From NCBI RefSeq assembly GCF_003865135.1, contig NZ_BHZC01000001.1, forward strand, positions 8,928,001 to 8,992,000: 64,000 nucleotides of DNA, in the 5' to 3' direction. Shown here in pieces: positions 1 to 64,000 of the stretch. Both the position numbers and the translations under genes were made by a program. The notes under the pieces were generated by a model. It did not search any database and was not told the DNA's origin. It saw only the letters and a list, made by a program, of their open reading frames with translations. The stretch comes from Streptomyces chrestomyceticus JCM 4735. GTDB lineage: Bacteria; Actinomycetota; Actinomycetes; Streptomycetales; Streptomycetaceae. Within the stretch, counting starts at the first letter, position 1; each line of letters opens with the position of its first letter.

Positions 1-1
1 C

Positions 2-445
2 TGGGGAGTCAACCACGTCTACGGCACCGGCAGCGTGCTGCAGGCCCTCGCCGCCGCCGGGACGCCCGGTGACCATCCCGCCGTCCGGCGTGCGGTCGGC
101 TGGCTGACGTCGGTGCAGAACGAGGACGGCGGGTGGGGTGAGGACTGGGAGTCGTACGCCGATCCGGAGCGCCTCGGCCGTGGTCCCTCCACCCCGTCGC
201 AGACCGCCTGGGCGCTGCTGGGGCTGCTCGCCGCGGGGGAACACGACAGCGACGCGGTGCGCGCCGGGGTGCGCCGGCTGACCGACCGGCAGACGGACGC
301 CGGGACCTGGGAGGAACCGCAGTTCACCGGCGTACTCGTCCCCCGGGCCGTGGCCTGTCGCTACGGGTACTACCGGCACGTCTTCCCCCTCATGGCCCTG
401 GCCCGTTACGCCCACCGGCCCGGCCCGGAGGACGACAGGGCCTAA
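2..445 (+). CDS. shc: Squalene-hopene cyclase-type terpene cyclase, C-terminal part (5' truncated by window)
   Basis: Open from the first bases of the window, so the N-terminal part is missing. The remaining 147 residues carry the QW repeats of the squalene/hopene cyclase superfamily (QNEDGGWGE and a second QTDAGTWEE) and the conserved GPSTPSQTAWALLGLLAAGE stretch. The end YYRHVFPLMALARY matches the usual C-terminus of bacterial squalene-hopene cyclases, which fold squalene into hopene at the membrane. It converges with the ABC permease, the stops overlapping by 4 bp. A related class II di- or sesterterpene cyclase cannot be excluded, because the catalytic DxDD region lies outside the window. 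Confidence 0.85.
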   Translation, partial: WGVNHVYGTGSVLQALAAAGTPGDHPAVRRAVGWLTSVQNEDGGWGEDWESYADPERLGRGPSTPSQTAWALLGLLAAGEHDSDAVRAGVRRLTDRQTDAGTWEEPQFTGVLVPRAVACRYGYYRHVFPLMALARYAHRPGPEDDRA

Positions 446-1290
446 CGGGACCGCCGCAGGGAGGTCCGCACGGCCGCCTCCGGCGGACCGGCCGCGGTCA
501 CCGGTGCGGGAACCCCGGTGGCCGCGGCGCCCACCGCGCAGTGGGAGCGCGTGCGGACGTGGAAGACGAACAGGGCCGCGGCGCTGGTCGCGGCGGCCCA
601 GGCGAGCGAGAGCAGGCTGTGCGACCAGGGGGTGCCGGAGGTGAACGCGGCGGCCAGCGTCAACTGGTTCGCGCCGTACAGGGGTAGCACTTCGAGGCCG
701 GACAGGTCGACCACGGTGAAGACCGGGTTCTGCAGGCCGGTGTCGACCAGGCTGAGCATGATGACGAGGAAGAATCCCTCCAGCTCACCCCGGACCAGCG
801 ACCCCAGCAGCAGACCGATGCCGCCGTACGCGAGACCGGCGCCGAACAGGCCGAGCGCCAGCGGGCCCAACTGCCGTACGGACACCGAGGCCCCCAGCAC
901 GGCCACGGTGTACAGGGCCAGGAGAGCGGCGATGAGGGCGACGGCGGTGACCTTCGCCAGCAGCATGGGGACGCGGGGGTAGCCGGCCAGCAGCAGCCGG
1001 CGGTCCATCTCCCCGGCCTTGAACGTCTCCATGAACGTCACGAAGCCGGTGACCAGGGTGACGGCGGCGAGCGCGTTGACGACCTGGCTGACGTGGCTCG
1101 CCTGCGAGACGGCCTGGGTGCCGAGGGAACCCAGGGAAAAACGTACCTCCCGGTCCGAGGCGCACAGGCGGGCCACGGCGATCCACGCGGGAATGAAGGC
1201 GACCGCCAGGAGCAGGGCCATGCGGTTGCGCAACTGGCCGAGGAGCGTGCAGTGCAGCATCTCGGCGAACGCCGCCGGGTACGGCCTCAT
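442..1290 (-). CDS. ABC-2 type transporter permease
   Basis: 282 residues with about six hydrophobic segments, the first near residues 20-42, and no binding-protein domain. This is the layout of an ABC-2 exporter membrane subunit. Its start codon overlaps the stop of the ATPase gene by 4 bp (ATGA), so the two are translationally coupled and form one transporter. The set follows a prenyl diphosphate synthase and a UbiA-fold gene on the same strand, which suggests export of a terpenoid product or self-protection; that substrate is inference. The C-terminus is an Arg-rich tail. Confidence 0.8.
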   Translation of the reverse strand: MRPYPAAFAEMLHCTLLGQLRNRMALLLAVAFIPAWIAVARLCASDREVRFSLGSLGTQAVSQASHVSQVVNALAAVTLVTGFVTFMETFKAGEMDRRLLLAGYPRVPMLLAKVTAVALIAALLALYTVAVLGASVSVRQLGPLALGLFGAGLAYGGIGLLLGSLVRGELEGFFLVIMLSLVDTGLQNPVFTVVDLSGLEVLPLYGANQLTLAAAFTSGTPWSHSLLSLAWAAATSAAALFVFHVRTRSHCAVGAAATGVPAPVTAAGPPEAAVRTSLRRSR

Positions 1291-1922
1291 CGGGCGGTCT
1301 CCTCGGTCTCCAGGCGGCCCTGGCGCAGTTGGCGGACCGCGTCGAAGTGGTGCAGGTCGTGCAGCAGGTGCGAGACCACGACGATCGATCGGCCCGCGTC
1401 GCGCAGACGGGCCGCCAGCGCCCAGAAGCGCTGGTGGGTGTCCCAGTCGAAGCCCTGGTAGGGCTCGTCCAGCACCAGCAACTGCGGGTCGTGCATCAGG
1501 GCGATCAGCAGGTTCAGCTTCTGCCGCGTCCCTCCGCTGAGCTCCCCGGTCCGCCGCCGCCCGCAGCCGGCGAATCCCAGGACGTCCATCAGCTCGTGGG
1601 CCCGCGCCAGCGACGGCAGCCGGTAGGCTACCTGGAACAGCCGCAGATGCTGCAGGACGGTGAACGAGTCGTTCAGCACGGCCTGCTGCGGGCAGTACCC
1701 CACCGCCCCGGCGCGTATCACCGTGCCCCGGTCGGGTGTCAACTGCCCCACCGCGATGCGCAGCAGCGTGCTCTTGCCCGCGCCGTTCTCGCCGACCACA
1801 CCGACCAGCGCCCCGGGCGGTACGTCGAGGTCGGCGCCGCGCAGGACCTGCCTGCGGCCGTACGCCTTCCAGACGCCCTCGATACGCAGCCGTGACTGCC
1901 GTTGCGTGACCTCTGACGGCAC
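1287..1922 (-). CDS. ABC transporter ATP-binding protein
   Basis: 211 residues with a Walker A GENGAGKST, the signature LSGGTRQK and a Walker B LLVLDEP. It is a complete but short nucleotide-binding domain of the CcmA/drug-exporter type. The start is GTG, chosen because GAAAGGG sits a few bases upstream; the nearby ATG is out of frame. It lies 13 bp downstream of the UbiA-like gene and overlaps the permease, so all three are probably co-transcribed. It powers the permease encoded next to it; the substrate is unknown. Confidence 0.87.
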   Translation of the reverse strand: MPSEVTQRQSRLRIEGVWKAYGRRQVLRGADLDVPPGALVGVVGENGAGKSTLLRIAVGQLTPDRGTVIRAGAVGYCPQQAVLNDSFTVLQHLRLFQVAYRLPSLARAHELMDVLGFAGCGRRRTGELSGGTRQKLNLLIALMHDPQLLVLDEPYQGFDWDTHQRFWALAARLRDAGRSIVVVSHLLHDLHHFDAVRQLRQGRLETEETAR

Positions 1923-1935
1923 ATGGGCCCTTTCG

Positions 1936-2835
1936 TCAGCGAAGTGTGTAGATGGAGGCGGCGAGGGCGAAGGTGTACCACTGCTCCACCAGGCGGTAGC
2001 TGCGCTGATCGTGCTCCGGGCCGCGCAGGAGCAGCACCCGGACCGCCAGCAGCAGGCTCAGGCCGCACAGGAAGACATCGGTGGCGACGGCCCACCAGTG
2101 CGGTCCGGCGGGTGCCATCAGGAAGTGGTGGATGAACACGGGGCCGACGGCGAAACCGGCGCACAGGAAGATCCGGGTGGGCAGTTCGCCGAAGACCAGC
2201 GGCATGGTGGAGCGGCGGACCGCGCGGTCGCCGTGCAGGTCCCGCAGGTCCTGGACGGACATCAGGAAGGTCACGGTGATCGTCAGTGTCACGATCCAGC
2301 GCCAGGCGTCCGGTGTGAGAACGGTGACGATCTCCCACGCGGCCATCAACTGGGCGATGACCCCGATCCCGGCGTACAGGTTCCTGCCCAGCCAGTGGCG
2401 GCCCCAACCGTACTCGTGCTGGAGCAGGGAGAGGATCTGCCACATCAGCGCCCACTTCAGCACGCCCAGGCAGTAGCCGTACACGGGGAAGGCGATCCGG
2501 ACGGCGACCAGGCGCAGCCGGGCGCCCCGGACGGTGCTCTCCCCGGTGACCAGCGGCCGGAAGGGTTTGTTGAGGCGGTCCTCCTCGACGCCGACCAGTT
2601 GGTTGGCCAGGGTGTGTTCGTAGATGAACAGCCAGAAGTACACCGCCCCCAGGCCCGCGGCGACCGCGGCCTCGCCCAGCGGCAGCCGCGCGTGGACGGT
2701 GGCCGCCACGACGAAGCAGGTGGCGGGGAAGACCGTGGTCCAGCGGTCGACGCGGATGAACAGCCAGCTCAGGCGGATCTCCCGCCAGACGGTCTGCGCC
2801 ACCGTCGTGGAGGCGCTCGTCGTCGGGGTCGTCAT
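1936..2835 (-). CDS. UbiA-superfamily integral membrane protein with terpene-cyclase-like motifs
   Basis: 299 residues, about eight hydrophobic segments. The first Asp-rich site of UbiA prenyltransferases is changed: residues 78-86 read NQLVGVEED, followed by NKPFRP at 89-94, where prenyltransferases normally have NDxxDxxxD. The second motif is kept as QDLRDLHGD (195-203). As I recall the family, the NQxxGxEED...NKPxRP pattern marks UbiA-type membrane terpene cyclases, such as the fungal bergamotene cyclase of fumagillin synthesis, rather than aromatic prenyltransferases. The gene is 79 bp downstream of a GGPP-synthase-like gene and directly precedes an ABC exporter. Activity as a cyclase is inference; a prenyltransferase with unusual metal ligands is the alternative. 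Confidence 0.75.
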   Translation of the reverse strand: MTTPTTSASTTVAQTVWREIRLSWLFIRVDRWTTVFPATCFVVAATVHARLPLGEAAVAAGLGAVYFWLFIYEHTLANQLVGVEEDRLNKPFRPLVTGESTVRGARLRLVAVRIAFPVYGYCLGVLKWALMWQILSLLQHEYGWGRHWLGRNLYAGIGVIAQLMAAWEIVTVLTPDAWRWIVTLTITVTFLMSVQDLRDLHGDRAVRRSTMPLVFGELPTRIFLCAGFAVGPVFIHHFLMAPAGPHWWAVATDVFLCGLSLLLAVRVLLLRGPEHDQRSYRLVEQWYTFALAASIYTLR

Positions 2836-2914
2836 GGGGCGGCTCCGTACTGGTCGGGCAGCGGGTCCCGGTCCGCTCGGCTCGCGGTGCCGTCGGCGGA
2901 CGCGGCCGCCGCGC

Positions 2915-3982
2915 TCATGCCGTGCGGTGGACGGCCGCCTCCGCGACGGCCCTGAGCGTGCGCACCGCGCTGTCCGTGAAGGGCGCCCCGTCCAGGACGT
3001 CCAGCGCCTGCCGGTACCGCTCCTCGATCATCCGCTCGACGTCGGCCCGGGCCCCGGTGCTCGTGAGGATCTCGCGGACCTCCGCGGCGCCCGGGTCGTC
3101 CAGCTCGGGGTCGCCGATCAGCGCGCGCAGCCGGTCGGCCTGCGCGGGAGCGGCGGCCCGCAGCGCGCGGACGACGAGGCTGGTGCACTTGCCCTCACGC
3201 AGGTCGTCCAGGTGCGACTTGCCCATCCGGTCCGGGTCGCCGAACACCCCGAGCACGTCGTCCCGGAGCTGGAACGCCTCGCCGAGGGGCACACCGTAGG
3301 CGCTGCAGGCGTCCAGGACCCGCTGGTCCGCGCCCGCGAGGGCGGCACCGACCTGCAAGGGCCGTTCGATGGTGTACTTGGCCGTCTTGTAGCGGACGAC
3401 GGTCAGCGCCGTCTCCATGCTCACGTCGAGATCGCCGGTGGTCAGCAGGTCCAGGTGCTGACCGGCGATCAGTTCGGCGCGCGCGAGGTCGACGACGCGC
3501 AGGACGGCGACGCGGTGGGCGTCCGGCATGACCGTGGTGTGCAGCAGTTCGTCGGACCAGACGAGGGCGAGGTCGCCCACCAGGATGGCGCCGCTGGTGC
3601 CGAAACGGTCCGCCATCTCCGGCAGGGGATGCCGGTCGGCCAGTTGCCGGTGGACCGAGGGGCGTCCGCGACGGCTGTCGGCCGCGTCCATGATGTCGTC
3701 GTGCACGAGGGCGCAGGCGTGCGCCAATTCGATGGAGGCGGCCAGTCTGACGGCCTGCGCGGGGTCTCCCTCGCCGCCCGCGGCACGCCATCCGGCCACG
3801 CACAGCAGCGGGCGGACCCGCTTGCCCCCGTCGATGAAGTCGCGCAGCAGGAGGACGAGCGCCGATTGACCGGGTACCTCGGAGGTCTGCGCTCTTTCCG
3901 TCAGGAACGAACACAGCAGGTCGTCGATGGCGGCGCGGGGGGCGAAGAACTCGGACTCGACCGGAAGCGTCTCAGTACGCAT
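2915..3982 (-). CDS. Polyprenyl (probably geranylgeranyl) diphosphate synthase
   Basis: 355 residues of the trans-isoprenyl diphosphate synthase family, which condenses isopentenyl diphosphate onto an allylic primer. GKRVRP is at 53-58, the first Asp-rich motif DDIMD at 95-99 and the second DDVLG at 241-245. Positions -5 and -4 before DDIMD are Cys and Ala rather than aromatic, which in this family favours C20 or longer products. I chose the internal ATG because homology starts there; the frame stays open upstream to 4102 but that stretch is low complexity. First gene of the putative minus-strand terpene set. Confidence 0.85.
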   Translation of the reverse strand: MRTETLPVESEFFAPRAAIDDLLCSFLTERAQTSEVPGQSALVLLLRDFIDGGKRVRPLLCVAGWRAAGGEGDPAQAVRLAASIELAHACALVHDDIMDAADSRRGRPSVHRQLADRHPLPEMADRFGTSGAILVGDLALVWSDELLHTTVMPDAHRVAVLRVVDLARAELIAGQHLDLLTTGDLDVSMETALTVVRYKTAKYTIERPLQVGAALAGADQRVLDACSAYGVPLGEAFQLRDDVLGVFGDPDRMGKSHLDDLREGKCTSLVVRALRAAAPAQADRLRALIGDPELDDPGAAEVREILTSTGARADVERMIEERYRQALDVLDGAPFTDSAVRTLRAVAEAAVHRTA

Positions 3983-4263
3983 CGGAAAGGGGCGTCCCCG
4001 CTCCGAGAGCCGGCTCGGGCGTGTGCCCGACGAGGTGCGGACCGCGGCCGGCCGGGCCGTCGGGCCGCCGGCCCCCCGGAACCGCGGAGCTGTGGTGAGC
4101 ACGGCCCGACTGGGCCGATGCCGGCGAGGTCTGGGCCGGCCGAACGCGCTTTTTGTTCATTCATCCAATCCTTCGGTCAACTTCTGCCCGTGCTTCCGAA
4201 CGAAGGGTGGGCCTAGTTGATGTACACCGAAGTCCGAGGAAAACATGCCGATACAGGAGTTTT

Positions 4264-5379
4264 TTACCTATTTGTAGTAAGCGAGTCGGGCGGAGGGAGG
4301 GGGCACGCCGCCGCACCGAGACCCTCGCCCAGCGCGGCGATCGCTTCGGGGGCGTGGCCCGCGGCGCGGAGCGGGGCCCGGACGTCGCGTTCCAGGTCGG
4401 GGAGGTAGCCGAGGAGCACGTCGGCCGGACCATGGATACGGACCCCGGAGACCGCGGCCGCGGGCAGCAGAAGCGTCTCGGCCGGGCCGAGGGTCTCCCG
4501 TGCCGCCCCGCAGGTCACCTCCGTCGCGGCACCGATGTTGCTGAGCACCACGCACGTGTCGAACGCCGGCACGGCGTCCCCCGGCGCCCGCACCCGCCAG
4601 TTCTCCAGCGCGAAGTACGGCCCGGCGCAGAGCATCCGGCGCTCCACCCCGCCCTCCGTCGGCAGTCGCAGCCCGCCGTGGAAGTCCGGCCGGTGCTCCG
4701 GCTTCCACTCGCACAGCAGTGCCTCGACATTGGCCCGCCACTGCGCGTCGTCGATCGGCGCGCCGTCCTCCATCCGGTGGCGCATCGCGTGCTGTTGCAG
4801 GTCGGAGGTCTGCTCGATCTCGTAGACGAGGGTGTCGGGGCCAAAGCTGTGCGGGGTGCCGCCCGGGACGTACAGGGTCTGGCCCGCGCGTACGGGCAGG
4901 CGCCGCAGGACCGCGTCGAAGTCCTGGTCGAGCAGCGCCTGCCGCAGCCGCCCGTGGTCCACGCCCGGCCGTACGCCGGCCAGAGCCGTGCTGCCGGGCG
5001 GCGCGTACAGGATGTGCCAGGCTTCCGTCTTGCCGTTCGGCTCGCCCTCCCGCTCACGGGCCGCCGTGTCGTCCGGGTGGAGATGGACCGGCAGCGGCCG
5101 GTGCGCGTCGATGAACTTCGTCAGCAGCGGGAACCGGGGGCCGCGCCAGCCGCGCCCGACCAGTTCGTCGGGGTGGCTCAGGGCCAGCTCCCGCAGGGTG
5201 TGACCGGCCAGCGCGCCGTTCAGGACGTGCGAGTGTTCTCCCTCGACATCACTGACCTCCCACGTCTCCGCCACCGGCCCGGCGGGCAGCCCGGTCCGGC
5301 CGAGCCGTTCGGGAACGGCCCGGCCGCCGAAGACGTGCTGCTTGACCGGTGTGGTCAGCCGCATCGGATACCAGTTCAT
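4264..5379 (-). CDS. manA: Mannose-6-phosphate isomerase, class I (cupin)
   Basis: 371 residues. Zinc-ligand patterns of type I phosphomannose isomerase are visible: PVHLHPDD, GKTEAWHIL and the PGGTPHSFG loop, followed by a second cupin half. The enzyme interconverts fructose-6-phosphate and mannose-6-phosphate for GDP-mannose and glycan synthesis. The length fits the shorter Bacillus-like ManA rather than the longer enterobacterial form. It stands alone, 281 bp upstream of the prenyl synthase on the same strand, so membership of the terpene set is doubtful. A paralogue acting on another sugar phosphate is possible. Confidence 0.85.
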   Translation of the reverse strand: MNWYPMRLTTPVKQHVFGGRAVPERLGRTGLPAGPVAETWEVSDVEGEHSHVLNGALAGHTLRELALSHPDELVGRGWRGPRFPLLTKFIDAHRPLPVHLHPDDTAAREREGEPNGKTEAWHILYAPPGSTALAGVRPGVDHGRLRQALLDQDFDAVLRRLPVRAGQTLYVPGGTPHSFGPDTLVYEIEQTSDLQQHAMRHRMEDGAPIDDAQWRANVEALLCEWKPEHRPDFHGGLRLPTEGGVERRMLCAGPYFALENWRVRAPGDAVPAFDTCVVLSNIGAATEVTCGAARETLGPAETLLLPAAAVSGVRIHGPADVLLGYLPDLERDVRAPLRAAGHAPEAIAALGEGLGAAACPLPPPDSLTTNR

Positions 5380-5538
5380 CGTTCGAGTACACCCCTGCTT
5401 TCCACGCGTCCGGATTCATTACGCCGACCACTGGCGCGCCCCGGAGCGGGTGCCCTGCGCGGACCGGCCGAATCCCGTACCGGAATCCCCATACCGCCCC
5501 GGCCGACGCGAAGATTTTGGCTCGTTCGCCATCGGGCT

Positions 5539-5563
5539 GTTTACCGGCCGGGCCTACGGGCAC
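5539..5563 (+). promoter_or_regulatory. Sigma-B-like promoter of the csbD-family gene
   Basis: GTTT (5539-5542), a 15-nt spacer, then GGGCAC (5558-5563). The Streptomyces sigma-B consensus is GNNT-N14-16-GGGTAC/T, so this matches with one change. The predicted transcript start is about 40 bp before the CsbD start codon. CsbD genes are classic general-stress genes, which supports the call. Confidence 0.55.
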
Positions 5564-5609
5564 GCGACTGACTGTCAAGGAAACGGCTCGACCGAAAAGG
5601 AGCGCGACC

Positions 5610-5783
5610 ATGACCGCCGAGAAGAAGACTTCCACGAAGGCCGAGCGCGCCAAGGGCGCGGTGAAGGAGAACGTCGGCCGTGCGGTAGGCAATGAACGCA
5701 TGACGGCGGAAGGCCGCGCGGAACGCGCCAAGGGCGACATACGCGAGGCGGGCGAGAAGGCCAAGGACGCCTTCAAGAGGTGA
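5610..5783 (+). CDS. CsbD family general-stress protein
   Basis: 57 residues, Lys/Glu/Ala rich and predicted helical, with the CsbD-like pattern AERAKGAVKENVGRAVGN repeated later as AERAKGDIREAGEKAKD. AAAAGGA lies 8-9 bp before the ATG. CsbD proteins are small soluble stress proteins of unknown biochemistry, controlled by sigma-B in Bacillus. A sigma-B-like promoter is visible upstream, and a stressosome plus sigma-B-type factor lie further along this window. Confidence 0.88.
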   Translation: MTAEKKTSTKAERAKGAVKENVGRAVGNERMTAEGRAERAKGDIREAGEKAKDAFKR

Positions 5784-5987
5784 CGTTCCCGGTGTGACGT
5801 GCCCCTTCCAGGCGCAGCGCCCTGACGTGACCCTTTGTGCCCCCTGCGCAGACTTCTGCGCGACCCTCTGAAGCACGTAAGCGGTGACGCGCGTACACCT
5901 CAGAGTTCCGGGCGGTGGCTCGGCGGAATTCCCGCCGGACCATCGCCCGGACTATTTTCCGGGACCGGTCCCGGGATCTTTTCACGG

Positions 5988-6018
5988 AACTCAGCGGGTG
6001 TGGACGACCCGCTGAGTT
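5988..6018. terminator. Perfect 12-bp stem-loop terminator
   Basis: AACTCAGCGGGT, a 7-nt loop, then its exact complement. It ends 31 bp past the stop of the minus-strand VOC gene and lies downstream of csbD on the plus strand, so it can serve both. A 16-bp self-complementary CCGGGACCGGTCCCGG sits just before it at 5959-5974. Confidence 0.7.
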
Positions 6019-6049
6019 TCATACATATACATCGTGACCGCCATTGCCA

Positions 6050-6436
6050 CTACGCCCCGGCGTCCTGCGGATACCAGCGCAGTTCGACCGTGTTGCCGTC
6101 CGGGTCCAGGACGTACACGGACTGCGCGTCGCCCCGGGCGCCGTACCGCCGGCCGGGGCCGTCCACGACCGTGAACACGCCCGAGTCGATGACCTGCTGC
6201 CAGTCCAGCGGCTCGACGACCAGGCAGATGTGGTCGACGTTGGACTCGCCGCGCTCCCCTTCGACGAGGTCGATGATGGTCGTCGGGCTCACGCGGACGG
6301 AGGGGAACGGAACCTTGCCCGCGCGCCACTCCTCGACGCGTACCGGTTCGAGCCCGAGCGGGCCGCAGTAGAAGCCGAGGGCGCGTTCGGCGTCCGCGAC
6401 GTTGAGGACGAGGTGGTCGAAGGCGATGACGCGCAT
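6050..6436 (-). CDS. VOC (glyoxalase/dioxygenase-fold) protein
   Basis: 128 residues starting MRVIAFDHLVLNVADAERAL and ending in the VYVLDPDGNTVELRWY motif, a single vicinal-oxygen-chelate module. Possible metal ligands are His8, His near 67 (NVDHICLVV) and the Glu in NTVELR. Similar single-module proteins in Streptomyces are annotated as glyoxalases or resistance-type VOC proteins; the substrate cannot be told. AGGAGA sits about 9 bp upstream of the chosen ATG, and longer upstream reading lacks homology. Confidence 0.83.
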   Translation of the reverse strand: MRVIAFDHLVLNVADAERALGFYCGPLGLEPVRVEEWRAGKVPFPSVRVSPTTIIDLVEGERGESNVDHICLVVEPLDWQQVIDSGVFTVVDGPGRRYGARGDAQSVYVLDPDGNTVELRWYPQDAGA

Positions 6437-6715
6437 GGGGTTCGTCCGTCTCCTGGAGAGCGAAGGGGCTCGTACGGTGCGGTCCGCCGCTGGTCGGCGG
6501 GCCGTTGTGGACGATAGCGGGCGCGCCCGGCCGTGTGATCGGCCGTTGGGCCTGCGTCCGAAGTCCCGGTCGGCTGCGGCTGGAGACCCGGCCGGTGAGA
6601 GCGGACCGGCGGCGCCGTGGAGCCAGACCGACAGGGACGTTGCGGGCCTGGCCGCAGGGATGACCGCGCCCGCAGCGGCGGCCGACGGGCCCGACCGCAC
6701 GCCTGCGTACGCGCC

Positions 6716-7132
6716 TCAGCCGGCGCCGCCGTCGTCCACGCGCAGCCGTACCAGCTCGTCCAGGCGCTCCAGACTGCGGTCCAGCTCGTCGGTGACCGCG
6801 TCGGCGCCGGGGTCGTGCTGCTCGTCGAAGAAGGACAGATGGACCGTCACCTCGCTGGCGCCGCTGCCGATGCCGGCGACCTGGAGCCAGCCGGCGTAGC
6901 TGCCGCTGTCCCTGGTGCCCCACTCCAGCCGCATCTGGTCCCGCTCGGCGCGGAAGAGTCCGGCCTCGTCCTCGCCCGTACGGTCCTCGTGCACCGTCAC
7001 GGCCGGCAGGTCCGCCGCCTCCACGTGCAGTCCCTGCGGCAGCCAACTGTCGAGTTGTCCCACGACACTGGCCTGGTCGAACACATGCTCAGGCGGTGCG
7101 GGCATCGTACGGGAACGCTCGTATTCGCTCAT
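6716..7132 (-). CDS. SRPBCC (START/polyketide-cyclase-like) family protein
   Basis: 138 residues. The N-terminus (SRTMPAPPEHVFDQASVV) and the alternating strand pattern to VTVHLSFFD, followed by a C-terminal helix, fit the SRPBCC helix-grip fold that binds hydrophobic ligands. No catalytic residues can be assigned. It is divergent from the downstream cupin gene with a 245-bp gap. The ATG at MSEYERS was preferred because the longer reading upstream is unlike the family. Confidence 0.75.
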   Translation of the reverse strand: MSEYERSRTMPAPPEHVFDQASVVGQLDSWLPQGLHVEAADLPAVTVHEDRTGEDEAGLFRAERDQMRLEWGTRDSGSYAGWLQVAGIGSGASEVTVHLSFFDEQHDPGADAVTDELDRSLERLDELVRLRVDDGGAG

Positions 7133-7377
7133 GCCAAACCCATCGTCGTCGCCGGCCTTCCGTCCCCCTCCGTAAGCGTCTGCCCGCGGAAGGCGGGGAA
7201 GGCCCCACAACCACCCGTTCGCTGTGACCGGGTCCGTCCTTCAGCCTCACCGGCGCCGGCCGCGGCTACGGCGGCAACAGGCAAGCGCGGTGTCCGTCCC
7301 GGGAAAGACAGGGCGGTCCCGGACCGGTTGACTTCCGGCCACCGACCCACCCGACCGGACGGAACGCGGAGCACACC

Positions 7378-7911
7378 ATGCCCGAGCAGCCAGGCGGCGA
7401 GTTCTGGAAGAACCTCCAGCCGATCAAGGACTCCTTCAAGCCGGACGCCCTGCCCGAGGTGTACATCCCGGACGCGGCCACCGACGACGACCGCTACTAC
7501 GCCCCCTTCACCGAGACCGTCGGCTCCCGCCCGCTGTGGATCAACGTCAAGGACAACACCTGGTCCGACATCCTGTGCGCCAGGGAGGCGGGGCTGGTCA
7601 ACCGGCACTACCACCCGCACGAGGTGTTCGCCTACACGATCTCCGGCAAGTGGGGCTACCTGGAGCGGCCCTGGACCGCGACGGCCGGGGACTTCGTGTA
7701 CGAGGCGCCGGGCGAGGGCCACACCCTCGTCGCGTACGAGAGCGACGCGCCCATGAAGACGCTGTTCATCGTCAAGGGGCCGCTCGTCTGGCTCGACGAG
7801 AACGGCGAGCCGACCGGCTACTTCGACGTGCACGACTACATCGCGATGTGCCGCGCCCACTACGAGCGGGTGGGCCTCGGCGCCGACTACGTCGACGGCC
7901 TGTTCCGCTGA
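7378..7911 (+). CDS. Cupin protein, 2,4'-dihydroxyacetophenone dioxygenase-like
   Basis: 177 residues, single cupin. The metal-binding pattern NRHYHPHEVFAY (two His and Glu) and the second motif EAPGEGHTLVAY match the dioxygenase-like ChrR cupins. In characterised members a non-haem iron cleaves a C-C bond of aryl ketones; here the substrate is unknown. A TTGACT lies about 50 bp upstream without a clear -10 box. An AraC-family regulator follows on the same strand, 124 bp downstream, and may control this gene. Confidence 0.75.
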   Translation: MPEQPGGEFWKNLQPIKDSFKPDALPEVYIPDAATDDDRYYAPFTETVGSRPLWINVKDNTWSDILCAREAGLVNRHYHPHEVFAYTISGKWGYLERPWTATAGDFVYEAPGEGHTLVAYESDAPMKTLFIVKGPLVWLDENGEPTGYFDVHDYIAMCRAHYERVGLGADYVDGLFR

Positions 7912-8035
7912 GCGGACGCCGCCCCTCCCGAGCCGTGTCCGGGCACGGTGCCCGGGAGTAGGCTGCGCCTCCCGGCCCGGCCCCGACCGGCCGGAGCCGC
8001 GCCAACGGACACTCGCTCACGGCAAGGAGGCGGAG

Positions 8036-9037
8036 TTGCCCGGACATCCCGCCGCCCGCTACACCCGTATGTCGACCCGGTCCGTCGCCCCGGCGGACCG
8101 GGTGGACCTGTGGGAGGACTACAACCGGCAGGCCCTGGTCGGCCTGCGCTGCTCCCCGCACTCCGAGGACGGCCTGCTGGCCACCCAGACCAACACCGGG
8201 CTCGGCAGCCTGCGGCTCGCCGACATCGCGGGCAACGAGCACGTCGTCGAACGCAGCCCGCAGACCTGCCGGACGTCCCCCAAGGACTCGGTCTTCGCCT
8301 CACTGCTCGTCTCCGGCCAGGCGGTCTTCCTGCACAGCGGCGGCTGCTTCACCCTCGGCGCGGGCGACCTGGTCCTCTACGACACCCGCCGCTCGTACCT
8401 GCTCGGCTTCCCCACCACGATGCGCCAGCTCCTCATGGACATCCCCCGCGAGGTGTTCACCGAGCGGTGCCTGCCCGGCGGAGTGCCCGTACCGCTGGTC
8501 TTCAGCAGCGGTACGGCGGCCGAGGCGCCGCTCCTGCGCCGCCTCGAAGCCGTACTGGCCGCCCGTTTCGGCCGCCAGGACCCCGGTGACCCGGTGGCGG
8601 CCGAGCGCCGCGTGCTGGAGCTGGTGCACTGCCTGGCCGTACGCGGCGGCCTGGACGGCACGGACCGGGGCGTCCGGCTGCTGCTCGCCCGGGACCACAT
8701 CGACCGGCACCTCGCCGATCCCCGGCTGTGCGCCGCGCACGTGGCGGCCGCGCTCGGCATCTCCACGCGCCAGTTGAGCCGGGACTTCCGGCAGGCCGGC
8801 CTGAGTCCGTCCCGCCACATCCTCGAACGCCGCCTGGAACGGGCCCGGCAGCAGCTCCGCGACCCGGCGTCGGCCCGGCTGACGGTCGCGGACATCGCCC
8901 ACCGCTGGGGATTCGCCAGCCAGCCGCACTTCACCCGGGTCTTCCGCGAGCACTTCGGCCGGACACCGGGCGAACTCCGCCCGCAGCGCCGGGGCCGGGG
9001 CGACGGGCGAGAGGGAGCCCTCCGCGCGGGGAGCTGA
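8036..9037 (+). CDS. AraC-family transcriptional regulator
   Basis: 333 residues. The N-terminal half resembles the AraC-binding-like (cupin) domain and the C-terminal 100 residues hold two helix-turn-helix motifs (HVAAALGISTRQLSRDF; VADIAHRWGFASQPHFTRVF) with the final FREHFGRTPGELR. The start is TTG: AAGGAGG lies 6 bp before it, and the only early ATG (MSTRSVAP) has no ribosome site. It is probably a regulator of the cupin gene just upstream or of a distant catabolic set. It converges with the secreted protein gene. Confidence 0.87.
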   Translation: MPGHPAARYTRMSTRSVAPADRVDLWEDYNRQALVGLRCSPHSEDGLLATQTNTGLGSLRLADIAGNEHVVERSPQTCRTSPKDSVFASLLVSGQAVFLHSGGCFTLGAGDLVLYDTRRSYLLGFPTTMRQLLMDIPREVFTERCLPGGVPVPLVFSSGTAAEAPLLRRLEAVLAARFGRQDPGDPVAAERRVLELVHCLAVRGGLDGTDRGVRLLLARDHIDRHLADPRLCAAHVAAALGISTRQLSRDFRQAGLSPSRHILERRLERARQQLRDPASARLTVADIAHRWGFASQPHFTRVFREHFGRTPGELRPQRRGRGDGREGALRAGS

Positions 9038-9095
9038 GTGCGCGGAGGGCAGCGGGCCCGTACGGGGTCAGGTGTACGCGATCAGACGTACGGGG

Positions 9096-10607
9096 TCAGT
9101 CGTCCGACAGCGGGACGTTGTAGACGACGCGGCCGTTCAGCTCGGGGTGGGGGCGTACGTACTTGCGGTACGGGGACTCGTTGGAGACCCAGAGCTGTTC
9201 GGTGGCGGGCCAGTACGACAGGTTCTCGGCCGCCGCCGGGGTACGGCTCCACACGCGCACGGCACCGCCGGAGTCGCCCCGGTACAGGCAGTAGGGCTCA
9301 CCGAACACCCGGCGGGCGTCCGGGCACATGGCGGTGAAGTAGAACCGTTCGTCCTGCTGGACGACGCCCTGCGGGCCCGCCAGCGGGACCCGGTACCCGG
9401 CACCGGCCCGCACCAGGCCGCGCTCGTCGGAGCGCAGGAGGTGGGACGACGGGCTCAGCGGCCAGCGCACCACACGGGAGGTCGGCGAGCTGGTCTCGAC
9501 GGTCACCAGCGACGGCGCCAACGACGAACTGTGGTCGATGGAGGCGCCGCTGAAGCACGGCGTCTCGCTCGGCCTGCTCCCGCACCCGTTGCGGCCGATG
9601 AAGGAGTACTGCCCGACCTGCGGCAGCGCCGCCGCCTGCCAGTTGGCGCTCACCGAGCCGCGGCGCACCCCCACGCGCCCGGAGGACGTGGTGGTGGCCC
9701 ACAGGTGGCGTACGTCGAAGACGCGCAGCCGCTCGCTGCTGTAGAGGAAGAGGTAGGGGCCGTACCAGGAGAGGGTGTCGCCGTGGCCCTTCAGGGCGGT
9801 GAATCCGCTCTGGCCGTGCGGGGCGACGAGCAGGGCACTGCGGTACCGCGGCCGTCCTCGGTCGGTGACGTCCGTGAAGGACACCTTCATGAAGTGGTCG
9901 ACCTGCTTGGCGCCGCGCCAGGGCCGGTTCGCGGGGTTGCGCGGGGCGCTGGGGTGGTCGTAGCTGGACGCCCAGCTCGCGGCGACGATGCTGCGGCCCT
10001 GCCAGCGGCCCGAGCGCGGCTCGGCCTCACCGGACCCGGTGAGCCCCTGCGGAACGTACGCCCAGCCCAGGTCGTCCCCCGACCCGCGCTGCCAGCAGAA
10101 GCCGTCGGCGCCGGACAGCGGCACCTTGGTGGGGCAGCGCGACAGGTGCACCGCCGCCTGGGAGCGGGAGTTCAGCCAGGACGTGAGGGCAGCCGGGCGG
10201 AGCTGACGGTGGCGCCGTTCGAGCGCCAGCACGCGCCCGCGGTCCGAGCCGTCGTACCGGAGCTGGAAGCCCTGGTGGCCGATGGGGGTGATGACGCCCC
10301 TGGACCTGCCGCCGGGCATGGCCCGCTGCGGGACCTGCTCGTGCTGGAAGGCCCGCTGCTCGCCCTCGTGGGAGAAGCGCGACGAGTCCGCGGCGGCCGG
10401 CGGCGGCTCCTGGGACGTCGCCGCCGGGGCGCCGACCGTGAGGGCGGCCGCCAACGACCCTACGGCGGCCACCAGGGCTGTACACCGAGAAAACTTCAAT
10501 TCTACCAGCCACTCTTTCCGCAATTCCGTCCCCGGACCGCACGCACGGCGGCGCGAAGGCGCGGCACGGTGCGGATGCGGGGCGGGGGGAGGTGGTTGCA
10601 GCGTCAT
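9096..10607 (-). CDS. Secreted protein of unknown function
   Basis: Up to 503 residues. A hydrophobic segment (ALVAAVGSLAAALTVGAP) followed by an Ala/Ser site predicts export, but it starts about 45 residues in, so either the n-region is long or translation starts at an internal TTG (10517 or 10499). I kept the ATG at 10607, which has GGGGAG just upstream. The mature part is rich in Trp, Tyr and Gly with several Cys pairs, suggesting an extracellular beta-rich or propeller-like fold. A GDSGG string occurs near the C-terminus but no matching His/Asp context was recognised. I do not recognise the family. Confidence 0.55.
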   Translation of the reverse strand: MTLQPPPPAPHPHRAAPSRRRACGPGTELRKEWLVELKFSRCTALVAAVGSLAAALTVGAPAATSQEPPPAAADSSRFSHEGEQRAFQHEQVPQRAMPGGRSRGVITPIGHQGFQLRYDGSDRGRVLALERRHRQLRPAALTSWLNSRSQAAVHLSRCPTKVPLSGADGFCWQRGSGDDLGWAYVPQGLTGSGEAEPRSGRWQGRSIVAASWASSYDHPSAPRNPANRPWRGAKQVDHFMKVSFTDVTDRGRPRYRSALLVAPHGQSGFTALKGHGDTLSWYGPYLFLYSSERLRVFDVRHLWATTTSSGRVGVRRGSVSANWQAAALPQVGQYSFIGRNGCGSRPSETPCFSGASIDHSSSLAPSLVTVETSSPTSRVVRWPLSPSSHLLRSDERGLVRAGAGYRVPLAGPQGVVQQDERFYFTAMCPDARRVFGEPYCLYRGDSGGAVRVWSRTPAAAENLSYWPATEQLWVSNESPYRKYVRPHPELNGRVVYNVPLSDD

Positions 10608-10862
10608 GGGGCTCCCCGAATGGCAGCTCCCTGATCACGGCAGAAAGGATTCCACTGATGGGGCGCCTTGGTGGAGTAGGTCGGCGTCAACAGGCGCGTA
10701 CTTCACCCGTACGAGGTAGGGGTGGCGAGGACGGTGCTGGTGCTGAAACGTTTTCGTCGGAAAATAGGATGAGCTTTTGAAAAGGTAATGGGAGCGCTCG
10801 GCATTCTCCGGCGCGCTGTTGTTCCCCCGCATATCCGGGCTGGGTACGCCGCCGGAATGCGC

Positions 10863-10893
10863 CGCCGCCCCGCGGGCATTCCACGGGGCGGCG
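10863..10893 (-). terminator. Stem-loop terminator after the RNase H gene
   Basis: CGCCGCCCCG, an 11-nt loop, then CGGGGCGGCG, a perfect 10-bp stem. It starts 10 bp beyond the stop of the minus-strand RNase H gene. Confidence 0.65.
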
Positions 10894-10902
10894 CGTACGG
10901 TG

Positions 10903-11607
10903 CTATCCGGCCGCTCCGGCGCACGCGGGGTGCCCCCACCCGTCCGGATTCTTCGCGATCGTCTCGCCCTTGCCGTACGCCTGTCCGCACCGGCACTGGC
11001 CGGGGAACCGCGCCTTGACGGAACCGCCCCGCGGCCGCGGGCTCTTGCCCGCCCGCGCGGACGGGACACGGGCGGCCGACGGCTGCCGGGACCGCCCGCC
11101 GGACGCCGCGCCGGCCGGTTCCGGCGCGGGGAGCGCGGAGCCGAGGGCGCTGCTGATGGCCTGCTGGGTACGCGCGGTCTCGCTGGCCGCGCCGTCCGCC
11201 GCCGCGTTCAGCGGGTCGCCGTCGACCTGGTGGGCCGGTACGTAGACGAACTCCACCGACCGCCCGGTGAGCAGCTCGTCGATGCCGACGATCAGGTCAC
11301 GGTTGGCCACCGGCTTGCCCGCCGCGGTCTTCCAGCCCTTCTTCCGCCAGCCCGGCAGCCAGGTGGTGACCGCCTTCATCGCGTACTGCGAGTCCATCCG
11401 CACCTGGAGCGGTACGGCGGGGTCGGTGGCCGCCAACAGCTCCCGCAGCGCGGTCAGTTCCGCCACGTTGTTGGTCGCGGTTCCCAGCGGGCCGGCCGCC
11501 CAGCGCTCCACCGTTCCCGCGCCGTCCCCGACGACCCATGCCCAGGCCGCGGGCCCGGGGTTCCCTTTCGACGCCCCGTCGCACGCGGCTGTGATCTGTT
11601 CTGCCAT
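10903..11607 (-). CDS. rnhA: Ribonuclease HI with an extra C-terminal Cys/His tail
   Basis: 234 residues. Residues 1-145 form an RNase H fold with the catalytic carboxylates Asp10 (CDGASKGNPG), Glu50 (NNVAEL), Asp72 (RMDSQYA) and Asp138 (AADGAA), plus His126. It cleaves RNA in RNA-DNA hybrids. The remaining 90 residues are an Ala/Ser/Pro linker and a small conserved-looking motif CRCGQ...GWGHPACA (Cys205, Cys207, His226, Cys229) that could bind zinc. The ATG at MAEQITA is chosen by homology. It stands alone between the lipase and secreted-protein genes. Confidence 0.88.
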   Translation of the reverse strand: MAEQITAACDGASKGNPGPAAWAWVVGDGAGTVERWAAGPLGTATNNVAELTALRELLAATDPAVPLQVRMDSQYAMKAVTTWLPGWRKKGWKTAAGKPVANRDLIVGIDELLTGRSVEFVYVPAHQVDGDPLNAAADGAASETARTQQAISSALGSALPAPEPAGAASGGRSRQPSAARVPSARAGKSPRPRGGSVKARFPGQCRCGQAYGKGETIAKNPDGWGHPACAGAAG

Positions 11608-11715
11608 CCCTCGATACTGCCAGCCTTCGCGGCCCGCGCTGACCACCGGCCCGTCGGGCACCCGGAGCCCCGGTGGGCAGACGGCCGGGCGCCTGCCCAC
11701 CGGGGCCGTACCGGC

Positions 11716-12777
11716 TCAGCAGGTGGGGCGCTGCGCGTGGGCCGGGTCGAGGGCGTTCTGGACGAGGCGGGTCGCCGTCCGGTCGTAGGTGATGTTGATG
11801 TGGGCGGTGGTGTTGACGAGACAGTGGCTCTGGATCGTCTGGTTGCTGACGTTGCGCGCCGGGGCCAGGAACGCCGAGGTGTACGGGGTCACCACCTCGT
11901 CGTACCAGGTGGCGATCACGGTGTAGTCGACGGCCGGATCGGTCTCGCCGCCCGCGTTCAGCTCCTTCAGGAAGCGCGAGCCGACGATCTGCTGCTCGCA
12001 GGCGGGACAGGCCGCGCCGACGACGGCGTCCGCGCCGGGGACCAGGCGGGCCAGCAGGCCGAGGCCGAGCAGCAAGGTGCCGTGGTTGGACGGGACGAGG
12101 GCCACCAGGCGGCCGACCTTCGCCGCCCCGCCCAGGTTCTTGATGTAGTGCCGCGGCATCATGCCGCCCTGCGAGTGCCCGACGATGTCGACCTTGTCCG
12201 CGCCGGTCGCCGCCCGCACCCGGTCGACGAACGCGGCGAGCTGCCCCGCCGAGGCGGCGATGTCGCCGGTGGCCAGGACCGGGCCCTGGGACCCGCCGTA
12301 GTTGAGGGCGAAGACGCAGTACCCGTCGTCCTTGAGCTTGGGGGAGAGGGCGGCCCAGTTGGCGTACCGGTTCTCGAAGGTGCCGTGGACGAGGACGACC
12401 GGGCGGGGGTGCGCCGGGCCCGGCTTGCACGTCCAGTCGTTGGCGCCGGTGGGGAGGACGGTCGGGCGGGTCGTGGAGTAGAGGAAGGCGGACAGGAAGT
12501 TGCCTTGCGGCGGGCCGATGGGGTCGGCGGTCGTGGAGGTGCCCGGGGCGGCGGTCCCGGACGCGGCGGGCGCGGCTCGGCCTGCCGGAGCTTGAGCGGT
12601 CGGTGTGGTCGGCGCGGACGGCGCGGCCCGGCCGCCCGGTGCCTCGGCCGTCGTCCGTGCCGTCGCGGGTGCCGCGGTCGCGCCGGCCAGTAGCAGGCCG
12701 GCCGCCACCGCGAGCCCGGTCAGCGCGGCGGTCGGCCGTCTCCGGTGTCTTGCGCGCATGGTCCCGTTGCTGCGCAT
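11716..12777 (-). CDS. Secreted alpha/beta-hydrolase, triacylglycerol lipase type
   Basis: 353 residues. A twin-Arg-rich start and hydrophobic segment (residues 18-35) give a signal peptide, then a low-complexity Ala/Pro/Thr region to about residue 88. The catalytic domain has the oxyanion strand PVVLVHGTF (127-134) and the nucleophile elbow GHSQGG (Ser202). This is the layout of Streptomyces extracellular lipases and esterases. Cys pairs (CPAC near 260, and a terminal Cys) suggest disulphides. A second in-frame ATG six codons in is an alternative start. Confidence 0.85.
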   Translation of the reverse strand: MRSNGTMRARHRRRPTAALTGLAVAAGLLLAGATAAPATARTTAEAPGGRAAPSAPTTPTAQAPAGRAAPAASGTAAPGTSTTADPIGPPQGNFLSAFLYSTTRPTVLPTGANDWTCKPGPAHPRPVVLVHGTFENRYANWAALSPKLKDDGYCVFALNYGGSQGPVLATGDIAASAGQLAAFVDRVRAATGADKVDIVGHSQGGMMPRHYIKNLGGAAKVGRLVALVPSNHGTLLLGLGLLARLVPGADAVVGAACPACEQQIVGSRFLKELNAGGETDPAVDYTVIATWYDEVVTPYTSAFLAPARNVSNQTIQSHCLVNTTAHINITYDRTATRLVQNALDPAHAQRPTC

Positions 12778-13147
12778 CAGTTGTTCTCCTCATGCCGTGG
12801 TTCGGTACGGGCGCCACAAGGGCGGACGCCACGGCGCCGGACCTGCGTACCGGGGCCACGTGGTGCGTGCGGGCGGCTCCGAGAAGCTACCGGCGCGTAA
12901 CGTCGGGACCACGTTCGCGCCGTACGGCCCGCGGCACCAGGGAAAACGGCGAGGAGAGGGGAAAGGTGTCACCTGCGTGACACTTCCGTACATCGCCGGG
13001 TCAGCCGCCGCAGCGCGCATACAGCGGTCCGGCGGCGGTACGGCGCGCGACCGCCTGCACGAGGCTGGACCGGCGGGGCCGGGAGGGGGCACGATCCCGG
13101 CCCGGGGACATGCGTGTCCCGCCGCCCACGTCCGGAGGAGGCCCGCG
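12778..13147. other. 370-bp divergent intergenic region with one palindrome
   Basis: Separates the lipase and the PucR-like gene. It contains one clear signal, the 18-bp inverted repeat GTGTCAC-N4-GTGACAC at 12966-12983, about 165 bp before the PucR-like start. I see no convincing -35/-10 pair and no additional gene. Confidence 0.5.
12966..12983. promoter_or_regulatory. Perfect inverted repeat GTGTCAC-N4-GTGACAC
   Basis: Seven-base perfect arms around CTGC in the divergent lipase/PucR-like region. The size and symmetry suit a dimeric regulator. The binding protein is unknown; the neighbouring PucR-like protein is one candidate. Confidence 0.45.
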
Positions 13148-14353
13148 ATGCTCAGTCCGCCGGGTGACACGTTCGCGCGCGGCCCCTGGCACGAACTGCC
13201 CGCGGCGTTCGGCGCGTTGCTGCGGCCCCGGATCGACGCCATCGCCTCCGGGATGGTCGAGGCCATCCGCCAGGAGGTGCCCGCCTACCGGCGCCCGCTC
13301 GACTCCTCCGTGGGCCGGGACCTGGTCGCTTCGGTGTGCCGCGCGATGCGCCAGTTCGCGGAGCTGACGGAGGCCCCGGAGAGCGCACAGGACCACCATG
13401 TACGGCATTTCCGCCGTCTGGGGCGCGTGGAGTTCCTCAACGGGCGCACCACGGACGGGCTCCAGGCCGCCTTCCGGGTCGGCGCGCGGGTGGGCGGCCG
13501 CCGGTACGCCGAGATCGCCCGTACGGCCTCGCTGCCCGCCGAGATCGTCCTGCCGCTGCACGAAGCCGTACTGACCCACATCAACGCCCTGTCCAACGAG
13601 GCGGTCAAGGGTTTCGTCGCCGCCCAGGCCCACGCGGAGGACGAGGTGCAGCGCAGCCGGCGGGCCCTGGCGCAGGCGCTGCTGGAACAGCCGCACGGCG
13701 CGGCCCGCGAACCGCTCGAACCCCTGGCGGCGCGGGCCCGCTGGCCGCTGCCCGCCCAGGTCGCCTGCCTCGTCGTCCGCGGTGCGGCGGGCAGCCGCCG
13801 CACCGTGCCGTGGCCGGACGCGCTGGTGCTGCCGCGCGGCGCCGACCTCGTGGCGGTCCTCCCGGAGCCGGCCGGCGGCGGCCCCGCCGGGACCGCGGAC
13901 GTACGCGCCGCGGTCCGCGGGCGCACCGCGGCGCTCGGACCGGCCGTCGCGCCGCACGACGCCTGGGTGTCCCTCGTCTGCGTACGGCTCGCGCTCAACC
14001 ACCACCGGGACACGGGAGCGCCGGACGGCGAGTTCCTGGTCGTCGGCGACCGGCTGGCCGACGTCCACCTGCTCGGCGGCGCGCCCATCGGGCGCCTGCT
14101 GGGGGACCGGACGCTGGGTGTCCTCGACGGGCTGCCCGCGGGCCGGGCGGCACGGCTGGCGGAGACGCTCGAAGCGCTCCTGATGTCCTGGGGCCGTACC
14201 GCCCCCGAGGTCGCCCGGGCCCTCGGCATCCACCCGCAGACGGCACGCAAGCGCCTGCGCCACTTGGACGTGCTCTTCGACGGCCGGCTCGCCGACCCCG
14301 GATTCCGCTTCGAGGCGCTGCTGGCGCTGCGCACCCGGGCGCTACGGGGCTGA
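13148..14353 (+). CDS. PucR-family transcriptional regulator (C-terminal helix-turn-helix)
   Basis: 401 residues. The N-terminal part resembles the helical sensor domain found in many Streptomyces PucR-like regulators (DDHHVRHFRRLGRVEFLNG region). The C-terminus carries the HTH_30 pattern TAPEVARALGIHPQTARKRLRHLD, typical of PucR/CdaR proteins. GGAGGAGG sits 6-7 bp before the ATG. The targets are unknown. It is divergent from the lipase gene, with a palindromic site between them. Confidence 0.82.
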   Translation: MLSPPGDTFARGPWHELPAAFGALLRPRIDAIASGMVEAIRQEVPAYRRPLDSSVGRDLVASVCRAMRQFAELTEAPESAQDHHVRHFRRLGRVEFLNGRTTDGLQAAFRVGARVGGRRYAEIARTASLPAEIVLPLHEAVLTHINALSNEAVKGFVAAQAHAEDEVQRSRRALAQALLEQPHGAAREPLEPLAARARWPLPAQVACLVVRGAAGSRRTVPWPDALVLPRGADLVAVLPEPAGGGPAGTADVRAAVRGRTAALGPAVAPHDAWVSLVCVRLALNHHRDTGAPDGEFLVVGDRLADVHLLGGAPIGRLLGDRTLGVLDGLPAGRAARLAETLEALLMSWGRTAPEVARALGIHPQTARKRLRHLDVLFDGRLADPGFRFEALLALRTRALRG

Positions 14354-14388
14354 GCCGTGCGGGCCGTGCGGACGGGACGGCCCGGCGC

Positions 14389-14718
14389 TCACTCCTTCAG
14401 CGGGTCGTGGCCGATGTCCATCAGGCCGTGGCGCCAGTCCGCGCCGCCGGCCTTCGGGTCCGTACCTTCCGGGTGCTGGCTGCCGACGATCTCCACGACG
14501 CGCCGCATCGCCTCGGCGTCGCTCTCGGTGAGGTCCGTGCGGCGCTTGCCCAGGATCTCCAGCACCTGCCGTCCCAGGGGCCGCCCGGCCCGGTCGGGCA
14601 CCTCCTCGCTGTTCTCGCCCGCGGCCTCGACGCTCAGCCATTCCCGCAGCTCACGCGAGGTCATGTTGACGGCCTTGTGGAACTCGTCCCACAGCCCGTC
14701 GTCGATCTGCGCTGTCAT
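14389..14718 (-). CDS. DUF3140 family protein
   Basis: 109 residues. The start DDGLWDEFHKAVNMTSRELREWL and the later LGRQVLEILGKRRTDLT pattern match the small actinobacterial DUF3140 proteins. They have no known function; the family's charge pattern suggests a DNA-associated or stress role, which is only a guess. CCAGGAGG lies close to the ATG. Monocistronic, converging with the PucR-like gene. Confidence 0.82.
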   Translation of the reverse strand: MTAQIDDGLWDEFHKAVNMTSRELREWLSVEAAGENSEEVPDRAGRPLGRQVLEILGKRRTDLTESDAEAMRRVVEIVGSQHPEGTDPKAGGADWRHGLMDIGHDPLKE

Positions 14719-14791
14719 GGACGCCTCCTGGAGATCGTTTCGAACGTACGCACACTGGGTGTCCGGTGGCCCGCCCGGACAAACCCGCCGC

Positions 14792-15754
14792 TCACCCGCG
14801 CAGCCCCACCAGCACCGGCCGGTGGTCGCTGCCGAGGCGGTCCGGGAGCACGGTGGCCCCGGTGGCGTGCAGCCCGCGGACCAGGACGTGGTCGATGCGG
14901 ACCAGCGGGAACGCCGCGGGCCAGGTGAAACCGGGGCCCCGCCCGGCGTCGCGCTGGGCCGAGGCGAGCTGCCGGGCCAGCGGCGCCAGGCCCCGGTCGC
15001 GCAGACTGCCGTTGAGGTCGCCCAGCAGCACCACGCGCGCGGCCCGGTCCGCGCCGATCCGGGACGCCAGCTCGGCCGCGCTGCGGTCCCGCGCCTCTAT
15101 GGTGAAGCCCGCGTCGGCACGGACCCGTACCGACGGCAGGCGAACGGCGTAGAAGGCGGTGTCGCCTCCGGGGGTGCGGACCAGGGCCCGTATGGCGTGC
15201 GGCCAGGCGCCGCCCAGGTCCAGGGGCGCCACCTCACTCACCGGGTAACGCGACCACAGACCCAGGGTGTTCGCCGTGGTGTGGTGGGGGTAGGCCGCGC
15301 CGAGCGCCTTCTCGTACGCGGGCAGGGCGGACGCCGGGACCTTCTCCAGCGCCACCACGTCGGCGCCCGTGCCGGTCACCTGCCGGGCGATGTCGGCCGG
15401 GGAGGTGCGGTCGCCGCCGACGTTGTACGTCAGGACGTGGAAGTCGGCCCGCGCGCCGTCCCCGCCCGGAAGGTAGCCCGGCAGGAACTGACAGGCCCAC
15501 ACCACCGCGGGCACCAGCGCCGCGGCCACCCCGGCCACGGAGCGCCGCAGCGCCGCCCACCCGAGCAGGACCGGGACCGCGGCGCCGAACCAGGGCAGCG
15601 CGGTCTCGACCAGGCTGCCCAGGTGGCCCGGCGTGTTGGGCAGCAGGCCGGGGAAGGCCAGCAGGGCGGCGAGGAGCAGGGCCGGTACGGCCGTGAGGAG
15701 GCCGGGCCGCCGGTCCTCGGTGGCGCCTCGGGCTGGCCCCCGCCCGTTCACCAA
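14792..15754 (-). CDS. Membrane-anchored endonuclease/exonuclease/phosphatase-family protein
   Basis: 320 residues. Three hydrophobic segments fill residues 20-95. The rest is an EEP domain: DFHVLTYNVGGD, VVALEKV (metal-binding Glu), VVLLGDLNGS (Asp/Asn pair) and the end LGSDHRPVLV (catalytic Asp-His). Streptomyces paralogues of this type are membrane-bound with the catalytic domain predicted outside; the substrate may be a phosphoester or nucleic acid. Its start overlaps the small membrane protein gene by 7 bp, so the two are co-expressed. Confidence 0.83.
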   Translation of the reverse strand: MVNGRGPARGATEDRRPGLLTAVPALLLAALLAFPGLLPNTPGHLGSLVETALPWFGAAVPVLLGWAALRRSVAGVAAALVPAVVWACQFLPGYLPGGDGARADFHVLTYNVGGDRTSPADIARQVTGTGADVVALEKVPASALPAYEKALGAAYPHHTTANTLGLWSRYPVSEVAPLDLGGAWPHAIRALVRTPGGDTAFYAVRLPSVRVRADAGFTIEARDRSAAELASRIGADRAARVVLLGDLNGSLRDRGLAPLARQLASAQRDAGRGPGFTWPAAFPLVRIDHVLVRGLHATGATVLPDRLGSDHRPVLVGLRG

Positions 15755-15996
15755 CGCCGTCCGTCCGTACGGCGCGAGAGGCAGCGCCGGCCCGCGACGG
15801 CGAACCCGACCGCGGTGCAGCCGGCCCCCAGGAGCCCCGCGCAGATCAGCCGGGTGGCGGTCGGCGGCGACAGGGCGACGGCGGTCACCACCACCGCCGG
15901 GAGGACGGCCACGGCGAACAGGGCGCGGAGGCCCTCCGCGACGCCGGTGGGGTGTCCGGACGAGCCGGGTGCGGTCTTGCGCTGGGGCTGATGCAT
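15748..15996 (-). CDS. Small two-helix membrane protein
   Basis: 82 residues with two hydrophobic stretches (about 24-43 and 49-68) and a basic C-terminus. No family recognised. It ends 7 bp inside the following EEP gene, and GAGGAGAAGC lies just upstream of its ATG. The coupling suggests it assists or anchors the membrane EEP protein. Confidence 0.65.
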   Translation of the reverse strand: MHQPQRKTAPGSSGHPTGVAEGLRALFAVAVLPAVVVTAVALSPPTATRLICAGLLGAGCTAVGFAVAGRRCLSRRTDGRRW

Positions 15997-16054
15997 GGTG
16001 CTTCTCCTCGGGTACGGGCCGGAGGTCTTCTCGGGCGCCCGGGTGGCCAGGCGT

Positions 16055-17365
16055 CTAGGCGGCGTTCGCGGGACGGTGCTCGGCGGGCAGCAGCAGGACG
16101 CGGTCGTCGGCGTCGTACTCGTACAGCTCGGCGTAGCGGCCCCAGGTGACGGCCGTGGCCAGTTGCCGGCGCGCGGCGTGCTCGGGGACGTGGCCGCAGA
16201 GCCGGCCGACCAGGTACGGCTCGCGCAGCCGCCCGCTCGCCGAGGCCAGCAGGAGGGTGCGGATGGTGGCGATGAGCGGGACGTTGGCGAGGGCGGCGGC
16301 CGCGAACAGGTGCTTGCGGGGAAGGATGTCGGCGCGCGCGAAGCCGCGGCCGGTCACCGTGAGGTGCAGCCGGTTGGCGGTGAGCTTGGCGTAGCCGAGC
16401 AACTGCGCCGCCTCGACCAGCGGCATCAGGTCGTCGACCGCGTACGACAGCGCGTCGGCCAGCGCCGCCAGGTCCATCGAACCGCCTCGGGTGTCCAGGA
16501 ACTCCAGCAGACCGGTCAGGGCCTCCACAGAGACGTCCGGCAGCGGCCCGGCGGCACGCAGCGGGTCCTGGGCGACCGCGGCGTCGGGCGCCGCCGCGGT
16601 GCGCTGGCCGGTCAGCGCCTCGTACGCGTCCTCGACCAGCGCCTCGAAGCCGGGGTCGCGGCGGTCGCGGGGGCGCGGGAGGGCGACGCGCAGCTCGGTC
16701 TTGACCCGGCCCGGATCGGTGTCGAGCACGAGAATCCGATCGGCGAGCTGGACGGCCTCCTCGATGGAGTGGGTGACCAGCAGGGCGGTGCGGGTGGGGG
16801 AGTCGGGGTGGGCGAGCAGGTCCAGCAGCTCGTTGCGGAGGGTCTGCGCGGTCAGGACGTCCAGGGCCGAGAACGGCTCGTCCATCAGCAGCACGTCCGG
16901 CTCGACGACCAGGGCGCGGGCGAAGCCGACCCGCTGCCGCATCCCGCCGGACAGCTCCTTGGGGTAGGCGTTCTCGAAGCCGTCCAGGCCGACCATGTCG
17001 ATGGCGCGCAGCGCCCGGCCCCGCCGTTCGACGGCGTGCACGCCTCGGGCCTGGAGGCCGAGTTCGACGTTCTGCTGCACCGTCAGCCACGGCATCAGGG
17101 CGAAGGACTGGAACAGCATCGCCGTACCCGGGTTGGGGCCGGTGACCGGCTTCCCTCGGTAGTGGACGGTGCCGCCGGAGGGCGCGAGCAGGCCGGCGAC
17201 GTGGCGCAGCAGCGTCGACTTGCCCGAGCCGGATTTGCCGAGCAGGGCGATGACCTCGCCCTCGTACAGGTCGAAGGTCACGTCGTCGAGGACCGGCAGG
17301 ACGCCGCCGGAGGGGGCGGGGAAGGTCTTGCGGAGGTCGCGGACGCTGATGACGGAGGTGTTCAT
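16055..17365 (-). CDS. NitT/TauT-type ABC transporter ATPase with AAA-associated C-terminal domain
   Basis: 436 residues. The first 250 form a nitrate/sulfonate-type ATPase: Walker A GKSGSGKST, signature LSGGMRQR, Walker B VLLMDEPFSALD and H-loop VTHSIEEA. The last 150 residues look like the AAA-associated C-terminal domain (winged-helix-like) found on some members of this group. It pairs with the double permease 106 bp upstream on the same strand. No periplasmic-binding protein gene is present in the window, so the direction and substrate are open. Confidence 0.83.
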   Translation of the reverse strand: MNTSVISVRDLRKTFPAPSGGVLPVLDDVTFDLYEGEVIALLGKSGSGKSTLLRHVAGLLAPSGGTVHYRGKPVTGPNPGTAMLFQSFALMPWLTVQQNVELGLQARGVHAVERRGRALRAIDMVGLDGFENAYPKELSGGMRQRVGFARALVVEPDVLLMDEPFSALDVLTAQTLRNELLDLLAHPDSPTRTALLVTHSIEEAVQLADRILVLDTDPGRVKTELRVALPRPRDRRDPGFEALVEDAYEALTGQRTAAAPDAAVAQDPLRAAGPLPDVSVEALTGLLEFLDTRGGSMDLAALADALSYAVDDLMPLVEAAQLLGYAKLTANRLHLTVTGRGFARADILPRKHLFAAAALANVPLIATIRTLLLASASGRLREPYLVGRLCGHVPEHAARRQLATAVTWGRYAELYEYDADDRVLLLPAEHRPANAA

Positions 17366-17471
17366 GGTGGTGCTCCGAGGTGGTGTGAAGTGGTGAGGTG
17401 GCAGGCGGCGGGGCGGCGCGGGCCGGTGGCCGGGTGCGGCGGGGCCGCGGGCAGCAGGGCCGCGGGCGCCG

Positions 17472-19205
17472 TTACAACGCGCAGCGCCTGATCGCGAAGC
17501 GGTACAGCCGCCGCCAGAACAGCCGGTTGATGACGACGACGTAGACGCTCATCAGGACGGCGCCGAGGAAGTTGCGGGCGAAGTCGCCGTCGGTGGTGGC
17601 CTGCTGGATGTACGCGCCGATGCCGAACGCGGTGAGCGTGGTGGTGCCGTAACTGACGGTCTCCGCCTGGATCGAGGCGTTCCAGGCGCCGCCCGACGCG
17701 GTCAGCGCCCCGGTGACGTAGGACGGAAAGACCGCCGGCAGGATCAGCTTCCGCCAGCGCAGCCACCCGCGCAGCCCCAGGTCGGCGGCGGCCTCGCGCA
17801 GGTCGCCGGGGATGGCCCCGGCCCCCGCGATGACGTTGAACAGCACGTACCACTGGGCGCCCAGCGCCATCAGCACGATGCAGCCCCAGTTCAGCGAGAT
17901 GCCGGAGGCGCCCAGCACCACCACCGCGAGCGGGAAGACGAAGTTCGTAGGGAAGGAGGCCAGGACCTGCACGACCGGCTGGGCGATCCGGTTGACCTTG
18001 GGGTTCATCCCGATCCACGCGCCGATGGGCACCCACACCAGGGTCGAGAAGGCGACCAGCAGCAGCACCCGGCCGTAGGTGACCAGCGCCAGCAGCGCGT
18101 CGTGGCCGATCTCCGGCAGGGGCACGTGGGCCAGGACGTAGGAGAACGCTTTCCACACGATGGCCACGACGGCCGCGGCGTAGAGCACGGTGAAGGCGAT
18201 GTCCGCCGCCCTGCGGCGCGCGGCGTCGTGCCGCAGTCGCCCGCGGCCGGTGCCCAGCACCCGCATGGCACGGTCGAGCCGCTCACCGACCGGGCGCAGG
18301 GCGCGCGCCAGATGACCGGGCAGGGTGGAGCGGCGCAGCAACTGCAGGAACCAACTGCGCGGCTGCTCGGCGATCTCGCACTCCTCGGTGCGGAAGCGCT
18401 CGGCCCAGGCCGTCAGCGGCCGCCAGAAGAAGAAGTTGACCGACACCACTGTCACGATCATCACGCCGACGGCCAGCGCGACCCGGGCGCCTTCCCCGTC
18501 GTCCAGGGCCTGGGCCGCGTACGAGCCGATGCCCGGCAGGGCGTTGTCACGGTGGTTGACGCTGATCGTCTCGGAGGCGCTGAGCGCGAACCAGGCGGCA
18601 CCGAAGCTGATCATGCCGTTCCAGACCTGGGAGATCATGCCGCTGGGCACGTCCAGCTTCCAGAACCGCTGCCACCGGGTGAGCCCCATCAGCCGGGCCG
18701 CCTCGTCCAGCTCCCGTGGCTGGGTGGCGAGCGACTGGTAGAAGGCCAGGGCCATGTTCCACACCAGCGCGGTGAAGACGGCGAAGACCGAGGCGCACTC
18801 CAGGCCCAGCGTGGAGTGCGGGAACAGGGCGACGAAGCCGGTGACGGTGATGCTGAGGAAGGCCAGGACCGGTACGGACTGCAGGATGTCGATCGCCGGG
18901 ACGATCACCTTGGCGGCCCGCCGGGACCGCGCGGCCCAGGTGCCGAACACGAAGGTGAAGAGCACCGCGGGCACCAGTCCGGCGAACATCCGCAGGACGG
19001 AACGCGCCGCGTAGTACGGCAGATTTCCGGGATCGGTGGAGACGGCCGGCGGATTTCCGGGCCGGAAAGGCTGGTCGGTGGTGGCCCCGACGCGGGCCAC
19101 GAGGTAAAAGAGCGCGACGACACCGCAGATGATGAAGAGGTCGACGGGGCGCATTCGGGCAGCGCGTATCGCGCCGCCGGACGGGAACTGGCGGAGTTTC
19201 GTCAT
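17472..19205 (-). CDS. Double-domain ABC transporter permease (binding-protein-dependent type)
   Basis: 577 residues with two complete BPD_transp_1 modules in one chain. Each has its EAA loop, EAARLMGLTRWQRF in the first half and EAAADLGLRGWLRW in the second, separated by a charged linker near residues 275-330. One polypeptide therefore supplies both membrane halves. It is the first coding gene after a well-formed promoter, a possible 15-residue leader peptide and three palindromic sites. With the downstream ATPase it makes a transporter lacking a linked solute-binding protein. Confidence 0.85.
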   Translation of the reverse strand: MTKLRQFPSGGAIRAARMRPVDLFIICGVVALFYLVARVGATTDQPFRPGNPPAVSTDPGNLPYYAARSVLRMFAGLVPAVLFTFVFGTWAARSRRAAKVIVPAIDILQSVPVLAFLSITVTGFVALFPHSTLGLECASVFAVFTALVWNMALAFYQSLATQPRELDEAARLMGLTRWQRFWKLDVPSGMISQVWNGMISFGAAWFALSASETISVNHRDNALPGIGSYAAQALDDGEGARVALAVGVMIVTVVSVNFFFWRPLTAWAERFRTEECEIAEQPRSWFLQLLRRSTLPGHLARALRPVGERLDRAMRVLGTGRGRLRHDAARRRAADIAFTVLYAAAVVAIVWKAFSYVLAHVPLPEIGHDALLALVTYGRVLLLVAFSTLVWVPIGAWIGMNPKVNRIAQPVVQVLASFPTNFVFPLAVVVLGASGISLNWGCIVLMALGAQWYVLFNVIAGAGAIPGDLREAAADLGLRGWLRWRKLILPAVFPSYVTGALTASGGAWNASIQAETVSYGTTTLTAFGIGAYIQQATTDGDFARNFLGAVLMSVYVVVINRLFWRRLYRFAIRRCAL

Positions 19206-19313
19206 GGAGGTACCCGAGAGAATTCGTGCGGGCAGGCCGGCGCGGCGGCGAAGCGGTCGCCGCGGGGCGGGCGCGCTGCCCGGCAGACGGACGCCGCGGG
19301 CCGTACGGCCCGG

Positions 19314-19361
19314 TCAGCGGGGAGGGCGGCCAGCGGGACTGGGAGGATCGCCGTACTGCAC
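19314..19361 (-). CDS. Possible 15-codon leader peptide upstream of the ABC permease
   Basis: GTG start with a very strong GAGGAGG (19370-19376) exactly 8 nt upstream, encoding VQYGDPPSPAGRPPR and then TGA. It is Pro-rich (5 of 15), a composition that can stall ribosomes. It lies between the predicted promoter (-10 at 19428-19433) and the permease start, 108 bp away. No homologue is known to me; it could also be a chance ribosome-site match. Confidence 0.4.
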   Translation of the reverse strand: MQYGDPPSPAGRPPR

Positions 19362-19427
19362 AACGACCACCTCCTCGAATTCTTCGGCACGGGGCGGCAC
19401 GGCCTCGGACGGCCGGCGCCGGAAAGA

Positions 19428-19457
19428 ATGATGGCACGCAATGTGCGGCATGGTCAA
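19428..19457 (-). promoter_or_regulatory. Promoter of the ABC importer operon
   Basis: On the minus strand TTGACC (19457-19452), an 18-nt spacer, then CATCAT (19433-19428). This fits an HrdB-type promoter moderately well. The transcript would start near 19421 and include the possible leader peptide. It lies in an AT-richer stretch of the 524-bp intergenic region 19206-19729. Confidence 0.45.
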
Positions 19458-19480
19458 AAACTCGCGCTAGATTTCCGTAA

Positions 19481-19615
19481 AGCTGAAAGCCTCTTCAGGA
19501 AATCGGCGTCCGACGGCCTCGGGAAGGGTCCGGCGAAAGGATTCCGTAATTTCTGAGAACGTGTTCAGGATTCACCTCGCAGCGGGTTCGGGGAGTTCTG
19601 AAGACGCGTTCAGAA
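19481..19615. promoter_or_regulatory. Three copies of a CTGAA-N6-TTCAG palindrome
   Basis: Copies at 19483-19498 (perfect), 19553-19568 (CTGAG-N6-TTCAG) and 19598-19613 (perfect, extended to TTCTGAA-N6-TTCAGAA). The spacings are 70 and 45 bp. All lie upstream of the -35 box of the ABC importer promoter and 117-247 bp before the small plus-strand gene at 19730. Copies two and three are also followed by TTCACC. This looks like an array for one dimeric regulator. Confidence 0.6.
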
Positions 19616-19729
19616 TTCACCCGCGCAGGGCCCGCGCCGCCGTACGGAGACCGAGCCGGGGCCGGTGCGGAACCGGGCCCGGCCCGGACCGGCCCCCGGG
19701 GCACCGGCGACCCTCCGGGTGATGGGACA

Positions 19730-19921
19730 ATGGCGGTGATGATTAAGGAAGACCACCGCAGCGAGAACCAGACCGACCCGGCCGCCTCCGAGGACACCGA
19801 GGCGGACACCGTACGGCGGCAGGCCCGGCTGACCCTGGCGGGCCAGGCCCGTGACGCCGAGGAGCTGAAGATGCTCCTGGAGATGCTGGGCCTGCACCCC
19901 TCCCAGGAGGGCGAGAGCTGA
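19730..19921 (+). CDS. Small acidic protein of unknown function
   Basis: 63 residues, charged, with a helical middle (LTLAGQARDAEELKMLLEMLGL). The ATG at 19730 is used; an in-frame ATG three codons on is equally possible, and neither has a strong ribosome site. Codon usage is typical of the genome. The 3' end lies in a 24-bp tandem duplication that also copies the stop codon. No family recognised. It converges with the chitinase gene across a terminator. Confidence 0.6.
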   Translation: MAVMIKEDHRSENQTDPAASEDTEADTVRRQARLTLAGQARDAEELKMLLEMLGLHPSQEGES

Positions 19922-19948
19922 GCGTCCCGGGAGGGCGAGAGCTGAGCG
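19901..19948. repeat. Tandem duplication of 24 bp across a stop codon
   Basis: Two head-to-tail 24-bp units, differing at one base, at 19901-19924 and 19925-19948. The first contains the last codons and TGA of the small protein. The duplication leaves the reading frame end unchanged. Probably a replication-slippage product. Confidence 0.8.
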
Positions 19949-19951
19949 AAA

Positions 19952-19991
19952 ACGGGAGCGGGCCCGGCAGCCTGGCCGGACCCGCTCCCGT
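19952..19991. terminator. Bidirectional terminator between small ORF and chitinase
   Basis: ACGGGAGCGGG, an 18-nt loop, then CCCGCTCCCGT, a perfect 11-bp stem. It lies between two convergent stop codons (19921 and 20003). Confidence 0.75.
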
Positions 19992-20002
19992 ACCGGTCGG
20001 GA

Positions 20003-21058
20003 TCAGCGCCCCTGCAGCGCCTTGACGTTGTTGCCGAACGACCACGCCTTCGAGCCGTCCCAGTTCAGCGACCAGGTCATCAGGCCCTTCAGCCCGCCCC
20101 GGTAGGTGTTCCATGCCTGGCTCACCAGCCCCGGCGACATGTACCCGCCGCCCGCTCCGGGCTGCGCCGGCAGGCCGGGTACCTGCTTGTCGTACGGGAC
20201 CTTGATGGTGGTGCCCTGGATGACCAGCCCCTTGTTCAGGCAGTCCGTCTGCTTCGTGAAGCCCTGGACGGTACCGGCGGAGTACGCGTCGCCGGAGCAG
20301 CCGTACATGCTGCCGTTGTAGTACTGCATGTTGAGCCACCAGAGGCGGCCGTTGTCCGCGTACTTCTTCACGATGGGCAGGTACGCGCCCCAGATCGAGC
20401 CGTACGTCACGCTGCCGCCGGTGACGTAGGCGGTCTCCGGGGCCATCGTCAGGCCGAAGTTCGACGGCATCCGGTCGAGCACGCCGTCGATGATGCGGAT
20501 CAGGTTGGCCTGCGAGGCCGAGAGCGTGTTGATGTTGCCGCTGCCGGTGAGGCCGGTCTCGATGTCGATGTCGATGCCGTCGAAGTTGTACTTCTTCAGG
20601 ATCGGCACCACCGTCTCCACGAACCGGTCGGCGACCTTGCTGGAGCTGAGGTCGATGCCGGCCGCGGCGCCGCCGATGGACATCAGGATCGTCTGGCCCG
20701 CCGCCTTGGCCTCGCACATCTCGGCGGGCGTCGCGACCTTCACGGTCGCGTCCATGCCGTCCTCCCACAGGACCGTGCCGTCCGAGCGGATGACGGGGAA
20801 GGCGGCGTTGAGCACGTTGTAGCCGTGCGCGCCGATCCGGGAGTCGGTGATCGGGGTCCAGCCGAACGGCGGGTGGACGCCGTTGGCGGCGCCGTCCCAG
20901 TTCTCCCAGTAGCCCTGGAGCACCTTGCCCGCGGGCTTGGACTTGACCGGACAGGTGGTCTCCCGGGGGGCGGCGCTCGGCGCCGCGGCGGTCAGCAGTG
21001 AGACGGCACAGGCCGACGCCAGGCCGATGCCGAGCAGGCGGGACGCCCGACCGAACAT
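20003..21058 (-). CDS. Secreted GH18 chitinase
   Basis: 351 residues. A signal peptide (about 1-29) precedes a single family 18 catalytic domain. The catalytic motif DGIDIDIE is at 160-167 with Glu167 as acid/base, and the substrate-contact stretch SIGG is at 127-130. No chitin-binding or fibronectin domain is present, so this is a compact enzyme. GAAAGGAG lies 6 bp before the ATG. The promoter carries a DasR-like element, linking it to N-acetylglucosamine-responsive control of chitin use. The gene is monocistronic. Confidence 0.9.
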   Translation of the reverse strand: MFGRASRLLGIGLASACAVSLLTAAAPSAAPRETTCPVKSKPAGKVLQGYWENWDGAANGVHPPFGWTPITDSRIGAHGYNVLNAAFPVIRSDGTVLWEDGMDATVKVATPAEMCEAKAAGQTILMSIGGAAAGIDLSSSKVADRFVETVVPILKKYNFDGIDIDIETGLTGSGNINTLSASQANLIRIIDGVLDRMPSNFGLTMAPETAYVTGGSVTYGSIWGAYLPIVKKYADNGRLWWLNMQYYNGSMYGCSGDAYSAGTVQGFTKQTDCLNKGLVIQGTTIKVPYDKQVPGLPAQPGAGGGYMSPGLVSQAWNTYRGGLKGLMTWSLNWDGSKAWSFGNNVKALQGR

Positions 21059-21188
21059 GGTGTGCTCCTTTCCGGCCGTGGCGTGGCCGGGGGGACTGAG
21101 GAGGGGGAACGGTGGAGCGCGGGGGAGGAACGCGTGGTGCTGGTGGTGCGCGGGGGGTGAATGGGGCGGTGCACGGTGCGTTGCCCGA

Positions 21189-21217
21189 ACCGTAGGGTCA
21201 CCCATGGAGACCGTCAA
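21189..21217 (-). promoter_or_regulatory. Chitinase promoter (-35/-10)
   Basis: Minus strand TTGACG (21217-21212), 17-nt spacer, TACGGT (21194-21189). Ideal spacing for a HrdB-type promoter. The 5' leader before the chitinase ATG would be about 120 nt. Confidence 0.65.
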
Positions 21218-21218
21218 T

Positions 21219-21232
21219 AGGTCTGGACCAAC
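21219..21232. promoter_or_regulatory. DasR-responsive element (dre) / chitinase operator
   Basis: Minus strand reads GTTGGTCCAGACCT, close to the dre consensus ACTGGTCTAGACCACT and to the direct-repeat motif of Streptomyces chitinase promoters. It abuts the -35 box one base away, a position suited to repression. Confidence 0.7.
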
Positions 21233-21308
21233 TCGGTGCGGGGGTGCAGGCGGGACGGAGGCGGCGGCGGTACGGAGCCCGTACGGAGCGGGCGCATCAC
21301 CCCGTACG

Positions 21309-22634
21309 TCACGACCGGGGCAGCGCCGGCTCCCCCTCGCCCGCGGCCGACAACCCGCCGTCCTCGGCCCGCAACTCCTGACGGGACGTCGGCAGGTCAC
21401 GGACCCGCCGGAGCGGCGAGAAGAGCAGGAACACGGCGGCCAGCGGAATCCCCGCGGTGGTGATCCAGATGGCCGCGCGCAGGCCGAGCGCCGAGCCGAG
21501 CGCGCCGCCGAGCAGCGCGCCGAGCGGAATCGTGCCGTACCCCAGGAAGGTCGAACCGGCGGTGACCCGGCCGAGCAGCCGCGGCGGGCAGTACCGCTGC
21601 TGGAACCCCGCCTTGATCACGTTCCCGGCCACCACTCCGGCCGAGACGCAGCAGCCGCCCGCGATGAAGAACACGACCCCGGCGCCGTCCGTGGTCAGCG
21701 GGATCAGCAGCGCGAACAGCGCCAGACCGAACTCGAACAGCAGCGTCGCGCGGGCCGTCCCCACCCGCACGGCGGCCCGGCGGGCGAGGAAGGCGCCCAC
21801 CACGCCCCCGGCCCCGGTCGCCGCGACCAGACCGCCGACCACCGCGGGGGACAGGCCCACGGTCTGCACGAGGAAGATCACCAGGACGGCCTGGTACCCC
21901 ATCAGGGCCAGGTTGGAGGCGGCGCCGAACAGGGTCAGCGTACGGAGCCAGGGATCACCGGCGATCAGCCGCAGCCCTTCGCCGACCTCTCCGGCGAGCG
22001 CTCCCGGGCGCCGCTCCGTCCGCTCGGCACGGGGCTCGCGGTGCCGGATGCCCGACAGGCACAGCAGCGCGACGAGGAAGGTCGCGGCTTGGGCGAACAT
22101 CCCGTTCACCGCCCCCGCCGCCTGCGTGATCAGGCCGCCGGAGCCCTGCCCGGCGACCTGCGCGGCGGACGCGCTGCCGTGCAGCTTGGCATTGCCCTCG
22201 GCCTGGTCCTCGGGGGCCAGGATGCTGGGCAGGTAGGCGGTGTAGGCGGTCTGGAAGAACACCGTCGCCGTACCCGTCAGAAGGGCGACGGCCAGCAGCA
22301 GGCCCGTACTCAGCAATCCGCACCACGCGGCCACCGGGACACCGGCGAACAGCACGCAGGAGACCGCGGCGGCGGTCATCATGACCGGCCGGCGCCGCAG
22401 CCGGTCCACCCAGGCGCCCACCGGCAGGCCGATGACCAGCCACGGCAGCCAGGCGGCGGCGCTCAGCATCCCCACCTCGAAGGCCCCGGCGTGCAGGACG
22501 GACACGGCGACCAGCGGCATCGCCACCCCGGTCACCGAGGCGCCGAACTTGCCGGCGGTCTCGCCGCACCACAGCAGCCGGAAGTCGCGATGGCGCCGCA
22601 GCAGACCGCCGCGCCGCTCGGTGCTCCGCTTCAC
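21309..22634 (-). CDS. MFS transporter
   Basis: 441 residues with about twelve hydrophobic segments. The start RRHRDFRLLWCGETAGKFG is typical of the MFS_3/enterobactin-exporter-like group, and the loop GAWVDRLRRRPVM after helix 2-3 is the MFS signature. Likely a drug or metabolite efflux pump. The GTG start overlaps the regulator gene's stop (GTGA), so both are translated from one message controlled by tandem palindromes upstream of the regulator. Confidence 0.83.
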   Translation of the reverse strand: MKRSTERRGGLLRRHRDFRLLWCGETAGKFGASVTGVAMPLVAVSVLHAGAFEVGMLSAAAWLPWLVIGLPVGAWVDRLRRRPVMMTAAAVSCVLFAGVPVAAWCGLLSTGLLLAVALLTGTATVFFQTAYTAYLPSILAPEDQAEGNAKLHGSASAAQVAGQGSGGLITQAAGAVNGMFAQAATFLVALLCLSGIRHREPRAERTERRPGALAGEVGEGLRLIAGDPWLRTLTLFGAASNLALMGYQAVLVIFLVQTVGLSPAVVGGLVAATGAGGVVGAFLARRAAVRVGTARATLLFEFGLALFALLIPLTTDGAGVVFFIAGGCCVSAGVVAGNVIKAGFQQRYCPPRLLGRVTAGSTFLGYGTIPLGALLGGALGSALGLRAAIWITTAGIPLAAVFLLFSPLRRVRDLPTSRQELRAEDGGLSAAGEGEPALPRS

Positions 22635-23260
22635 GCGTCGCCCCGCTCTCTGCGCGGGAAGGACTGGAGCTGTACGACGACGGGGAGCGCGTCCGGCGCG
22701 GCCTCGGCGTCCGGGGCGGGGGTGTGGCGCGCGACGACCTCGAACAGTTCGGCGTTCAGCGCCTTGAGCTGTGCGGGGGACAGCCGCAGATCGTGCCAGT
22801 CCGCGACGGTGCCCGCCTGCCGCCAGGTCTGGTCCCAGTCCTCGGCGACATAGTCCGTGACCCGGTTGAAGTACTGCTGCACGAGTTCATGCAGATAGAC
22901 GGAGAGGGCGCCCCGGGAATCGGGATCGTCGTGGAAGTCGGCGGTATGCGGATCGTTGGTGACATCGACCCGTTTCCACCAGCGTTCGCGTTTGGTACCG
23001 CGTCCGGTCTCCTCCTCGATGAAGCCGTGTTCGGCGAGGTGGCGCAGGTGCCAGCTCACGGTGCCGGTGTTCTCCCCGAGGCGTTCGGAGAGCCGGGCGG
23101 AGGTGGCCGGGCCGTCGAGGGTGAGCAGTTCGAAGATACGCATCCGCAGCGGGTGGGCGAGCCCGCGCAGACTGCGGGCGTCCAGGCGGCGGGCGGGGCG
23201 GGAGTGCGCGGGGCCGGTGGCGGCGCCGTGCTCCGGGGCGGGTTCGGGCTGGGCGGACAT
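22631..23260 (-). CDS. Winged-helix (ArsR-like/HTH_20) transcriptional regulator
   Basis: 209 residues. Residues 28-85 form a winged helix (ARSLRGLAHPLRMRIFELL, then ARLSERLGENTGTVSWHLRHL). The C-terminal half is helical and probably senses a ligand or dimerises. It is the first gene of a two-gene operon with the MFS pump, and two near-identical palindromes lie just upstream. Autoregulation and ligand-released efflux is the expected scheme. Ligand unknown. Confidence 0.85.
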   Translation of the reverse strand: MSAQPEPAPEHGAATGPAHSRPARRLDARSLRGLAHPLRMRIFELLTLDGPATSARLSERLGENTGTVSWHLRHLAEHGFIEEETGRGTKRERWWKRVDVTNDPHTADFHDDPDSRGALSVYLHELVQQYFNRVTDYVAEDWDQTWRQAGTVADWHDLRLSPAQLKALNAELFEVVARHTPAPDAEAAPDALPVVVQLQSFPRRERGDA

Positions 23261-23275
23261 GGCAGCAGCATAGGT

Positions 23276-23318
23276 TGCAGAGAGTCCTCTGCACAGAGGT
23301 TGCAGAGAACTCTCTGCA
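23276..23318. promoter_or_regulatory. Tandem operator palindromes for the winged-helix regulator
   Basis: Two 18-bp palindromes, TGCAGAGA-GT-CCTCTGCA (23276-23293, one mismatch between arms) and TGCAGAGA-AC-TCTCTGCA (23301-23318, perfect). Their centres are 25 bp apart, and they lie 16-58 bp before the regulator start codon. Confidence 0.75.
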
Positions 23319-23406
23319 TGTTTTGGGACGGGTCCTCAGAGCGCTGCGGGGTGCGCGCCGTACGGCCGCGCGGGGTGTCGCGCCCATACAAAAACCCCGG
23401 TCCGTA

Positions 23407-23437
23407 TTGACGGCCGGGGTGAATCTCTGCGTATATT
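23407..23437 (+). promoter_or_regulatory. Candidate promoter of the HelD-like gene
   Basis: TTGACG (23407-23412) and TATATT (23432-23437) with a 19-nt spacer, slightly long. The -35 lies in the loop of a CCCCGG/CCGGGG hairpin (23394-23420). An imperfect direct repeat CATGTCTTGGTA / CATGACTTGCCA follows at 23447 and 23470. The leader to the start codon is about 70 nt. Confidence 0.45.
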
Positions 23438-23512
23438 AGGCGTTTGCATGTCTTGGTAATTCTTCAATACATGACTTGCCACTAGAGAACACGGTATCGG
23501 AGCGGAGCTGAA

Positions 23513-25879
23513 TTGTCAAACGAGGAATTGCGGCAGGAGCAGGAATTCACCGACCTGCTCTACGGACGCCTCGCCGAACTGCGGGCCGGGGCCGAGTCCG
23601 CCGTCCAGCGCGCGCTGCCGCTGGAGGGGAACAACTTCCAGGCACGGCTGGAACGCGATGTGACGGTCGCCGAACAGTCCGGGCTGCTGGCCGCCCTCGA
23701 CGCGGGGGAGAACGGCCTGTGCTTCGGCCGCCTCGCGTTCCGTGACGGCGCCGACCACCACATCGGCCGGATCGGCATCCGCCGCGACGACGCCGACCGT
23801 ACGCCGATGGTCATCGACTGGCGGGCCGACGTCGCCCGCCCCTTCTACCTCGCCACCGGCCACACCCCCATGGGCCTGCGCCGCCGGCGCCACATCACCA
23901 CCCAGGGCCGGCGGGTCACCGCCCTGCACGACGAGATCCTGGACCTCACCGACGCCGAACGCACCGGCCACGAGGGCTCCGACGCGGACGCCGTGCTGCT
24001 CGCCGCCCTCGACGCCGCCCGCACCGGCCGGATGCACGACATCGTGCAGACCATCCAGGCCGAACAGGACCGGATCATCCGCGCCCCGCACCACGGCGTC
24101 ATGGTCGTGGAAGGCGGCCCCGGCACCGGCAAGACCGCCGTCGCCCTGCACCGCGCCGCGTACCTGCTGTACGCGCACCGCGAGCAGCTCGCCCGCCGCG
24201 CCGTGCTGATCGTCGGCCCCAACCCGGCCTTCCTCGGCTACATCGAGGAGGTGCTGCCCTCGCTCGGCGAGACGGGCGTCCTGCTCGCCACACCCGCCGA
24301 ACTGTTCCCCGGTGTGACCGCGACCGGCACCGACACCGCGCGGGCCGCCGAGGTCAAGGGCGGTGCCGCCATGGCGGACGCGCTGGCACGGTTCGTCCGC
24401 GACCGGCAGGCCCTGCCCGACCCCGCCCTGGTCATCGACCACGAGGACGGCGAACTGGTGCTGGATGCGGACATCGCGGCCGCCGCCCGGGAACACGCGC
24501 GCACCACCCGGCTGCCGCACAACCTCGCCCGCCCGTACTTCGCCTTCCACGTCATCGACGCGCTCACCGCGCAACTGGCCGACCGGATCGGCGCCGACCC
24601 GTACGGCGGGCCCAACCTCCTCGGCCCGGACGACGTCGCCCAGCTCGGCAAGGCGGTCGCCGTCAGCCCCGACGTGCACGCCGCCATCCAGGAGCTGTGG
24701 CCCGAACTCACCCCGCAGCAACTGGTCGCCGACTTCCTCGCCGACCCCGTCCACCTCCCGGACGCCGACGCGGACGCCATCCGCCGGACCAACAGCCACC
24801 ACGGCCCCTGGCCGGAGGAGGACGCCTGGACGCCCGCGGACATCCCGCTGCTGGACGAGGCCGCCGAACTCCTCGGCGAGGACGACTCCGCGGCCCGCGC
24901 CGCCCAGGAGGCGGAACGCCAGGAGCGGATCAAGTACGCCCAGGGCGTGCTCGACCTCTCCTACGGCTCCCGTACCCAGGAGTTCGAGGACAAGGACGAC
25001 GAGGACTCCGAGGTGCTGGCCGCGCACGACCTCATCGACGCGGACCGGCTCGCGGACCGGCACGAGGAGGCCGACCACCGCAGCGCCGCCGAACGGGCCG
25101 CCGCCGACCGCACCTGGGCCTTCGGCCACATCATCGTGGACGAGGCGCAGGAGCTGTCCGCGATGATGTGGCGGCTGCTGATGCGCCGCTGCCCGACCCG
25201 CTCCATGACGCTGGTCGGCGACCCGGCGCAGACCGCGGAACCGGGCGGCTGCGGTAGCTGGGAGTCGATCCTCGCCCCGTACGTGGCCGACCGCTGGGAA
25301 CTGGTCCGGCTGGGCGTCAACTACCGCACCCCCAGCGAGATCATGGAGATCGCGGCCGAGGTGCCCCGCGCCGTGGACGCCTCCTTCGAGCCGCCGCGTT
25401 CCATCCGCTCCACCGGCGTACGGCCCTGGGCCCTCGGCGCCGCCGCCGACGACCTGCCGCGGGCGGTCGCCGACGCGGTCGTACGGGAGACGGCCGGCGG
25501 CTCCCGGTCTCGCCCGGCGGAGGCGGGGGAGAGCGGCGACGGCGGTCCGGGGGAGGGCCGGCTCGCGGTCATCGCCCCGAAGGCCCACCACCCGGCCCTG
25601 GCCGCCGCGCTCTCCGCCGCCCTGCCGGACGTGTCCACCGGCGCGGACCTCGACCTGACCCGTCCGGTCGTGCTGCTCGACCCCCGGCAGGCCAAGGGCC
25701 TGGAGTTCGACACCGTGCTCGTGGTCGAACCGGCCGGGTTCGGGACCAGCGACCTGTACGTCGCCCTCACCAGGGCGACCCAGCGGCTGGGCGTGGTGCA
25801 CACCGGGACGCTGCCGACGGCGCTGCGGTCCCTGGCGGATGCGGCCACGGAGCCCGAGGCGGCAGGGTCGGGCCGTTGA
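23513..25879 (+). CDS. HelD/UvrD-like ATPase (RNA polymerase-recycling type)
   Basis: 788 residues, superfamily 1. An N-terminal charged helical arm (NEELRQEQEFTDLLYGRLAE) precedes the 1A domain with Walker A GGPGTGKT (201-208). Later motifs are IIVDEAQELS (Walker B), LVGDPAQT, LGVNYRTPSEI and the C-terminal LYVALTRATQRL. This is the HelD architecture, which releases or recycles stalled RNA polymerase; Streptomyces HelR of this family gives rifampicin tolerance. Acidic low-complexity stretches (about 455-525) fill the HelD-specific insertion. The start is TTG or the next in-frame codon after AGCGGAGC. Which HelD class it is cannot be settled here. Confidence 0.82.
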   Translation: MSNEELRQEQEFTDLLYGRLAELRAGAESAVQRALPLEGNNFQARLERDVTVAEQSGLLAALDAGENGLCFGRLAFRDGADHHIGRIGIRRDDADRTPMVIDWRADVARPFYLATGHTPMGLRRRRHITTQGRRVTALHDEILDLTDAERTGHEGSDADAVLLAALDAARTGRMHDIVQTIQAEQDRIIRAPHHGVMVVEGGPGTGKTAVALHRAAYLLYAHREQLARRAVLIVGPNPAFLGYIEEVLPSLGETGVLLATPAELFPGVTATGTDTARAAEVKGGAAMADALARFVRDRQALPDPALVIDHEDGELVLDADIAAAAREHARTTRLPHNLARPYFAFHVIDALTAQLADRIGADPYGGPNLLGPDDVAQLGKAVAVSPDVHAAIQELWPELTPQQLVADFLADPVHLPDADADAIRRTNSHHGPWPEEDAWTPADIPLLDEAAELLGEDDSAARAAQEAERQERIKYAQGVLDLSYGSRTQEFEDKDDEDSEVLAAHDLIDADRLADRHEEADHRSAAERAAADRTWAFGHIIVDEAQELSAMMWRLLMRRCPTRSMTLVGDPAQTAEPGGCGSWESILAPYVADRWELVRLGVNYRTPSEIMEIAAEVPRAVDASFEPPRSIRSTGVRPWALGAAADDLPRAVADAVVRETAGGSRSRPAEAGESGDGGPGEGRLAVIAPKAHHPALAAALSAALPDVSTGADLDLTRPVVLLDPRQAKGLEFDTVLVVEPAGFGTSDLYVALTRATQRLGVVHTGTLPTALRSLADAATEPEAAGSGR

Positions 25880-25884
25880 CCGTA

Positions 25885-25927
25885 CGGTACGGGGGCGCCG
25901 CACACCCGGGGCGGCGCCCCCGTACCG
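25885..25927. terminator. 17-bp stem bidirectional terminator
   Basis: A perfect 17-bp inverted repeat (25885-25901 with 25911-25927) around a 9-nt loop. It lies between the convergent HelD-like and dehydrogenase genes. Confidence 0.85.
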
Positions 25928-25964
25928 CGCCTGACGGTCCGGCGGCGACCGCACCGCCGGAGCG

Positions 25965-26759
25965 CTACTGGGCGCTCGCCGCCGGCCGTACGACCAGTTC
26001 GTTCACGTCGACGTCCGTAGGTTGGCCGATCGCGAAGGCGATGGCGTCCGCGACCGCGGCGGCGGGCAGGGCCACCGCGCGGTAGGTCCGCATCGCCTCC
26101 CGGGCCAGCGGATCGCCGATGCCGTCCGCGAGTTCGGACTCGGTGACGCCGGGGGAGACGACGGTGACCCGGATGTCACCCCCGGACTCCTGGCGCAGCC
26201 CCTCGGACAGGGCGCGCACCGCGAACTTCGTGGCGCAGTAGACCGCGGCGGTCGGCGACACCTCGTACGCGCCGACCGAGGCGATGTTGACGAAGTGCCC
26301 GCCGCCCTGCGCCCGCATCACGGGCAGCGCGGCGGCGATCCCGTGCACCACACCGCGGACGTTCACGTCGAGCATCCGGTCCCACTCCTCGGTCCGCAAC
26401 GCCTCCAGGGGCGACAGCGGCATCACGCCCGCGTTGTTGACCAGGACGTCCACCCGCCCGAACGTGGCCCGCGCCGCGTCGACGAAGGACCGTACGTCGG
26501 CGGCGTCGGTGACGTCCAGACGCCGGTACGCCGCCGAGCCGCCCCCGTCGCCGAGCCGCCCGGTCAGCTCCGCCAGCCGGTCGGTGCGGCGGGCGCCGAG
26601 GAAGACGTGGTGCCCGTCGGCGGCCAGCCGCCGCGCGGTGGCCTCGCCGATGCCGCTGCTCGCGCCGGTGATCAGGACGACCTTGCCGTCCGCGCCCTCC
26701 GGGCCGCCGGTGCCGGGGGCCGGGGCGGGGCTCGTGGGCGCGGAGGTCTTCGCGTTCAT
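25965..26759 (-). CDS. Short-chain dehydrogenase/reductase
   Basis: 264 residues, classical SDR. Nucleotide-binding TGASSGIG starts near residue 31, NNAGVMP follows, and the catalytic Ser-Tyr-Lys is seen in NIASVGAYEVSPTAAVYCATKFA. The GARRTDRL strand end favours NADP(H). The substrate is unknown; homologues are annotated as general oxidoreductases. It has a Pro/Ala-rich N-terminal extension of about 25 residues. Monocistronic. Confidence 0.87.
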   Translation of the reverse strand: MNAKTSAPTSPAPAPGTGGPEGADGKVVLITGASSGIGEATARRLAADGHHVFLGARRTDRLAELTGRLGDGGGSAAYRRLDVTDAADVRSFVDAARATFGRVDVLVNNAGVMPLSPLEALRTEEWDRMLDVNVRGVVHGIAAALPVMRAQGGGHFVNIASVGAYEVSPTAAVYCATKFAVRALSEGLRQESGGDIRVTVVSPGVTESELADGIGDPLAREAMRTYRAVALPAAAVADAIAFAIGQPTDVDVNELVVRPAASAQ

Positions 26760-27027
26760 GCCGTGTACTGCCTTTCGAAGGTGCTGTTCCGAGGCTCGAT
26801 GCCTGCGGTGCGTTCGCCTGCGGCTCGTTCGTCCGCCCTCAAGAGGCTGGCCCGCAGCGCACAAGGCCACCAGGACGGACCGTGCCCGGGTGCCCCGCAC
26901 CCACCCTCGCCACGGCGTACGGTGACTCCTGATCCGGATCGGACAGGAACGGATGTGCGGTGCTTGTCGTCCCGGAGCGCCGGAGATATCCGGAGACAAG
27001 AACGTATCCCCGGACCCGGGAGGGCGC

Positions 27028-27744
27028 ATGGACGTGTCGGAGCGGTACCGCGAGGCGTGGGAGAGCTACTGGCGCGACACCTCGGACGCGCCGGGCGCGG
27101 CCATCTTCGACTGCGCCGCCGAACTGGCCGCCGGACACCACCTGCCGCTGCTGGCCCCCTTCGCCGACGCCGCACTCCCCGTCGTCGACCTGGGCTGCGG
27201 CACCGGCACCCAGACCCGCTACCTGGCCCGGCACTTCCCGCTGGCCGTCGGTGTGGACCTCGCCGAGGCCGCCGTCGCCCACGCACGGCGGGCCGACACC
27301 GAGGGCACTGCCCGGTTCGAGCAGTTGGACGCCACCGACCAGGACGCCGTCCGGCGGCTGCACCAGCGCCTCGGCGACGTCAACGTCTACCTGCGCGCGG
27401 TGATCCACCAGAGCGAACCCGACGCCCGCCCCGCGATCGCCGCCGCGGTCGCCACCCTGATCGGCGACCGAGGACGCGCCTTCGTCGTCGAACTGCTGGC
27501 CGGCGCCAAGGACGTCCTGGCCCACGCGGCCCAGGGTGCCGACGGCCCGCCCCCGAAGCTGGCCAGCATCTTCGCGCACGGCCTGACCCCCGCCGCCGCG
27601 GAGGACGCCGCCGTCCCCGGCTTCTTCCGCGACCTGGGCCTGCCGGTGCTGGACCGCGGCGAGATCGACCTGGTGATGACCGAACACCGCGCGGACGGTG
27701 TACGCATCGACCTGCCGGCCCAGTGGATGGTCCTCGGCCGCTGA
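27028..27744 (+). CDS. Class I SAM-dependent methyltransferase
   Basis: 238 residues with motif I VVDLGCGTGTQTRYLA and the acidic VGVDLAEAAV that binds the ribose of S-adenosylmethionine. The N-terminus (SERYREAWESYWRDTS) is a short helical cap. The acceptor is unknown. GGGAGG lies 5-6 bp before the ATG. The gene is divergent from the dehydrogenase with a 268-bp gap, and downstream sits a promoter-like element and strong hairpin. Confidence 0.82.
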   Translation: MDVSERYREAWESYWRDTSDAPGAAIFDCAAELAAGHHLPLLAPFADAALPVVDLGCGTGTQTRYLARHFPLAVGVDLAEAAVAHARRADTEGTARFEQLDATDQDAVRRLHQRLGDVNVYLRAVIHQSEPDARPAIAAAVATLIGDRGRAFVVELLAGAKDVLAHAAQGADGPPPKLASIFAHGLTPAAAEDAAVPGFFRDLGLPVLDRGEIDLVMTEHRADGVRIDLPAQWMVLGR

Positions 27745-28086
27745 CCGTGAACTCCGCTACCAGCGAGCCTGTTTGACGCACCGCGCGGCTAATATGAAGC
27801 CATCGCTCTGCGCGACGACGCCTGAGTGCCGCCGTCCGGCTGACCCCCGTCGGGTCCCCTTCCCGTTCGGGGGTCAGTCGTCCCGGGCGCCCCGCGATCT
27901 CGTCCGCGTGTACGCCGTTCGCTCGCAAGCACGGCCGAATGGCGCGTAGTTGACGCTCCGACCGTGCCTTTTCGGCCGGGTGCGCAGCAGCCGCGTACCG
28001 GCCGCGCCCCGGATGCGTCGACGCACGGGCAGGCCGGGCAGACTCCCCGCCTACACCTTCCGAACACGTGCAGTACGGGGGTACCG
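27745..28086 (+). other. 342-bp intergenic region with -10 box and strong hairpin
   Basis: Holds TTGACG (27773-27778), TAATAT (27790-27795) and a 10-bp perfect stem-loop at 27840-27877. Another TTGACG occurs near 27951 without a -10. The rest shows no coding signal. It may contain a short untranslated RNA or a structured leader of the following gene. Confidence 0.4.
27840..27877 (+). terminator. Strong stem-loop, terminator or attenuator
   Basis: CTGACCCCCG pairs perfectly with CGGGGGTCAG across an 18-nt loop that itself holds a CGGG/CCCG stem. It sits 96 bp after the methyltransferase stop and about 40 bp after a TAATAT box, so it could end the methyltransferase message or a short RNA starting near 27802. 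Confidence 0.55.
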
Positions 28087-28854
28087 GTGGGGCGCAACAA
28101 GGACTTCATGACGGCTCTGCTCATGGCCCGCAAGGCACTCTCCAAGGGGGTCGCGGGGCTGAGCCGGCGTCTGGACGACGTGCGGTGCGAGGTGGCGCTG
28201 CTGCGGCAGGAGGTCGCCGACGTACGGCAGTTGGCCGCCGTGGGAGTGGAGCCGCTCGGGAGTACGGAGCCGCCCGAAGCCACGGAATTCGCCGACAGCG
28301 CGGGGCGGGCCGACAGCGCGGACCCCGCTGAGGCCACGCAGCCCGAGTGGCCTGACCCGGACCTGGCCGACACCGGCCAAGAGCCCCCCTTCCCCCCTCT
28401 CACGGACGAGGACGAGGAAGCGGCGGACGTGGGCGCGGACACGGAGAACGCCTTCATCGAGAAGATCGACGCCGCCCCTGGCCGCCATGAGACGCAGGAG
28501 GACGTCGATCACGGCGTGCTGCTCCTGAAGGCGGCTCAGGCCGGGCCGGTCGCCCTGATCTGTCACCGGGAGGTGTGGGAGTTCCTCGCCGCCTGCGCCG
28601 CCGGCGAAGAGCACTTCTGCTTCGCGTACGAGCTGACGGACGAGGGCGACGGCCGGGTACGGGCCATGCTGTCCGGCCGCTCCGTCATCGGCGCGCTGAC
28701 CGCCTTGCGCCGTACCCGCGACGCCAGCCATCTGGACGGCACCTGGGCGCTGGCGAGCGTTCTCTACTCCCGGATCGCCGAGACGCTGCGGGCCACGGCC
28801 CGGGACGGGAAGCGGCCGCCGGCCGTCCTGCTGGACGACGGCGTCATTGATTGA
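28087..28854 (+). CDS. Hypothetical protein with coiled-coil N-terminus
   Basis: About 255 residues from the GTG at 28087 (ACGGGGG upstream). Residues 10-50 are helical (VAGLSRRLDDVRCEVALLRQEVADV) and suggest a short coiled coil. Residues 55-120 are acidic, Pro/Glu/Asp rich and probably disordered. The C-terminal 130 residues look folded. No known family recognised; the profile is that of an actinomycete-specific cytoplasmic protein. The frame is open further upstream, so the start is not certain. Confidence 0.6.
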   Translation: MGRNKDFMTALLMARKALSKGVAGLSRRLDDVRCEVALLRQEVADVRQLAAVGVEPLGSTEPPEATEFADSAGRADSADPAEATQPEWPDPDLADTGQEPPFPPLTDEDEEAADVGADTENAFIEKIDAAPGRHETQEDVDHGVLLLKAAQAGPVALICHREVWEFLAACAAGEEHFCFAYELTDEGDGRVRAMLSGRSVIGALTALRRTRDASHLDGTWALASVLYSRIAETLRATARDGKRPPAVLLDDGVID

Positions 28855-28883
28855 TTTTCGACAGGTGCACATCGATAATCGAT
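28851..28883 (+). promoter_or_regulatory. Promoter and operator of the DUF2975 gene; predicted leaderless
   Basis: TTGATT (28851-28856), 17-nt spacer, GATAAT (28874-28879). The expected start of transcription falls on or next to the ATG at 28886, and no ribosome site precedes it, so the message is probably leaderless. ATCGAT-A-ATCGAT (28871-28883) overlaps the -10 and is a likely operator. Confidence 0.6.
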
Positions 28884-28885
28884 AA

Positions 28886-29383
28886 ATGCACCGTTACTTC
28901 ATCGCCATACTCCGTGCGGGCATCGCCGCAGCCGTCCTGTTCGGCCTCTTCGGTCAGGCCGTGGTCATCCCCTCGACGGCAGCCGAAGAGGTCGACCGCT
29001 TCCCGCCGTACGCCGCGTTCGCCACGCCCTACGTGCTGGTGGCGATCGCCGGTGTCGCCTGTGTGCAAGTGGCGCTCGTCGCCGTCTGGATGCTGCTGAC
29101 CATGGTCGAGCGTGACGCCATCTTCACCTCGCGGGCCTTCCGCTGGGTCGACACCATCATCGGCGCCTCGGTCGCGGCGACGCTGCTGGCGGCAGGCGTC
29201 ACCGTGCATCTGGGACTCGCCGAGATCCCCTCGCCCGACGACGGCATGGACGTCGTCGGCGCGCTGGCCGCCGCGACCGTGGCCGTCGGCGTGGGAGCGG
29301 CGTTCGCCATGCTCGTCGTCGTCATGCGGAGCCTGCTGCGCAAGGCGGCCGACCTGCAGACGGAGATGGCCGCAGTGGTCTGA
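28886..29383 (+). CDS. DUF2975 membrane protein
   Basis: 165 residues with four hydrophobic segments (about 8-28, 48-72, 88-108 and 126-150) and the ERDAIFTSRAFRWVD loop typical of DUF2975. These proteins are normally followed, as here, by a small XRE-type regulator whose start overlaps the stop (TGATG). The function is unknown; they are widespread small membrane proteins in Gram-positives. The downstream regulator copy is damaged, so control is probably altered. Confidence 0.85.
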   Translation: MHRYFIAILRAGIAAAVLFGLFGQAVVIPSTAAEEVDRFPPYAAFATPYVLVAIAGVACVQVALVAVWMLLTMVERDAIFTSRAFRWVDTIIGASVAATLLAAGVTVHLGLAEIPSPDDGMDVVGALAAATVAVGVGAAFAMLVVVMRSLLRKAADLQTEMAAVV

Positions 29384-29577
29384 TGGCGATCATCGTCGGC
29401 CTCGACGTCCAGCTCGCCCAACGCGACCTGCCCGTCGGCGGATTCGCCGACACCGTGGGCATCACGCCCGCCCACATCGCCGTACTGCGGTGGGTGCCGG
29501 ACGAGGACGCGGCGGACGGCCACACCTGGCGCCGCGCCACCCTCCACGGGCGACTCCCCGCGGGCGGGTGGCTGTGA
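29383..29577 (+). pseudogene. XRE-family regulator with internal in-frame deletion
   Basis: 64 residues. The start MAIIVGLDVQLAQRDLPVGG and then FADTVGITPAHIAVL match the usual small XRE partner of DUF2975. It then jumps directly to RWVPDEDA, a stretch that in relatives follows some 30 residues later, after the recognition helix and LLxCQPGDLL region. The reading frame is kept. The protein therefore lacks about half its DNA-binding domain and is unlikely to bind DNA normally. The missing length is estimated from remembered family members. Confidence 0.7.
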
Positions 29578-29622
29578 GGCTGGGTGGGCCGGGGAGGGAC
29601 TGTTGCGGGAGGGGGCGGTGGC

Positions 29623-30429
29623 ATGGTGCGACTCTGTGGTGTCCGGCCGCTGGTGGGGCGGGTCGTGCGGCAGGTGGTGCGGGTCAATGTGCTGGATCTC
29701 GCCACCCGGCTGGCGGCGCAGGCGTTTCTGGCCGCGTTGCCGATGCTCATCGCCGTCTCGTCCTTCTGCCCGCATGCGGTACGGCAGGAGCTGCTGAGTT
29801 CGCTGCGTTCCGTGTTCGGGGCGGACAACCCGCTGCGCGGTCAGGTCGAGGCGGCTTACGGGTACCGGGAGCAGGTGTCGCACAGTTGGGGCGCGGTCGG
29901 TGTGCTGGTCGCCCTGGTGTCCGCCACGGCCTTCACCCGGGTGCTCCAGCGGGTGTGCGAACGGTCCTGGCGCCTGCCGCATTCGGGGGCGCGGATCGTG
30001 GCGTGGCGCTGGGCGTTGTGGCTCGTGGTCTGGGTGGTGATGCTGGTGTTCCAGGGGATGATCCATCGTGCCTTCGGCGCGGGGCCCGTTCTCGGCGTGT
30101 CCTTGCAACTCGTGTGCTCCGTGCTGATGTGGTGGTGGACCCAGCATCTGCTGCTCGCCGGGCGGCTGCCCTGGATGCCGCTGCTGCCGGGGGCGTTGCT
30201 GACCGGTGCGGGAGTGGTGACGTTCTCCCTGCTCTCGGGGCTCTGGCTGCCGCGGACGCTGACCCGGAGCGTCGAGCGGTACGGGCCGCTCGGCACCGTC
30301 TTCACGCTGCTGTCCTGGCTGATCCTCTTCTTCGCCACCGTCGTGCTCGGCATCGCCGTCGGACAGGTGCTCGCCCGCACCGAGGCCGTCCGGCGCCGGC
30401 TGAGGCTGCCGGACGTCCCGTCAGACTGA
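29623..30429 (+). CDS. YihY/BrkB-like inner membrane protein
   Basis: 268 residues with about six hydrophobic segments. The N-terminal RQVVRVNVLDLATRLAAQAFLAALPMLIAVSS resembles the first helix pair of the YihY/virulence factor BrkB family, and the last segment ends in GIAVGQVLARTEAVR. The function of the family is unknown. GGGAGG about 9 bp upstream supports the ATG at 29623. Its 3' end overlaps the convergent DUF2252 gene by 9 bp. Confidence 0.75.
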   Translation: MVRLCGVRPLVGRVVRQVVRVNVLDLATRLAAQAFLAALPMLIAVSSFCPHAVRQELLSSLRSVFGADNPLRGQVEAAYGYREQVSHSWGAVGVLVALVSATAFTRVLQRVCERSWRLPHSGARIVAWRWALWLVVWVVMLVFQGMIHRAFGAGPVLGVSLQLVCSVLMWWWTQHLLLAGRLPWMPLLPGALLTGAGVVTFSLLSGLWLPRTLTRSVERYGPLGTVFTLLSWLILFFATVVLGIAVGQVLARTEAVRRRLRLPDVPSD

Positions 30430-31827
30430 CTTCGCCACCGCCACCCGGCCGTCGCGCGCGGCCTCGGCCAACGCCCGGTGGTCGCGTTCGTTCTGGTCGG
30501 CGTAGCGCTCGGCGAACCGTGCCAGCGCGCGGTCGAAGGTGTCGGAGCGGCCCAGGTAGGCGGCGATGGCGATGCGGTCGCCGGACCGGGCGTGGGCGCG
30601 GGCCAGGGTCGTACCGCACAGCCGGCCGAAGAGCCGCATGATGCCGGGCGACATCGTGTCGGCGCGGGGGACGGCCTTCCAGTCGCGCAGTTGGCGCAGG
30701 TAGAAGTCGCGCTGCCGCCCGTCCAGTCCCTCGACGCGTTCCCAGCCCAGGAACATGTCGCCGGCCGCCTGCATCAACCGCTGCCCGGTGACGACCCGTT
30801 CCCCTTGGTTCGCGCCGGGGGCCGGGCCCGCGAACGGCGCGAGTACCGATTCCTGCGCCTCCTTGGCCTGGAGGAAGAGGGGGTCCTTGTCGTCCCGTCC
30901 GAGCAGCAGCAGGACCCAGCAGCGGGTGCCCACGCTGCCGACCCCGACCACCTTGCGGGCCATGTCGACCACGCGGTACTGCGCGAGGAGTGCCTGGCGG
31001 TCGGCTTGCAGGGTCCTCGCGTAGCGGTCGACCAGGTCCCGTAACTGCCCCTCCAGATGCGCGCGTTCGACATCGGGGAGGAGGTCGCCGAGCGGTACGA
31101 CGAGGGGCGGGTCGGGAGTGATCCGCAGCTCGCCGTCGACGACGTGCACCAGCCGCTCCAGGGCCTGGAGGTGGTCGCGGGTCCGGGCCTTGGTGAGGGC
31201 ACGGGAGATCCGCCGCTGAGCCTGCTGGTCCAGCTCCCCGGCCAGCGCGCCGTACAGCTCGTCCGCGTCGATACGCGTGTACCACACGTCGAGGTGGCGC
31301 ATCGCGGCGTACTCGCCCATCGCCTCGCGGTACGCGCGTACCGCCTCCCGGACCACGCGGGCCCGCTCCGGCTCGCTGAAACCGTTGGCGCGGCCGGCGA
31401 TGACGAGGCTGGCCGACAGCCGTTTGACGTCCCACTCCCAAGGGCCCGGCAGCGTCTCGTCGAAGTCGTTGACATCGAACATCAGGTGCCGCTCCGGGGA
31501 GGCGAGCAGCCGGAAGTTCAGCATGTGCGCGTCGCCGCACAGTTGGGCCCGCAGTCCGGTGGACGGTGTGCCCGCCAGGTCGCCCGCCATGACGGCGGCG
31601 GCTCCGCGGAAGAAGCGGAACGGGGATTCCAGCATCCGTCCGTACCGGATCGGCACCAGTTCCGGGAGCCTGCTCGCCGACTGCCGCTCGATCACGGCGA
31701 CCGGGTCCGGCCGGTCCGGCGCGGGAGTGAACTCCGCGTGGCCGGACCGCGGTACGCGGGTGCGGGCCGCGCGGCCGCGGGCGGCCCGTTCCTGGGCGGT
31801 GGCGTAAGTGCGCTCGGCGCCGGGCAT
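30421..31827 (-). CDS. DUF2252 family protein (kinase-like fold)
   Basis: 468 residues. The stretches CGDAHMLNFRLLASPE and FDVNDFDETLPGPWEWDVKRL are diagnostic of DUF2252 and recall the HGD-x-H-xxN and DFD motifs of aminoglycoside-phosphotransferase-like kinases. A phosphotransferase role is therefore suspected, but no substrate is known. AAGGAGG lies 6 bp upstream of the ATG. One of the shared 17-bp palindromes (31887-31903) is 60 bp before the start. Confidence 0.87.
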   Translation of the reverse strand: MPGAERTYATAQERAARGRAARTRVPRSGHAEFTPAPDRPDPVAVIERQSASRLPELVPIRYGRMLESPFRFFRGAAAVMAGDLAGTPSTGLRAQLCGDAHMLNFRLLASPERHLMFDVNDFDETLPGPWEWDVKRLSASLVIAGRANGFSEPERARVVREAVRAYREAMGEYAAMRHLDVWYTRIDADELYGALAGELDQQAQRRISRALTKARTRDHLQALERLVHVVDGELRITPDPPLVVPLGDLLPDVERAHLEGQLRDLVDRYARTLQADRQALLAQYRVVDMARKVVGVGSVGTRCWVLLLLGRDDKDPLFLQAKEAQESVLAPFAGPAPGANQGERVVTGQRLMQAAGDMFLGWERVEGLDGRQRDFYLRQLRDWKAVPRADTMSPGIMRLFGRLCGTTLARAHARSGDRIAIAAYLGRSDTFDRALARFAERYADQNERDHRALAEAARDGRVAVAKSV

Positions 31828-31886
31828 GGCGCCTCCTTCCTGCCGGACACGAGGCACGAATGTCGGCCCGCGCGGCCGGTTCGTCA

Positions 31887-31903
31887 TCACCCCGGCGGTG
31901 TGA
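31887..31903. promoter_or_regulatory. 17-bp palindrome, site 1 (DUF2252 promoter)
   Basis: TCACC-N7-TGTGA, one mismatch from the local consensus TCACC-N7-GGTGA. It lies 60 bp upstream of the DUF2252 start. Confidence 0.6.
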
Positions 31904-32003
31904 GGCGGGGGGAGAGGGGACGGGGAGGGGGTGGGGCAGGGGGGAGGTTCGTGGTGGTTGGGGCGGTGTTGGTCCGACGGTTGTCCGGCCCGGCCGGTGC
32001 GGG

Positions 32004-32020
32004 TCCCCTGGCCCGGGTGA
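32004..32020. promoter_or_regulatory. 17-bp palindrome, site 2 (DAGK-like promoter)
   Basis: TCCCC-N7-GGTGA, one mismatch from TCACC-N7-GGTGA. It lies 35 bp upstream of the diacylglycerol-kinase-like gene. Confidence 0.55.
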
Positions 32021-32054
32021 TGCCCGTACGGCCGGGCCGGCGCACGGTGGCGGC

Positions 32055-33389
32055 ATGGAAGCGACCATGCGGAAACAGCGGTGGCTGGCGCGCGCGTCCC
32101 TGGCGGCCGCCGTGGCGGCGGTGCTGGTACTGGGCGTGTTCGCGGGGGTGCGCACCTTCGCCCTGGTGGGCGTCGGACTCCTCGGGCTGGCGGTCACCGC
32201 CGCCGCGGTCTGGTGGACCCTGAGCCGGCGAGGCGTTCTGCGCGTCCTCGCCTTCCTGCTGGCCCTGGCCGCTCCGGCCTGGGTCCTCCTGGAGTACACC
32301 GGCGCCCACCTGGCCTGGGTCGCCGCCCTGTCCGTGGGGCTGTGGCTGGCCGCCGTCGGCGCGGGCCGGGCCGCCCTCGTCCTGCACACCAGGCCGGTCC
32401 CGATGCCCGAACGGCCGGCGCCGGAGACCCGCCACCCCGTACTGATCATGAATCCGCGCTCGGGCGGCGGCAAGGTGGACCGGTTCGGGCTGGGCGAGAA
32501 GGCCGCGGCCCTGGGGGCGGAGGTGCTGCTCCTGGAAGGGCCGGGGGAGACCGACGTGGCCGAGCTCGCCCGCAAGGCGGCGGCCGGGGGCGCCGACCTG
32601 CTCGGCGTCGCGGGCGGGGACGGCACACAGGCCCTGGTCGCCGATGTCGCGGCCGCTCTCGACCTGCCCTTCCTGGTGATCCCGGCCGGTACGCGCAACC
32701 ACTTCGCGCTGGACCTGGGCCTGGACCGGGAGGACCCGTCGAAGGCCCTGGACGCCCTGCACGACGGCGTGGAACTCCGTGTCGACCTCGGCCGGGCCGC
32801 GGGCCGGCCCTTCGTCAACAACGTGTCGTTCGGCGCCTACGCCGAGGTGGTGCAGAGCCCCGCGTACCGCGACGGCAAGACCCGGACCACGCTGGACCTG
32901 CTGCCCGACCTGCTCGTGGGCCACCGGGGCGGCCGGCTCACCGCACAGGCCGGGGAGCACACCTTCCGCGGGCCGCAGGCTCTGCTGGTGAGCAACAACC
33001 CGTACGGCACGGGCGACATCGCGGGGCTGGGGCGCCGGGCGCGCCTGGACGGCGGCGTGCTGGGCTGCGTCGGCGTCGAGGTGAGCGGCGCCGCACACGC
33101 CGCCGGCCTGGTACGGGGGAGGTGGGCCGCCGGTCTGACGCGGGTGACGGCCACGCACGTCGTCGTCGACGCCGATCAGGAGCGGATCGCGGTCGGCGTC
33201 GACGGAGAGGCGCTGCGGCTGCGCGTACCGGTGCACTGCGACATCCGGCCGCTGGCCCTGCGGGTGGTCGTGCCCCGGCGGCGGCCGGGCGTGCGCCTGG
33301 CCCGGCCGCCGCTGGACTGGCGCCTGCTCGCGAGGCTGGGGCTGGGACGGGGGCCGGCGCGGAACTCGCGCGAAACGCTGCCGCGCTGA
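32055..33389 (+). CDS. Diacylglycerol/lipid kinase-family protein with N-terminal membrane domain
   Basis: 444 residues. Three or four hydrophobic segments occupy residues 12-110. The rest is a DAGK catalytic domain: nucleotide-binding MNPRSGGGK, GVAGGDGTQALVADV (the conserved GGDGT), IPAGTRNHFALDLGL and a C-terminal VDGEALRLRVPV. Such enzymes phosphorylate diacylglycerol or related lipids at the membrane. Two nearby in-frame ATGs (32055, 32067) are possible starts. A copy of the regional palindrome lies 35 bp before the start. Confidence 0.85.
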   Translation: MEATMRKQRWLARASLAAAVAAVLVLGVFAGVRTFALVGVGLLGLAVTAAAVWWTLSRRGVLRVLAFLLALAAPAWVLLEYTGAHLAWVAALSVGLWLAAVGAGRAALVLHTRPVPMPERPAPETRHPVLIMNPRSGGGKVDRFGLGEKAAALGAEVLLLEGPGETDVAELARKAAAGGADLLGVAGGDGTQALVADVAAALDLPFLVIPAGTRNHFALDLGLDREDPSKALDALHDGVELRVDLGRAAGRPFVNNVSFGAYAEVVQSPAYRDGKTRTTLDLLPDLLVGHRGGRLTAQAGEHTFRGPQALLVSNNPYGTGDIAGLGRRARLDGGVLGCVGVEVSGAAHAAGLVRGRWAAGLTRVTATHVVVDADQERIAVGVDGEALRLRVPVHCDIRPLALRVVVPRRRPGVRLARPPLDWRLLARLGLGRGPARNSRETLPR

Positions 33390-33407
33390 GCTACCGGCTG
33401 AACAGGA

Positions 33408-33868
33408 CTACAGCGGCGCGTTGTAGACCTTGTGCGCCTCCCGGTGGCCGTACGTGGCCAGGGACCAGATGACCAGGACGTCGAGCGCGATGATGATCGC
33501 CGACCACACGGGGTAGTACGGCGTGAAGAAGAAGTTCTCCAGCGCGCTGAACACCGCGACCCCGATGCCGACGGCACGCGCCCAGGTGCGGCCCTTGAAG
33601 AGGTTGAACGCGGCCGCGAAGACGATGATGCCGGAGAGCAACTGGAGCCAGCCCCACCCGTTGATGCTGAAGTCGTACGCGTAGTTCTGCTGGGCCCGGT
33701 AGAAGTTGTGGTCGATGATCGCGGCGAGTCCCGCGATCGCGTGGTAGGCCCGATGACGGCCAGGATGCACACGGCGAACACGACGCCGCCCAGCGCGACC
33801 GGGCGGATCCGGGGTTCCTGGGCCGGTGTGCCCGGCCGGCTCTGCTCTGCCGAAGTCTGCTCAGTCAT
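33408..33868 (-). pseudogene. DUF7144-type membrane protein, frameshifted
   Basis: The start MTEQTSAEQSRPGTPAQEPR, with GAGGAGG upstream, runs into a first membrane helix ending FAVCILAVIG. It then leaves frame at 33747-33751, and the rest of the protein (YHAIAGLAAIIDH to the end VYNAPL, with three more helices and the SINGWGWLQLLSG signature) continues in another frame. Adding one G in the GGG/CCC run restores a normal protein of about 150 residues. It is either a recent mutation or a sequencing error. An intact paralogue lies at 46407-46829. Confidence 0.75.
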
Positions 33869-33921
33869 GGGGACCTCCTCCTCGGTGGGCCGGAGCATGC
33901 CCGAGCGGCCCCGCACCCGGA

Positions 33922-33938
33922 TCACCCGCGGCGGATGA
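33922..33938. promoter_or_regulatory. 17-bp palindrome, site 3 (DUF7144 promoter)
   Basis: TCACC-N7-GATGA, one mismatch. It lies 54 bp upstream of the frameshifted DUF7144 gene and 24 bp from site 4. Confidence 0.6.
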
Positions 33939-33962
33939 GACCGGGCGGACACCGGCGCGCCG

Positions 33963-33979
33963 TCACCCTCCCGAGGTGA
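33963..33979. promoter_or_regulatory. 17-bp palindrome, site 4
   Basis: TCACC-N7-GGTGA, exact. It lies 65 bp upstream of the plus-strand gene at 34044 in a divergent region shared with DUF7144. Confidence 0.7.
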
Positions 33980-34043
33980 GGCCGTCCCGCGCGGACCGGC
34001 GAGAATGGCAGGGAGGCCAAGCCGCCGCAGCGGAGGTGACTCC

Positions 34044-34337
34044 ATGGGCGCACAGGCGGGTGCGGGGCCCGAACGAGCGGGCGTGCCGTCCGGCGGCGGT
34101 GCTTTCGAGATCCGGGTCCGAGGCAGGGTCGGTGCTTCCCTCACCTCTGCCTTCGGCGAGCTGACGGTCCGGCTGCGTCCGGCCGAGACGGTGCTGTACG
34201 GGGCGGAGCTCGACCAGGCCGCGCTGTACGGCATCCTCGACCGTATCCAGGCACTGGGACTGGAGCTGCTGGAGGTGCGCCGGCTGCCCGGAACGGCCGG
34301 GGCCGGCGGGCCGGACACGCGCGCCGAAGGGCCGTAA
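34044..34337 (+). CDS. Small protein of unknown function (BON/sensor-like strand pattern)
   Basis: 97 residues. After a Gly/Ala-rich start it has FEIRVRGRVGASLTSAFGELTVRLRPAETVLYGAELDQ in pieces of alternating strands, then a helix (LYGILDRIQALGLELLEVRRL). Similar short proteins occur across Streptomyces without assigned function. CGGAGG lies 7 bp before the ATG. It is preceded by an exact copy of the regional palindrome and followed 70 bp later by a LuxR-type regulator on the same strand. Confidence 0.7.
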   Translation: MGAQAGAGPERAGVPSGGGAFEIRVRGRVGASLTSAFGELTVRLRPAETVLYGAELDQAALYGILDRIQALGLELLEVRRLPGTAGAGGPDTRAEGP

Positions 34338-34407
34338 GCCCTCTTCCGGCACCGCCGGGTGCCACGCGACGCTGGGTGGGTACCGCCTGCCGCCGGGAGG
34401 TGAGGGC

Positions 34408-34890
34408 ATGCCCGCCACGCTCCGTACCGCGCGAAGAGTCCGCAGGACTGCCGGGCCGGGAGACGGCGGCCGGGCGGCTGCCCTGCGCGGACGATTACGG
34501 GACCTGGGCCAGGACGCCGGGACGGCGGACCGGGCCGTGACGGCCTGCCTGGTGTGGCTGGCCGACCTCCTCGTGGAGATCGGGGAAGGGCTGGACGATC
34601 AGCGGAGCGCGGCGGCGCTGGTGGACGAGGCGGCGGCCGTGCTGGCCTCGACGCCCCGGCCGGACCGGGGCGCCCGGCCCCCGGTGGCGCTGCCCGAGCC
34701 GCTGACGGCGCGTGAACTGACCGTGCTGCGCGCGCTGCGGGAGGAGGTGTCGCTGCGCTGCATCGCCGAGGATCTCTTCGTGTCGCACAACACCGTAAAG
34801 ACTCACGCGCGCGCGGTGTACCGCAAACTCGGCGCCCACTCCCGGACCGAGGCGCTGCACCGGGCCCGGGAGCGAGGGCTCATCCAGTAA
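34408..34890 (+). CDS. LuxR-type regulator (short, C-terminal HTH)
   Basis: 160 residues. The first 90 are helical without a receiver domain. Residues 93-155 form a LuxR/GerE helix-turn-helix (LTARELTVLRALREEVSLRCIAEDLFV, then HNTVKTHARAVYRKLG). GGGAGG lies close upstream. It resembles the C-terminal region of MalT-type regulators and converges with a full-length one, so it may be a truncated relative. It is a candidate regulator for the palindromes in this block, but without direct evidence. Confidence 0.82.
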   Translation: MPATLRTARRVRRTAGPGDGGRAAALRGRLRDLGQDAGTADRAVTACLVWLADLLVEIGEGLDDQRSAAALVDEAAAVLASTPRPDRGARPPVALPEPLTARELTVLRALREEVSLRCIAEDLFVSHNTVKTHARAVYRKLGAHSRTEALHRARERGLIQ

Positions 34891-34915
34891 GCCGTAGCCG
34901 GCAGATCGGGAGGCG

Positions 34916-37180
34916 TCACAGCAAGTCCAGTTCACGGGCCCGCCGCACCGCCGCCGACCGCCGGGTCACCGCGAGCTTGCGGTAGACGCTCTTCAGATGC
35001 GTCTTGACGGTGTTGACCGACAGGTACAGGTCCGCGGCGATCTCCTCGGTGGTCATCATCTGCGCGAGGCGGCCGAGCACCTCCCGCTCCCGCGTGCTGA
35101 GCCGCTCGACCGGGTGCGGAGCCACGAGGGGCGGCTCGGGCCGGGCCAGGACGCGGGTACGCGGACCGCCGGGCGGGCCGAGCACGGCGGTACACCCCGG
35201 CTCCATCGTCCGCAGCAGTTCCGCGGGCAGCCGGCAGCCGGCCAGGACGTCGCCGATGCGGGCGGCGGACGGCCCGCCCTGCTCCGCCGCCTCGGTGAGC
35301 CCCGCCACCAGGGAGCAGATCTCCGTGACGAACGGGTCGGGTGCGTGGCGCAGTACGGCACGCGCGTGCCCGATCTCCCGGCGGGCCTGCGCGGGTTCGC
35401 CGCGCGCGAGGCCGGTCCAGGCGCGTACGACGTGCAGCGAGGACCGGGAGCGGTCCGTCGGGGTCCAGGTCGGCAGGGGCGGCTGACAGGCGTGGGTGAC
35501 GAATTCGCCGGCGGCGCGGAAGCGGCCGCGCAACGTCTCCAGCAGGGCGAGATCGACGAGACAGTCCCGGCGCAGTACGCCGTTCCCGGCGGCGCACGCG
35601 GCTTTGAGGCCGGCGGTCAGGGAGACCGAGGCGGCCCGCAGGCTGCCGTCGCGCAACTGGCCGTGCCCGCGGATCGCCAGGGCGAGCGCCGGGATCTCCG
35701 GGTGCGCGGCCAGCGTCGCCCGCGTCAGCCGTGGGCACAACGACTCCGTCTCGGCCGCCGCGGACCGGGCGGCCTCCGGAGCCCGGGAGCGGTCCCGGGC
35801 CATGCGGATCACGGCGTGCGTCAGTCGGCAGCGGGTGATGCGGTCCTCCTGGTCCGCGGGCAGTTCCCCGACGAGCCGTCCGGCGCCGGCCAGCGAGTCC
35901 GCGCAGACCCGTTCGTCGCCCTGGGCCAGGGCCGCGGCGGCGGTGACGAGCGTGGACTCGGGCCCGTCCGCCGCCCCGGCCTCGGGCCGGCGGACCAGGT
36001 CGTCCGGCAGGCGGTCCCCGGTCAGCCCCAGGATCTGGCCGATCGCCAGCCGGTGGACGATCAGCCGGTCGGCGCGCCGGTGGTCGCCGGCCGCCGACCA
36101 GTGCCGTACCGCGTCGGCGAGCAGCCCGTGGTCGCCCAGCCAGGCGGCGGCCCGGCGGTGCAGTTCGGGCACCAGCGCCGGCGTCTCGTGCCGCAGGCGC
36201 ATCCGCAGCACGTCGGCGAACATCCGGTGGCAGCGGTACCAGCCGTGCCCGGTGGGCTGGAGGAAGGAGTTCTCCCGTACCAGTGCCGCGAAGTGGCTGC
36301 CCGCCTCCTCGCCGGCGAGTTCGGTGGCCAGTTCGGCGTTCATCTGCTCCAGGACGCTCGTCGTCAGCAGCAACCGCCGCATTCCCGGGGGCTGTACGTC
36401 CAGGACTTCCTCCACGAGGTAGCTGACCACCGCCTCGTCGTCCCCGGCGAACTGCGCCACGAACTTCTCCGGGGAGGGCTGCTTCTCCATGGACATGGCG
36501 GCCAGGCGCAGGCCGGCCGCCCACCCGTCCGCACGTTCCCGCAGGGCGCCCACCACCGGCTTGGCCAGCTCGACGCCGTGCTGGGCGAGCAGCGCGGCCG
36601 TCTCCCGGTCGTCGAACGCGAGATCGCGGGTGCGCAGCTCGGTGAGTTCGCCGGACAGCCGGAACCGGTGCAGATGCAGCGGCGGGTCGCGGCGCGCGAG
36701 CACCACCAGGCGCAGCGCGGGAGCCGACTGCTTCAGCAGCCCCAGTATGCCCTCGGCGGTCGGCGAGCCGGGCTCCGTACGGAAGTCGTCCAGGACGAGG
36801 ACCACCGGGGCACGCCGTGCGGCCGGCCCGGACACCGGGCCGGCCACGGACGGCGGGCCGCCGTCGGCCGCCACGAACGGCGGTACGTCCGCGCCGACCG
36901 CGTGCAGCGCGCCGGCCACCCGTGACCAGAACATGTCCGGCTGCTCGTCCCGGCCGTCACAGGTCACCCAGGCCACCGGGCCCGGCGGCCGGCCGGTGTG
37001 CGCCCACTCCACGGCGAGCGCCGTCTTCCCGGCGCCCACCGGGCCGACGATCACGGTCAGCGGCCCGCAGGTGCCCCAGGAGAGCCGGTCCGTCAGCCGA
37101 GGTCTGGGGACCAGCCACCGAGGCAGCGCGGGCACGGTGGCCGGGGGCCCGTCGCGCTGCTCCCTCGGACCCGTGTCCAT
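34916..37180 (-). CDS. Large LuxR-family (MalT-like) ATP-dependent regulator
   Basis: 754 residues. The N-terminal STAND-type ATPase carries Walker A VGPVGAGKTALAVEW (near 40) and a Walker B-like VVLVLDDF. The middle is helical, TPR-like and Ala/Leu rich. The C-terminal 60 residues are a LuxR HTH (LSTREREVLGRLAQMMTTEE, then SVNTVKTHLKSVYRKL). MalT-type proteins oligomerise on an inducer and activate transcription. ATG 37180 is chosen because GAGGTG sits 9 bp before it; GTG 37189 lies inside that ribosome site. A weak copy of the palindrome is at 37270-37286. Confidence 0.87.
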   Translation of the reverse strand: MDTGPREQRDGPPATVPALPRWLVPRPRLTDRLSWGTCGPLTVIVGPVGAGKTALAVEWAHTGRPPGPVAWVTCDGRDEQPDMFWSRVAGALHAVGADVPPFVAADGGPPSVAGPVSGPAARRAPVVLVLDDFRTEPGSPTAEGILGLLKQSAPALRLVVLARRDPPLHLHRFRLSGELTELRTRDLAFDDRETAALLAQHGVELAKPVVGALRERADGWAAGLRLAAMSMEKQPSPEKFVAQFAGDDEAVVSYLVEEVLDVQPPGMRRLLLTTSVLEQMNAELATELAGEEAGSHFAALVRENSFLQPTGHGWYRCHRMFADVLRMRLRHETPALVPELHRRAAAWLGDHGLLADAVRHWSAAGDHRRADRLIVHRLAIGQILGLTGDRLPDDLVRRPEAGAADGPESTLVTAAAALAQGDERVCADSLAGAGRLVGELPADQEDRITRCRLTHAVIRMARDRSRAPEAARSAAAETESLCPRLTRATLAAHPEIPALALAIRGHGQLRDGSLRAASVSLTAGLKAACAAGNGVLRRDCLVDLALLETLRGRFRAAGEFVTHACQPPLPTWTPTDRSRSSLHVVRAWTGLARGEPAQARREIGHARAVLRHAPDPFVTEICSLVAGLTEAAEQGGPSAARIGDVLAGCRLPAELLRTMEPGCTAVLGPPGGPRTRVLARPEPPLVAPHPVERLSTREREVLGRLAQMMTTEEIAADLYLSVNTVKTHLKSVYRKLAVTRRSAAVRRARELDLL

Positions 37181-37304
37181 GGGCGGCACCTCGCTCTCGG
37201 AGCGGGAGGGTGCTGCTCAGGCAAGTGTGGGACGGGCCCGGCGGTACGGGCAGCGCGACGGACGCCGTTTCACCCGGGTGAGGTTTGCCGCCCGGACGCC
37301 ACAC

Positions 37305-37790
37305 TCAGACGGAGTGCAGCGCCGCGATCAGCTCTTCCTCGCGGTCCTTCGTCAGCGACGTACGGAGCACGTGCGGGGAGAAGGGGCGCAGCGCCTCGCG
37401 CACCCGGTCCGGCGTGGAGCGGCGCACCAGGGCGAACACCGCGGCGCTGCCCGGCTCCAGGGTGCCCGCGATCTCCTTGACGAAGGCGTCGTTGATGCCC
37501 ACGTCGCTGAGCTTGCCGGCGACCGCGCCGGTGGCCGCGCCCACCGCGGCGCCGAACACCGGCATCAGGAACAGCATCCCGAGCAGGGTGCCCCACAGGG
37601 CGCCGCCGGCCGCACCGCTCGCGGTGGGGTTGTAGGACTGCCGGACATGGATCTTGCCGTCCATGGTGCGCCAGGCCAGGGCCGCGTCCTCCAGGTCGAG
37701 CAGTTCCTGGTGGGACAGGTCCTTGGCGAGCCGCAGCACCGCGTCCGCCTTCTCCCGGTCCGAGAACCCGAGTACGACGAGATCGGCCAT
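37305..37790 (-). CDS. DUF1269 family membrane-associated protein
   Basis: 161 residues. The start MADLVVLGFSDREKADAVL and the central Gly/Ala-rich hydrophobic segment (ASGAAGGALWGTLLGMLFLM to AAVGAATGAVAGK) are typical of DUF1269, with a short alpha/beta tail ending LRTSLTKDREEELIAAL. These small proteins accompany stress genes in actinomycetes; the biochemistry is unknown. GGAGG lies 5 bp before the ATG. It is divergent from the membrane protein at 37971 across a palindrome site. Confidence 0.85.
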   Translation of the reverse strand: MADLVVLGFSDREKADAVLRLAKDLSHQELLDLEDAALAWRTMDGKIHVRQSYNPTASGAAGGALWGTLLGMLFLMPVFGAAVGAATGAVAGKLSDVGINDAFVKEIAGTLEPGSAAVFALVRRSTPDRVREALRPFSPHVLRTSLTKDREEELIAALHSV

Positions 37791-37903
37791 CGTTGCCTCC
37801 TGGTGAACGGCCGGTCGTCCGGCCTGATGTGGGACGGGACAGCCGCCGGCCGGTCCGTGCGCCGGGGCCGCCACCATCCAGCCGGAGCCCGCCGTCCGCC
37901 GCG

Positions 37904-37920
37904 TCACCCACGACAGGTGA
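37904..37920. promoter_or_regulatory. 17-bp palindrome, site 5
   Basis: TCACC-N7-GGTGA, exact. It lies 51 bp upstream of the 37971 membrane protein gene and 114 bp upstream of the divergent DUF1269 gene. Confidence 0.7.
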
Positions 37921-37970
37921 GGGCCCGGCGGCACGGGCTCCGGGACGGTGGGCGGCGGAGGTGCGGTGCC

Positions 37971-39418
37971 ATGACCCACGAGGGAACGGCGGACGACGGC
38001 CCGGCCGGCGCGGGCTCCGCGCCCGCCGGCGAACTGGAGCGGCTGCGGGCGGAGGTCCGGGAGCTGCGGGCCCGCGCCGGAACGCGGGAGCGGCGGCGGG
38101 CCAGGCTGCTGGCCCTCCGGCGCCTCGTCGCGGCGGTGGCGATCGCGCTGGTGGCCGTCCTCACGGTCACCTCGGTCGTCGGGGTGTGGGGCGCGCGCAC
38201 CGCGCTCGACACGGACCGCTGGGTGGCCACGGTGGGACGGCTGCCCGAGGACCCGGCCGTGAAAAAGGCCGTCTCCGCCTACCTGACGGACGAGATCTTC
38301 GACCAGTTGGACGTCGAGCGGCGGCTGTCCGAGGCGCTGCCGCCCCGGGCGTCGTTCGTCGCGGGACCGGTCACCGGCGCGGTGCACGGCTACCTGCGCG
38401 ACACCGTCACCAAGCTGCTCGGCACGGAACAGTTCCAGGACCTGTGGCGCTCCGCCAACCGCTTCGCGCACGACCGGATCACCGCCGTGCTGGAGGGGCG
38501 CAGCGAGGGCGTGCGGGTGCAGGGCGACACGGTCACCCTCAATCTGCTGCCGCTGGTCAACAACCTCCTCAACGCCCTGGAGGACCGGCTCCCCACCCTG
38601 TTCGGCAAGCGGCTCGACCTGCCCACCCTGTCGTCCGGAGAGGTCCCGCCCGGGCTGCGCGACCGGATCGGGAAGGCACTCGGTGTGTCCCTGCCCGCCG
38701 ACTTCGCGCAGATCAAGCTCTACGACCGCGAGACGCTGGGGCAGGTGCAGCAGGCCGTGGTGCTGTGCAAGCGCGGGCTGGTGGGCCTGGTGCTCGCCGT
38801 GCCGCTCCTGCTCGGCCTCGCCCTGTGGGTCTCCCCGAACCGCCGGCGCACCCTGCTCCAGTTGGGCCTGTGGCTGGTGGTCAGCGTCACCGCGCTCTCC
38901 GCCGTCCTGCGGGCGGTACGGGACCAGCTCCTCGCCCAGGTGCCGTCCGGCGTCTACCGGGACGGGGTGCGGAACGCGCTGTGGACGGTCTTCACGACGC
39001 TGCGTGACCGAGGCGACCTGCTGCTGTGGCTCGGTGTCCTCCTGGCCGTCGTGATGTACCTGGTAGGCCCCGGACGGCTGCCCGTCGGCCTGCGCCACCA
39101 GACGTCCCGGGGCGCTCGGGCCACCGGCCGGTTCGCCGTGCGCGCCGGTCGGAAGGTGTCCACGGGGAGCGGAGCACACGCGTGGGTACGCGACCACGCC
39201 GACGTGCTCCGGGTCGCCGGCGTGGTCGTCGCCGCCCTGGTCGCCCTGCTGCTGTCGTCCTGGGCGAGCCTCTTCGTCATCGCGGTGGTGCTGGCGGCGT
39301 ACGAGGCCGCGGTAACGCTCGCGCTGCGCGACAGTTCCTCACCCCGGTCAGGTGAGGCGGCCCCCGGGGTGGCCGCCGAGCCTGGTGCCGGGGGAGCCCG
39401 CGAGGCAGGGAGGCAGGC

Positions 39419-39422
<4 letters not shown>
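37971..39422 (+). CDS. Multi-pass membrane protein of unknown function
   Basis: 483 residues. A charged helical N-terminus (ELERLRAEVRELRARAGTRE) precedes a first membrane helix (about 46-68), then an outside domain of about 200 residues (DTDRWVATVGRLPEDPAV and onward), then further helices near 270-290, 300-320, 352-370 and 425-455. Similar proteins are common in Streptomyces without assigned function. It is the first gene of an apparent operon with two glycoside hydrolases: its stop overlaps the GH63-like start (ATGA). The promoter region carries an exact palindrome. Confidence 0.78.
39339..39355. promoter_or_regulatory. 17-bp palindrome, site 6
   Basis: TCACC-N7-GGTGA, exact. It lies inside the 3' end of the membrane protein gene, 64 bp before the GH63-like start, so an internal promoter is possible. 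Confidence 0.6.
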
Positions 39423-42105
<2,683 letters not shown>

Positions 42106-42109
<4 letters not shown>

Positions 42110-43590
42110 CCGAGCTGCCGGCACAGCCCGTCGTGTACGAGGTCAACACCCGGGTGTGGCTGCGCGAGGTGGGGCGCCGCACCGGCGGCCCGGCCGGGCT
42201 CGGCGACGTGCCCAAGGACGCGTGGGACGAGATCACCCCGCACGGCATCGACGCCGTCTGGCTCATGGGGGTGTGGGAGCGCAGCCCGCGGGGCCGCGGC
42301 ATCGCCCTGTGGGACCCGTCCCTGCGTACCGCGTTCGACCGGGCCGTACCGGGCGTCGAGGAGGGCGACATCGCCGGTTCGCCGTACTGCATCCGGCGCT
42401 ACGAGGTCGACGCGGCGCTCGGCGGTGCCGAAGGGCTGGCCGCCGCGCGCGCCGAACTCGACAGCCGCGGCATCGGGCTGCTGCTCGACTACGTCCCCAA
42501 CCACGTCGCCCCGGACAGCCCCTGGGTGACCGAGCACCCCGAGTACTTCGTACGGGGCACCGTCGACGAGGTACGGCGCGATCCGGCCGCCTACCTCGAC
42601 ACCGGGACCGCGGTCCTCGCCCGCGGCCGTGACCCCTTCTTCCCGCCCTGGCCGGACGTGGTGCAGCTCAACGCCTTTGAACCGGCTGTGCGCCGGGCGA
42701 CGACGGACGTGCTCGGCCGCATCGGGCAGGTCTGCGACGGCGTGCGCTGCGACATGGCGATGCTGCTGATGAACGACATCTTCGCCCGCACCTGGGGGCA
42801 GCGCGCGGGAAGCCCGCCACCGGACGACTTCTGGCCCACGGTCATCGGCGGAGTACGGGAGCGGCACCCCGGCATGACGTTCGTCGCCGAGGCGTACTGG
42901 GACCTCGAATGGGACCTGCAGCAGCAGGGGTTCGACTTCTGCTACGACAAGCGTCTCTACGACCGGGTCCTGAACGAGGGCCCCGAGTCGGTGCGGCAGC
43001 ACCTGACGGCCGACGAGACGTACCAGCGCAAGCTCGTACGGTTCCTGGAGAACCACGACGAGCCCCGGGCCGCGGAGACCCTGCACCCGGCCAAGGAGCG
43101 CGCGGCGGCGGTCCTGATCGCCACGCTGCCGGGCGCGACGCTGTGGCACGAAGGCCAGTTCACCGGGCGCCGCACCCATCTGCCGGTCTTCCTGGACCGG
43201 CGCCCGGACGAGCCCGCTGACACCGCGCTGCGGGCCTTCCACGAGAGGCTGCTGGCCGGCGTGCACCGCAGCGGGATGCGGACCGGCCGCTGGCAGCTCC
43301 TGGAGTGCGCGGGCTGGCCCGACAACGCGTCCGCCGCCAACCTGCTCGCCTGGTGCTGGACAGGCCCCGCCGGACGCTTCCTGACGGTGCTGAACCTCTC
43401 GGACCAGCCGGCCCAGGGACGCGTCCGGCTGCCGTGGCCGGAGCTGGACCCCGGCGCATGGGTGCTGACCGGGCTGCTGGACGGCGAGCGGTACACCCGC
43501 TCCGGGACCGAGCTGACCGGCCCCGGCCTGTTCGTCGGTCTGGACGCCTGGGGCACGCACGTCCTGGCCGTCGGCCGGGACCGGGACTGA
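42106..43590 (+). CDS. GH13 alpha-amylase-family enzyme
   Basis: 494 residues. The conserved regions are visible: DYVPNHV (129-134), GVRCDMAM with nucleophile Asp216, FVAEAYWD with acid Glu262, and ENHDEPRA with Asp318. There is no signal peptide. It resembles intracellular alpha-glucan or trehalose-type enzymes more than secreted amylases; Arg-to-Cys-Asp (RCD) at the nucleophile replaces the usual RxD with a Cys between. It starts inside the stop of the GH63-like gene, so the two hydrolases probably act on the same glucan or disaccharide. Confidence 0.87.
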
Positions 43591-43634
43591 ACGGGGCTGT
43601 CGCGCCGCACGTCTGAGCACCGTACGCCTGCCAC

Positions 43635-43671
43635 CGGCCCGCCGCGGGCTCAGTCCGCCCGCGGCGGGCCG
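43635..43671. terminator. 14-bp stem bidirectional terminator overlapping the sulP 3' end
   Basis: CGGCCCGCCGCGGG, a 9-nt loop, then the exact complement at 43658-43671. It lies between the convergent GH13 and SulP genes, and its right arm is within the last codons of sulP. Confidence 0.75.
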
Positions 43672-45464
43672 CCGTCCGTACCGGGCCCGGAAGGCGGCCC
43701 GGCCGCCGTCCACACCGCGTCGCTCCCGGCGCGGAACGCGGTGACGGCGGACTCGACGGTGGGAAAGAAGCGGTCGCCGCCGAAGGAGCGGGTCAGCCCG
43801 TAACGCCTGAGGCTGGCCAGCACCGGGTCCTTCAGCTCGGCGAACACCAGGCGGATGTGTCGCGCTTCGAGCCCCTTGCGGAGTTCCTCCAGCACGTCGG
43901 CCGCGGTGGTGTCCACGTCGGTCACCGGCTCGGCGGCGACCAGGACCCACCGGGGCGGCGGATCGCCGTGGGTCAGGCGCAGCACCTCGTCGCGGAAGGC
44001 CTTGGCGTTGGCGAAGAACAACGGCGCGTCGAAGCGGTGGATCACCAGGCCGGGCAGGCGTTCGGCCTCCGGGTAGGAGCGGACGTCGTGGTAGCCCTCC
44101 AGCCCCGGCACCCGCCCCAGCACCGTGTTGTACGGCCACCACGCGCGCCGGAAGACGTTGAGGATCGACAGGCCGACCGCGACCGCGATGCCGGGCAGCA
44201 CACCGAGCAGTGCCACCCCGAGGAAGGCCGCGACCGACAGCAGGAACTCCGTCTTGCGCCGCCGCCACAGCCGCGCCGCTCCGGTGAGATCGGCCAGGGA
44301 CAGCGCCGCCGTGATGACCACCGCGGCCAGCGCGGGCTGGGGCAGGCTCCGGAACAGGCCGGGGAACAGCACCAGCATCACGATGATCAGTACCGCTCCG
44401 ACGACTCCGGTGAGCTGGGTCCGGGCGCCCGCGCGCTCGGCCACCGCGGTCCGCGAGCCGCTCGTGCTGACGGGGAAGCCCTGGAACAGCCCGGCGGCCA
44501 GGTTCGCGGCCCCGATCGCGCGCATCTCCTGGTCGCCCTGGACCTCCTGCCCGGTACGGGCCGCGAACGCCGACGCGTTGGAGATGGTGTCGGCCAGGGA
44601 CACCAGGGCGATGCCCACCGCCCCGGCGCACAGGGGAGCGAGGTCGTCCCACGCGAGGTGCGGGACGGTCAGGGGCGGGAAGCCCGTGGGCAGCGTGCCC
44701 ACCAGACCGACGCCGCGTGCGGCCAGGTCGAACAGGGGCGTCGCGGCCATCGCCAGCAGCACCATGACGAGCACCGCGGGCACCTTCGGCAGCCACCGCT
44801 GGAGCACCAGGATCAGTACGACCCCGCCCACGCCGACCGCCACGGCGGCGGGCACCGCCTTCCCGTCGGCCAGGCCACGGACGAAACCCGACGTCTCGCC
44901 GAGCAGCCCGTCGGCGTCCGTGGAGAAGCCGCACAGCTTCGGCAACTGACCGATCAGAATGGTCAGCGCCAGCCCGTTCATGTAGCCGATCATGGTGGGC
45001 TTGGAGATCAGATCGGCGATGAAGCCCAGCTTCGCCACGCTCGCCAGGACCATGACCGCACCGACCAGCAGCGCCAGCACCGAGGCCAGCGCCACCGCCC
45101 GCCCGCTGTCACCCCCGGCGGCGGCCAGCGGCAGCACCGTCGCCGCGATCATCGGGCCGAGGGAGGAGTCCGGGCCCAGCACCAGGATCCGGGACGGGCC
45201 GAAGACCGCATACGCCAGCAGGCACAGGACGGACGTGTACAGGCCGTTGATCGCGGGCAGCCCCGCCAGTTCCGCGTACGCCATGCCCTGCGGCACCAGC
45301 AGCGTGGTCAGCACGACACCGGCGACGAGGTCCTTGACGAGCCACTGCCGCCGGTAGCCCGAGAACGTACGGAGGCCGGGTGCCGCTCCGCGGGCCTTCG
45401 CCAGGGCCCGGGACCCCCGGCCCACCGTCGTCCGGCGGCCCCCTCCGCCGTCGGCACCGGTCAT
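43650..45464 (-). CDS. SulP-family anion permease with STAS domain
   Basis: 604 residues. The N-terminal part has about ten to twelve membrane helices with the family's GLYTSVLCLLAYAVFGPSRI and GVVGAVLIIVMLVLFPGLF stretches. The C-terminal 120 residues form a STAS domain (LPGLVIHRFDAPLFFANAK to FAELKDPVLASLRRYGL). SulP proteins move sulfate, bicarbonate or organic anions; the substrate here is unknown. The ATG overlaps the PPK2 stop by 4 bp (ATGA), so both are made together, an unusual pairing. Confidence 0.87.
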   Translation of the reverse strand: MTGADGGGGRRTTVGRGSRALAKARGAAPGLRTFSGYRRQWLVKDLVAGVVLTTLLVPQGMAYAELAGLPAINGLYTSVLCLLAYAVFGPSRILVLGPDSSLGPMIAATVLPLAAAGGDSGRAVALASVLALLVGAVMVLASVAKLGFIADLISKPTMIGYMNGLALTILIGQLPKLCGFSTDADGLLGETSGFVRGLADGKAVPAAVAVGVGGVVLILVLQRWLPKVPAVLVMVLLAMAATPLFDLAARGVGLVGTLPTGFPPLTVPHLAWDDLAPLCAGAVGIALVSLADTISNASAFAARTGQEVQGDQEMRAIGAANLAAGLFQGFPVSTSGSRTAVAERAGARTQLTGVVGAVLIIVMLVLFPGLFRSLPQPALAAVVITAALSLADLTGAARLWRRRKTEFLLSVAAFLGVALLGVLPGIAVAVGLSILNVFRRAWWPYNTVLGRVPGLEGYHDVRSYPEAERLPGLVIHRFDAPLFFANAKAFRDEVLRLTHGDPPPRWVLVAAEPVTDVDTTAADVLEELRKGLEARHIRLVFAELKDPVLASLRRYGLTRSFGGDRFFPTVESAVTAFRAGSDAVWTAAGPPSGPGTDGGPPRAD

Positions 45465-46393
45465 CGCGGCCGCCCGCGTTCCGCCTCCAATGCCTTCCGG
45501 GCCTCGGCCAGTTCGCGCCGTGCCTGCTCGCCGACGTCCGGGTACTGCGGATCGATACCGGCCAGGACGTGGGCGAGCACCGCGGCCGCGCAGATGCGCG
45601 CGAACCACTTGTGGTCGGCGGGCACGACGTACCACGGCGCCCAGCGGGTGCTGGTGGCGGAGAGCATGGCGGAGAACGCCCGCTGGTAGTCGTCCCACCG
45701 GGCGCGTTCGCGGGTGTCGGCCGCCGAGAACTTCCAGTTGCGCTCGGGGACGTCGATCCGCTGCAGGAACCGGCGCCGCTGTTCCTCCTTGGACAGGTTC
45801 AAGAACAGCTTCACGAGCCGGAAGCCGTTGTCGCTCAGGTACCGCTCCCAGTCGTTGATCTCCCGGAAGCGCCGGCGCCAGAGGTCCTGCCGCCGGCCCC
45901 GGCCCGGCAGCCGCTGCCGGTCGAGGAGTTCCGGGTGCACCCGCACCACCAGGACCTCCTCGTAGTGCGACCGGTTGAAGATCCCGATCTCCCCGCGCCG
46001 GGGCAGATGGCAGGCGTAGCGCCACAGGTAGTCGTGGTCGAGTTCCTCCGCGGACGGCTGTTTGAAGCCGACCACGTGCACGCCCTGCGGGTTCACGCCC
46101 GTCATCACGTGCCGGATCGTGCCGTCCTTGCCGCCCGCGTCCAGCGCCTGGAGGTACACCAGCACCCCGTGGGTGCCCTGCGCGGCCAGCCGCCGCTGCT
46201 GGTCGGCCAGCAGGGCGACACCGGTCCGCAGCAGTTCCTCACCGTCGCGCTTGCGCCTGATACCCGCCTTGTGACCGGGGTCGAAGTCCTTGCCCAGATC
46301 GACCTCCGACCCCGGCTCCACCCGCAGGGGCGCGATGAATTGCGCGATCCGCCCGGCCCACTCGTCCGCCGTGCGCACCGCCCGGCCCGGCAC
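45461..46393 (-). CDS. ppk2: Polyphosphate kinase 2 (PPK2) family protein
   Basis: 310 residues. Walker A-like DAGGKDG is at 85-91, followed by the family's IRHVMTGVNPQGVHVVGFKQ, then RSHYEEVLVVRVHPE and NWKFSAADTRERARWDDY (lid and Walker B region). PPK2 enzymes transfer phosphate between polyphosphate and nucleotides, either NDP or NMP; this form resembles class III (AMP/ADP phosphorylation), but the class is not certain. GTG start with GGAG 8 bp upstream. It lies 13 bp after the DUF7144 gene and is coupled to sulP. Confidence 0.87.
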   Translation of the reverse strand: MPGRAVRTADEWAGRIAQFIAPLRVEPGSEVDLGKDFDPGHKAGIRRKRDGEELLRTGVALLADQQRRLAAQGTHGVLVYLQALDAGGKDGTIRHVMTGVNPQGVHVVGFKQPSAEELDHDYLWRYACHLPRRGEIGIFNRSHYEEVLVVRVHPELLDRQRLPGRGRRQDLWRRRFREINDWERYLSDNGFRLVKLFLNLSKEEQRRRFLQRIDVPERNWKFSAADTRERARWDDYQRAFSAMLSATSTRWAPWYVVPADHKWFARICAAAVLAHVLAGIDPQYPDVGEQARRELAEARKALEAERGRPR

Positions 46394-46406
46394 GGAACCG
46401 CTCCGG

Positions 46407-46829
46407 CTAATCGTTGAAGGTGTCCCGGCGGACCACGCACAGGGCCCAGATGGTGGCCCCGTAGAGCGCGATCAGGGTGATCGACCAGACCGGATAGTAG
46501 GGAATGGTGAGGAAGTTTATGATGATCAGCAGCGCCGCGATGCCGATCGCGAGGACCCGGGCCCAGGTGGCCGCCGTGAACAGACCGAGGCTCACGACGA
46601 CGGCGACCGCCCCGAAGGCCAGGTGGATCCATCCCCAACTGGTCAGGTCGAACTTGAACACATAGTTGGGGGTGTTGAGGAAGACCTCGTTCTCGGCGAT
46701 GCCCATGATGCCCCGGAAGAGGTCGAGCACACCGGAGATGAACAGCATCACGGCAGCGAAGATGGTCAGGCCGCTCGCGGCGGCCGTGACTCCTGCCGAG
46801 CGGTGGTGCGGGCTGGTCGTGGTGGCCAT
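46407..46829 (-). CDS. DUF7144 family membrane protein
   Basis: 140 residues with four membrane helices (about 14-34, 58-80, 86-106 and 112-130) and the family signature FDLTSWGWIHLAFGAV. The function is unknown. It is the first gene of the DUF7144-PPK2-SulP operon. Just upstream lies a very strong palindrome that contains an exact copy of the regional motif. The paralogue at 33408-33868 is frameshifted. Confidence 0.85.
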   Translation of the reverse strand: MATTTSPHHRSAGVTAAASGLTIFAAVMLFISGVLDLFRGIMGIAENEVFLNTPNYVFKFDLTSWGWIHLAFGAVAVVVSLGLFTAATWARVLAIGIAALLIIINFLTIPYYPVWSITLIALYGATIWALCVVRRDTFND

Positions 46830-46901
46830 GACAGGCCCTCCGTCTCCGAGGCGGGTGCGGATTGCCCCGCGTCGGCGCCGAGGGTGCCCCGGAGGCCGGG
46901 G

Positions 46902-46934
46902 GCGCGTCGTCACCCCCGGCGGGTGACGACGCGC
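46902..46934. promoter_or_regulatory. Perfect 14-bp-arm palindrome containing 17-bp site 7
   Basis: GCGCGTCGTCACCC, 5-nt loop, exact complement. Its centre is TCACC-N7-GGTGA (46910-46926). It lies between divergent operons, so it is not a terminator. A weaker copy, TCACC-N7-GACGA, follows at 46937-46953. The distances are 81 bp to the DUF7144 start and 90 bp to the MFS start. Confidence 0.75.
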
Positions 46935-47015
46935 GATCACCCGGCCGGGACGATGAACGGCGCCCGGCGGACGGCCCGTGCCGCCCGCCGGGCAGCAGCG
47001 ATCGGAGGCCAGACG

Positions 47016-48425
47016 ATGACCGTACCGACCGGCCCCACCGGACCCGGCACGGGGACCCGCGGACCCGCGCCGAGCCCACCGCGCCAGGTGCTGGTACCGC
47101 TCGCGCTCGCCCAGTTCATCTGCAGCTTCGCCGGCTCCAACATGAACGTGATGATCAACGACATCAGCAAGGACCTCGACACCACCGTGCAGGGAGTACA
47201 ACTCGCGATCACCATCTTCCTGCTGGTCATGGCGGCACTGATGATCCCCGGCGGCAAGCTGACCGACCGGTTCGGCCGCAAACGGTGCCTGGTGGCCGGA
47301 CTGACCGTCTACGGCGTCGGCGCCCTGCTCAGCGCGGCCGCGCCCGGCCTCGGCGTACTGATCCTCGGCAACTCCATCCTCGAAGGCGTGGGTACGGCCC
47401 TGCTCATCCCGCCGGTCTACGTCCTCACCACGCTCCTCTTCACGGACATCACCGCCCGCGCCCGCGCGTTCGGCGTGATCATGGCGATGGGCGGCGTCGG
47501 CGCCGCCGCCGGACCGCTGATCGGCGGGCTCATCACCACGGGGCTGAGCTGGCGGGCGGCCTTCCTCTTCCAGGCGCTGGTGGTCGCGGTGATCGTCGTA
47601 CTGAGCCGCCGGATCGCGGACCCGCTGCCCCCGGAGCCCACCCGGCCCTTCGACACCGGCGGGGCGGTCCTGTCCGCCGTCGGCCTGGTCCTCGTCGTCA
47701 CCGGCATCCTCGCCGCCGACGACAACGGCTGGCTGATGACGGGACTGCTCCTGCTCGGCGCCCTCGTCCTGGCCGGGTTCTTCCGGTGGATACGGGCGCG
47801 GGAGCGCGCGGGCCGCGAACCGCTGCTGTCCACCGGCCTGTTCCGGGACCGCACGTCCAACCTCGGCCTGCTCACGCAGAACCTCCAGTGGCTGATCCTC
47901 ATGGGGGTGTCGTTCGTGGTGGCCGCCTACCTCCAGGTCGTCCGCGGCTACGACGCCGTCCGCACCGGAGTGATCTTCACGGCGGCCACCGCGGGCATCC
48001 TCGCGGCCTCGCTGGCCGCCGAGCGCTTCGCGAAGCGGCGCACCCCGCGGACCCTGGTCATGACCGGCTTCGCCGTGACGGTCGCCGGCATCGGCACGCT
48101 CCTCGCCATGGCGGGCGGCTCCCCGAGCGCCTGGGCCACCACCCCCGGACTGCTCATGATCGGCCTGGGGCTCGGGGTGATGCTGACCCCGTCGGTGAAC
48201 GTCGTGCAGTCCAGCTTCCCCGAGGACCAGCAGGGCGAGATCTCCGGCCTGTCGCGCAGCGTGTCCAACCTCGGCTCCTCACTGGGCACCGCGGTCGCCG
48301 GCACCATCCTCGTCGCCGACCTGGCCTTCGGCTCCTACGCCGCCGCGCTGATCGTGCTGGCCGCCGTCGGGTGCGGTGGCTTCGTCGCCGCCACGCTGCT
48401 CCCTCGGCAGCGGGCGCCGCGCTGA
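47016..48425 (+). CDS. MFS (DHA2-type) transporter
   Basis: 469 residues, about 14 hydrophobic segments. The early DRFGRKRCLVAGL loop and GRxxxG-like patterns fit the drug:H+ antiporter-2 family. GGAGG lies 7-8 bp before the ATG. Its promoter region shares the strong palindrome with the DUF7144-PPK2-SulP operon, so the two units may be co-regulated. The last 147 bp overlap, antisense, the extended 3' end of the RDD gene. Confidence 0.85.
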   Translation: MTVPTGPTGPGTGTRGPAPSPPRQVLVPLALAQFICSFAGSNMNVMINDISKDLDTTVQGVQLAITIFLLVMAALMIPGGKLTDRFGRKRCLVAGLTVYGVGALLSAAAPGLGVLILGNSILEGVGTALLIPPVYVLTTLLFTDITARARAFGVIMAMGGVGAAAGPLIGGLITTGLSWRAAFLFQALVVAVIVVLSRRIADPLPPEPTRPFDTGGAVLSAVGLVLVVTGILAADDNGWLMTGLLLLGALVLAGFFRWIRARERAGREPLLSTGLFRDRTSNLGLLTQNLQWLILMGVSFVVAAYLQVVRGYDAVRTGVIFTAATAGILAASLAAERFAKRRTPRTLVMTGFAVTVAGIGTLLAMAGGSPSAWATTPGLLMIGLGLGVMLTPSVNVVQSSFPEDQQGEISGLSRSVSNLGSSLGTAVAGTILVADLAFGSYAAALIVLAAVGCGGFVAATLLPRQRAPR

Positions 48426-48926
48426 CCCGGCGACTCCCGTCCGCCGGACGGCCCGTCCGCCGTACCGGCCGTGCCAGTCGTACACGACCGCGCTGCGTAC
48501 GACGAGATCGGCCACGGACGCGTTCCGCCTGCTCGGCAACGCCCAGAGCAGCCCCAGCGGCAGCGCGACACACAGGACGGCCCGGAGCAGGGCACGGCCC
48601 GCCCGGAGCCGCCGGCCCGAGCGGCGCACCACCCGCAGCCCCATCAGCAGGCCGCCCACGGTCCGGCCCGTCACCGACCAGCCCACCGCCAGGTACCCGA
48701 CGGCGAGACAGCCCCCGAAGACTCCGGTGACCTGGTCCGACGGCCTCGGTACCGCGAACGGCGGCCCGGACACGAGGAACCGGACGGCTCCGAGGGCCAG
48801 TCCGGTCAGCACGGCGATGCCCAGCACGACCAGGGCGTCCGCGACGGCCGCCAGGGCGCGGGAGACCGGCCCCGCGGTGCGGCCTTGCAGGTGGGAGGGG
48901 CTGATGGCGGGCGAGGGTGGCGTCAC
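48279..48926 (-). CDS. RDD family membrane protein with long antisense-overlapping tail
   Basis: 215 residues. The RDD domain spans residues 20-150 with three hydrophobic segments and the GRTVGGLLMGLRVVRRSG and NASVADLVVRSAVVYDWHGR patterns. The remaining 60 residues are hydrophilic and lie fully antisense to the end of the MFS gene. Related proteins normally end soon after the YDWHGR motif, so this tail may have arisen by loss of the original stop. GTG start overlapping the stop of the preceding gene. Function unknown. Confidence 0.8.
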   Translation of the reverse strand: MTPPSPAISPSHLQGRTAGPVSRALAAVADALVVLGIAVLTGLALGAVRFLVSGPPFAVPRPSDQVTGVFGGCLAVGYLAVGWSVTGRTVGGLLMGLRVVRRSGRRLRAGRALLRAVLCVALPLGLLWALPSRRNASVADLVVRSAVVYDWHGRYGGRAVRRTGVAGSARRPLPREQRGGDEATAPDGGQHDQRGGVGAEGQVGDEDGAGDRGAQ

Positions 48927-49504
48927 GGGGCGGTCCGGCGGGCCGGCGCGCCGGACCCGGAGTCCTCGACGGTGCCGCCGTTCCGGGACGGTGGCGACGA
49001 CGGAACGCTACCGTTCCGTCGCAACAGCCGGTCGGTGAAGGCATCCACCAGTCGGTCGGCCCGAGCGCTCCGCAGCCGTACGGCGTCCAGCGCGTCGCCG
49101 GTCATGCTGCCGCCCGTCTCCCGGACGATCCTGCCGATGTCGATCTCTTCGAGCACCTGCCGGGCGAGACCGACCGGATCGGCCCGCACCAGCAGGGCGT
49201 CGATGTCGACCCGGCGCGCGACCCGGTCGACGTCCACCCGGTCGGCGACGCGGTTCACCTCCACCCGGTCGGCCACCTTGTTCACGTCCACCCGCGCCAC
49301 CAGGGCGTCCAGGTCGAGCTGGGCGACGACCGCGGCGACGGCCCGCCGCAGCGCGGCCCGCCGGGCGCGGTCGATCCCGTCACCGATCCGGACGGCCGCC
49401 GTGCCCACCGCCGTACCCACGGCGACCACCGCCCCCAGGGCCAGCCGTGGACCGAGCAACAGGACAGCTCCCGGCGCGCCGCCGACGCCGTGGTGTGCAC
49501 CCAT
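48923..49504 (-). CDS. Hypothetical protein with five 9-residue repeats
   Basis: About 193 residues from the ATG (a GTG seven codons earlier is possible). A hydrophobic segment near 12-35 precedes five tandem 9-mers, LDLDALVAR, VDVNKVADR, VEVNRVADR, VDVDRVARR and VDIDALLVR, an amphipathic pattern. The rest is Ser/Gly rich. No family is certain, but repeats like these occur in Streptomyces membrane-associated proteins. The stop overlaps the RDD start (GTGA), forming an operon. A palindrome with one mismatch is 35 bp upstream of the ATG. Confidence 0.65.
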   Translation of the reverse strand: MGAHHGVGGAPGAVLLLGPRLALGAVVAVGTAVGTAAVRIGDGIDRARRAALRRAVAAVVAQLDLDALVARVDVNKVADRVEVNRVADRVDVDRVARRVDIDALLVRADPVGLARQVLEEIDIGRIVRETGGSMTGDALDAVRLRSARADRLVDAFTDRLLRRNGSVPSSPPSRNGGTVEDSGSGAPARRTAP

Positions 49505-49538
49505 GGCCGCATGGCAACGCCGCACGGCGGACCCCGCT

Positions 49539-49555
49539 TCATCCGCCGCGGGTGA
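49539..49555. promoter_or_regulatory. 17-bp palindrome, site 8
   Basis: TCATC-N7-GGTGA, one mismatch. It lies 35 bp upstream of the ATG of the repeat protein-RDD operon. Confidence 0.55.
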
Positions 49556-49594
49556 CCCCTATCGCCGGAGCCCGCTGCCCGGCCCCGCCGTGGA

Positions 49595-50905
49595 TCAGCC
49601 GTCCACGGCCTTCAGCACGTCCCCGAGGTCGACGAACTTGAAGCCGGTCGAGGGGCGTTCGGCGTCCTCGGGAGTGTCGTGGCCGTCCTGCACGACGAGC
49701 AGGCCCTTCGGGTACTTGGCGCCCAGCGGCGCCGCCAGCGCGGCGGCTCCGTCGCACTCCTCCGAGCCGTCGAGGGCCGCCGAGGCCGCGGTGACGCGGA
49801 AACCGCCCTCGTACTCGTTGTGGTCGGACACCTCGCGGTCGTAGGCCACGAAGGTGTTGTCCCCCTGACTGGACGCCAGCAGGTAGCCGTCGCCGCCGGG
49901 CTCGGTGACCAGCGTCAGGCCCTCCACGTCGGCCGTCAGCCGCTTGCCGCCGTAGCCCGGGTCGGCGCCCGCGACGCACTTCTCGGTCGCCTCGTCGTAC
50001 GTGGCCGGGACGCCGTACTCGCGGACCTTGTCGACGAGCTTCGGCGCGCCGGTCAGGTCGGCGCGCAGCCGCCAGATGCCGACGTCCTCCTGGCCCGCGT
50101 ACAGCGTGCCGTTGTCCGGATCGACCACCATGCCCTCGACCTGCGGCAGTTCACCGGGCTCGGCGCAGGGGGACCACGACGTGCCGTTCGGGAGGCGGAA
50201 GGCGGCGGGCAGGTCCAGGGTGCGGACCTTGCGGTAGCCGACCGTGCCGCCGGCGCCGGGAGTGAGCTCCAGGAGCGCGAGGGTCGTCCGCTCGCGGCGG
50301 CTGACCAGCGCGTACGAGCGGCCACTGGCCTTGTCGGTCCAGGTGGCGAGGCCGTACGCGGTCCGCTGCCCGTCGATCTCCTGCTGCGAGGCGGAGAAGA
50401 CGGGCGGCGCCACGGGGTCCGTCACGTCGGTGAGCGGGCCGCCGGCCCGGTCACGGTCGATCCGGTAGAAGCGCAGCCGGTCGTTGCCGCGGTCGCTGGT
50501 CACCGCGAGGTCGGCGCGGCCCGTGGACAGCCGCAGGCCGGATATCAGGTCGACGTTGTTGAAGCGGCCCGGCGCGTGGCCCGGACCGGGCGCGGCGGGC
50601 GCGGGCAGGGACTGCACCTCGTGTGCGTCGAGGTCGTAGACCCGCAGGCCGCCCTGTTTGGCGGTGGCGATCACCAGACTGCGGCCCGGGTCGGCGGAGT
50701 CGCGCCAGATCGCCGGGTCGTCCGCGTCGGCGTTGCCGCCGGCCGCGTCGTCGTGCAGGGCCGGGGTCTCGGCCTTCGGGGCGACGGCGGGCAGCGTGGC
50801 GGACGGGGTGGCCCCGGCGGGGGAGGGCACGGCCGTGACGGCGAGCGCCGCGAGTGCCGTGGCGAGCAGGCAGCTTGCCGTACGGGCGCTGCGGGAGGTG
50901 GCCAC
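49595..50905 (-). CDS. Secreted beta-propeller phytase
   Basis: 436 residues. A signal peptide (1-32) is followed by the 3-phytase/beta-propeller fold: DADDPAIWRDSADPGRSLVI, SDRGNDRLRFYRI, EGMVVDPDNGTLYAGQEDVG and AGADPGYGGKRLTADVEGL, with many calcium-binding acidic residues. Beta-propeller phytases release phosphate from phytate outside the cell with Ca2+ as cofactor. The end GFKFVDLGDVLKAV is the usual last blade. Upstream palindromes could mark phosphate control, but no clear PhoP box was found. Confidence 0.88.
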   Translation of the reverse strand: MATSRSARTASCLLATALAALAVTAVPSPAGATPSATLPAVAPKAETPALHDDAAGGNADADDPAIWRDSADPGRSLVIATAKQGGLRVYDLDAHEVQSLPAPAAPGPGHAPGRFNNVDLISGLRLSTGRADLAVTSDRGNDRLRFYRIDRDRAGGPLTDVTDPVAPPVFSASQQEIDGQRTAYGLATWTDKASGRSYALVSRRERTTLALLELTPGAGGTVGYRKVRTLDLPAAFRLPNGTSWSPCAEPGELPQVEGMVVDPDNGTLYAGQEDVGIWRLRADLTGAPKLVDKVREYGVPATYDEATEKCVAGADPGYGGKRLTADVEGLTLVTEPGGDGYLLASSQGDNTFVAYDREVSDHNEYEGGFRVTAASAALDGSEECDGAAALAAPLGAKYPKGLLVVQDGHDTPEDAERPSTGFKFVDLGDVLKAVDG

Positions 50906-51261
50906 GTGGAAGCTCCTTGGTGTCGGGAGGACGGGGAAGCACGGGGAGTCTGGAGCCCGTGGGTGACCACTTACCAGTGGGTAACGTGACCGTCACCCCT
51001 CCGGGACGTGAACGGCCGGAACCGGCCCGCCGCGCAGGGGGCGCCGCGTTCCATGGCACGTCCGCAAGTGCACCCGTACGGATTCCGTGTCCGTGGCAAC
51101 GGTGCGACCACGGGCCGGACGGCGTTTCCCGCGGCGGACCGGCTCGTTGGGCGGGGTCGAGTCCTTTCGTGCCGCTGGTCCCCGACGAGCTGCCGGAAGG
51201 CTCACGCGCGTCCGGAGCGCTGGATTCCGGCGCGAGGAGACCCGAAGAGACCCGAGGAGAG
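50906..51261. other. 356-bp divergent region upstream of the phytase and small secreted protein
   Basis: Nested symmetry at 50961-50998: outer GGGTGAC/GTCACCC, inner CCACT-N4-AGTGG (50967-50980) and GTGAC-C-GTCAC (50986-50996). Nothing else stands out; the rest is GC-rich without coding signal. Confidence 0.45.
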
Positions 51262-51498
51262 ATGACGACCATGCGACGGATGAGCTTCGCCCTGGCCGCG
51301 GCGGTTGCGACGAGCGGTGTGCTGTTCGCCGGGACGGCCGTCGAGGCGGCCGCGACGGTGCACCCGCGGGCGGCGGAGAGCGGTCCTCCGTTCCCGTACG
51401 CCGACTGCCTCAAGGAAGTGAAGAAGCAGTACAAGGGGAAGAAGGACCCGGTGGCCACCTGCGACGCCCTGGTGAAGAAGGGCTGGATCAAGAAGTAG
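51262..51498 (+). CDS. Small secreted basic peptide
   Basis: 78 residues. A signal peptide (SFALAAAVATSGVLFAGTAV, about 7-30) is followed by a short mature part ending CLKEVKKQYKGKKDPVATC and a Lys-rich tail, with two Cys that could pair. Two ATGs are possible: 51262 with AGGAG only 2 nt away, and 51271 with 11 nt. Function unknown; possibly an exported peptide of developmental or defence type. Confidence 0.65.
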   Translation: MTTMRRMSFALAAAVATSGVLFAGTAVEAAATVHPRAAESGPPFPYADCLKEVKKQYKGKKDPVATCDALVKKGWIKK

Positions 51499-51624
51499 CG
51501 ACAGACCGGGGAGGCCGGGCCGCGGGCACCGGGACGCGCGCTGTGCGAGCCGCGCCCCGGTGCGCCGCCGGAAAAGCGGCCCGAAAATCGGCCGGTACGG
51601 CCGGCCCCTACGCCCGGCCCCGTC

Positions 51625-52806
51625 TCACCCCTCCCGGTGCCCCGCCTTGCCGAACCAGTCGAGGCAGAGCACCAGCGCGTCGTCCATCGACTCGGCGTCG
51701 CGGTGTTCGGCCAGGTCGCGCAGGACGGCCCGGGGGACGCCGGCCGCGGGGAGCAGGCTGGTGGCGTGGATCGCGCGGGCGAGAGCGTGCTCGCCGTACT
51801 CCTCGCCGGGCGGTGAGACCGCCGCGTACACGCCGTCGCTGACGAAGAGGAGCCGGTCGCCGGGGAGCACCTCGAACTCCTGGGCCACGTACTGCGTCTC
51901 CTCGAACATGCCGAGCGGGAGCTGCGGTTCGAGGGGGACGCGGTCGATGGTCCGGCCCCGGCGCCGCCACAGTTGCGGCGAGCCGGCGTCCACGACCTCC
52001 ACCCGGCCGGTCGCGAGCCGGAAGCGGAGCAGCAGCGTCGAGACGTAGGCGGAGCCGCGGTACTGCGCGTAGAGGGCCTGGTCGGCGAGGGCCGCCTGGT
52101 CCGCGATGCCGATGCCGGCGCGGCGGGCGTTGCGCAGCGCGTTCACCGCGAGGTGGGAGAGCAGGGACGCCTCGATGCCGGTGCCCATGCCGTTGGTGAC
52201 GGCGAGCGTCAGCTCGTCCGCGTCGGCGGCCCAGTCGTAGTTGTCGCCGTGGATCGCGTAGGCCGGCTCCAGTTGGGCGCCGATGGCGTACTCCTCGGCC
52301 ACACAGGCGCGTGCGGGCAGAAGCTGCCACTGCATCTCGGCGGCCAGGGTGAGCCGGGTCGTACGGCGGGCCCGCTGGTAGACGTCGGTGTCGCGCTCGG
52401 CGACGAAGATCTCGTGGCCGAGCAGGTCCGCCGCGTGCGCCAGGTCGTCGGCGACCCCGGGCTGGTTGCGGTCGGCGGGCAGCCGGACGGTCAGGATGCC
52501 GAGGCGTTCGCCGCGGACCGTCACCGGCAGGTGGTGGTCGACGGCGCCGTCCTGTCCGGCCTGCCGTTCGTGCCGTTCCTGGCTGCCGTAGGCGCGTCCC
52601 TCCGGTGTGTTGGAGATGGACAGCGCGGCCGCGGGGTCCTCGCCGAGCGAGGAGAACGGCCTGAGCACCGTACCGCCGTAGTCCGCGAGGAACAGATGCA
52701 CGGCCGTGGCTCCGTAGGCCGCGGCGAGCGCTGCGCGCAGCGCGTCCACCAAGGCGTGCGGCGCCGCCGCGCGAACCGCTCTTTCGACATCACAGCTCAG
52801 GGTCAC
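51625..52806 (-). CDS. PP2C/SpoIIE-type phosphatase with altered metal site
   Basis: 393 residues. A GAF-like sensor region spans about 20-140 and is followed by a SpoIIE domain (HGDNYDWAADADELTLAVTN, later LLFVSDGVYAA and MDDALVLCL). In active PP2C-type phosphatases the first motif reads Dxx-GHG; here it is TNGMGTG, so the metal-binding Asp is Asn and the His is Thr. The later Asp residues (VSDG, DDAL) remain. Activity may be lost, changed or need a partner. It is divergent from a MarR regulator. Confidence 0.82.
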   Translation of the reverse strand: MTLSCDVERAVRAAAPHALVDALRAALAAAYGATAVHLFLADYGGTVLRPFSSLGEDPAAALSISNTPEGRAYGSQERHERQAGQDGAVDHHLPVTVRGERLGILTVRLPADRNQPGVADDLAHAADLLGHEIFVAERDTDVYQRARRTTRLTLAAEMQWQLLPARACVAEEYAIGAQLEPAYAIHGDNYDWAADADELTLAVTNGMGTGIEASLLSHLAVNALRNARRAGIGIADQAALADQALYAQYRGSAYVSTLLLRFRLATGRVEVVDAGSPQLWRRRGRTIDRVPLEPQLPLGMFEETQYVAQEFEVLPGDRLLFVSDGVYAAVSPPGEEYGEHALARAIHATSLLPAAGVPRAVLRDLAEHRDAESMDDALVLCLDWFGKAGHREG

Positions 52807-52887
52807 GGTCTCTCAAACATTCTTATTTCGGTGGATTTCGACATGGCCGGGCTGACGCGGGCGGCCGGAGGGTGACAGAGTGGTCGT

Positions 52888-53430
52888 GTGTCCCGTTTCC
52901 CCGGTCAGTCGTACCCACGCGAGCAGGTGACCGAGGCCACCCTTGCCGCCTCCGAGTTGCTGGAGGTGCTGTGGGGCCGCGGTCAGGAGACGGCTCGCTC
53001 GGCGCAGGTCTCGCCGTCCCAGTTGCGGGCTCTTCTGGTGATCGAGGAACACGAGGGTACTAACCTGCGCGCTCTCGCCGACGAACTTGGCTCGCGACCG
53101 CCCGCGGTGAGTCGCCTCTGCGACCGTCTGGAGGCCATGGGGCTGGCCGAGCGGTGTCAGAGCGCGACGAGCCGACGGGAGGTGGAGCTGCGGCTGAGCC
53201 TGCGCGGGCGGGCCTTCCTGGAGGAGTACCGGGCGGCGCGTACCGGCGAGGTCGCGGCCATCGTGGCGCGGATGGATCCGGCGCAGGTCGCCGATCTGGC
53301 GTCGGGGCTGGCCGCGTTCCGCAGGGCGGCGGCCTTGCACCGTACGGCCAAGGAGGCGAAGGAGGCCAAGGGAGGCCGCCCGGTCGCCGGGCGCCGCACG
53401 TTCGGTGCGGACAGCGCGGACACCGCGTGA
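52888..53430 (+). CDS. MarR-family transcriptional regulator
   Basis: 180 residues. Winged helix SPSQLRALLVIEEHEGTNLR and ELGSRPPAVSRLCDRLEAMG, then the wing AERCQSATSRREVELRLS. The end is basic. GTG start. It lies upstream of a STAS gene on the same strand, and the gap between them holds an ATTGTTG-rich palindrome suited to MarR binding. It probably represses that gene or itself. Confidence 0.85.
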   Translation: MSRFPGQSYPREQVTEATLAASELLEVLWGRGQETARSAQVSPSQLRALLVIEEHEGTNLRALADELGSRPPAVSRLCDRLEAMGLAERCQSATSRREVELRLSLRGRAFLEEYRAARTGEVAAIVARMDPAQVADLASGLAAFRRAAALHRTAKEAKEAKGGRPVAGRRTFGADSADTA

Positions 53431-53501
53431 AGTCATTCAGGCCCCGCTTCTCGATCCGAAGTCACTCCGGGCAGAGCCGTGTTACTCAGTGACGGGGACA
53501 A

Positions 53502-53552
53502 GATTGTTGCCTTTCTGGAATATTGTCAAACGGCAACAATCGCTTCTATTGT
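53502..53552 (+). promoter_or_regulatory. Promoter and ATTGTTG operator of the STAS gene
   Basis: GATTGTTGCC (53502-53511) and its exact complement GGCAACAATC (53532-53541), plus a third ATTGTTG at 53548. They bracket a promoter TTGTCA (53523-53528), 18-nt spacer, TATTGT (53547-53552). A repressor bound here would block the promoter. The neighbouring MarR protein is the obvious candidate. Confidence 0.55.
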
Positions 53553-53614
53553 TGATCATCCGATCCGGCCGGACAGCAGTCCGGATCCGGCCACCGATCC
53601 CGTAACCGCCGAGG

Positions 53615-54031
53615 ATGACCGTGCAGTCACAGTCCAGCCCAGACCGGCCGACGCAGGTCGTGGTGCGGGAGGGCCACCGTGCCGAGGACGCGGTGGTCGT
53701 CGCCGTCACCGGACCGCTCGACATCGACACCGTCGCACCACTGGAAGACGCCCTCCGCGCGACGGGCGGCGACACGGACGGGGCCGGGCCGGCCGGAGGT
53801 GATCCGCGGCCGGTCGTCGTCGACCTGTCCCAGGTGGACTTCGCGGACTCCACGACCGTCAACGTGCTGTTGCAGCAGCACGCCGCCCTCGGCACCCGGC
53901 TGCGCCTGGCCGCCCCGTCACCCGGGCTGCGCCGCCTCTTCGAGATGACCGGCCTCGACGGGGTGCTGCCGCTGTACGAGACGGTGCGGGAGGCGGCGGC
54001 CGCCGACGGCGTGGCCCGCCCGGGGGCGTAG
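53615..54031 (+). CDS. STAS-domain anti-sigma factor antagonist
   Basis: 138 residues. The SpoIIAA/RsbV-type phosphorylation site is VDFADSTTVNVLLQQH with Asp78-Ser79; unphosphorylated antagonist would bind an RsbW-type kinase and free a sigma factor. An Ala/Gly/Asp-rich loop around 48-64 is an insertion relative to short RsbV proteins. It lies 184 bp after a MarR gene and close to an RsbW-like kinase gene (54827), so it may work in the local partner-switch. Confidence 0.83.
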   Translation: MTVQSQSSPDRPTQVVVREGHRAEDAVVVAVTGPLDIDTVAPLEDALRATGGDTDGAGPAGGDPRPVVVDLSQVDFADSTTVNVLLQQHAALGTRLRLAAPSPGLRRLFEMTGLDGVLPLYETVREAAAADGVARPGA

Positions 54032-54088
54032 CCGTACGTGCCGTCGAACGGCTGCCGGGCCTGTCTCCGGCCGGCCGGTCCGCCCGGC

Positions 54089-54514
54089 TCAGCCCGCCGC
54101 GGCGGTCTCCGCGAGTTTCCGGAATTCCCCGAGGTCGTAGTTGGCGAGGGCGGAATCCAGGTTGGTCAGGGCCCCCAGATGCTCCACAAAACCTTCCGGT
54201 GAGTACTCTATTTGCAGCGTGACACGGCTTGATGTGTCACTGAGCCGGTGGAAGGTGACGACGCCCGCGTGATGGACGCCCTCCGTGGTTTTCCAGGCGA
54301 TACGGTCCTGTGGTTTCACTTCTGTGAGTTCCGCCACGAAATTCTTGTCCGCGCCCGGCAGCGAGAGCTGCCAGGCGAAATGCGTGTCGTCCAGGCGCTC
54401 GACCGTCCGCACATGGCTCAGGAACTTCGGCCAGTGCGTGACGTCCGCCCACAGCGCCCAGCTCACCGCGACGGGAGCCTCGATGTCCACACTCTCCAGC
54501 AGCGAGGACGACAT
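54089..54514 (-). CDS. SRPBCC family protein
   Basis: 141 residues. The strand-helix start SSSLLESVDIEAPVAVSWAL and LWADVTHWPKFLSHV match the cyclase/dehydrase-like SRPBCC group, with VTLQIEYSPEGFVEHLGAL before the final helix. It binds small hydrophobic ligands in this fold; no function is known. AAGGAGG lies 8 bp upstream of the ATG. A sigma-B-like promoter is predicted about 130 bp upstream, which would make it a general-stress gene. Confidence 0.82.
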   Translation of the reverse strand: MSSSLLESVDIEAPVAVSWALWADVTHWPKFLSHVRTVERLDDTHFAWQLSLPGADKNFVAELTEVKPQDRIAWKTTEGVHHAGVVTFHRLSDTSSRVTLQIEYSPEGFVEHLGALTNLDSALANYDLGEFRKLAETAAAG

Positions 54515-54826
54515 GGCGAATTCCTCCTTGATCTCATGAGCGGTCAGGGACGGGCCCCCGCCCCCACGGCCGCGCACGGCCGTGTCCGCGGGGTTCCGGT
54601 GCTCCCGGCCGGCCCTGTCGTGAGCCGGTCCGAGGTTGCCCTTGTACCCGGGGACGGACGGGGTACCCGGTCTGTGGGGCAGTGCTTACGAGCGGCCCGC
54701 CGGGGCGGTGAAACACCCAAGGGGAACGTACGGTTCCCTGTGCATTGGGGTGGATTGCGTCGTTCTCCGGCGGGAAAGCTGCCTACTTGTACGCCTTACG
54801 GTCCAACGGGAAACGAGGTGAGCCCG
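54515..54826. other. 312-bp divergent intergenic region with promoter and palindromes
   Basis: Contains a sigma-B-like promoter facing the SRPBCC gene (54644-54668) and the inverted repeat GGGAAC-N5-GTTCCC at 54722-54738. A weaker sigma-B-like box (TTGT-N15-GGGTAC) faces the kinase gene. No gene seen. Confidence 0.45.
54644..54668 (-). promoter_or_regulatory. Sigma-B-like promoter of the SRPBCC gene
   Basis: Minus strand GGGT (54668-54665), 15-nt spacer, GGGTAC (54649-54644), an exact match to GNNT-N14-16-GGGTAC/T. Because GGGTACCC is self-complementary, the plus strand has a near match too. Confidence 0.55.
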
Positions 54827-55264
54827 ATGAGCAGCGCCACGGCCCCGCACAGGGTTTCCGCTGCGCCCTCACTGGCGGTGACGCTGGAGAACACGCCCGA
54901 AGCGGCAGCCGTCGCACGGGACGTCGCCGGCGACTTCCTGAAAGGTCTGGGACCGCCGCCGGACCGGGACGCCTCCGACGCCGTCGTGCTGATCGTCTCC
55001 GAGCTGGTCACCAACGCGGTCCGGCACACCCTCACCCGCACCTGCACGCTGAGCCTGGCGGCCGCCCCCGGCACCGTCACGGTGGCCGTGTCCGACGCCA
55101 GCCCCCGGCCGCCGTGCGAGCGCAACCCGGACGTACGCGGCGAGGGCGGCGGCTTCGGGTGGCCGATGGTCCGCCGCCTCGCCGTCTCCACCTCGGTGGA
55201 GACCTCCGCCCAGGGCAAGACGGTCACCGCCGTCGTCGCCCGGGAGGGCCGGCGCTCAGCGTGA
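54827..55264 (+). CDS. RsbW/SpoIIAB-type ATP-binding anti-sigma kinase
   Basis: 145 residues of the HATPase_c family. N-box VSELVTNAVRHT (near residue 60), a G1-like VSDASPRPP, and the G2 lid GGGFGWPMVRRLA. Such proteins hold sigma factors inactive or phosphorylate STAS antagonists. CGAGGTG lies 6 bp upstream. The last 9 bp overlap the convergent SpoIIE-type phosphatase gene. It is the probable kinase arm of the cascade that ends in the sigma factor at 59969. Confidence 0.83.
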   Translation: MSSATAPHRVSAAPSLAVTLENTPEAAAVARDVAGDFLKGLGPPPDRDASDAVVLIVSELVTNAVRHTLTRTCTLSLAAAPGTVTVAVSDASPRPPCERNPDVRGEGGGFGWPMVRRLAVSTSVETSAQGKTVTAVVAREGRRSA

Positions 55265-56911
55265 GCGCGGCGTCGGCCGGACGGCCAGGGCGAGCGTGTC
55301 GTCGGAGTGCAGGATGACGGTGTGCATGTCCTCGGCGATGGCGCCGGGAATCTCCCGGACCGGCCGGTCGCGGTGCCGCCGGGCACTCTCGGCCAGCCGC
55401 TGCTCGCCCTCCCTGGGGTCCCGGCGGCTCTCGGTCAGCCCGTCGGTGTACAGGACGAGCAGGTCCCCCTCGTCCAGCTTCGCGTGCAGCAGCCGCTCGC
55501 TGCCCGGGAACGGATAGCCCACCCCGCGCCCCCGGACCTCCAGATACTCCTCCCCGCCGGCGGCCCGTACGACCAGCGCCGGCGGATGGCTGCCGTTGGC
55601 GAGCACCAGGTCCCCGCTGGCCGGGTCGATCCGGGCCAGCAGCACCGTGGCCATCAGCTCCGGGTCGAGCGGCGCGAGGATCTCGTCCGTCCGGGCCACG
55701 ATGGACTTCAGCGGGTGCCCTTCCAGCGCGAGCGTCCGTACCGCGTGCGTGACGTTCAGCGCACTGCGCGTACTGCGTACGCCGTGCCCGAGCGCGTCGA
55801 CGACGGTGATGTGCACCGTCCCGTCCGGCAGCGTGAACCAGTCGTAGAAGTCTCCGCCGGTGGGCGCGTCGGTACCGGCCGGCGCGTAGTGGACGGCGAG
55901 CTCCAGCCCGTCCACCGCGATCGGCGGCGGACGCAGCGCGTCCTCCAGCTCGCGCAGGATGTGGCCGTGGGCCGAGCGGAGCTGTTCGTCGCGCTCCTCC
56001 AACTGCACGTAGAGGGCCAGCACCCCGCTGTTCGTCTCGGCCAGCTCGTGCGTCAGCCGGCGCTGGTCGGCGGCGAGGGTGTCCACCCGGGCCAGCGCGA
56101 CCCGCAGCTCCTCCTCCAGGAGGCGGTTCTCGGTGGCCGGATCGGTCGCCGTACCGTCCCCGTTGCCGTCCGGGGCGCCTGCCGGGAGGGGAGCCAGGGG
56201 AGCGGGACCGCTGCCGCGCAGCCGGCCGTTGCCGCCCGTCGTCGAGCCGTCCGTCCCGCGTCCCCAGGGGATACGGACCTCCGGTGTCCCGGCCGGCAGC
56301 GGTACGTGCCAGGTGGCCGCGTCGGGTGACACCTCGGCGGGGAGCAGCAGGGTGGCTCCGGCGGGCGGGGTGAGCACGGGGGCGGGGGTGCGCAGGGTGA
56401 CCGCGAGGAAGCCGGAGTCGGCAGCGGCGGTGGAGTCGGCCGGTGCGTCCGCGGCCGGGGCGGCGGCACTCTCGGCGGCTTCCGGGACGCCTGAGGCGTC
56501 CGAGGTGCCTGAGGTGCCTTGGGCGGCTGCCGGCGCGGTCTCCCCGTCACCCGAGCGGGCCCGGGGAACCCCGGCGGCGGCTCCGGCCTCGGCCCCGTCG
56601 TCAGCTCTGTTCCCGGCCCCGGCATCGGCCCCGTGGCCGTTCTTGGAAGCCCCGTCGCCGGAAGCGCGGCCGCGGGAAGCGCCGCAGCGGGAGCCCGCGC
56701 CCGGAGAACCGCCCGAGGAGGAACGATCCGTCGCACACGTACGGGACGACTCCAGCGTCACCCCGTAACCGGCCTGTATCACCGTGTCCGCCAGCGCGCT
56801 CACGGACAGGACGAGGCGCGCCCGGGTCTCGACGGGCAGGGCGTTGGCCGCGCCCAGCCGGCGTACGGCGTGGCGCAGCGGCGGCAGCGCATGGAAGGTG
56901 TGACGGCTCAC
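55256..56911 (-). CDS. SpoIIE/RsbU-type PP2C phosphatase with long disordered linker
   Basis: 551 residues. A short N-terminal helical domain (about 1-55) is followed by 170 residues of Ala/Gly/Ser/Pro-rich sequence, a folded strand segment (about 225-265), a coiled coil (NRLLEEELRVALARVDTLAA and onward) and a SpoIIE phosphatase with intact motifs GDFYDWF, VVDALGHG, LYTDGL and SDDTLAL. GTG start overlapping the preceding stop (GTGA). It is the likely output phosphatase acting on a STAS antagonist, activated by the upstream RsbT-type proteins. Confidence 0.83.
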   Translation of the reverse strand: MSRHTFHALPPLRHAVRRLGAANALPVETRARLVLSVSALADTVIQAGYGVTLESSRTCATDRSSSGGSPGAGSRCGASRGRASGDGASKNGHGADAGAGNRADDGAEAGAAAGVPRARSGDGETAPAAAQGTSGTSDASGVPEAAESAAAPAADAPADSTAAADSGFLAVTLRTPAPVLTPPAGATLLLPAEVSPDAATWHVPLPAGTPEVRIPWGRGTDGSTTGGNGRLRGSGPAPLAPLPAGAPDGNGDGTATDPATENRLLEEELRVALARVDTLAADQRRLTHELAETNSGVLALYVQLEERDEQLRSAHGHILRELEDALRPPPIAVDGLELAVHYAPAGTDAPTGGDFYDWFTLPDGTVHITVVDALGHGVRSTRSALNVTHAVRTLALEGHPLKSIVARTDEILAPLDPELMATVLLARIDPASGDLVLANGSHPPALVVRAAGGEEYLEVRGRGVGYPFPGSERLLHAKLDEGDLLVLYTDGLTESRRDPREGEQRLAESARRHRDRPVREIPGAIAEDMHTVILHSDDTLALAVRPTPRSR

Positions 56912-57936
56912 GAGAGTCTCTGGTGGAGGTTGGCGGTCAATACGGTCGCGTCGTCCCGGCTGCGGCGGTGGCCGTGCACGAGGGCCGTGGCCAGCAGCGG
57001 CGCGGGGAGCCGGAGGACGAAGGGGTCCGGGCTGTACGCCCAGCGGTGGTCGATGCCGTCGGTGTGCATCAGGGCGGTCAGCCGCGGCTCCCACGGGATC
57101 TCGCGGACCAGCGGCTGCGGCATCTCCAGTCCCGCCACGCCGGGCTGCCCGGTGTGGCGGTTCCGGATGTCCTGCTGCGAGAGCGTCAGGCACCGTACGT
57201 TGCCGATGCCGCAGTACTGGGCGCGCCCGGCGTGCAGCCGCAGCAGCCCGACGGCCGCGCCCCGGCTGCGTCGCAGCGCGCGGTGGACGGTGGTCAGCAG
57301 ACCGGGCAGCGGCTGGTCCGGCGCCCTGGCGAAGGTGCGCAGCGCGAGCTGCGCCGCCTCGGACGCCTCCGGGCCGTGCCCGAGGCCGTCGACCACGATC
57401 GCGGTCAGCCCCTGCTCGGTCTCCGCGACCGTGCACGCGTCGCCGCTGACCTCCTCGCGCTCGGCGGGCAGGCAGACGGCGCCGATCGCCCGGCGGCCGG
57501 TGTCCGCGTCCTCGGGCGGCGTCAGCCGCGCACAGGCCACGGTGCCGCCGGGCTCGTGGGTACGGACGGTGAAACTGGTCGCTATGCGGTTGACGCCGCC
57601 TATGCCGGCGCCGAGCGTCTCCGTCGTCGTGTACCCGTCGGCCAGACAGCGCTGGAACTCCCGCATGCCGGGGCCCCGGTCGGCGGCGAGGATCTCCACA
57701 CCGTTGCCCAGCGGCAGGGCCTGGACGTACAGCGCCCCGTCCACCGCGTGCTTGGCGAGGTTGCTGCCCAGTTCGGACGCGATCACCGCGGCCTGGTCGG
57801 GCAGCGCCCCCTGGAGCCCGCAGCGCTGCGCCACCGACCGTGCGGCCTGGGCGGCCAGGTGCACGGCGCTGTAGTGGTCGACCGGGATGTACGCGGTCGG
57901 GTGTACAGCAGGGGAGAGGGTCAACGGTCGGCCCAC
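56908..57936 (-). CDS. RsbT-like ATPase fused to SpoIIE/RsbX phosphatase
   Basis: 342 residues. Residues 20-140 form a HATPase domain (ASELGSNLAKHAVDG N-box; AADRGPGM G1; AGIGGVNRIA G2). Residues 160-340 form a SpoIIE-type phosphatase (SGDACTVAETEQGL, IVVDGLGHG, HTDGI, SRDDATVL). A kinase and a phosphatase in one chain recall RsbT plus RsbX of the Bacillus stressosome. It starts inside rsbT and ends inside the next phosphatase gene, so the operon is translationally coupled throughout. Confidence 0.83.
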   Translation of the reverse strand: MGRPLTLSPAVHPTAYIPVDHYSAVHLAAQAARSVAQRCGLQGALPDQAAVIASELGSNLAKHAVDGALYVQALPLGNGVEILAADRGPGMREFQRCLADGYTTTETLGAGIGGVNRIATSFTVRTHEPGGTVACARLTPPEDADTGRRAIGAVCLPAEREEVSGDACTVAETEQGLTAIVVDGLGHGPEASEAAQLALRTFARAPDQPLPGLLTTVHRALRRSRGAAVGLLRLHAGRAQYCGIGNVRCLTLSQQDIRNRHTGQPGVAGLEMPQPLVREIPWEPRLTALMHTDGIDHRWAYSPDPFVLRLPAPLLATALVHGHRRSRDDATVLTANLHQRLS

Positions 57937-58409
57937 CGCGTCGCGGTCACGGTCGTACCGCCACCCTCCCGGGTACGGATCTCGAACTCGTCCATCAGGC
58001 GCTGCGCGCCGCCCAGCCCGTGCCCGAGACCCGCGCCGGTGGTGTAGCCGTCGGTGAGCGCCGCGTCGATGTCGGCGATACCGGGACCGGTGTCGGCGAC
58101 GGTCAGCCGCAGGCCCACCGCGCCGGGCCGGGTCGGGTACTCGATCCGTATCGTGCCGCCACCTCCGTGGATGTAGGCGTTGCGGGCCAGCTCGCTGGCG
58201 GCGGTGACCACCCGCGTCTGGTCGACGATGCTGAAGCCCACCGTGAGGGTGGCGTCGCGCACCGCGTGCCGGATCGCGAGCAGGTCCTGTTCGCTGCGCA
58301 CGTGCAGCACCGTGGGCTCGGCCGGAAGACCGGCCTGCCCGGCACTGTCACCGCTCAGCGTTGTGGTACCGGCGGCGCCGGTACGGGCGAATTCACCGGG
58401 TCCCGTCAT
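57921..58409 (-). CDS. rsbT: RsbT-type serine kinase (stressosome switch)
   Basis: 162 residues, HATPase_c family. N-box ASELARNAYIHGGGG with Asn77, G1 VADTGPGI and G2 GLGHGLGGAQRL. In Bacillus, RsbT leaves the stressosome after phosphorylating RsbR and RsbS and then activates the RsbU phosphatase. It overlaps rsbS by 17 bp and the following fusion gene by 16 bp. The N-terminal 30 residues are an extension without homology. Confidence 0.87.
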   Translation of the reverse strand: MTGPGEFARTGAAGTTTLSGDSAGQAGLPAEPTVLHVRSEQDLLAIRHAVRDATLTVGFSIVDQTRVVTAASELARNAYIHGGGGTIRIEYPTRPGAVGLRLTVADTGPGIADIDAALTDGYTTGAGLGHGLGGAQRLMDEFEIRTREGGGTTVTATRWADR

Positions 58410-58803
58410 GCAGAACCTCTCCTGAGGGACGGGGACTCTGATGCCAGCCCAGGGCCGCCATGCCGTGTTCCGTGTTCAGGGCGGTCTCCACGCCGGTCAG
58501 CCGCAGTCCCAGTTCGGCCAGGGTCATGGCCACCGGGGGACGCATACCGGCGACGATCACCCGGGCACCCAGCAGCCGCGCCATGGTGGTGAGTTCCATC
58601 AGCGTCCGCGCCACGAACGAGTCGATGATCTCCAGCCGGGAGATGTCGATGAGCACACCGCGGGCCCGGTCGGCCGTGATGCGGGTGGTCAGCTCCTCGG
58701 TGAAGGCGACCACCGTGGCGTCGTCCAGCTCGTTGAGCAGCCCGGTGACCAGGACGTCGCCCAGTCGGAGGATGGGCACGCCGGCCGAGGGCCGCGCGTT
58801 CAC
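58393..58803 (-). CDS. rsbS: RsbS-type STAS protein
   Basis: 136 residues. STAS fold with ILRLGDVLVTGLLNELDD, the phosphorylation site IDISRLEIIDSFVART (Ser62), and GARVIVAGMRPPVAMTLAELG. RsbS forms the stressosome core with RsbR and binds RsbT. GTG start overlaps the rsbR stop (GTGA). The gene order rsbR-rsbS-rsbT is the classical stressosome module. Confidence 0.87.
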   Translation of the reverse strand: MNARPSAGVPILRLGDVLVTGLLNELDDATVVAFTEELTTRITADRARGVLIDISRLEIIDSFVARTLMELTTMARLLGARVIVAGMRPPVAMTLAELGLRLTGVETALNTEHGMAALGWHQSPRPSGEVLHDGTR

Positions 58804-59684
58804 CGGTTCTCCCGCGCGCCCGTGGACGTATGGGCGGACGCCTCGTCGGTGAGCTTGACGGCGGCGGCCAGCGCGTCGGCGAGGGTGGTGCGGGTCAGGA
58901 TGGTGGACAGGTCGATGCCGAGCTGGGCGATGGTCTGCGCGATGGACGGCCGGATGCCGCTGATCACACAGTCCGCGCCCATCAGCCGTACCGCGTTGAC
59001 GGTCTGCATCAGGTGCTGGGCGACCGCGGTGTCCACGGTCGGCACACCGGTGATGTCGATGATGGCGACCAGCGCCTCGTGCTCCTGGATGGCCTCCAGG
59101 AGGTTCTCCATCACCACCTGGGTGCGGGTCGTGTCGAGCGTGCCGATCAGCGGTACGGCCAGGACCTGGCGCCACAGCCGGACGACCGGTGTGGACACCT
59201 CCAGGAGCTGGCGGCTCTGCCGTCGGATGATCTCTTCGCGGCCCTCCACGTACGTCTCGAAGGAGAGCGCGCCGGCGCTGTCCAGCAGCCGGTTTATCAG
59301 GACGGCGATGACGAACAGTTCCTCGGTGTCCCGGGTCTGCCGCTGCACCGCCTCCAGGAGTGCCTCCTTGAGCGAGAGGACGGCCAGCGACGTGACGGTC
59401 GGCATGGCGCCGTTGCGGGCCCTGCGCATGGAGAGATCGATCACAGCCTGGCGCAGCGGCCGGTCGGTGGCCACCACCCGGTTGGCCGGGATGTCGCTCT
59501 CCAGGCTCCGCAGGAGGGCGCCCAGCAAGGCGTCCGCTTCCTCCCGCAGTTCGCTCTCGCTGGCGATGTCGCGCATCTCTTCCTGCGCGAGCTGAAGCTG
59601 TACCCAGCGGTCGGAGACGGTGTCGGACTCTGCGCGCAGCGTGCCGATGACACGCTCACGTGCCGCGGCCTCGGTGAAACTCAA
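58800..59684 (-). CDS. rsbR: RsbR-type stressosome sensor
   Basis: 294 residues. The N-terminal 160 residues are helical (an RsbR-N-like or globin-like sensor; ERVIGTLRAESDTVSDRW onward), and the C-terminal 120 form a STAS domain (VPLIGTLDTTRTQVVMENLL; DITGVPTVDTAVAQHLMQTV) with Thr residues at the phosphorylation positions. The start is TTG: AAAGGA lies 7 nt before it, and the only ATG nearby hits a stop. The first gene of the stressosome operon, divergent from the sigma factor gene. Confidence 0.87.
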   Translation of the reverse strand: MSFTEAAARERVIGTLRAESDTVSDRWVQLQLAQEEMRDIASESELREEADALLGALLRSLESDIPANRVVATDRPLRQAVIDLSMRRARNGAMPTVTSLAVLSLKEALLEAVQRQTRDTEELFVIAVLINRLLDSAGALSFETYVEGREEIIRRQSRQLLEVSTPVVRLWRQVLAVPLIGTLDTTRTQVVMENLLEAIQEHEALVAIIDITGVPTVDTAVAQHLMQTVNAVRLMGADCVISGIRPSIAQTIAQLGIDLSTILTRTTLADALAAAVKLTDEASAHTSTGARENR

Positions 59685-59774
59685 CCCATGGTCCTTTCTC
59701 GGTGGTTGGCGGGAGCACAAGCGCGCATCGTGTGCTGCCCGTGCGGTGCGTATTCAACCGCACGCGATCTTCGA

Positions 59775-59788
59775 TTGCCGTCCGGCAA
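59775..59788. promoter_or_regulatory. Palindrome TTGCCG-TC-CGGCAA in the rsbR/sigma divergent region
   Basis: Perfect 6-bp arms with a 2-nt centre, 91-104 bp upstream of rsbR and 181-194 bp upstream of the sigma gene. It may be an operator for one or both units. No canonical sigma-B promoter was found in this 284-bp gap. Confidence 0.4.
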
Positions 59789-59968
59789 ATGTTACCGAGG
59801 GCGGACAAGGGACCGAAGGCCGGACCACCGCTGCCGCACCCCCTGGACCGCCCCGGAGGGTGGTTCGCCGCCCTCATGGGCAACTGTTTCCCACTGGCAA
59901 GGGTTGAACACCTAAGACTAGGGCAGGTGCACCTGACCGTACGTACTGTGAAGGGTGAAGACGTGACC

Positions 59969-60850
59969 ATGCTTGCCGTGCAGGACCGTGCAGCGGGGAC
60001 GACGACAGCGGAGCCGGCGGGGGCGGTGCCGCAGGCGCCCGAGCTGCCCCGCGTCACGGACGCGACCAAGGTGGCGCCCCGGGACGCCCGGGCCCTGTCG
60101 AAGCTGTTCCTCACCCGGCTGGCCGAGCTGGAGGAGGGGACGGCCGAGTACCAGTACGCGCGCAACACCCTCATCGAGATGAATCTCTCACTGGTGCGGT
60201 TCGCCGCCGCCCGCTTCCGCGGCCGCCAGGACCTCGGGCACGCGGAGGACATCATCCAGGTCGGGACCATCGGCCTGATCAAGGCGATCGACCGGTTCGA
60301 CCTCTCGCGCGAGGTCGAGTTCTCCACCTTCGCCGTTCCGTACATCGTGGGTGAGATCAAGCGTTTCTTCCGTGACTCCACCTGGGCCGTGCACGTCCCC
60401 CGCCGGGTCCAGGAGCTGCGGGTCGAGCTGTCCAGGGCGGGTGAGCAGCTCGCCGCCGACCTGGGCCGCGAACCCACCGTCGCCGAACTGGCCGCCCGCC
60501 TGAAGATCGGCGAGGACGAGGTCGTCGACGCGATCGCCGCCAGCAACGGCTACACGGCGGGCTCGCTGGACGGCACCGGCGACGGCTCCGGCGCGGCCGG
60601 TGAGAGCCGCGCCATCGCCGACGTCATGGGTGACGACGACCCGGCGATGGAGCTGGTCGAGAACCTGAACGCGCTCGCCCCGCTCCTGCACGAGCTGGAC
60701 GACCGGCGGCGCCGCATCATCGAGATGCGCTTCGTCCAGGAGATGACGCAGGCTCAGATCGGCGCCGAGCTGGGCATCTCGCAGATGCACGTCTCGCGGC
60801 TGCTCTCCCGGACCCTGGACCAACTGCGCAAGGGGATGCTGGACCAGTAG
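59969..60850 (+). CDS. SigB/SigF/SigG-type RNA polymerase sigma factor
   Basis: 293 residues. Region 2 (NLSLVRFAAARFRGRQDLGH; QVGTIGLIKAIDRFDLSREV), region 3 (EPTVAELAARLKIGEDEV) and region 4 (ELGISQMHVSRLLSRTLDQL) are complete, so it is a group 3 SigB-family factor. Streptomyces members control osmotic, oxidative and developmental stress. GTG starts at 59948 and 59963 compete with ATG 59969; none has a strong ribosome site. It is divergent from rsbR and likely the target of the cascade. Confidence 0.87.
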   Translation: MLAVQDRAAGTTTAEPAGAVPQAPELPRVTDATKVAPRDARALSKLFLTRLAELEEGTAEYQYARNTLIEMNLSLVRFAAARFRGRQDLGHAEDIIQVGTIGLIKAIDRFDLSREVEFSTFAVPYIVGEIKRFFRDSTWAVHVPRRVQELRVELSRAGEQLAADLGREPTVAELAARLKIGEDEVVDAIAASNGYTAGSLDGTGDGSGAAGESRAIADVMGDDDPAMELVENLNALAPLLHELDDRRRRIIEMRFVQEMTQAQIGAELGISQMHVSRLLSRTLDQLRKGMLDQ

Positions 60851-61024
60851 CCGTACGCCGGCGGGCCGGTGGCGCCGCCTGGCGTCCCGCGTCCGGAGCG
60901 CGGTACCGGCAGGTGGGTCGCGCGGCAATGGGGGTGAAAAGCCTCATTGTGAACGGTGTACCCACTTCGTCCCCACCGAACCGGTGTTTTCGTCCCGGTG
61001 CGCTTCGGACAGATGTCCGCCCCC

Positions 61025-61735
61025 TCACCGACGGACGCGCCCGACGCCCTGCCCCCGCGTCCCGCGCGACCGGTAGACGACGTACGGGCGGAACAGATGG
61101 CCGACCGGCGCGGTGAAGGCGTGCACGAGACGGCTGAACGGCCACAGCGCGAACAGCGCCATGCCCAGCAGGGTGTGGAGCTGGTAGACCAGCGGCGCGT
61201 GCGCCATGACCGGCACGTCGGGGCTGAAGGTGAACAGCGAGCGGAACCAGACCGAGACGCCCTGCCGGTAGTCGTACGGATGGTCGCTCGTGGTCGTGGC
61301 GGTGGCGGCCAGCCCGGCGACCAGGGTCGCGACGAGCAGCGGGTGCACCAGGCGGTCGCTGCGCAGACTGGCGGCCCGCACCGCGGGGACGCGGAGCCGC
61401 CGGTAGATCAGCACGGCCAGCCCGGCCGTCGTGACCAGCCCGGCCACGCCGCCGACCGCGAGGGCGTTGGCGTGGTAGAGCCACTCGTGGACGTGGACGC
61501 GCTCGGTGAACGTCTCGGGGATCAGCAGACCGGTGAGATGACCCACGAAGACGAACAGCAGCCCATAGTGGAACAGCGGCGAGCCGAGGCGCAGCAGCGT
61601 GCTCTCGTGCAACTGGCTGGAGCGGCTGGTGAAGCCGAAACGGTCGTAGCGGTAGCGCCAGGCGGTACCCGCGACGAGCAGGGTCGTGACGAGGTAGGGC
61701 AGCACGCCCCACAGCGCGGTGTGCAGGGGGTTCAC
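61025..61735 (-). CDS. narI: Respiratory nitrate reductase gamma subunit
   Basis: 236 residues with five membrane helices. His ligands for the two b-type haems are expected in GSPLFHYGLLFVFVGHLTGL and LVYQLHTLLGM. It passes electrons from menaquinol to NarH. GTG start overlaps the narJ stop (GTGA). Last gene of narGHJI, converging with the sigma factor gene at a 174-bp gap. Confidence 0.92.
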   Translation of the reverse strand: MNPLHTALWGVLPYLVTTLLVAGTAWRYRYDRFGFTSRSSQLHESTLLRLGSPLFHYGLLFVFVGHLTGLLIPETFTERVHVHEWLYHANALAVGGVAGLVTTAGLAVLIYRRLRVPAVRAASLRSDRLVHPLLVATLVAGLAATATTTSDHPYDYRQGVSVWFRSLFTFSPDVPVMAHAPLVYQLHTLLGMALFALWPFSRLVHAFTAPVGHLFRPYVVYRSRGTRGQGVGRVRR

Positions 61736-62346
61736 CGGCGGGCTCCTCGAGGTGCGGGGCCGGGGAACGGGTCCAGGCCCACGGTCTCCATGGGCGGTGG
61801 CCCGGTACGGGCCAGGCGGCGGGCGGCGGCCCGGTCGGCGGGGCGCGGCCCGGGCAGCGTGCGGCAGACGGCGTCGAGGACGTCGCCGTACGGGCTTCGG
61901 TGGCCCGCCAGGGCGAGGCGCAGCAGTTCCAGTGCGGCCCGGTGCTCGTGCAGCAGGGCGCGGCCGGCCGCCGGGACGCGGGCGGCGAATTCCAGCATCA
62001 GGGGAAGGTGGTCGGGCAGTTCGTCCGGGGCCGGCTGCCAGCCCTCGGCGCGGTAGCGCGCCTTGATCCGGGCGAGGGTGGCGCCGCGCCGCCGGGTGTC
62101 GCCGTCGGTGTAGTACGTCAGGTGCTGGGTCCGGCGGGGGCTGCGGTCGAAGGCGGTGACGTACTGCGCGGCGAGGGTCAGCGTGGGCACGTCCTGGACG
62201 CGGGTGCAGAACCGCAGGAGGAGAGCGGCCGGTCCGTCCGTCTCCGTCCGCAGGGCCGCGCGGACGCTCTGGTGCCGGGCGGGCCAGTCGGACCCGGGGT
62301 AGGACAGGAGGAGGGACGCGGCCTGGTGGACCAGTGGGGCGTTCAC
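61732..62346 (-). CDS. narJ: Nitrate reductase maturation chaperone
   Basis: 204 residues, TorD/DmsD/NarJ helical family: HQAASLLLSYPGSDW start, then YVTAFDRSPRRTQHLTYYTD GDTRRRG (split here) and DHLPLMLEFAARVP, all typical of NarJ. It inserts the molybdenum cofactor into NarG before membrane assembly and is not part of the final complex. GTG start overlaps the narH stop; its own stop overlaps narI. Confidence 0.9.
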   Translation of the reverse strand: MNAPLVHQAASLLLSYPGSDWPARHQSVRAALRTETDGPAALLLRFCTRVQDVPTLTLAAQYVTAFDRSPRRTQHLTYYTDGDTRRRGATLARIKARYRAEGWQPAPDELPDHLPLMLEFAARVPAAGRALLHEHRAALELLRLALAGHRSPYGDVLDAVCRTLPGPRPADRAAARRLARTGPPPMETVGLDPFPGPAPRGARR

Positions 62347-63941
62347 GACTCTCCTCCCCGGCGGGGGAAGAGGCCGGCGGGGCGTCCGCGGCCGTTCCAG
62401 TTCAGGAGGTTCACCCGGTCCCGCAGCGAGGTGCCCGCGTGTTCCGCCCGGGGCGGCGCGGCGGGCGGGGCGTGGAAGCCTTCCGGGTCGTACATGCCCG
62501 GTGCCCCCGCGCCCTCCAGGCTGCACCCGGAGTCCGCGGCTTCGGGACCGGTGACGGCGTAACTGGTGGGGATCACGTAGCGCTCCTCGTACTTGGCCAC
62601 GGCCAGCAGCCGGTACATGGCCTCCAGCGACGCGGTGGTCATGCCCGCCGAGGCGGCGATCGCCGGGTCCTGCTCCTCCCCGAGGTTGGCGCGCCGCATA
62701 TGGGCACGCATCGCGGCCAGCCGGCACAGGGCCGCCTCCACCGGCGCCGTGTCGCCCGCCGTGAACAGGTGGGCCAGGTACTCCTGCGGAATCCGCAGCG
62801 CGTCGATGGCGGCGAACAGTTTGGCCGGATCCTCACCGTCGTGCCCGGTGGCGGTCAGCGACTCCACCACCGGGGACAGCGGCGGCACGTACCAGACCAT
62901 GGGCATGGTGCGGTACTCCGGGTGCAGCGGCAACGCCACCCGGTAGGTGCTGATCAGCGCGTACACCGGCGAGTTGCGGGCCGCGGTGACCCAGTCGTGC
63001 GGGATGCCGGCGGCTTCGGCGGCGCGGGCGACCCCGGGGTCGGACGGGTCGAGGAAGCAGGAGAGCTGGGCCTCGTACAGGTCCCGCTCGTCGGGGGTGG
63101 CGGCGGCCTCGCCGACCCGGTCGGCGTCGTAGAGGACGACGCCGAGGTAGCGCAGCCGCCCCACGCACGTCTCGGAGCACACGGTGGGCTCGCCCGCCTC
63201 CAGCCGCGGGTAGCACAGGGTGCACTTCTCGGCCTTGCCGGTGCGGTGGTTGAAGTAGACCTTCTTGTACGGGCAGCCGGTCACACACATACGCCAGCCC
63301 CGGCAGCGGTCCTGGTCCACCAGGACGATGCCGTCCTCGATGCGCTTGTAGAGGGCGCCGGACGGGCACACGGCCACGCACGACGGATTGAGGCAGTGCT
63401 CGCAGATCCGCGGCAGGTAGAACATGAACGCCTGCTCGTACTCCAGCCGCACCCGCTCGCTCATCTTCTTCAGCACGGGGTCGCCGGCGAGGTGCTCCGG
63501 CCCGCCCCCGAGGTCGTCGTCCCAGTTCGGGCCGCCGGTGACGGCGGTGGGCCGTCCGTCGGTCAGGGAGCGGGGCGGCGCGGTGGGCACGTCGTCGCCG
63601 AGCGGCGCGTCGGTCAGAACGCCGTAGTCGTACGTCCACGGCTGGTAGTAGGCGTCCAGCGTGGGCAGCCGGGGGTTGGCGAACAGCCGGGCCAGGCGGG
63701 CCCGGCCGCCGCTGCGCGGCACCAGCCGGCCGTGCTTGCGCTGCCAGCCGCCCTGCCAGACGTCCTGGTCCTCGTAGGCGCGCGGATAGCCCTGGCCGGG
63801 CCGGGTCTCGACGTTGTTGAACCAGACGTACTCGGTGCCGGAACGGTTCGTCCAGGTCTGTTTGCAGGTGACCGAGCAGGTGTGGCAGCCGATGCACTTG
63901 TCGAGGTTCATGACCATCGCGATCTGCGCCATGACGCGCAT
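62343..63941 (-). CDS. narH: Respiratory nitrate reductase beta subunit
   Basis: 532 residues with four iron-sulfur motifs: CIGCHTCSVTC near residue 16, CEHCLNPSCVAVC, CRGWRMCVTGC (Trp in place of a Cys, the usual [3Fe-4S] site) and CTLCYPRLEAGEPTVCSETC. It carries electrons from NarI to the molybdenum subunit NarG. The length and cluster pattern are normal. ATG overlaps the narG stop by one base (TGATG). The C-terminal Pro-rich tail is longer than in enteric NarH. Confidence 0.93.
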   Translation of the reverse strand: MRVMAQIAMVMNLDKCIGCHTCSVTCKQTWTNRSGTEYVWFNNVETRPGQGYPRAYEDQDVWQGGWQRKHGRLVPRSGGRARLARLFANPRLPTLDAYYQPWTYDYGVLTDAPLGDDVPTAPPRSLTDGRPTAVTGGPNWDDDLGGGPEHLAGDPVLKKMSERVRLEYEQAFMFYLPRICEHCLNPSCVAVCPSGALYKRIEDGIVLVDQDRCRGWRMCVTGCPYKKVYFNHRTGKAEKCTLCYPRLEAGEPTVCSETCVGRLRYLGVVLYDADRVGEAAATPDERDLYEAQLSCFLDPSDPGVARAAEAAGIPHDWVTAARNSPVYALISTYRVALPLHPEYRTMPMVWYVPPLSPVVESLTATGHDGEDPAKLFAAIDALRIPQEYLAHLFTAGDTAPVEAALCRLAAMRAHMRRANLGEEQDPAIAASAGMTTASLEAMYRLLAVAKYEERYVIPTSYAVTGPEAADSGCSLEGAGAPGMYDPEGFHAPPAAPPRAEHAGTSLRDRVNLLNWNGRGRPAGLFPRRGGES

Positions 63942-64000
63942 CAGTAGCTGACCTCCTGGGAGCGGCGGCGGATGGTGGTGACCGCGTCGCGCTGGTTGCC
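63941..64000 (-). CDS. narG: Respiratory nitrate reductase alpha subunit, C-terminal end (cut by window)
   Basis: Only the last 19 codons and TGA are present: NQRDAVTTIRRRSQEVSY with one preceding residue, which matches the conserved end of NarG. It is the molybdenum-containing catalytic subunit reducing nitrate to nitrite. The gene continues beyond position 64000. Confidence 0.85.
   Translation of the reverse strand, partial: GNQRDAVTTIRRRSQEVSY

Follow-up and report, generated by a model that had tools for sequence, protein, structure and literature searches.

In the 64,000-nucleotide stretch of Streptomyces chrestomyceticus DNA analysed here (the window), membrane and stress-type genes of an 18-kb block are preceded by the 17-bp inverted repeat TCACCC-N5-GGGTGA which, judged by comparison of sequences, is a conserved promoter element and is probably the site bound by a LAL regulator whose gene lies at 34916-37180 and which is predicted to activate this regulon. 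In several actinobacterial genera the same box recurs with one family of large ATP-binding regulators, and this points to the block's own regulator gene. A preliminary description had proposed that one dimeric regulator governs a local regulon; this is well supported, as is its suggestion that one of the two LuxR-type genes inside the block encodes that regulator. From the list of putative targets (DUF2252, DUF7144, lipid kinase, small protein, membrane proteins, GH63, MFS and RDD), a response to envelope, osmotic or energy stress may be guessed.

Boxes and boxed genes of the block

The ten sites listed in the preliminary description were all found at their positions and with their mismatch counts. 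The exact core, TCACC-N7-GGTGA, occurs 17 times across the 9.38-Mb genome, with 4 copies in the window; this leaves 13 in the other ~9.31 Mb, i.e., ~0.09 per 64 kb. The earlier view that the exact copies are far above chance stood, but the guessed rate of 0.05 per 64 kb gave way to this value, counted outside the window. With up to one mismatch to TCACCC-N5-GGGTGA there are 28 genome copies, 7 of which fall inside the 18-kb block, and the reversed-pattern control gave 6 genome-wide. At up to two mismatches, instead, the window is not enriched (36 copies vs 35.25 expected), and since the sites at 37270 and 46937, formerly included as members, belong to this class and neither has the −10 hexamer present at most genuine sites, they look like chance matches and were dropped. 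A further one-mismatch copy, absent from the earlier list, was observed at 52521, beyond the block.

Table 1. Boxes, boxed genes and regulator genes of the block (window positions).
Feature	Position	Strand	Remarks
Box for DUF2252	31887..31903	-	one mismatch; −10 GACATT 31859-31864; orthologous boxes in loci L139, L140
DUF2252 gene, boxed	30421..31827	-	PF10009
Weaker box for lipid-kinase gene	32004..32020	+	differs from TCACCC-N5-GGGTGA at two bases and from the short core at one; −10 CACGGT 32043-32048
DAGK-like lipid kinase gene, boxed	32055..33389	+	lipid-kinase models below cut-off; family boxed 12/27
Box for DUF7144a	33922..33938	-	one mismatch; −10 CATGCT 33894-33899
DUF7144a gene	33408..33868	-	PF23636; in this assembly the coding sequence runs over two frames (two-frame match)
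Exact box for small-protein gene	33963..33979	+	−10 GAGAAT 34001-34006
Small protein, 97 aa	34044..34337	+	by clustering, present in 14/20 LAL regions, beside LAL
Small LuxR-type protein, 160 aa	34408..34890	+	GerE; possible partner, unlikely main regulator
LAL regulator, 754 aa	34916..37180	-	MalT-type, C-terminal LuxR HTH; proposed box regulator
Exact box for membrane-protein gene	37904..37920	+	−10 GACGGT 37944-37949
Membrane protein, boxed	37971..39422	+	open frame; homologues adjoin boxes in loci L059-L061
Exact box for GH63	39339..39355	+	−10 GAGCCT 39378-39383
GH63-type gene, boxed	39419..42109	+	PF03200, PF00128; family boxed 15/18
GH13-type gene	42106-43590		directly after GH63-type gene
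Exact box between DUF7144b and MFS	46910..46926		−10 CACCCT 46881-46886 (-) and GACGAT 46949-46954 (+)
DUF7144b gene, boxed	46410..46829	-	PF23636; genome match G000:C1:8974425-8974766
MFS transporter gene, boxed	47016..48425	+	PF07690; family boxed 8/25
Box for repeat-protein/RDD pair, probable	49539..49555	-	one mismatch; degenerate TGCCAT, no A...T hexamer
Repeat protein (48923-49504) and RDD protein (48279-48926)	48279..49504	-	PF06271; repeat protein boxed 3/5 in family

As reported in Table 1, the box at 46910 is flanked by a −10 on both sides and so can act on DUF7144b as well as on the MFS gene, while for the box at 37904 a −10 was absent towards DUF1269. The box at 39339 lies within the final codons of the membrane-protein gene, 63 nt ahead of GH63. 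In locus L058 the same box precedes the same repeat-protein/RDD pair, likewise without an A...T hexamer. The small protein gave no Pfam or NCBIfam match, and its structure model (pLDDT 68.5) gave weak ferredoxin/ACT-like matches (best E 0.025).

Promoter geometry

When boxes were read towards a start codon (299 orientations), the A...T of a weak −10 hexamer was found exactly 23 or 24 nt downstream in 212, with other offsets averaging ~3 among the same orientations; overall, 281/325 boxes had a −10 at 22-24, against ~10% for random positions. An unoriented TANNNT scan around 79 boxes gave a total of 2, the usual −10 here being without the first T. The offset of 23/24 would place the box near −43, presumably a class II activator position, in which the activator site overlaps the −35 region and keeps a constant spacing to the −10. 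From such a position LAL, acting as a class II activator, would contact RNA polymerase, with two LuxR-type HTHs binding the two half-sites, and an ATP- and ligand-gated switch in its large N-terminal part might turn it on, by analogy with MalT.

A fixed distance between the box and a −10-like hexamer would also be seen if the box were the −35 part of alternative sigma factor promoters, but this is highly improbable: the gap between the box and the hexamer is 22-23 nt, above the usual 16-19 nt; the element is a palindrome with both halves conserved; and a single box (46910) can serve both directions.

In line with the refuting conditions set in the preliminary description, 31 box copies outside the window were examined: 2 had a −10 in either direction, compared with ~10% of random positions, and on this count we rejected a widely spread regulon in this species. 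As a filter the −10 test is imperfect, for an intragenic two-mismatch match at 33654 also has the A...T, as do 3/23 outside the block.

Association of the box with LAL regulators

Boxes occur near LAL homologues in 73 of 80 named loci from eight named genera; the other 7 had no box at one mismatch, and some of these lie on short contigs. A set of 24 LALs with 36-43% identity had 24 boxes in the 110 kb surrounding them (18/24 loci), against 0.33 expected and none in the reversed controls. The box is kept upstream of orthologues, as the preliminary description had anticipated: 20/20 LAL regions carry it ahead of the same gene families, and genes for DUF7144/DUF2252 were boxed in 7/11 cases when linked to a LAL and in 0/49 when unlinked. 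Moreover, exact boxes averaged 2.80 per LAL-positive genome, where 25 of 58, among those listed, lay within 25 kb of a LAL (0.3 expected), vs 1.16 in 61 genomes without LAL (E <= 1e-60), the latter against 0.11 in reversed controls. A −10 accompanied 16/23 boxes in LAL-positive genomes vs 2/10 examined in LAL-less ones.

The LAL protein of the block falls within the size range of its class (about 700-1000 aa), and its C-terminal LuxR-type HTH matches GerE (E 1.5e-14, residues 693-748). Its sequence contains GPVGAGKT (P-loop) and VVLVLDD, which may be Walker motifs by their pattern; in the window protein Pfam detects the HTH only and no AAA, while AAA and TPR_MalT domains are present in two homologues. 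The MalT model NF003420 aligns to residues 17-370 and scores 215.7 bits where 537 is the cut-off, so that the protein does not rank as a MalT equivalog. The HTH stretch S-N-T-V-K-T-H-L is invariant across 20 LALs otherwise ~37-79% identical to that of the window. No good box precedes the LAL gene in this genome, and overall the gene was boxed in only 15/83 cases.

Both LuxR-type genes inside the block had been put forward as candidates, and the evidence favours the large one: the box follows LAL homologues in and beyond the genus. It is very unlikely that the small LuxR-type protein (34408-34890), alone or paired with LAL, reads the box. Its gene does sit in the block, where it follows the boxed small-protein gene, and its HTH and the one in LAL are alike (NTVKTH), but its family was found in 14/81 loci and in 3/20 LAL regions, figures from which gene calls may have missed copies, vs 73/80 named loci boxed, and its gene was boxed in none of the 14.

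As the loci were selected via LAL, another LAL-linked gene could be the box reader; a different regulator, near LAL in some genomes or elsewhere (e.g., OsdR/DevR), would fit the presence of boxes in genomes without a close LAL. We consider this unlikely, since clustering of the gene families in 20 LAL regions left LAL as the sole family shared by every region, and none of the remaining common families was DNA-binding by the available labels, several of them carrying no identification. OsdR/DevR, another earlier candidate, was rejected: its dormancy regulon resembles the block in having stress-type genes round the regulator and a 16-nt palindrome, but it is read by a two-component regulator and its half-site is AGGGCC, with the published consensus AGGGCCGATCGGCCCT (PMC5069765), whereas the half-site here is GGGTGA.

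Spacer length and known systems

A close likeness to the BldM half-site was missed in the preliminary description. In Streptomyces venezuelae the BldM Group I box shares the TCACCC/GGGTGA inverted repeat and its reader, like the proposed LAL, has a LuxR/NarL-type HTH, but BldM, unlike LAL, is a developmental orphan response regulator and its box has a 4-bp spacer, vs 5 bp here (PMC4125116). The footprinted half-sites being identical (TCACcCgnncGgGTGA, PMC4125116), the box could be a variant BldM site and the block part of the developmental BldM regulon. This is quite unlikely, because the spacer here is strictly 5 bp, in place of the 4 bp of the 16-bp Group I box: N5 was counted 72 times and N4 once around 20 LALs, and 253 vs 7 in the 80 named loci; none of the 69 N4 boxes of this genome (up to one mismatch) lies in the block; and 0/8 N4 boxes in LAL loci had a −10 at 22-24. 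A "far" set of 205 kb held 13 N5 boxes and no more than 3 for any other spacer length, but it includes some LAL-linked loci and is therefore no clean negative. The N4 boxes of this genome are unconfirmed as BldM targets, since 6 flanking proteins (of 10 scanned) gave neither whiB nor ssgR.

On balance, we favour the reading that one base pair of spacing splits two regulons with the same half-sites: BldM with TCACCC-N4-GGGTGA for development, and a ligand-gated LAL family with TCACCC-N5-GGGTGA for a conserved set of membrane and envelope genes, most of them uncharacterised. On this reading the LAL regulon would be an ancient stress system of actinobacteria (Streptomyces, Actinomadura, Actinoplanes, Kutzneria, Kitasatospora, Nonomuraea, Actinospica, Actinacidiphila), dispersed among several loci in certain genomes but collected around the regulator here. 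Since the BldM box differs by one base of spacer, the pair offers a clean test of how LuxR-type dimers use half-site spacing to separate regulons, and is a warning to hold the spacer length fixed when scanning for BldM sites.

MalT is likewise a large ATP-binding LuxR-type activator, and its box, GGA[TG]GA, in the form GGATGA, is one base apart from GGGTGA; its sites, however, are direct repeats and not an inverted repeat (PMC9628970; PMC6099782), and maltose genes are absent here. The Streptomyces LALs SCO6993 (PMC9628970) and SCO0877/SCO7173 (PMC3282765) belong to the same broad family. SCO6993 also protects short palindromes; its authors could not predict a consensus site (PMC9628970), and the excerpts of PMC3282765 give no site for SCO0877/SCO7173. 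In the excerpts of these papers the LAL regulators come mostly from antibiotic clusters, and the described Streptomyces targets are antibiotic and phosphate genes, unlike those of the block (PMC9628970; PMC3282765). In the open-licence literature we found no paper pairing TCACCC-N5-GGGTGA with a LAL, and DUF7144 was not found.

For one LAL family, sequence now supplies a predicted operator, a promoter geometry and a list of targets, with which the family's signal can be sought by simple reporters, and DUF2252, DUF7144 and the small protein gain a lead to function. Genes for DUF308, PLDc_N/SHOCT and Na/H exchangers were also found boxed elsewhere.

Copies of the box and promoter geometry

All ten copies of the inverted repeat named in the preliminary description were found in the sequence. 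The exact core, TCACC-N7-GGTGA, occurs 17 times in the genome and 4 times in the window (reversed-pattern control, 2), and the 17-bp box TCACCC-N5-GGGTGA, with one mismatch at most, 28 times in the genome, 7 of them within 31887-49555 (reversed control, 6). With up to two mismatches no excess was observed in the window, 36 copies being counted versus 35.25 expected; thus, the clustering proposed in that description holds for the strong sites, exact or with a single mismatch, and the weak ones, being at chance level, are uninformative.

The block contains the genes of DUF2252, a lipid-kinase-like protein, two DUF7144 copies and a 97-aa protein without family match, and those of two regulators, namely a small LuxR protein and a MalT-type LuxR protein of 754 aa (LAL), the proposed regulator of the box. 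The further genes encode DUF1269, a membrane protein, GH63, an alpha-amylase-type protein, a SulP transporter, a PPK2 polyphosphate kinase, an MFS transporter, and a repeat protein with an RDD protein.

Features of the block and of its border
Feature	Coordinates	Strand	Observation
DUF7144a	33408-33868		two reading frames, break near 33749
97-aa protein	34044-34337		kept beside LAL in other loci
Small LuxR protein	34408-34890		HTH resembles that of LAL; no ATPase part
LAL	34916-37180	-	754 aa
Two-mismatch box copy	37270		hexamer sought, absent
PPK2-family polyphosphate kinase	45461-46393		adjoins SulP gene (TIGR03709, 356 bits)
Two-mismatch box copy	46937		hexamer sought, absent
Repeat protein	48923-49504		short tandem VDVDRVADRV-like repeats; no family match
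Repeat/RDD box	49539		degenerate hexamer only
Phytase-family gene (PF02333)	49595-50905		immediately outside the block

Of the 299 box orientations facing a plausible start codon, 153 carried the A and T at places 2 and 6 of a weak -10 hexamer at offset 23 and 59 carried them at offset 24, the average for each of the remaining 58 offsets being about 3; the 311 orientations lacking a plausible start codon gave a small peak (34 and 19, respectively). Among the N5 boxes of 100 LAL loci, which include shared strains, 281 out of 325 showed the hexamer at 22-24, in either direction, versus 10% of random positions; its frequency with the other spacers was 0-40% (N4, 0/8). Moreover, since the frequency falls with mismatches in the N5 box (87/97 with none, 194/228 with one, 48/128 with two and 106/1037 with three), the limit for genuine sites lies at about two mismatches. 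In the window, the hexamer is present at DUF2252, the lipid kinase, both DUF7144 genes, the small protein, the membrane protein, GH63 and MFS. Outside the window, only 2 of 31 copies in the same genome show it, and the regulon therefore looks local in this organism.

Linkage of the box to LAL homologues

A LAL homologue (E <= 1e-60) was found in 40 of 101 Streptomyces genomes. LAL-positive genomes contain on average 2.80 exact boxes, LAL-negative ones 1.16 (reversed controls, 3 and 7 in total); the 61 negative genomes hold 71 exact N5 boxes versus 7 reversed (L078-L105). The hexamer accompanied 16/23 of the exact boxes examined in positive genomes and 2/10 in negative ones. Among the listed exact boxes of LAL-positive genomes, 25 of 58 lie within 25 kb of LAL, 0.3 being expected. 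Near 24 distant homologues (L034-L057, 36-43% identity), 24 boxes were counted in 110 kb, versus 0.33 expected from the own-genome rate and none in the reversed control, and 18 of these loci were boxed. Each of the 20 LAL regions fetched (L058-L077, 20 kb long at most) showed at least one box, many upstream of the same gene families.

As for the best 80 LAL loci of named genomes, 73 were boxed: Streptomyces 55/59, Actinomadura 5/7, Actinoplanes 4/4, Kutzneria 2/2, Kitasatospora 2/2, Streptosporangiaceae bins 1/2, and Nonomuraea, Actinospica, Actinacidiphila and an actinomycete bin 1/1 each; these and the fetched loci overlap in some strains, so that the counts are not independent.

The DUF7144 and DUF2252 genes of the best-matching 60 loci (30 each), scanned from -450 to +60, served as a natural control. 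A box was found in 7 of 11 LAL-linked genes and in 0 of 49 unlinked ones, a zero that covers the immediate upstream region only, because one unlinked gene (locus L134) belongs to an operon-like cluster with boxes farther upstream.

Spacer and proposed mechanism

The link to LAL was noticed before the box was compared with that of BldM, a developmental response regulator whose Group I box, according to an excerpt of PMC4125116, is the same palindrome with a spacer of 4 bp, whereas that of the LAL-linked box is 5 bp. In 20 LAL surroundings (389 kb) we counted 72 N5 boxes, one N4 and at most 10 for every other spacer of 0-12; in the best 80 named LAL loci, N5 was found 253 times and N4 7 times, the next highest among spacers 0-10 being N0 (50). 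With one mismatch at most, N4 boxes number 69 in the own genome (including loci L167-L181) and 0 in the window.

The recognition segment of the LAL HTH is invariant among the LALs compared. Most likely, two such HTHs would bind one on each half-site, the box would stand in for the -35 element and the weak -10 would depend on the activator. Taking the hexamer as -12 to -7, the predicted starts would place the box centre near -43, a position typical of class II activators. The half-site GGGTGA is one base apart from the MalT box GGA[TG]GA, as quoted in an extract of PMC9628970, and this fits a MalT-type HTH; MalT sites are direct repeats in the portion seen of PMC6099782, whereas the LAL-linked box is a palindrome. 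Neither LAL regulators nor palindromic LuxR-type sites are new. On sequence grounds, the novelty would be a conserved predicted operator, one spacing base apart from the BldM box, together with promoter geometry and a stress-type regulon for one LAL family, a set not found in the literature searched.

Extent and content of the proposed regulon

In other species the regulon is spread out. Of the 33 exact boxes listed that lie more than 25 kb from any LAL, 19 were covered by the 18 regions that we fetched, and 9 of these regions showed an exact box with the hexamer. Some carry the gene families of the block: genome G026 has a cluster of DUF7144, membrane, small-protein and MFS genes, and both G033 and G084 have the lipid kinase. 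G033 also has the repeat-RDD pair, but there the hexamer found faces the opposite way.

In the best 80 named loci plus the window, genes were called by our own GC-frame procedure, and a loose boxing rule gave 262 boxed genes among 1416. Boxed members were found in a family of about 83 aa, taken to be the small protein (36/41), and in one of about 167 aa (33/45), tentatively PLDc_N/SHOCT proteins by size and place, as well as in DUF2252 (27/38), DUF7144 (24/49), GH63 (15/18), the lipid kinase (12/27), MFS (8/25), LAL itself (15/83) and SulP (2/13); GH13 (0/9) and the small LuxR (0/14) gave none, and 23 of the 45 families listed had no boxed member. No box was found upstream of the PPK2-family gene of the window. 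From the gene list, our guess for the inducing signal is envelope or osmotic stress.

In DUF7144a, residues 1-40 and 41-153 align with one homologue in different frames, due either to a true disruption or to an assembly error. The RDD gene accompanies the repeat protein at every locus where it is labelled (L058, L062, L273). The small LuxR protein could compete with LAL or join it, as WhiI joins BldM in the excerpt of PMC4125116. The 97-aa protein, with a predicted beta-alpha-beta-beta-alpha-beta core (ferredoxin-like, low confidence), is a possible partner of LAL.
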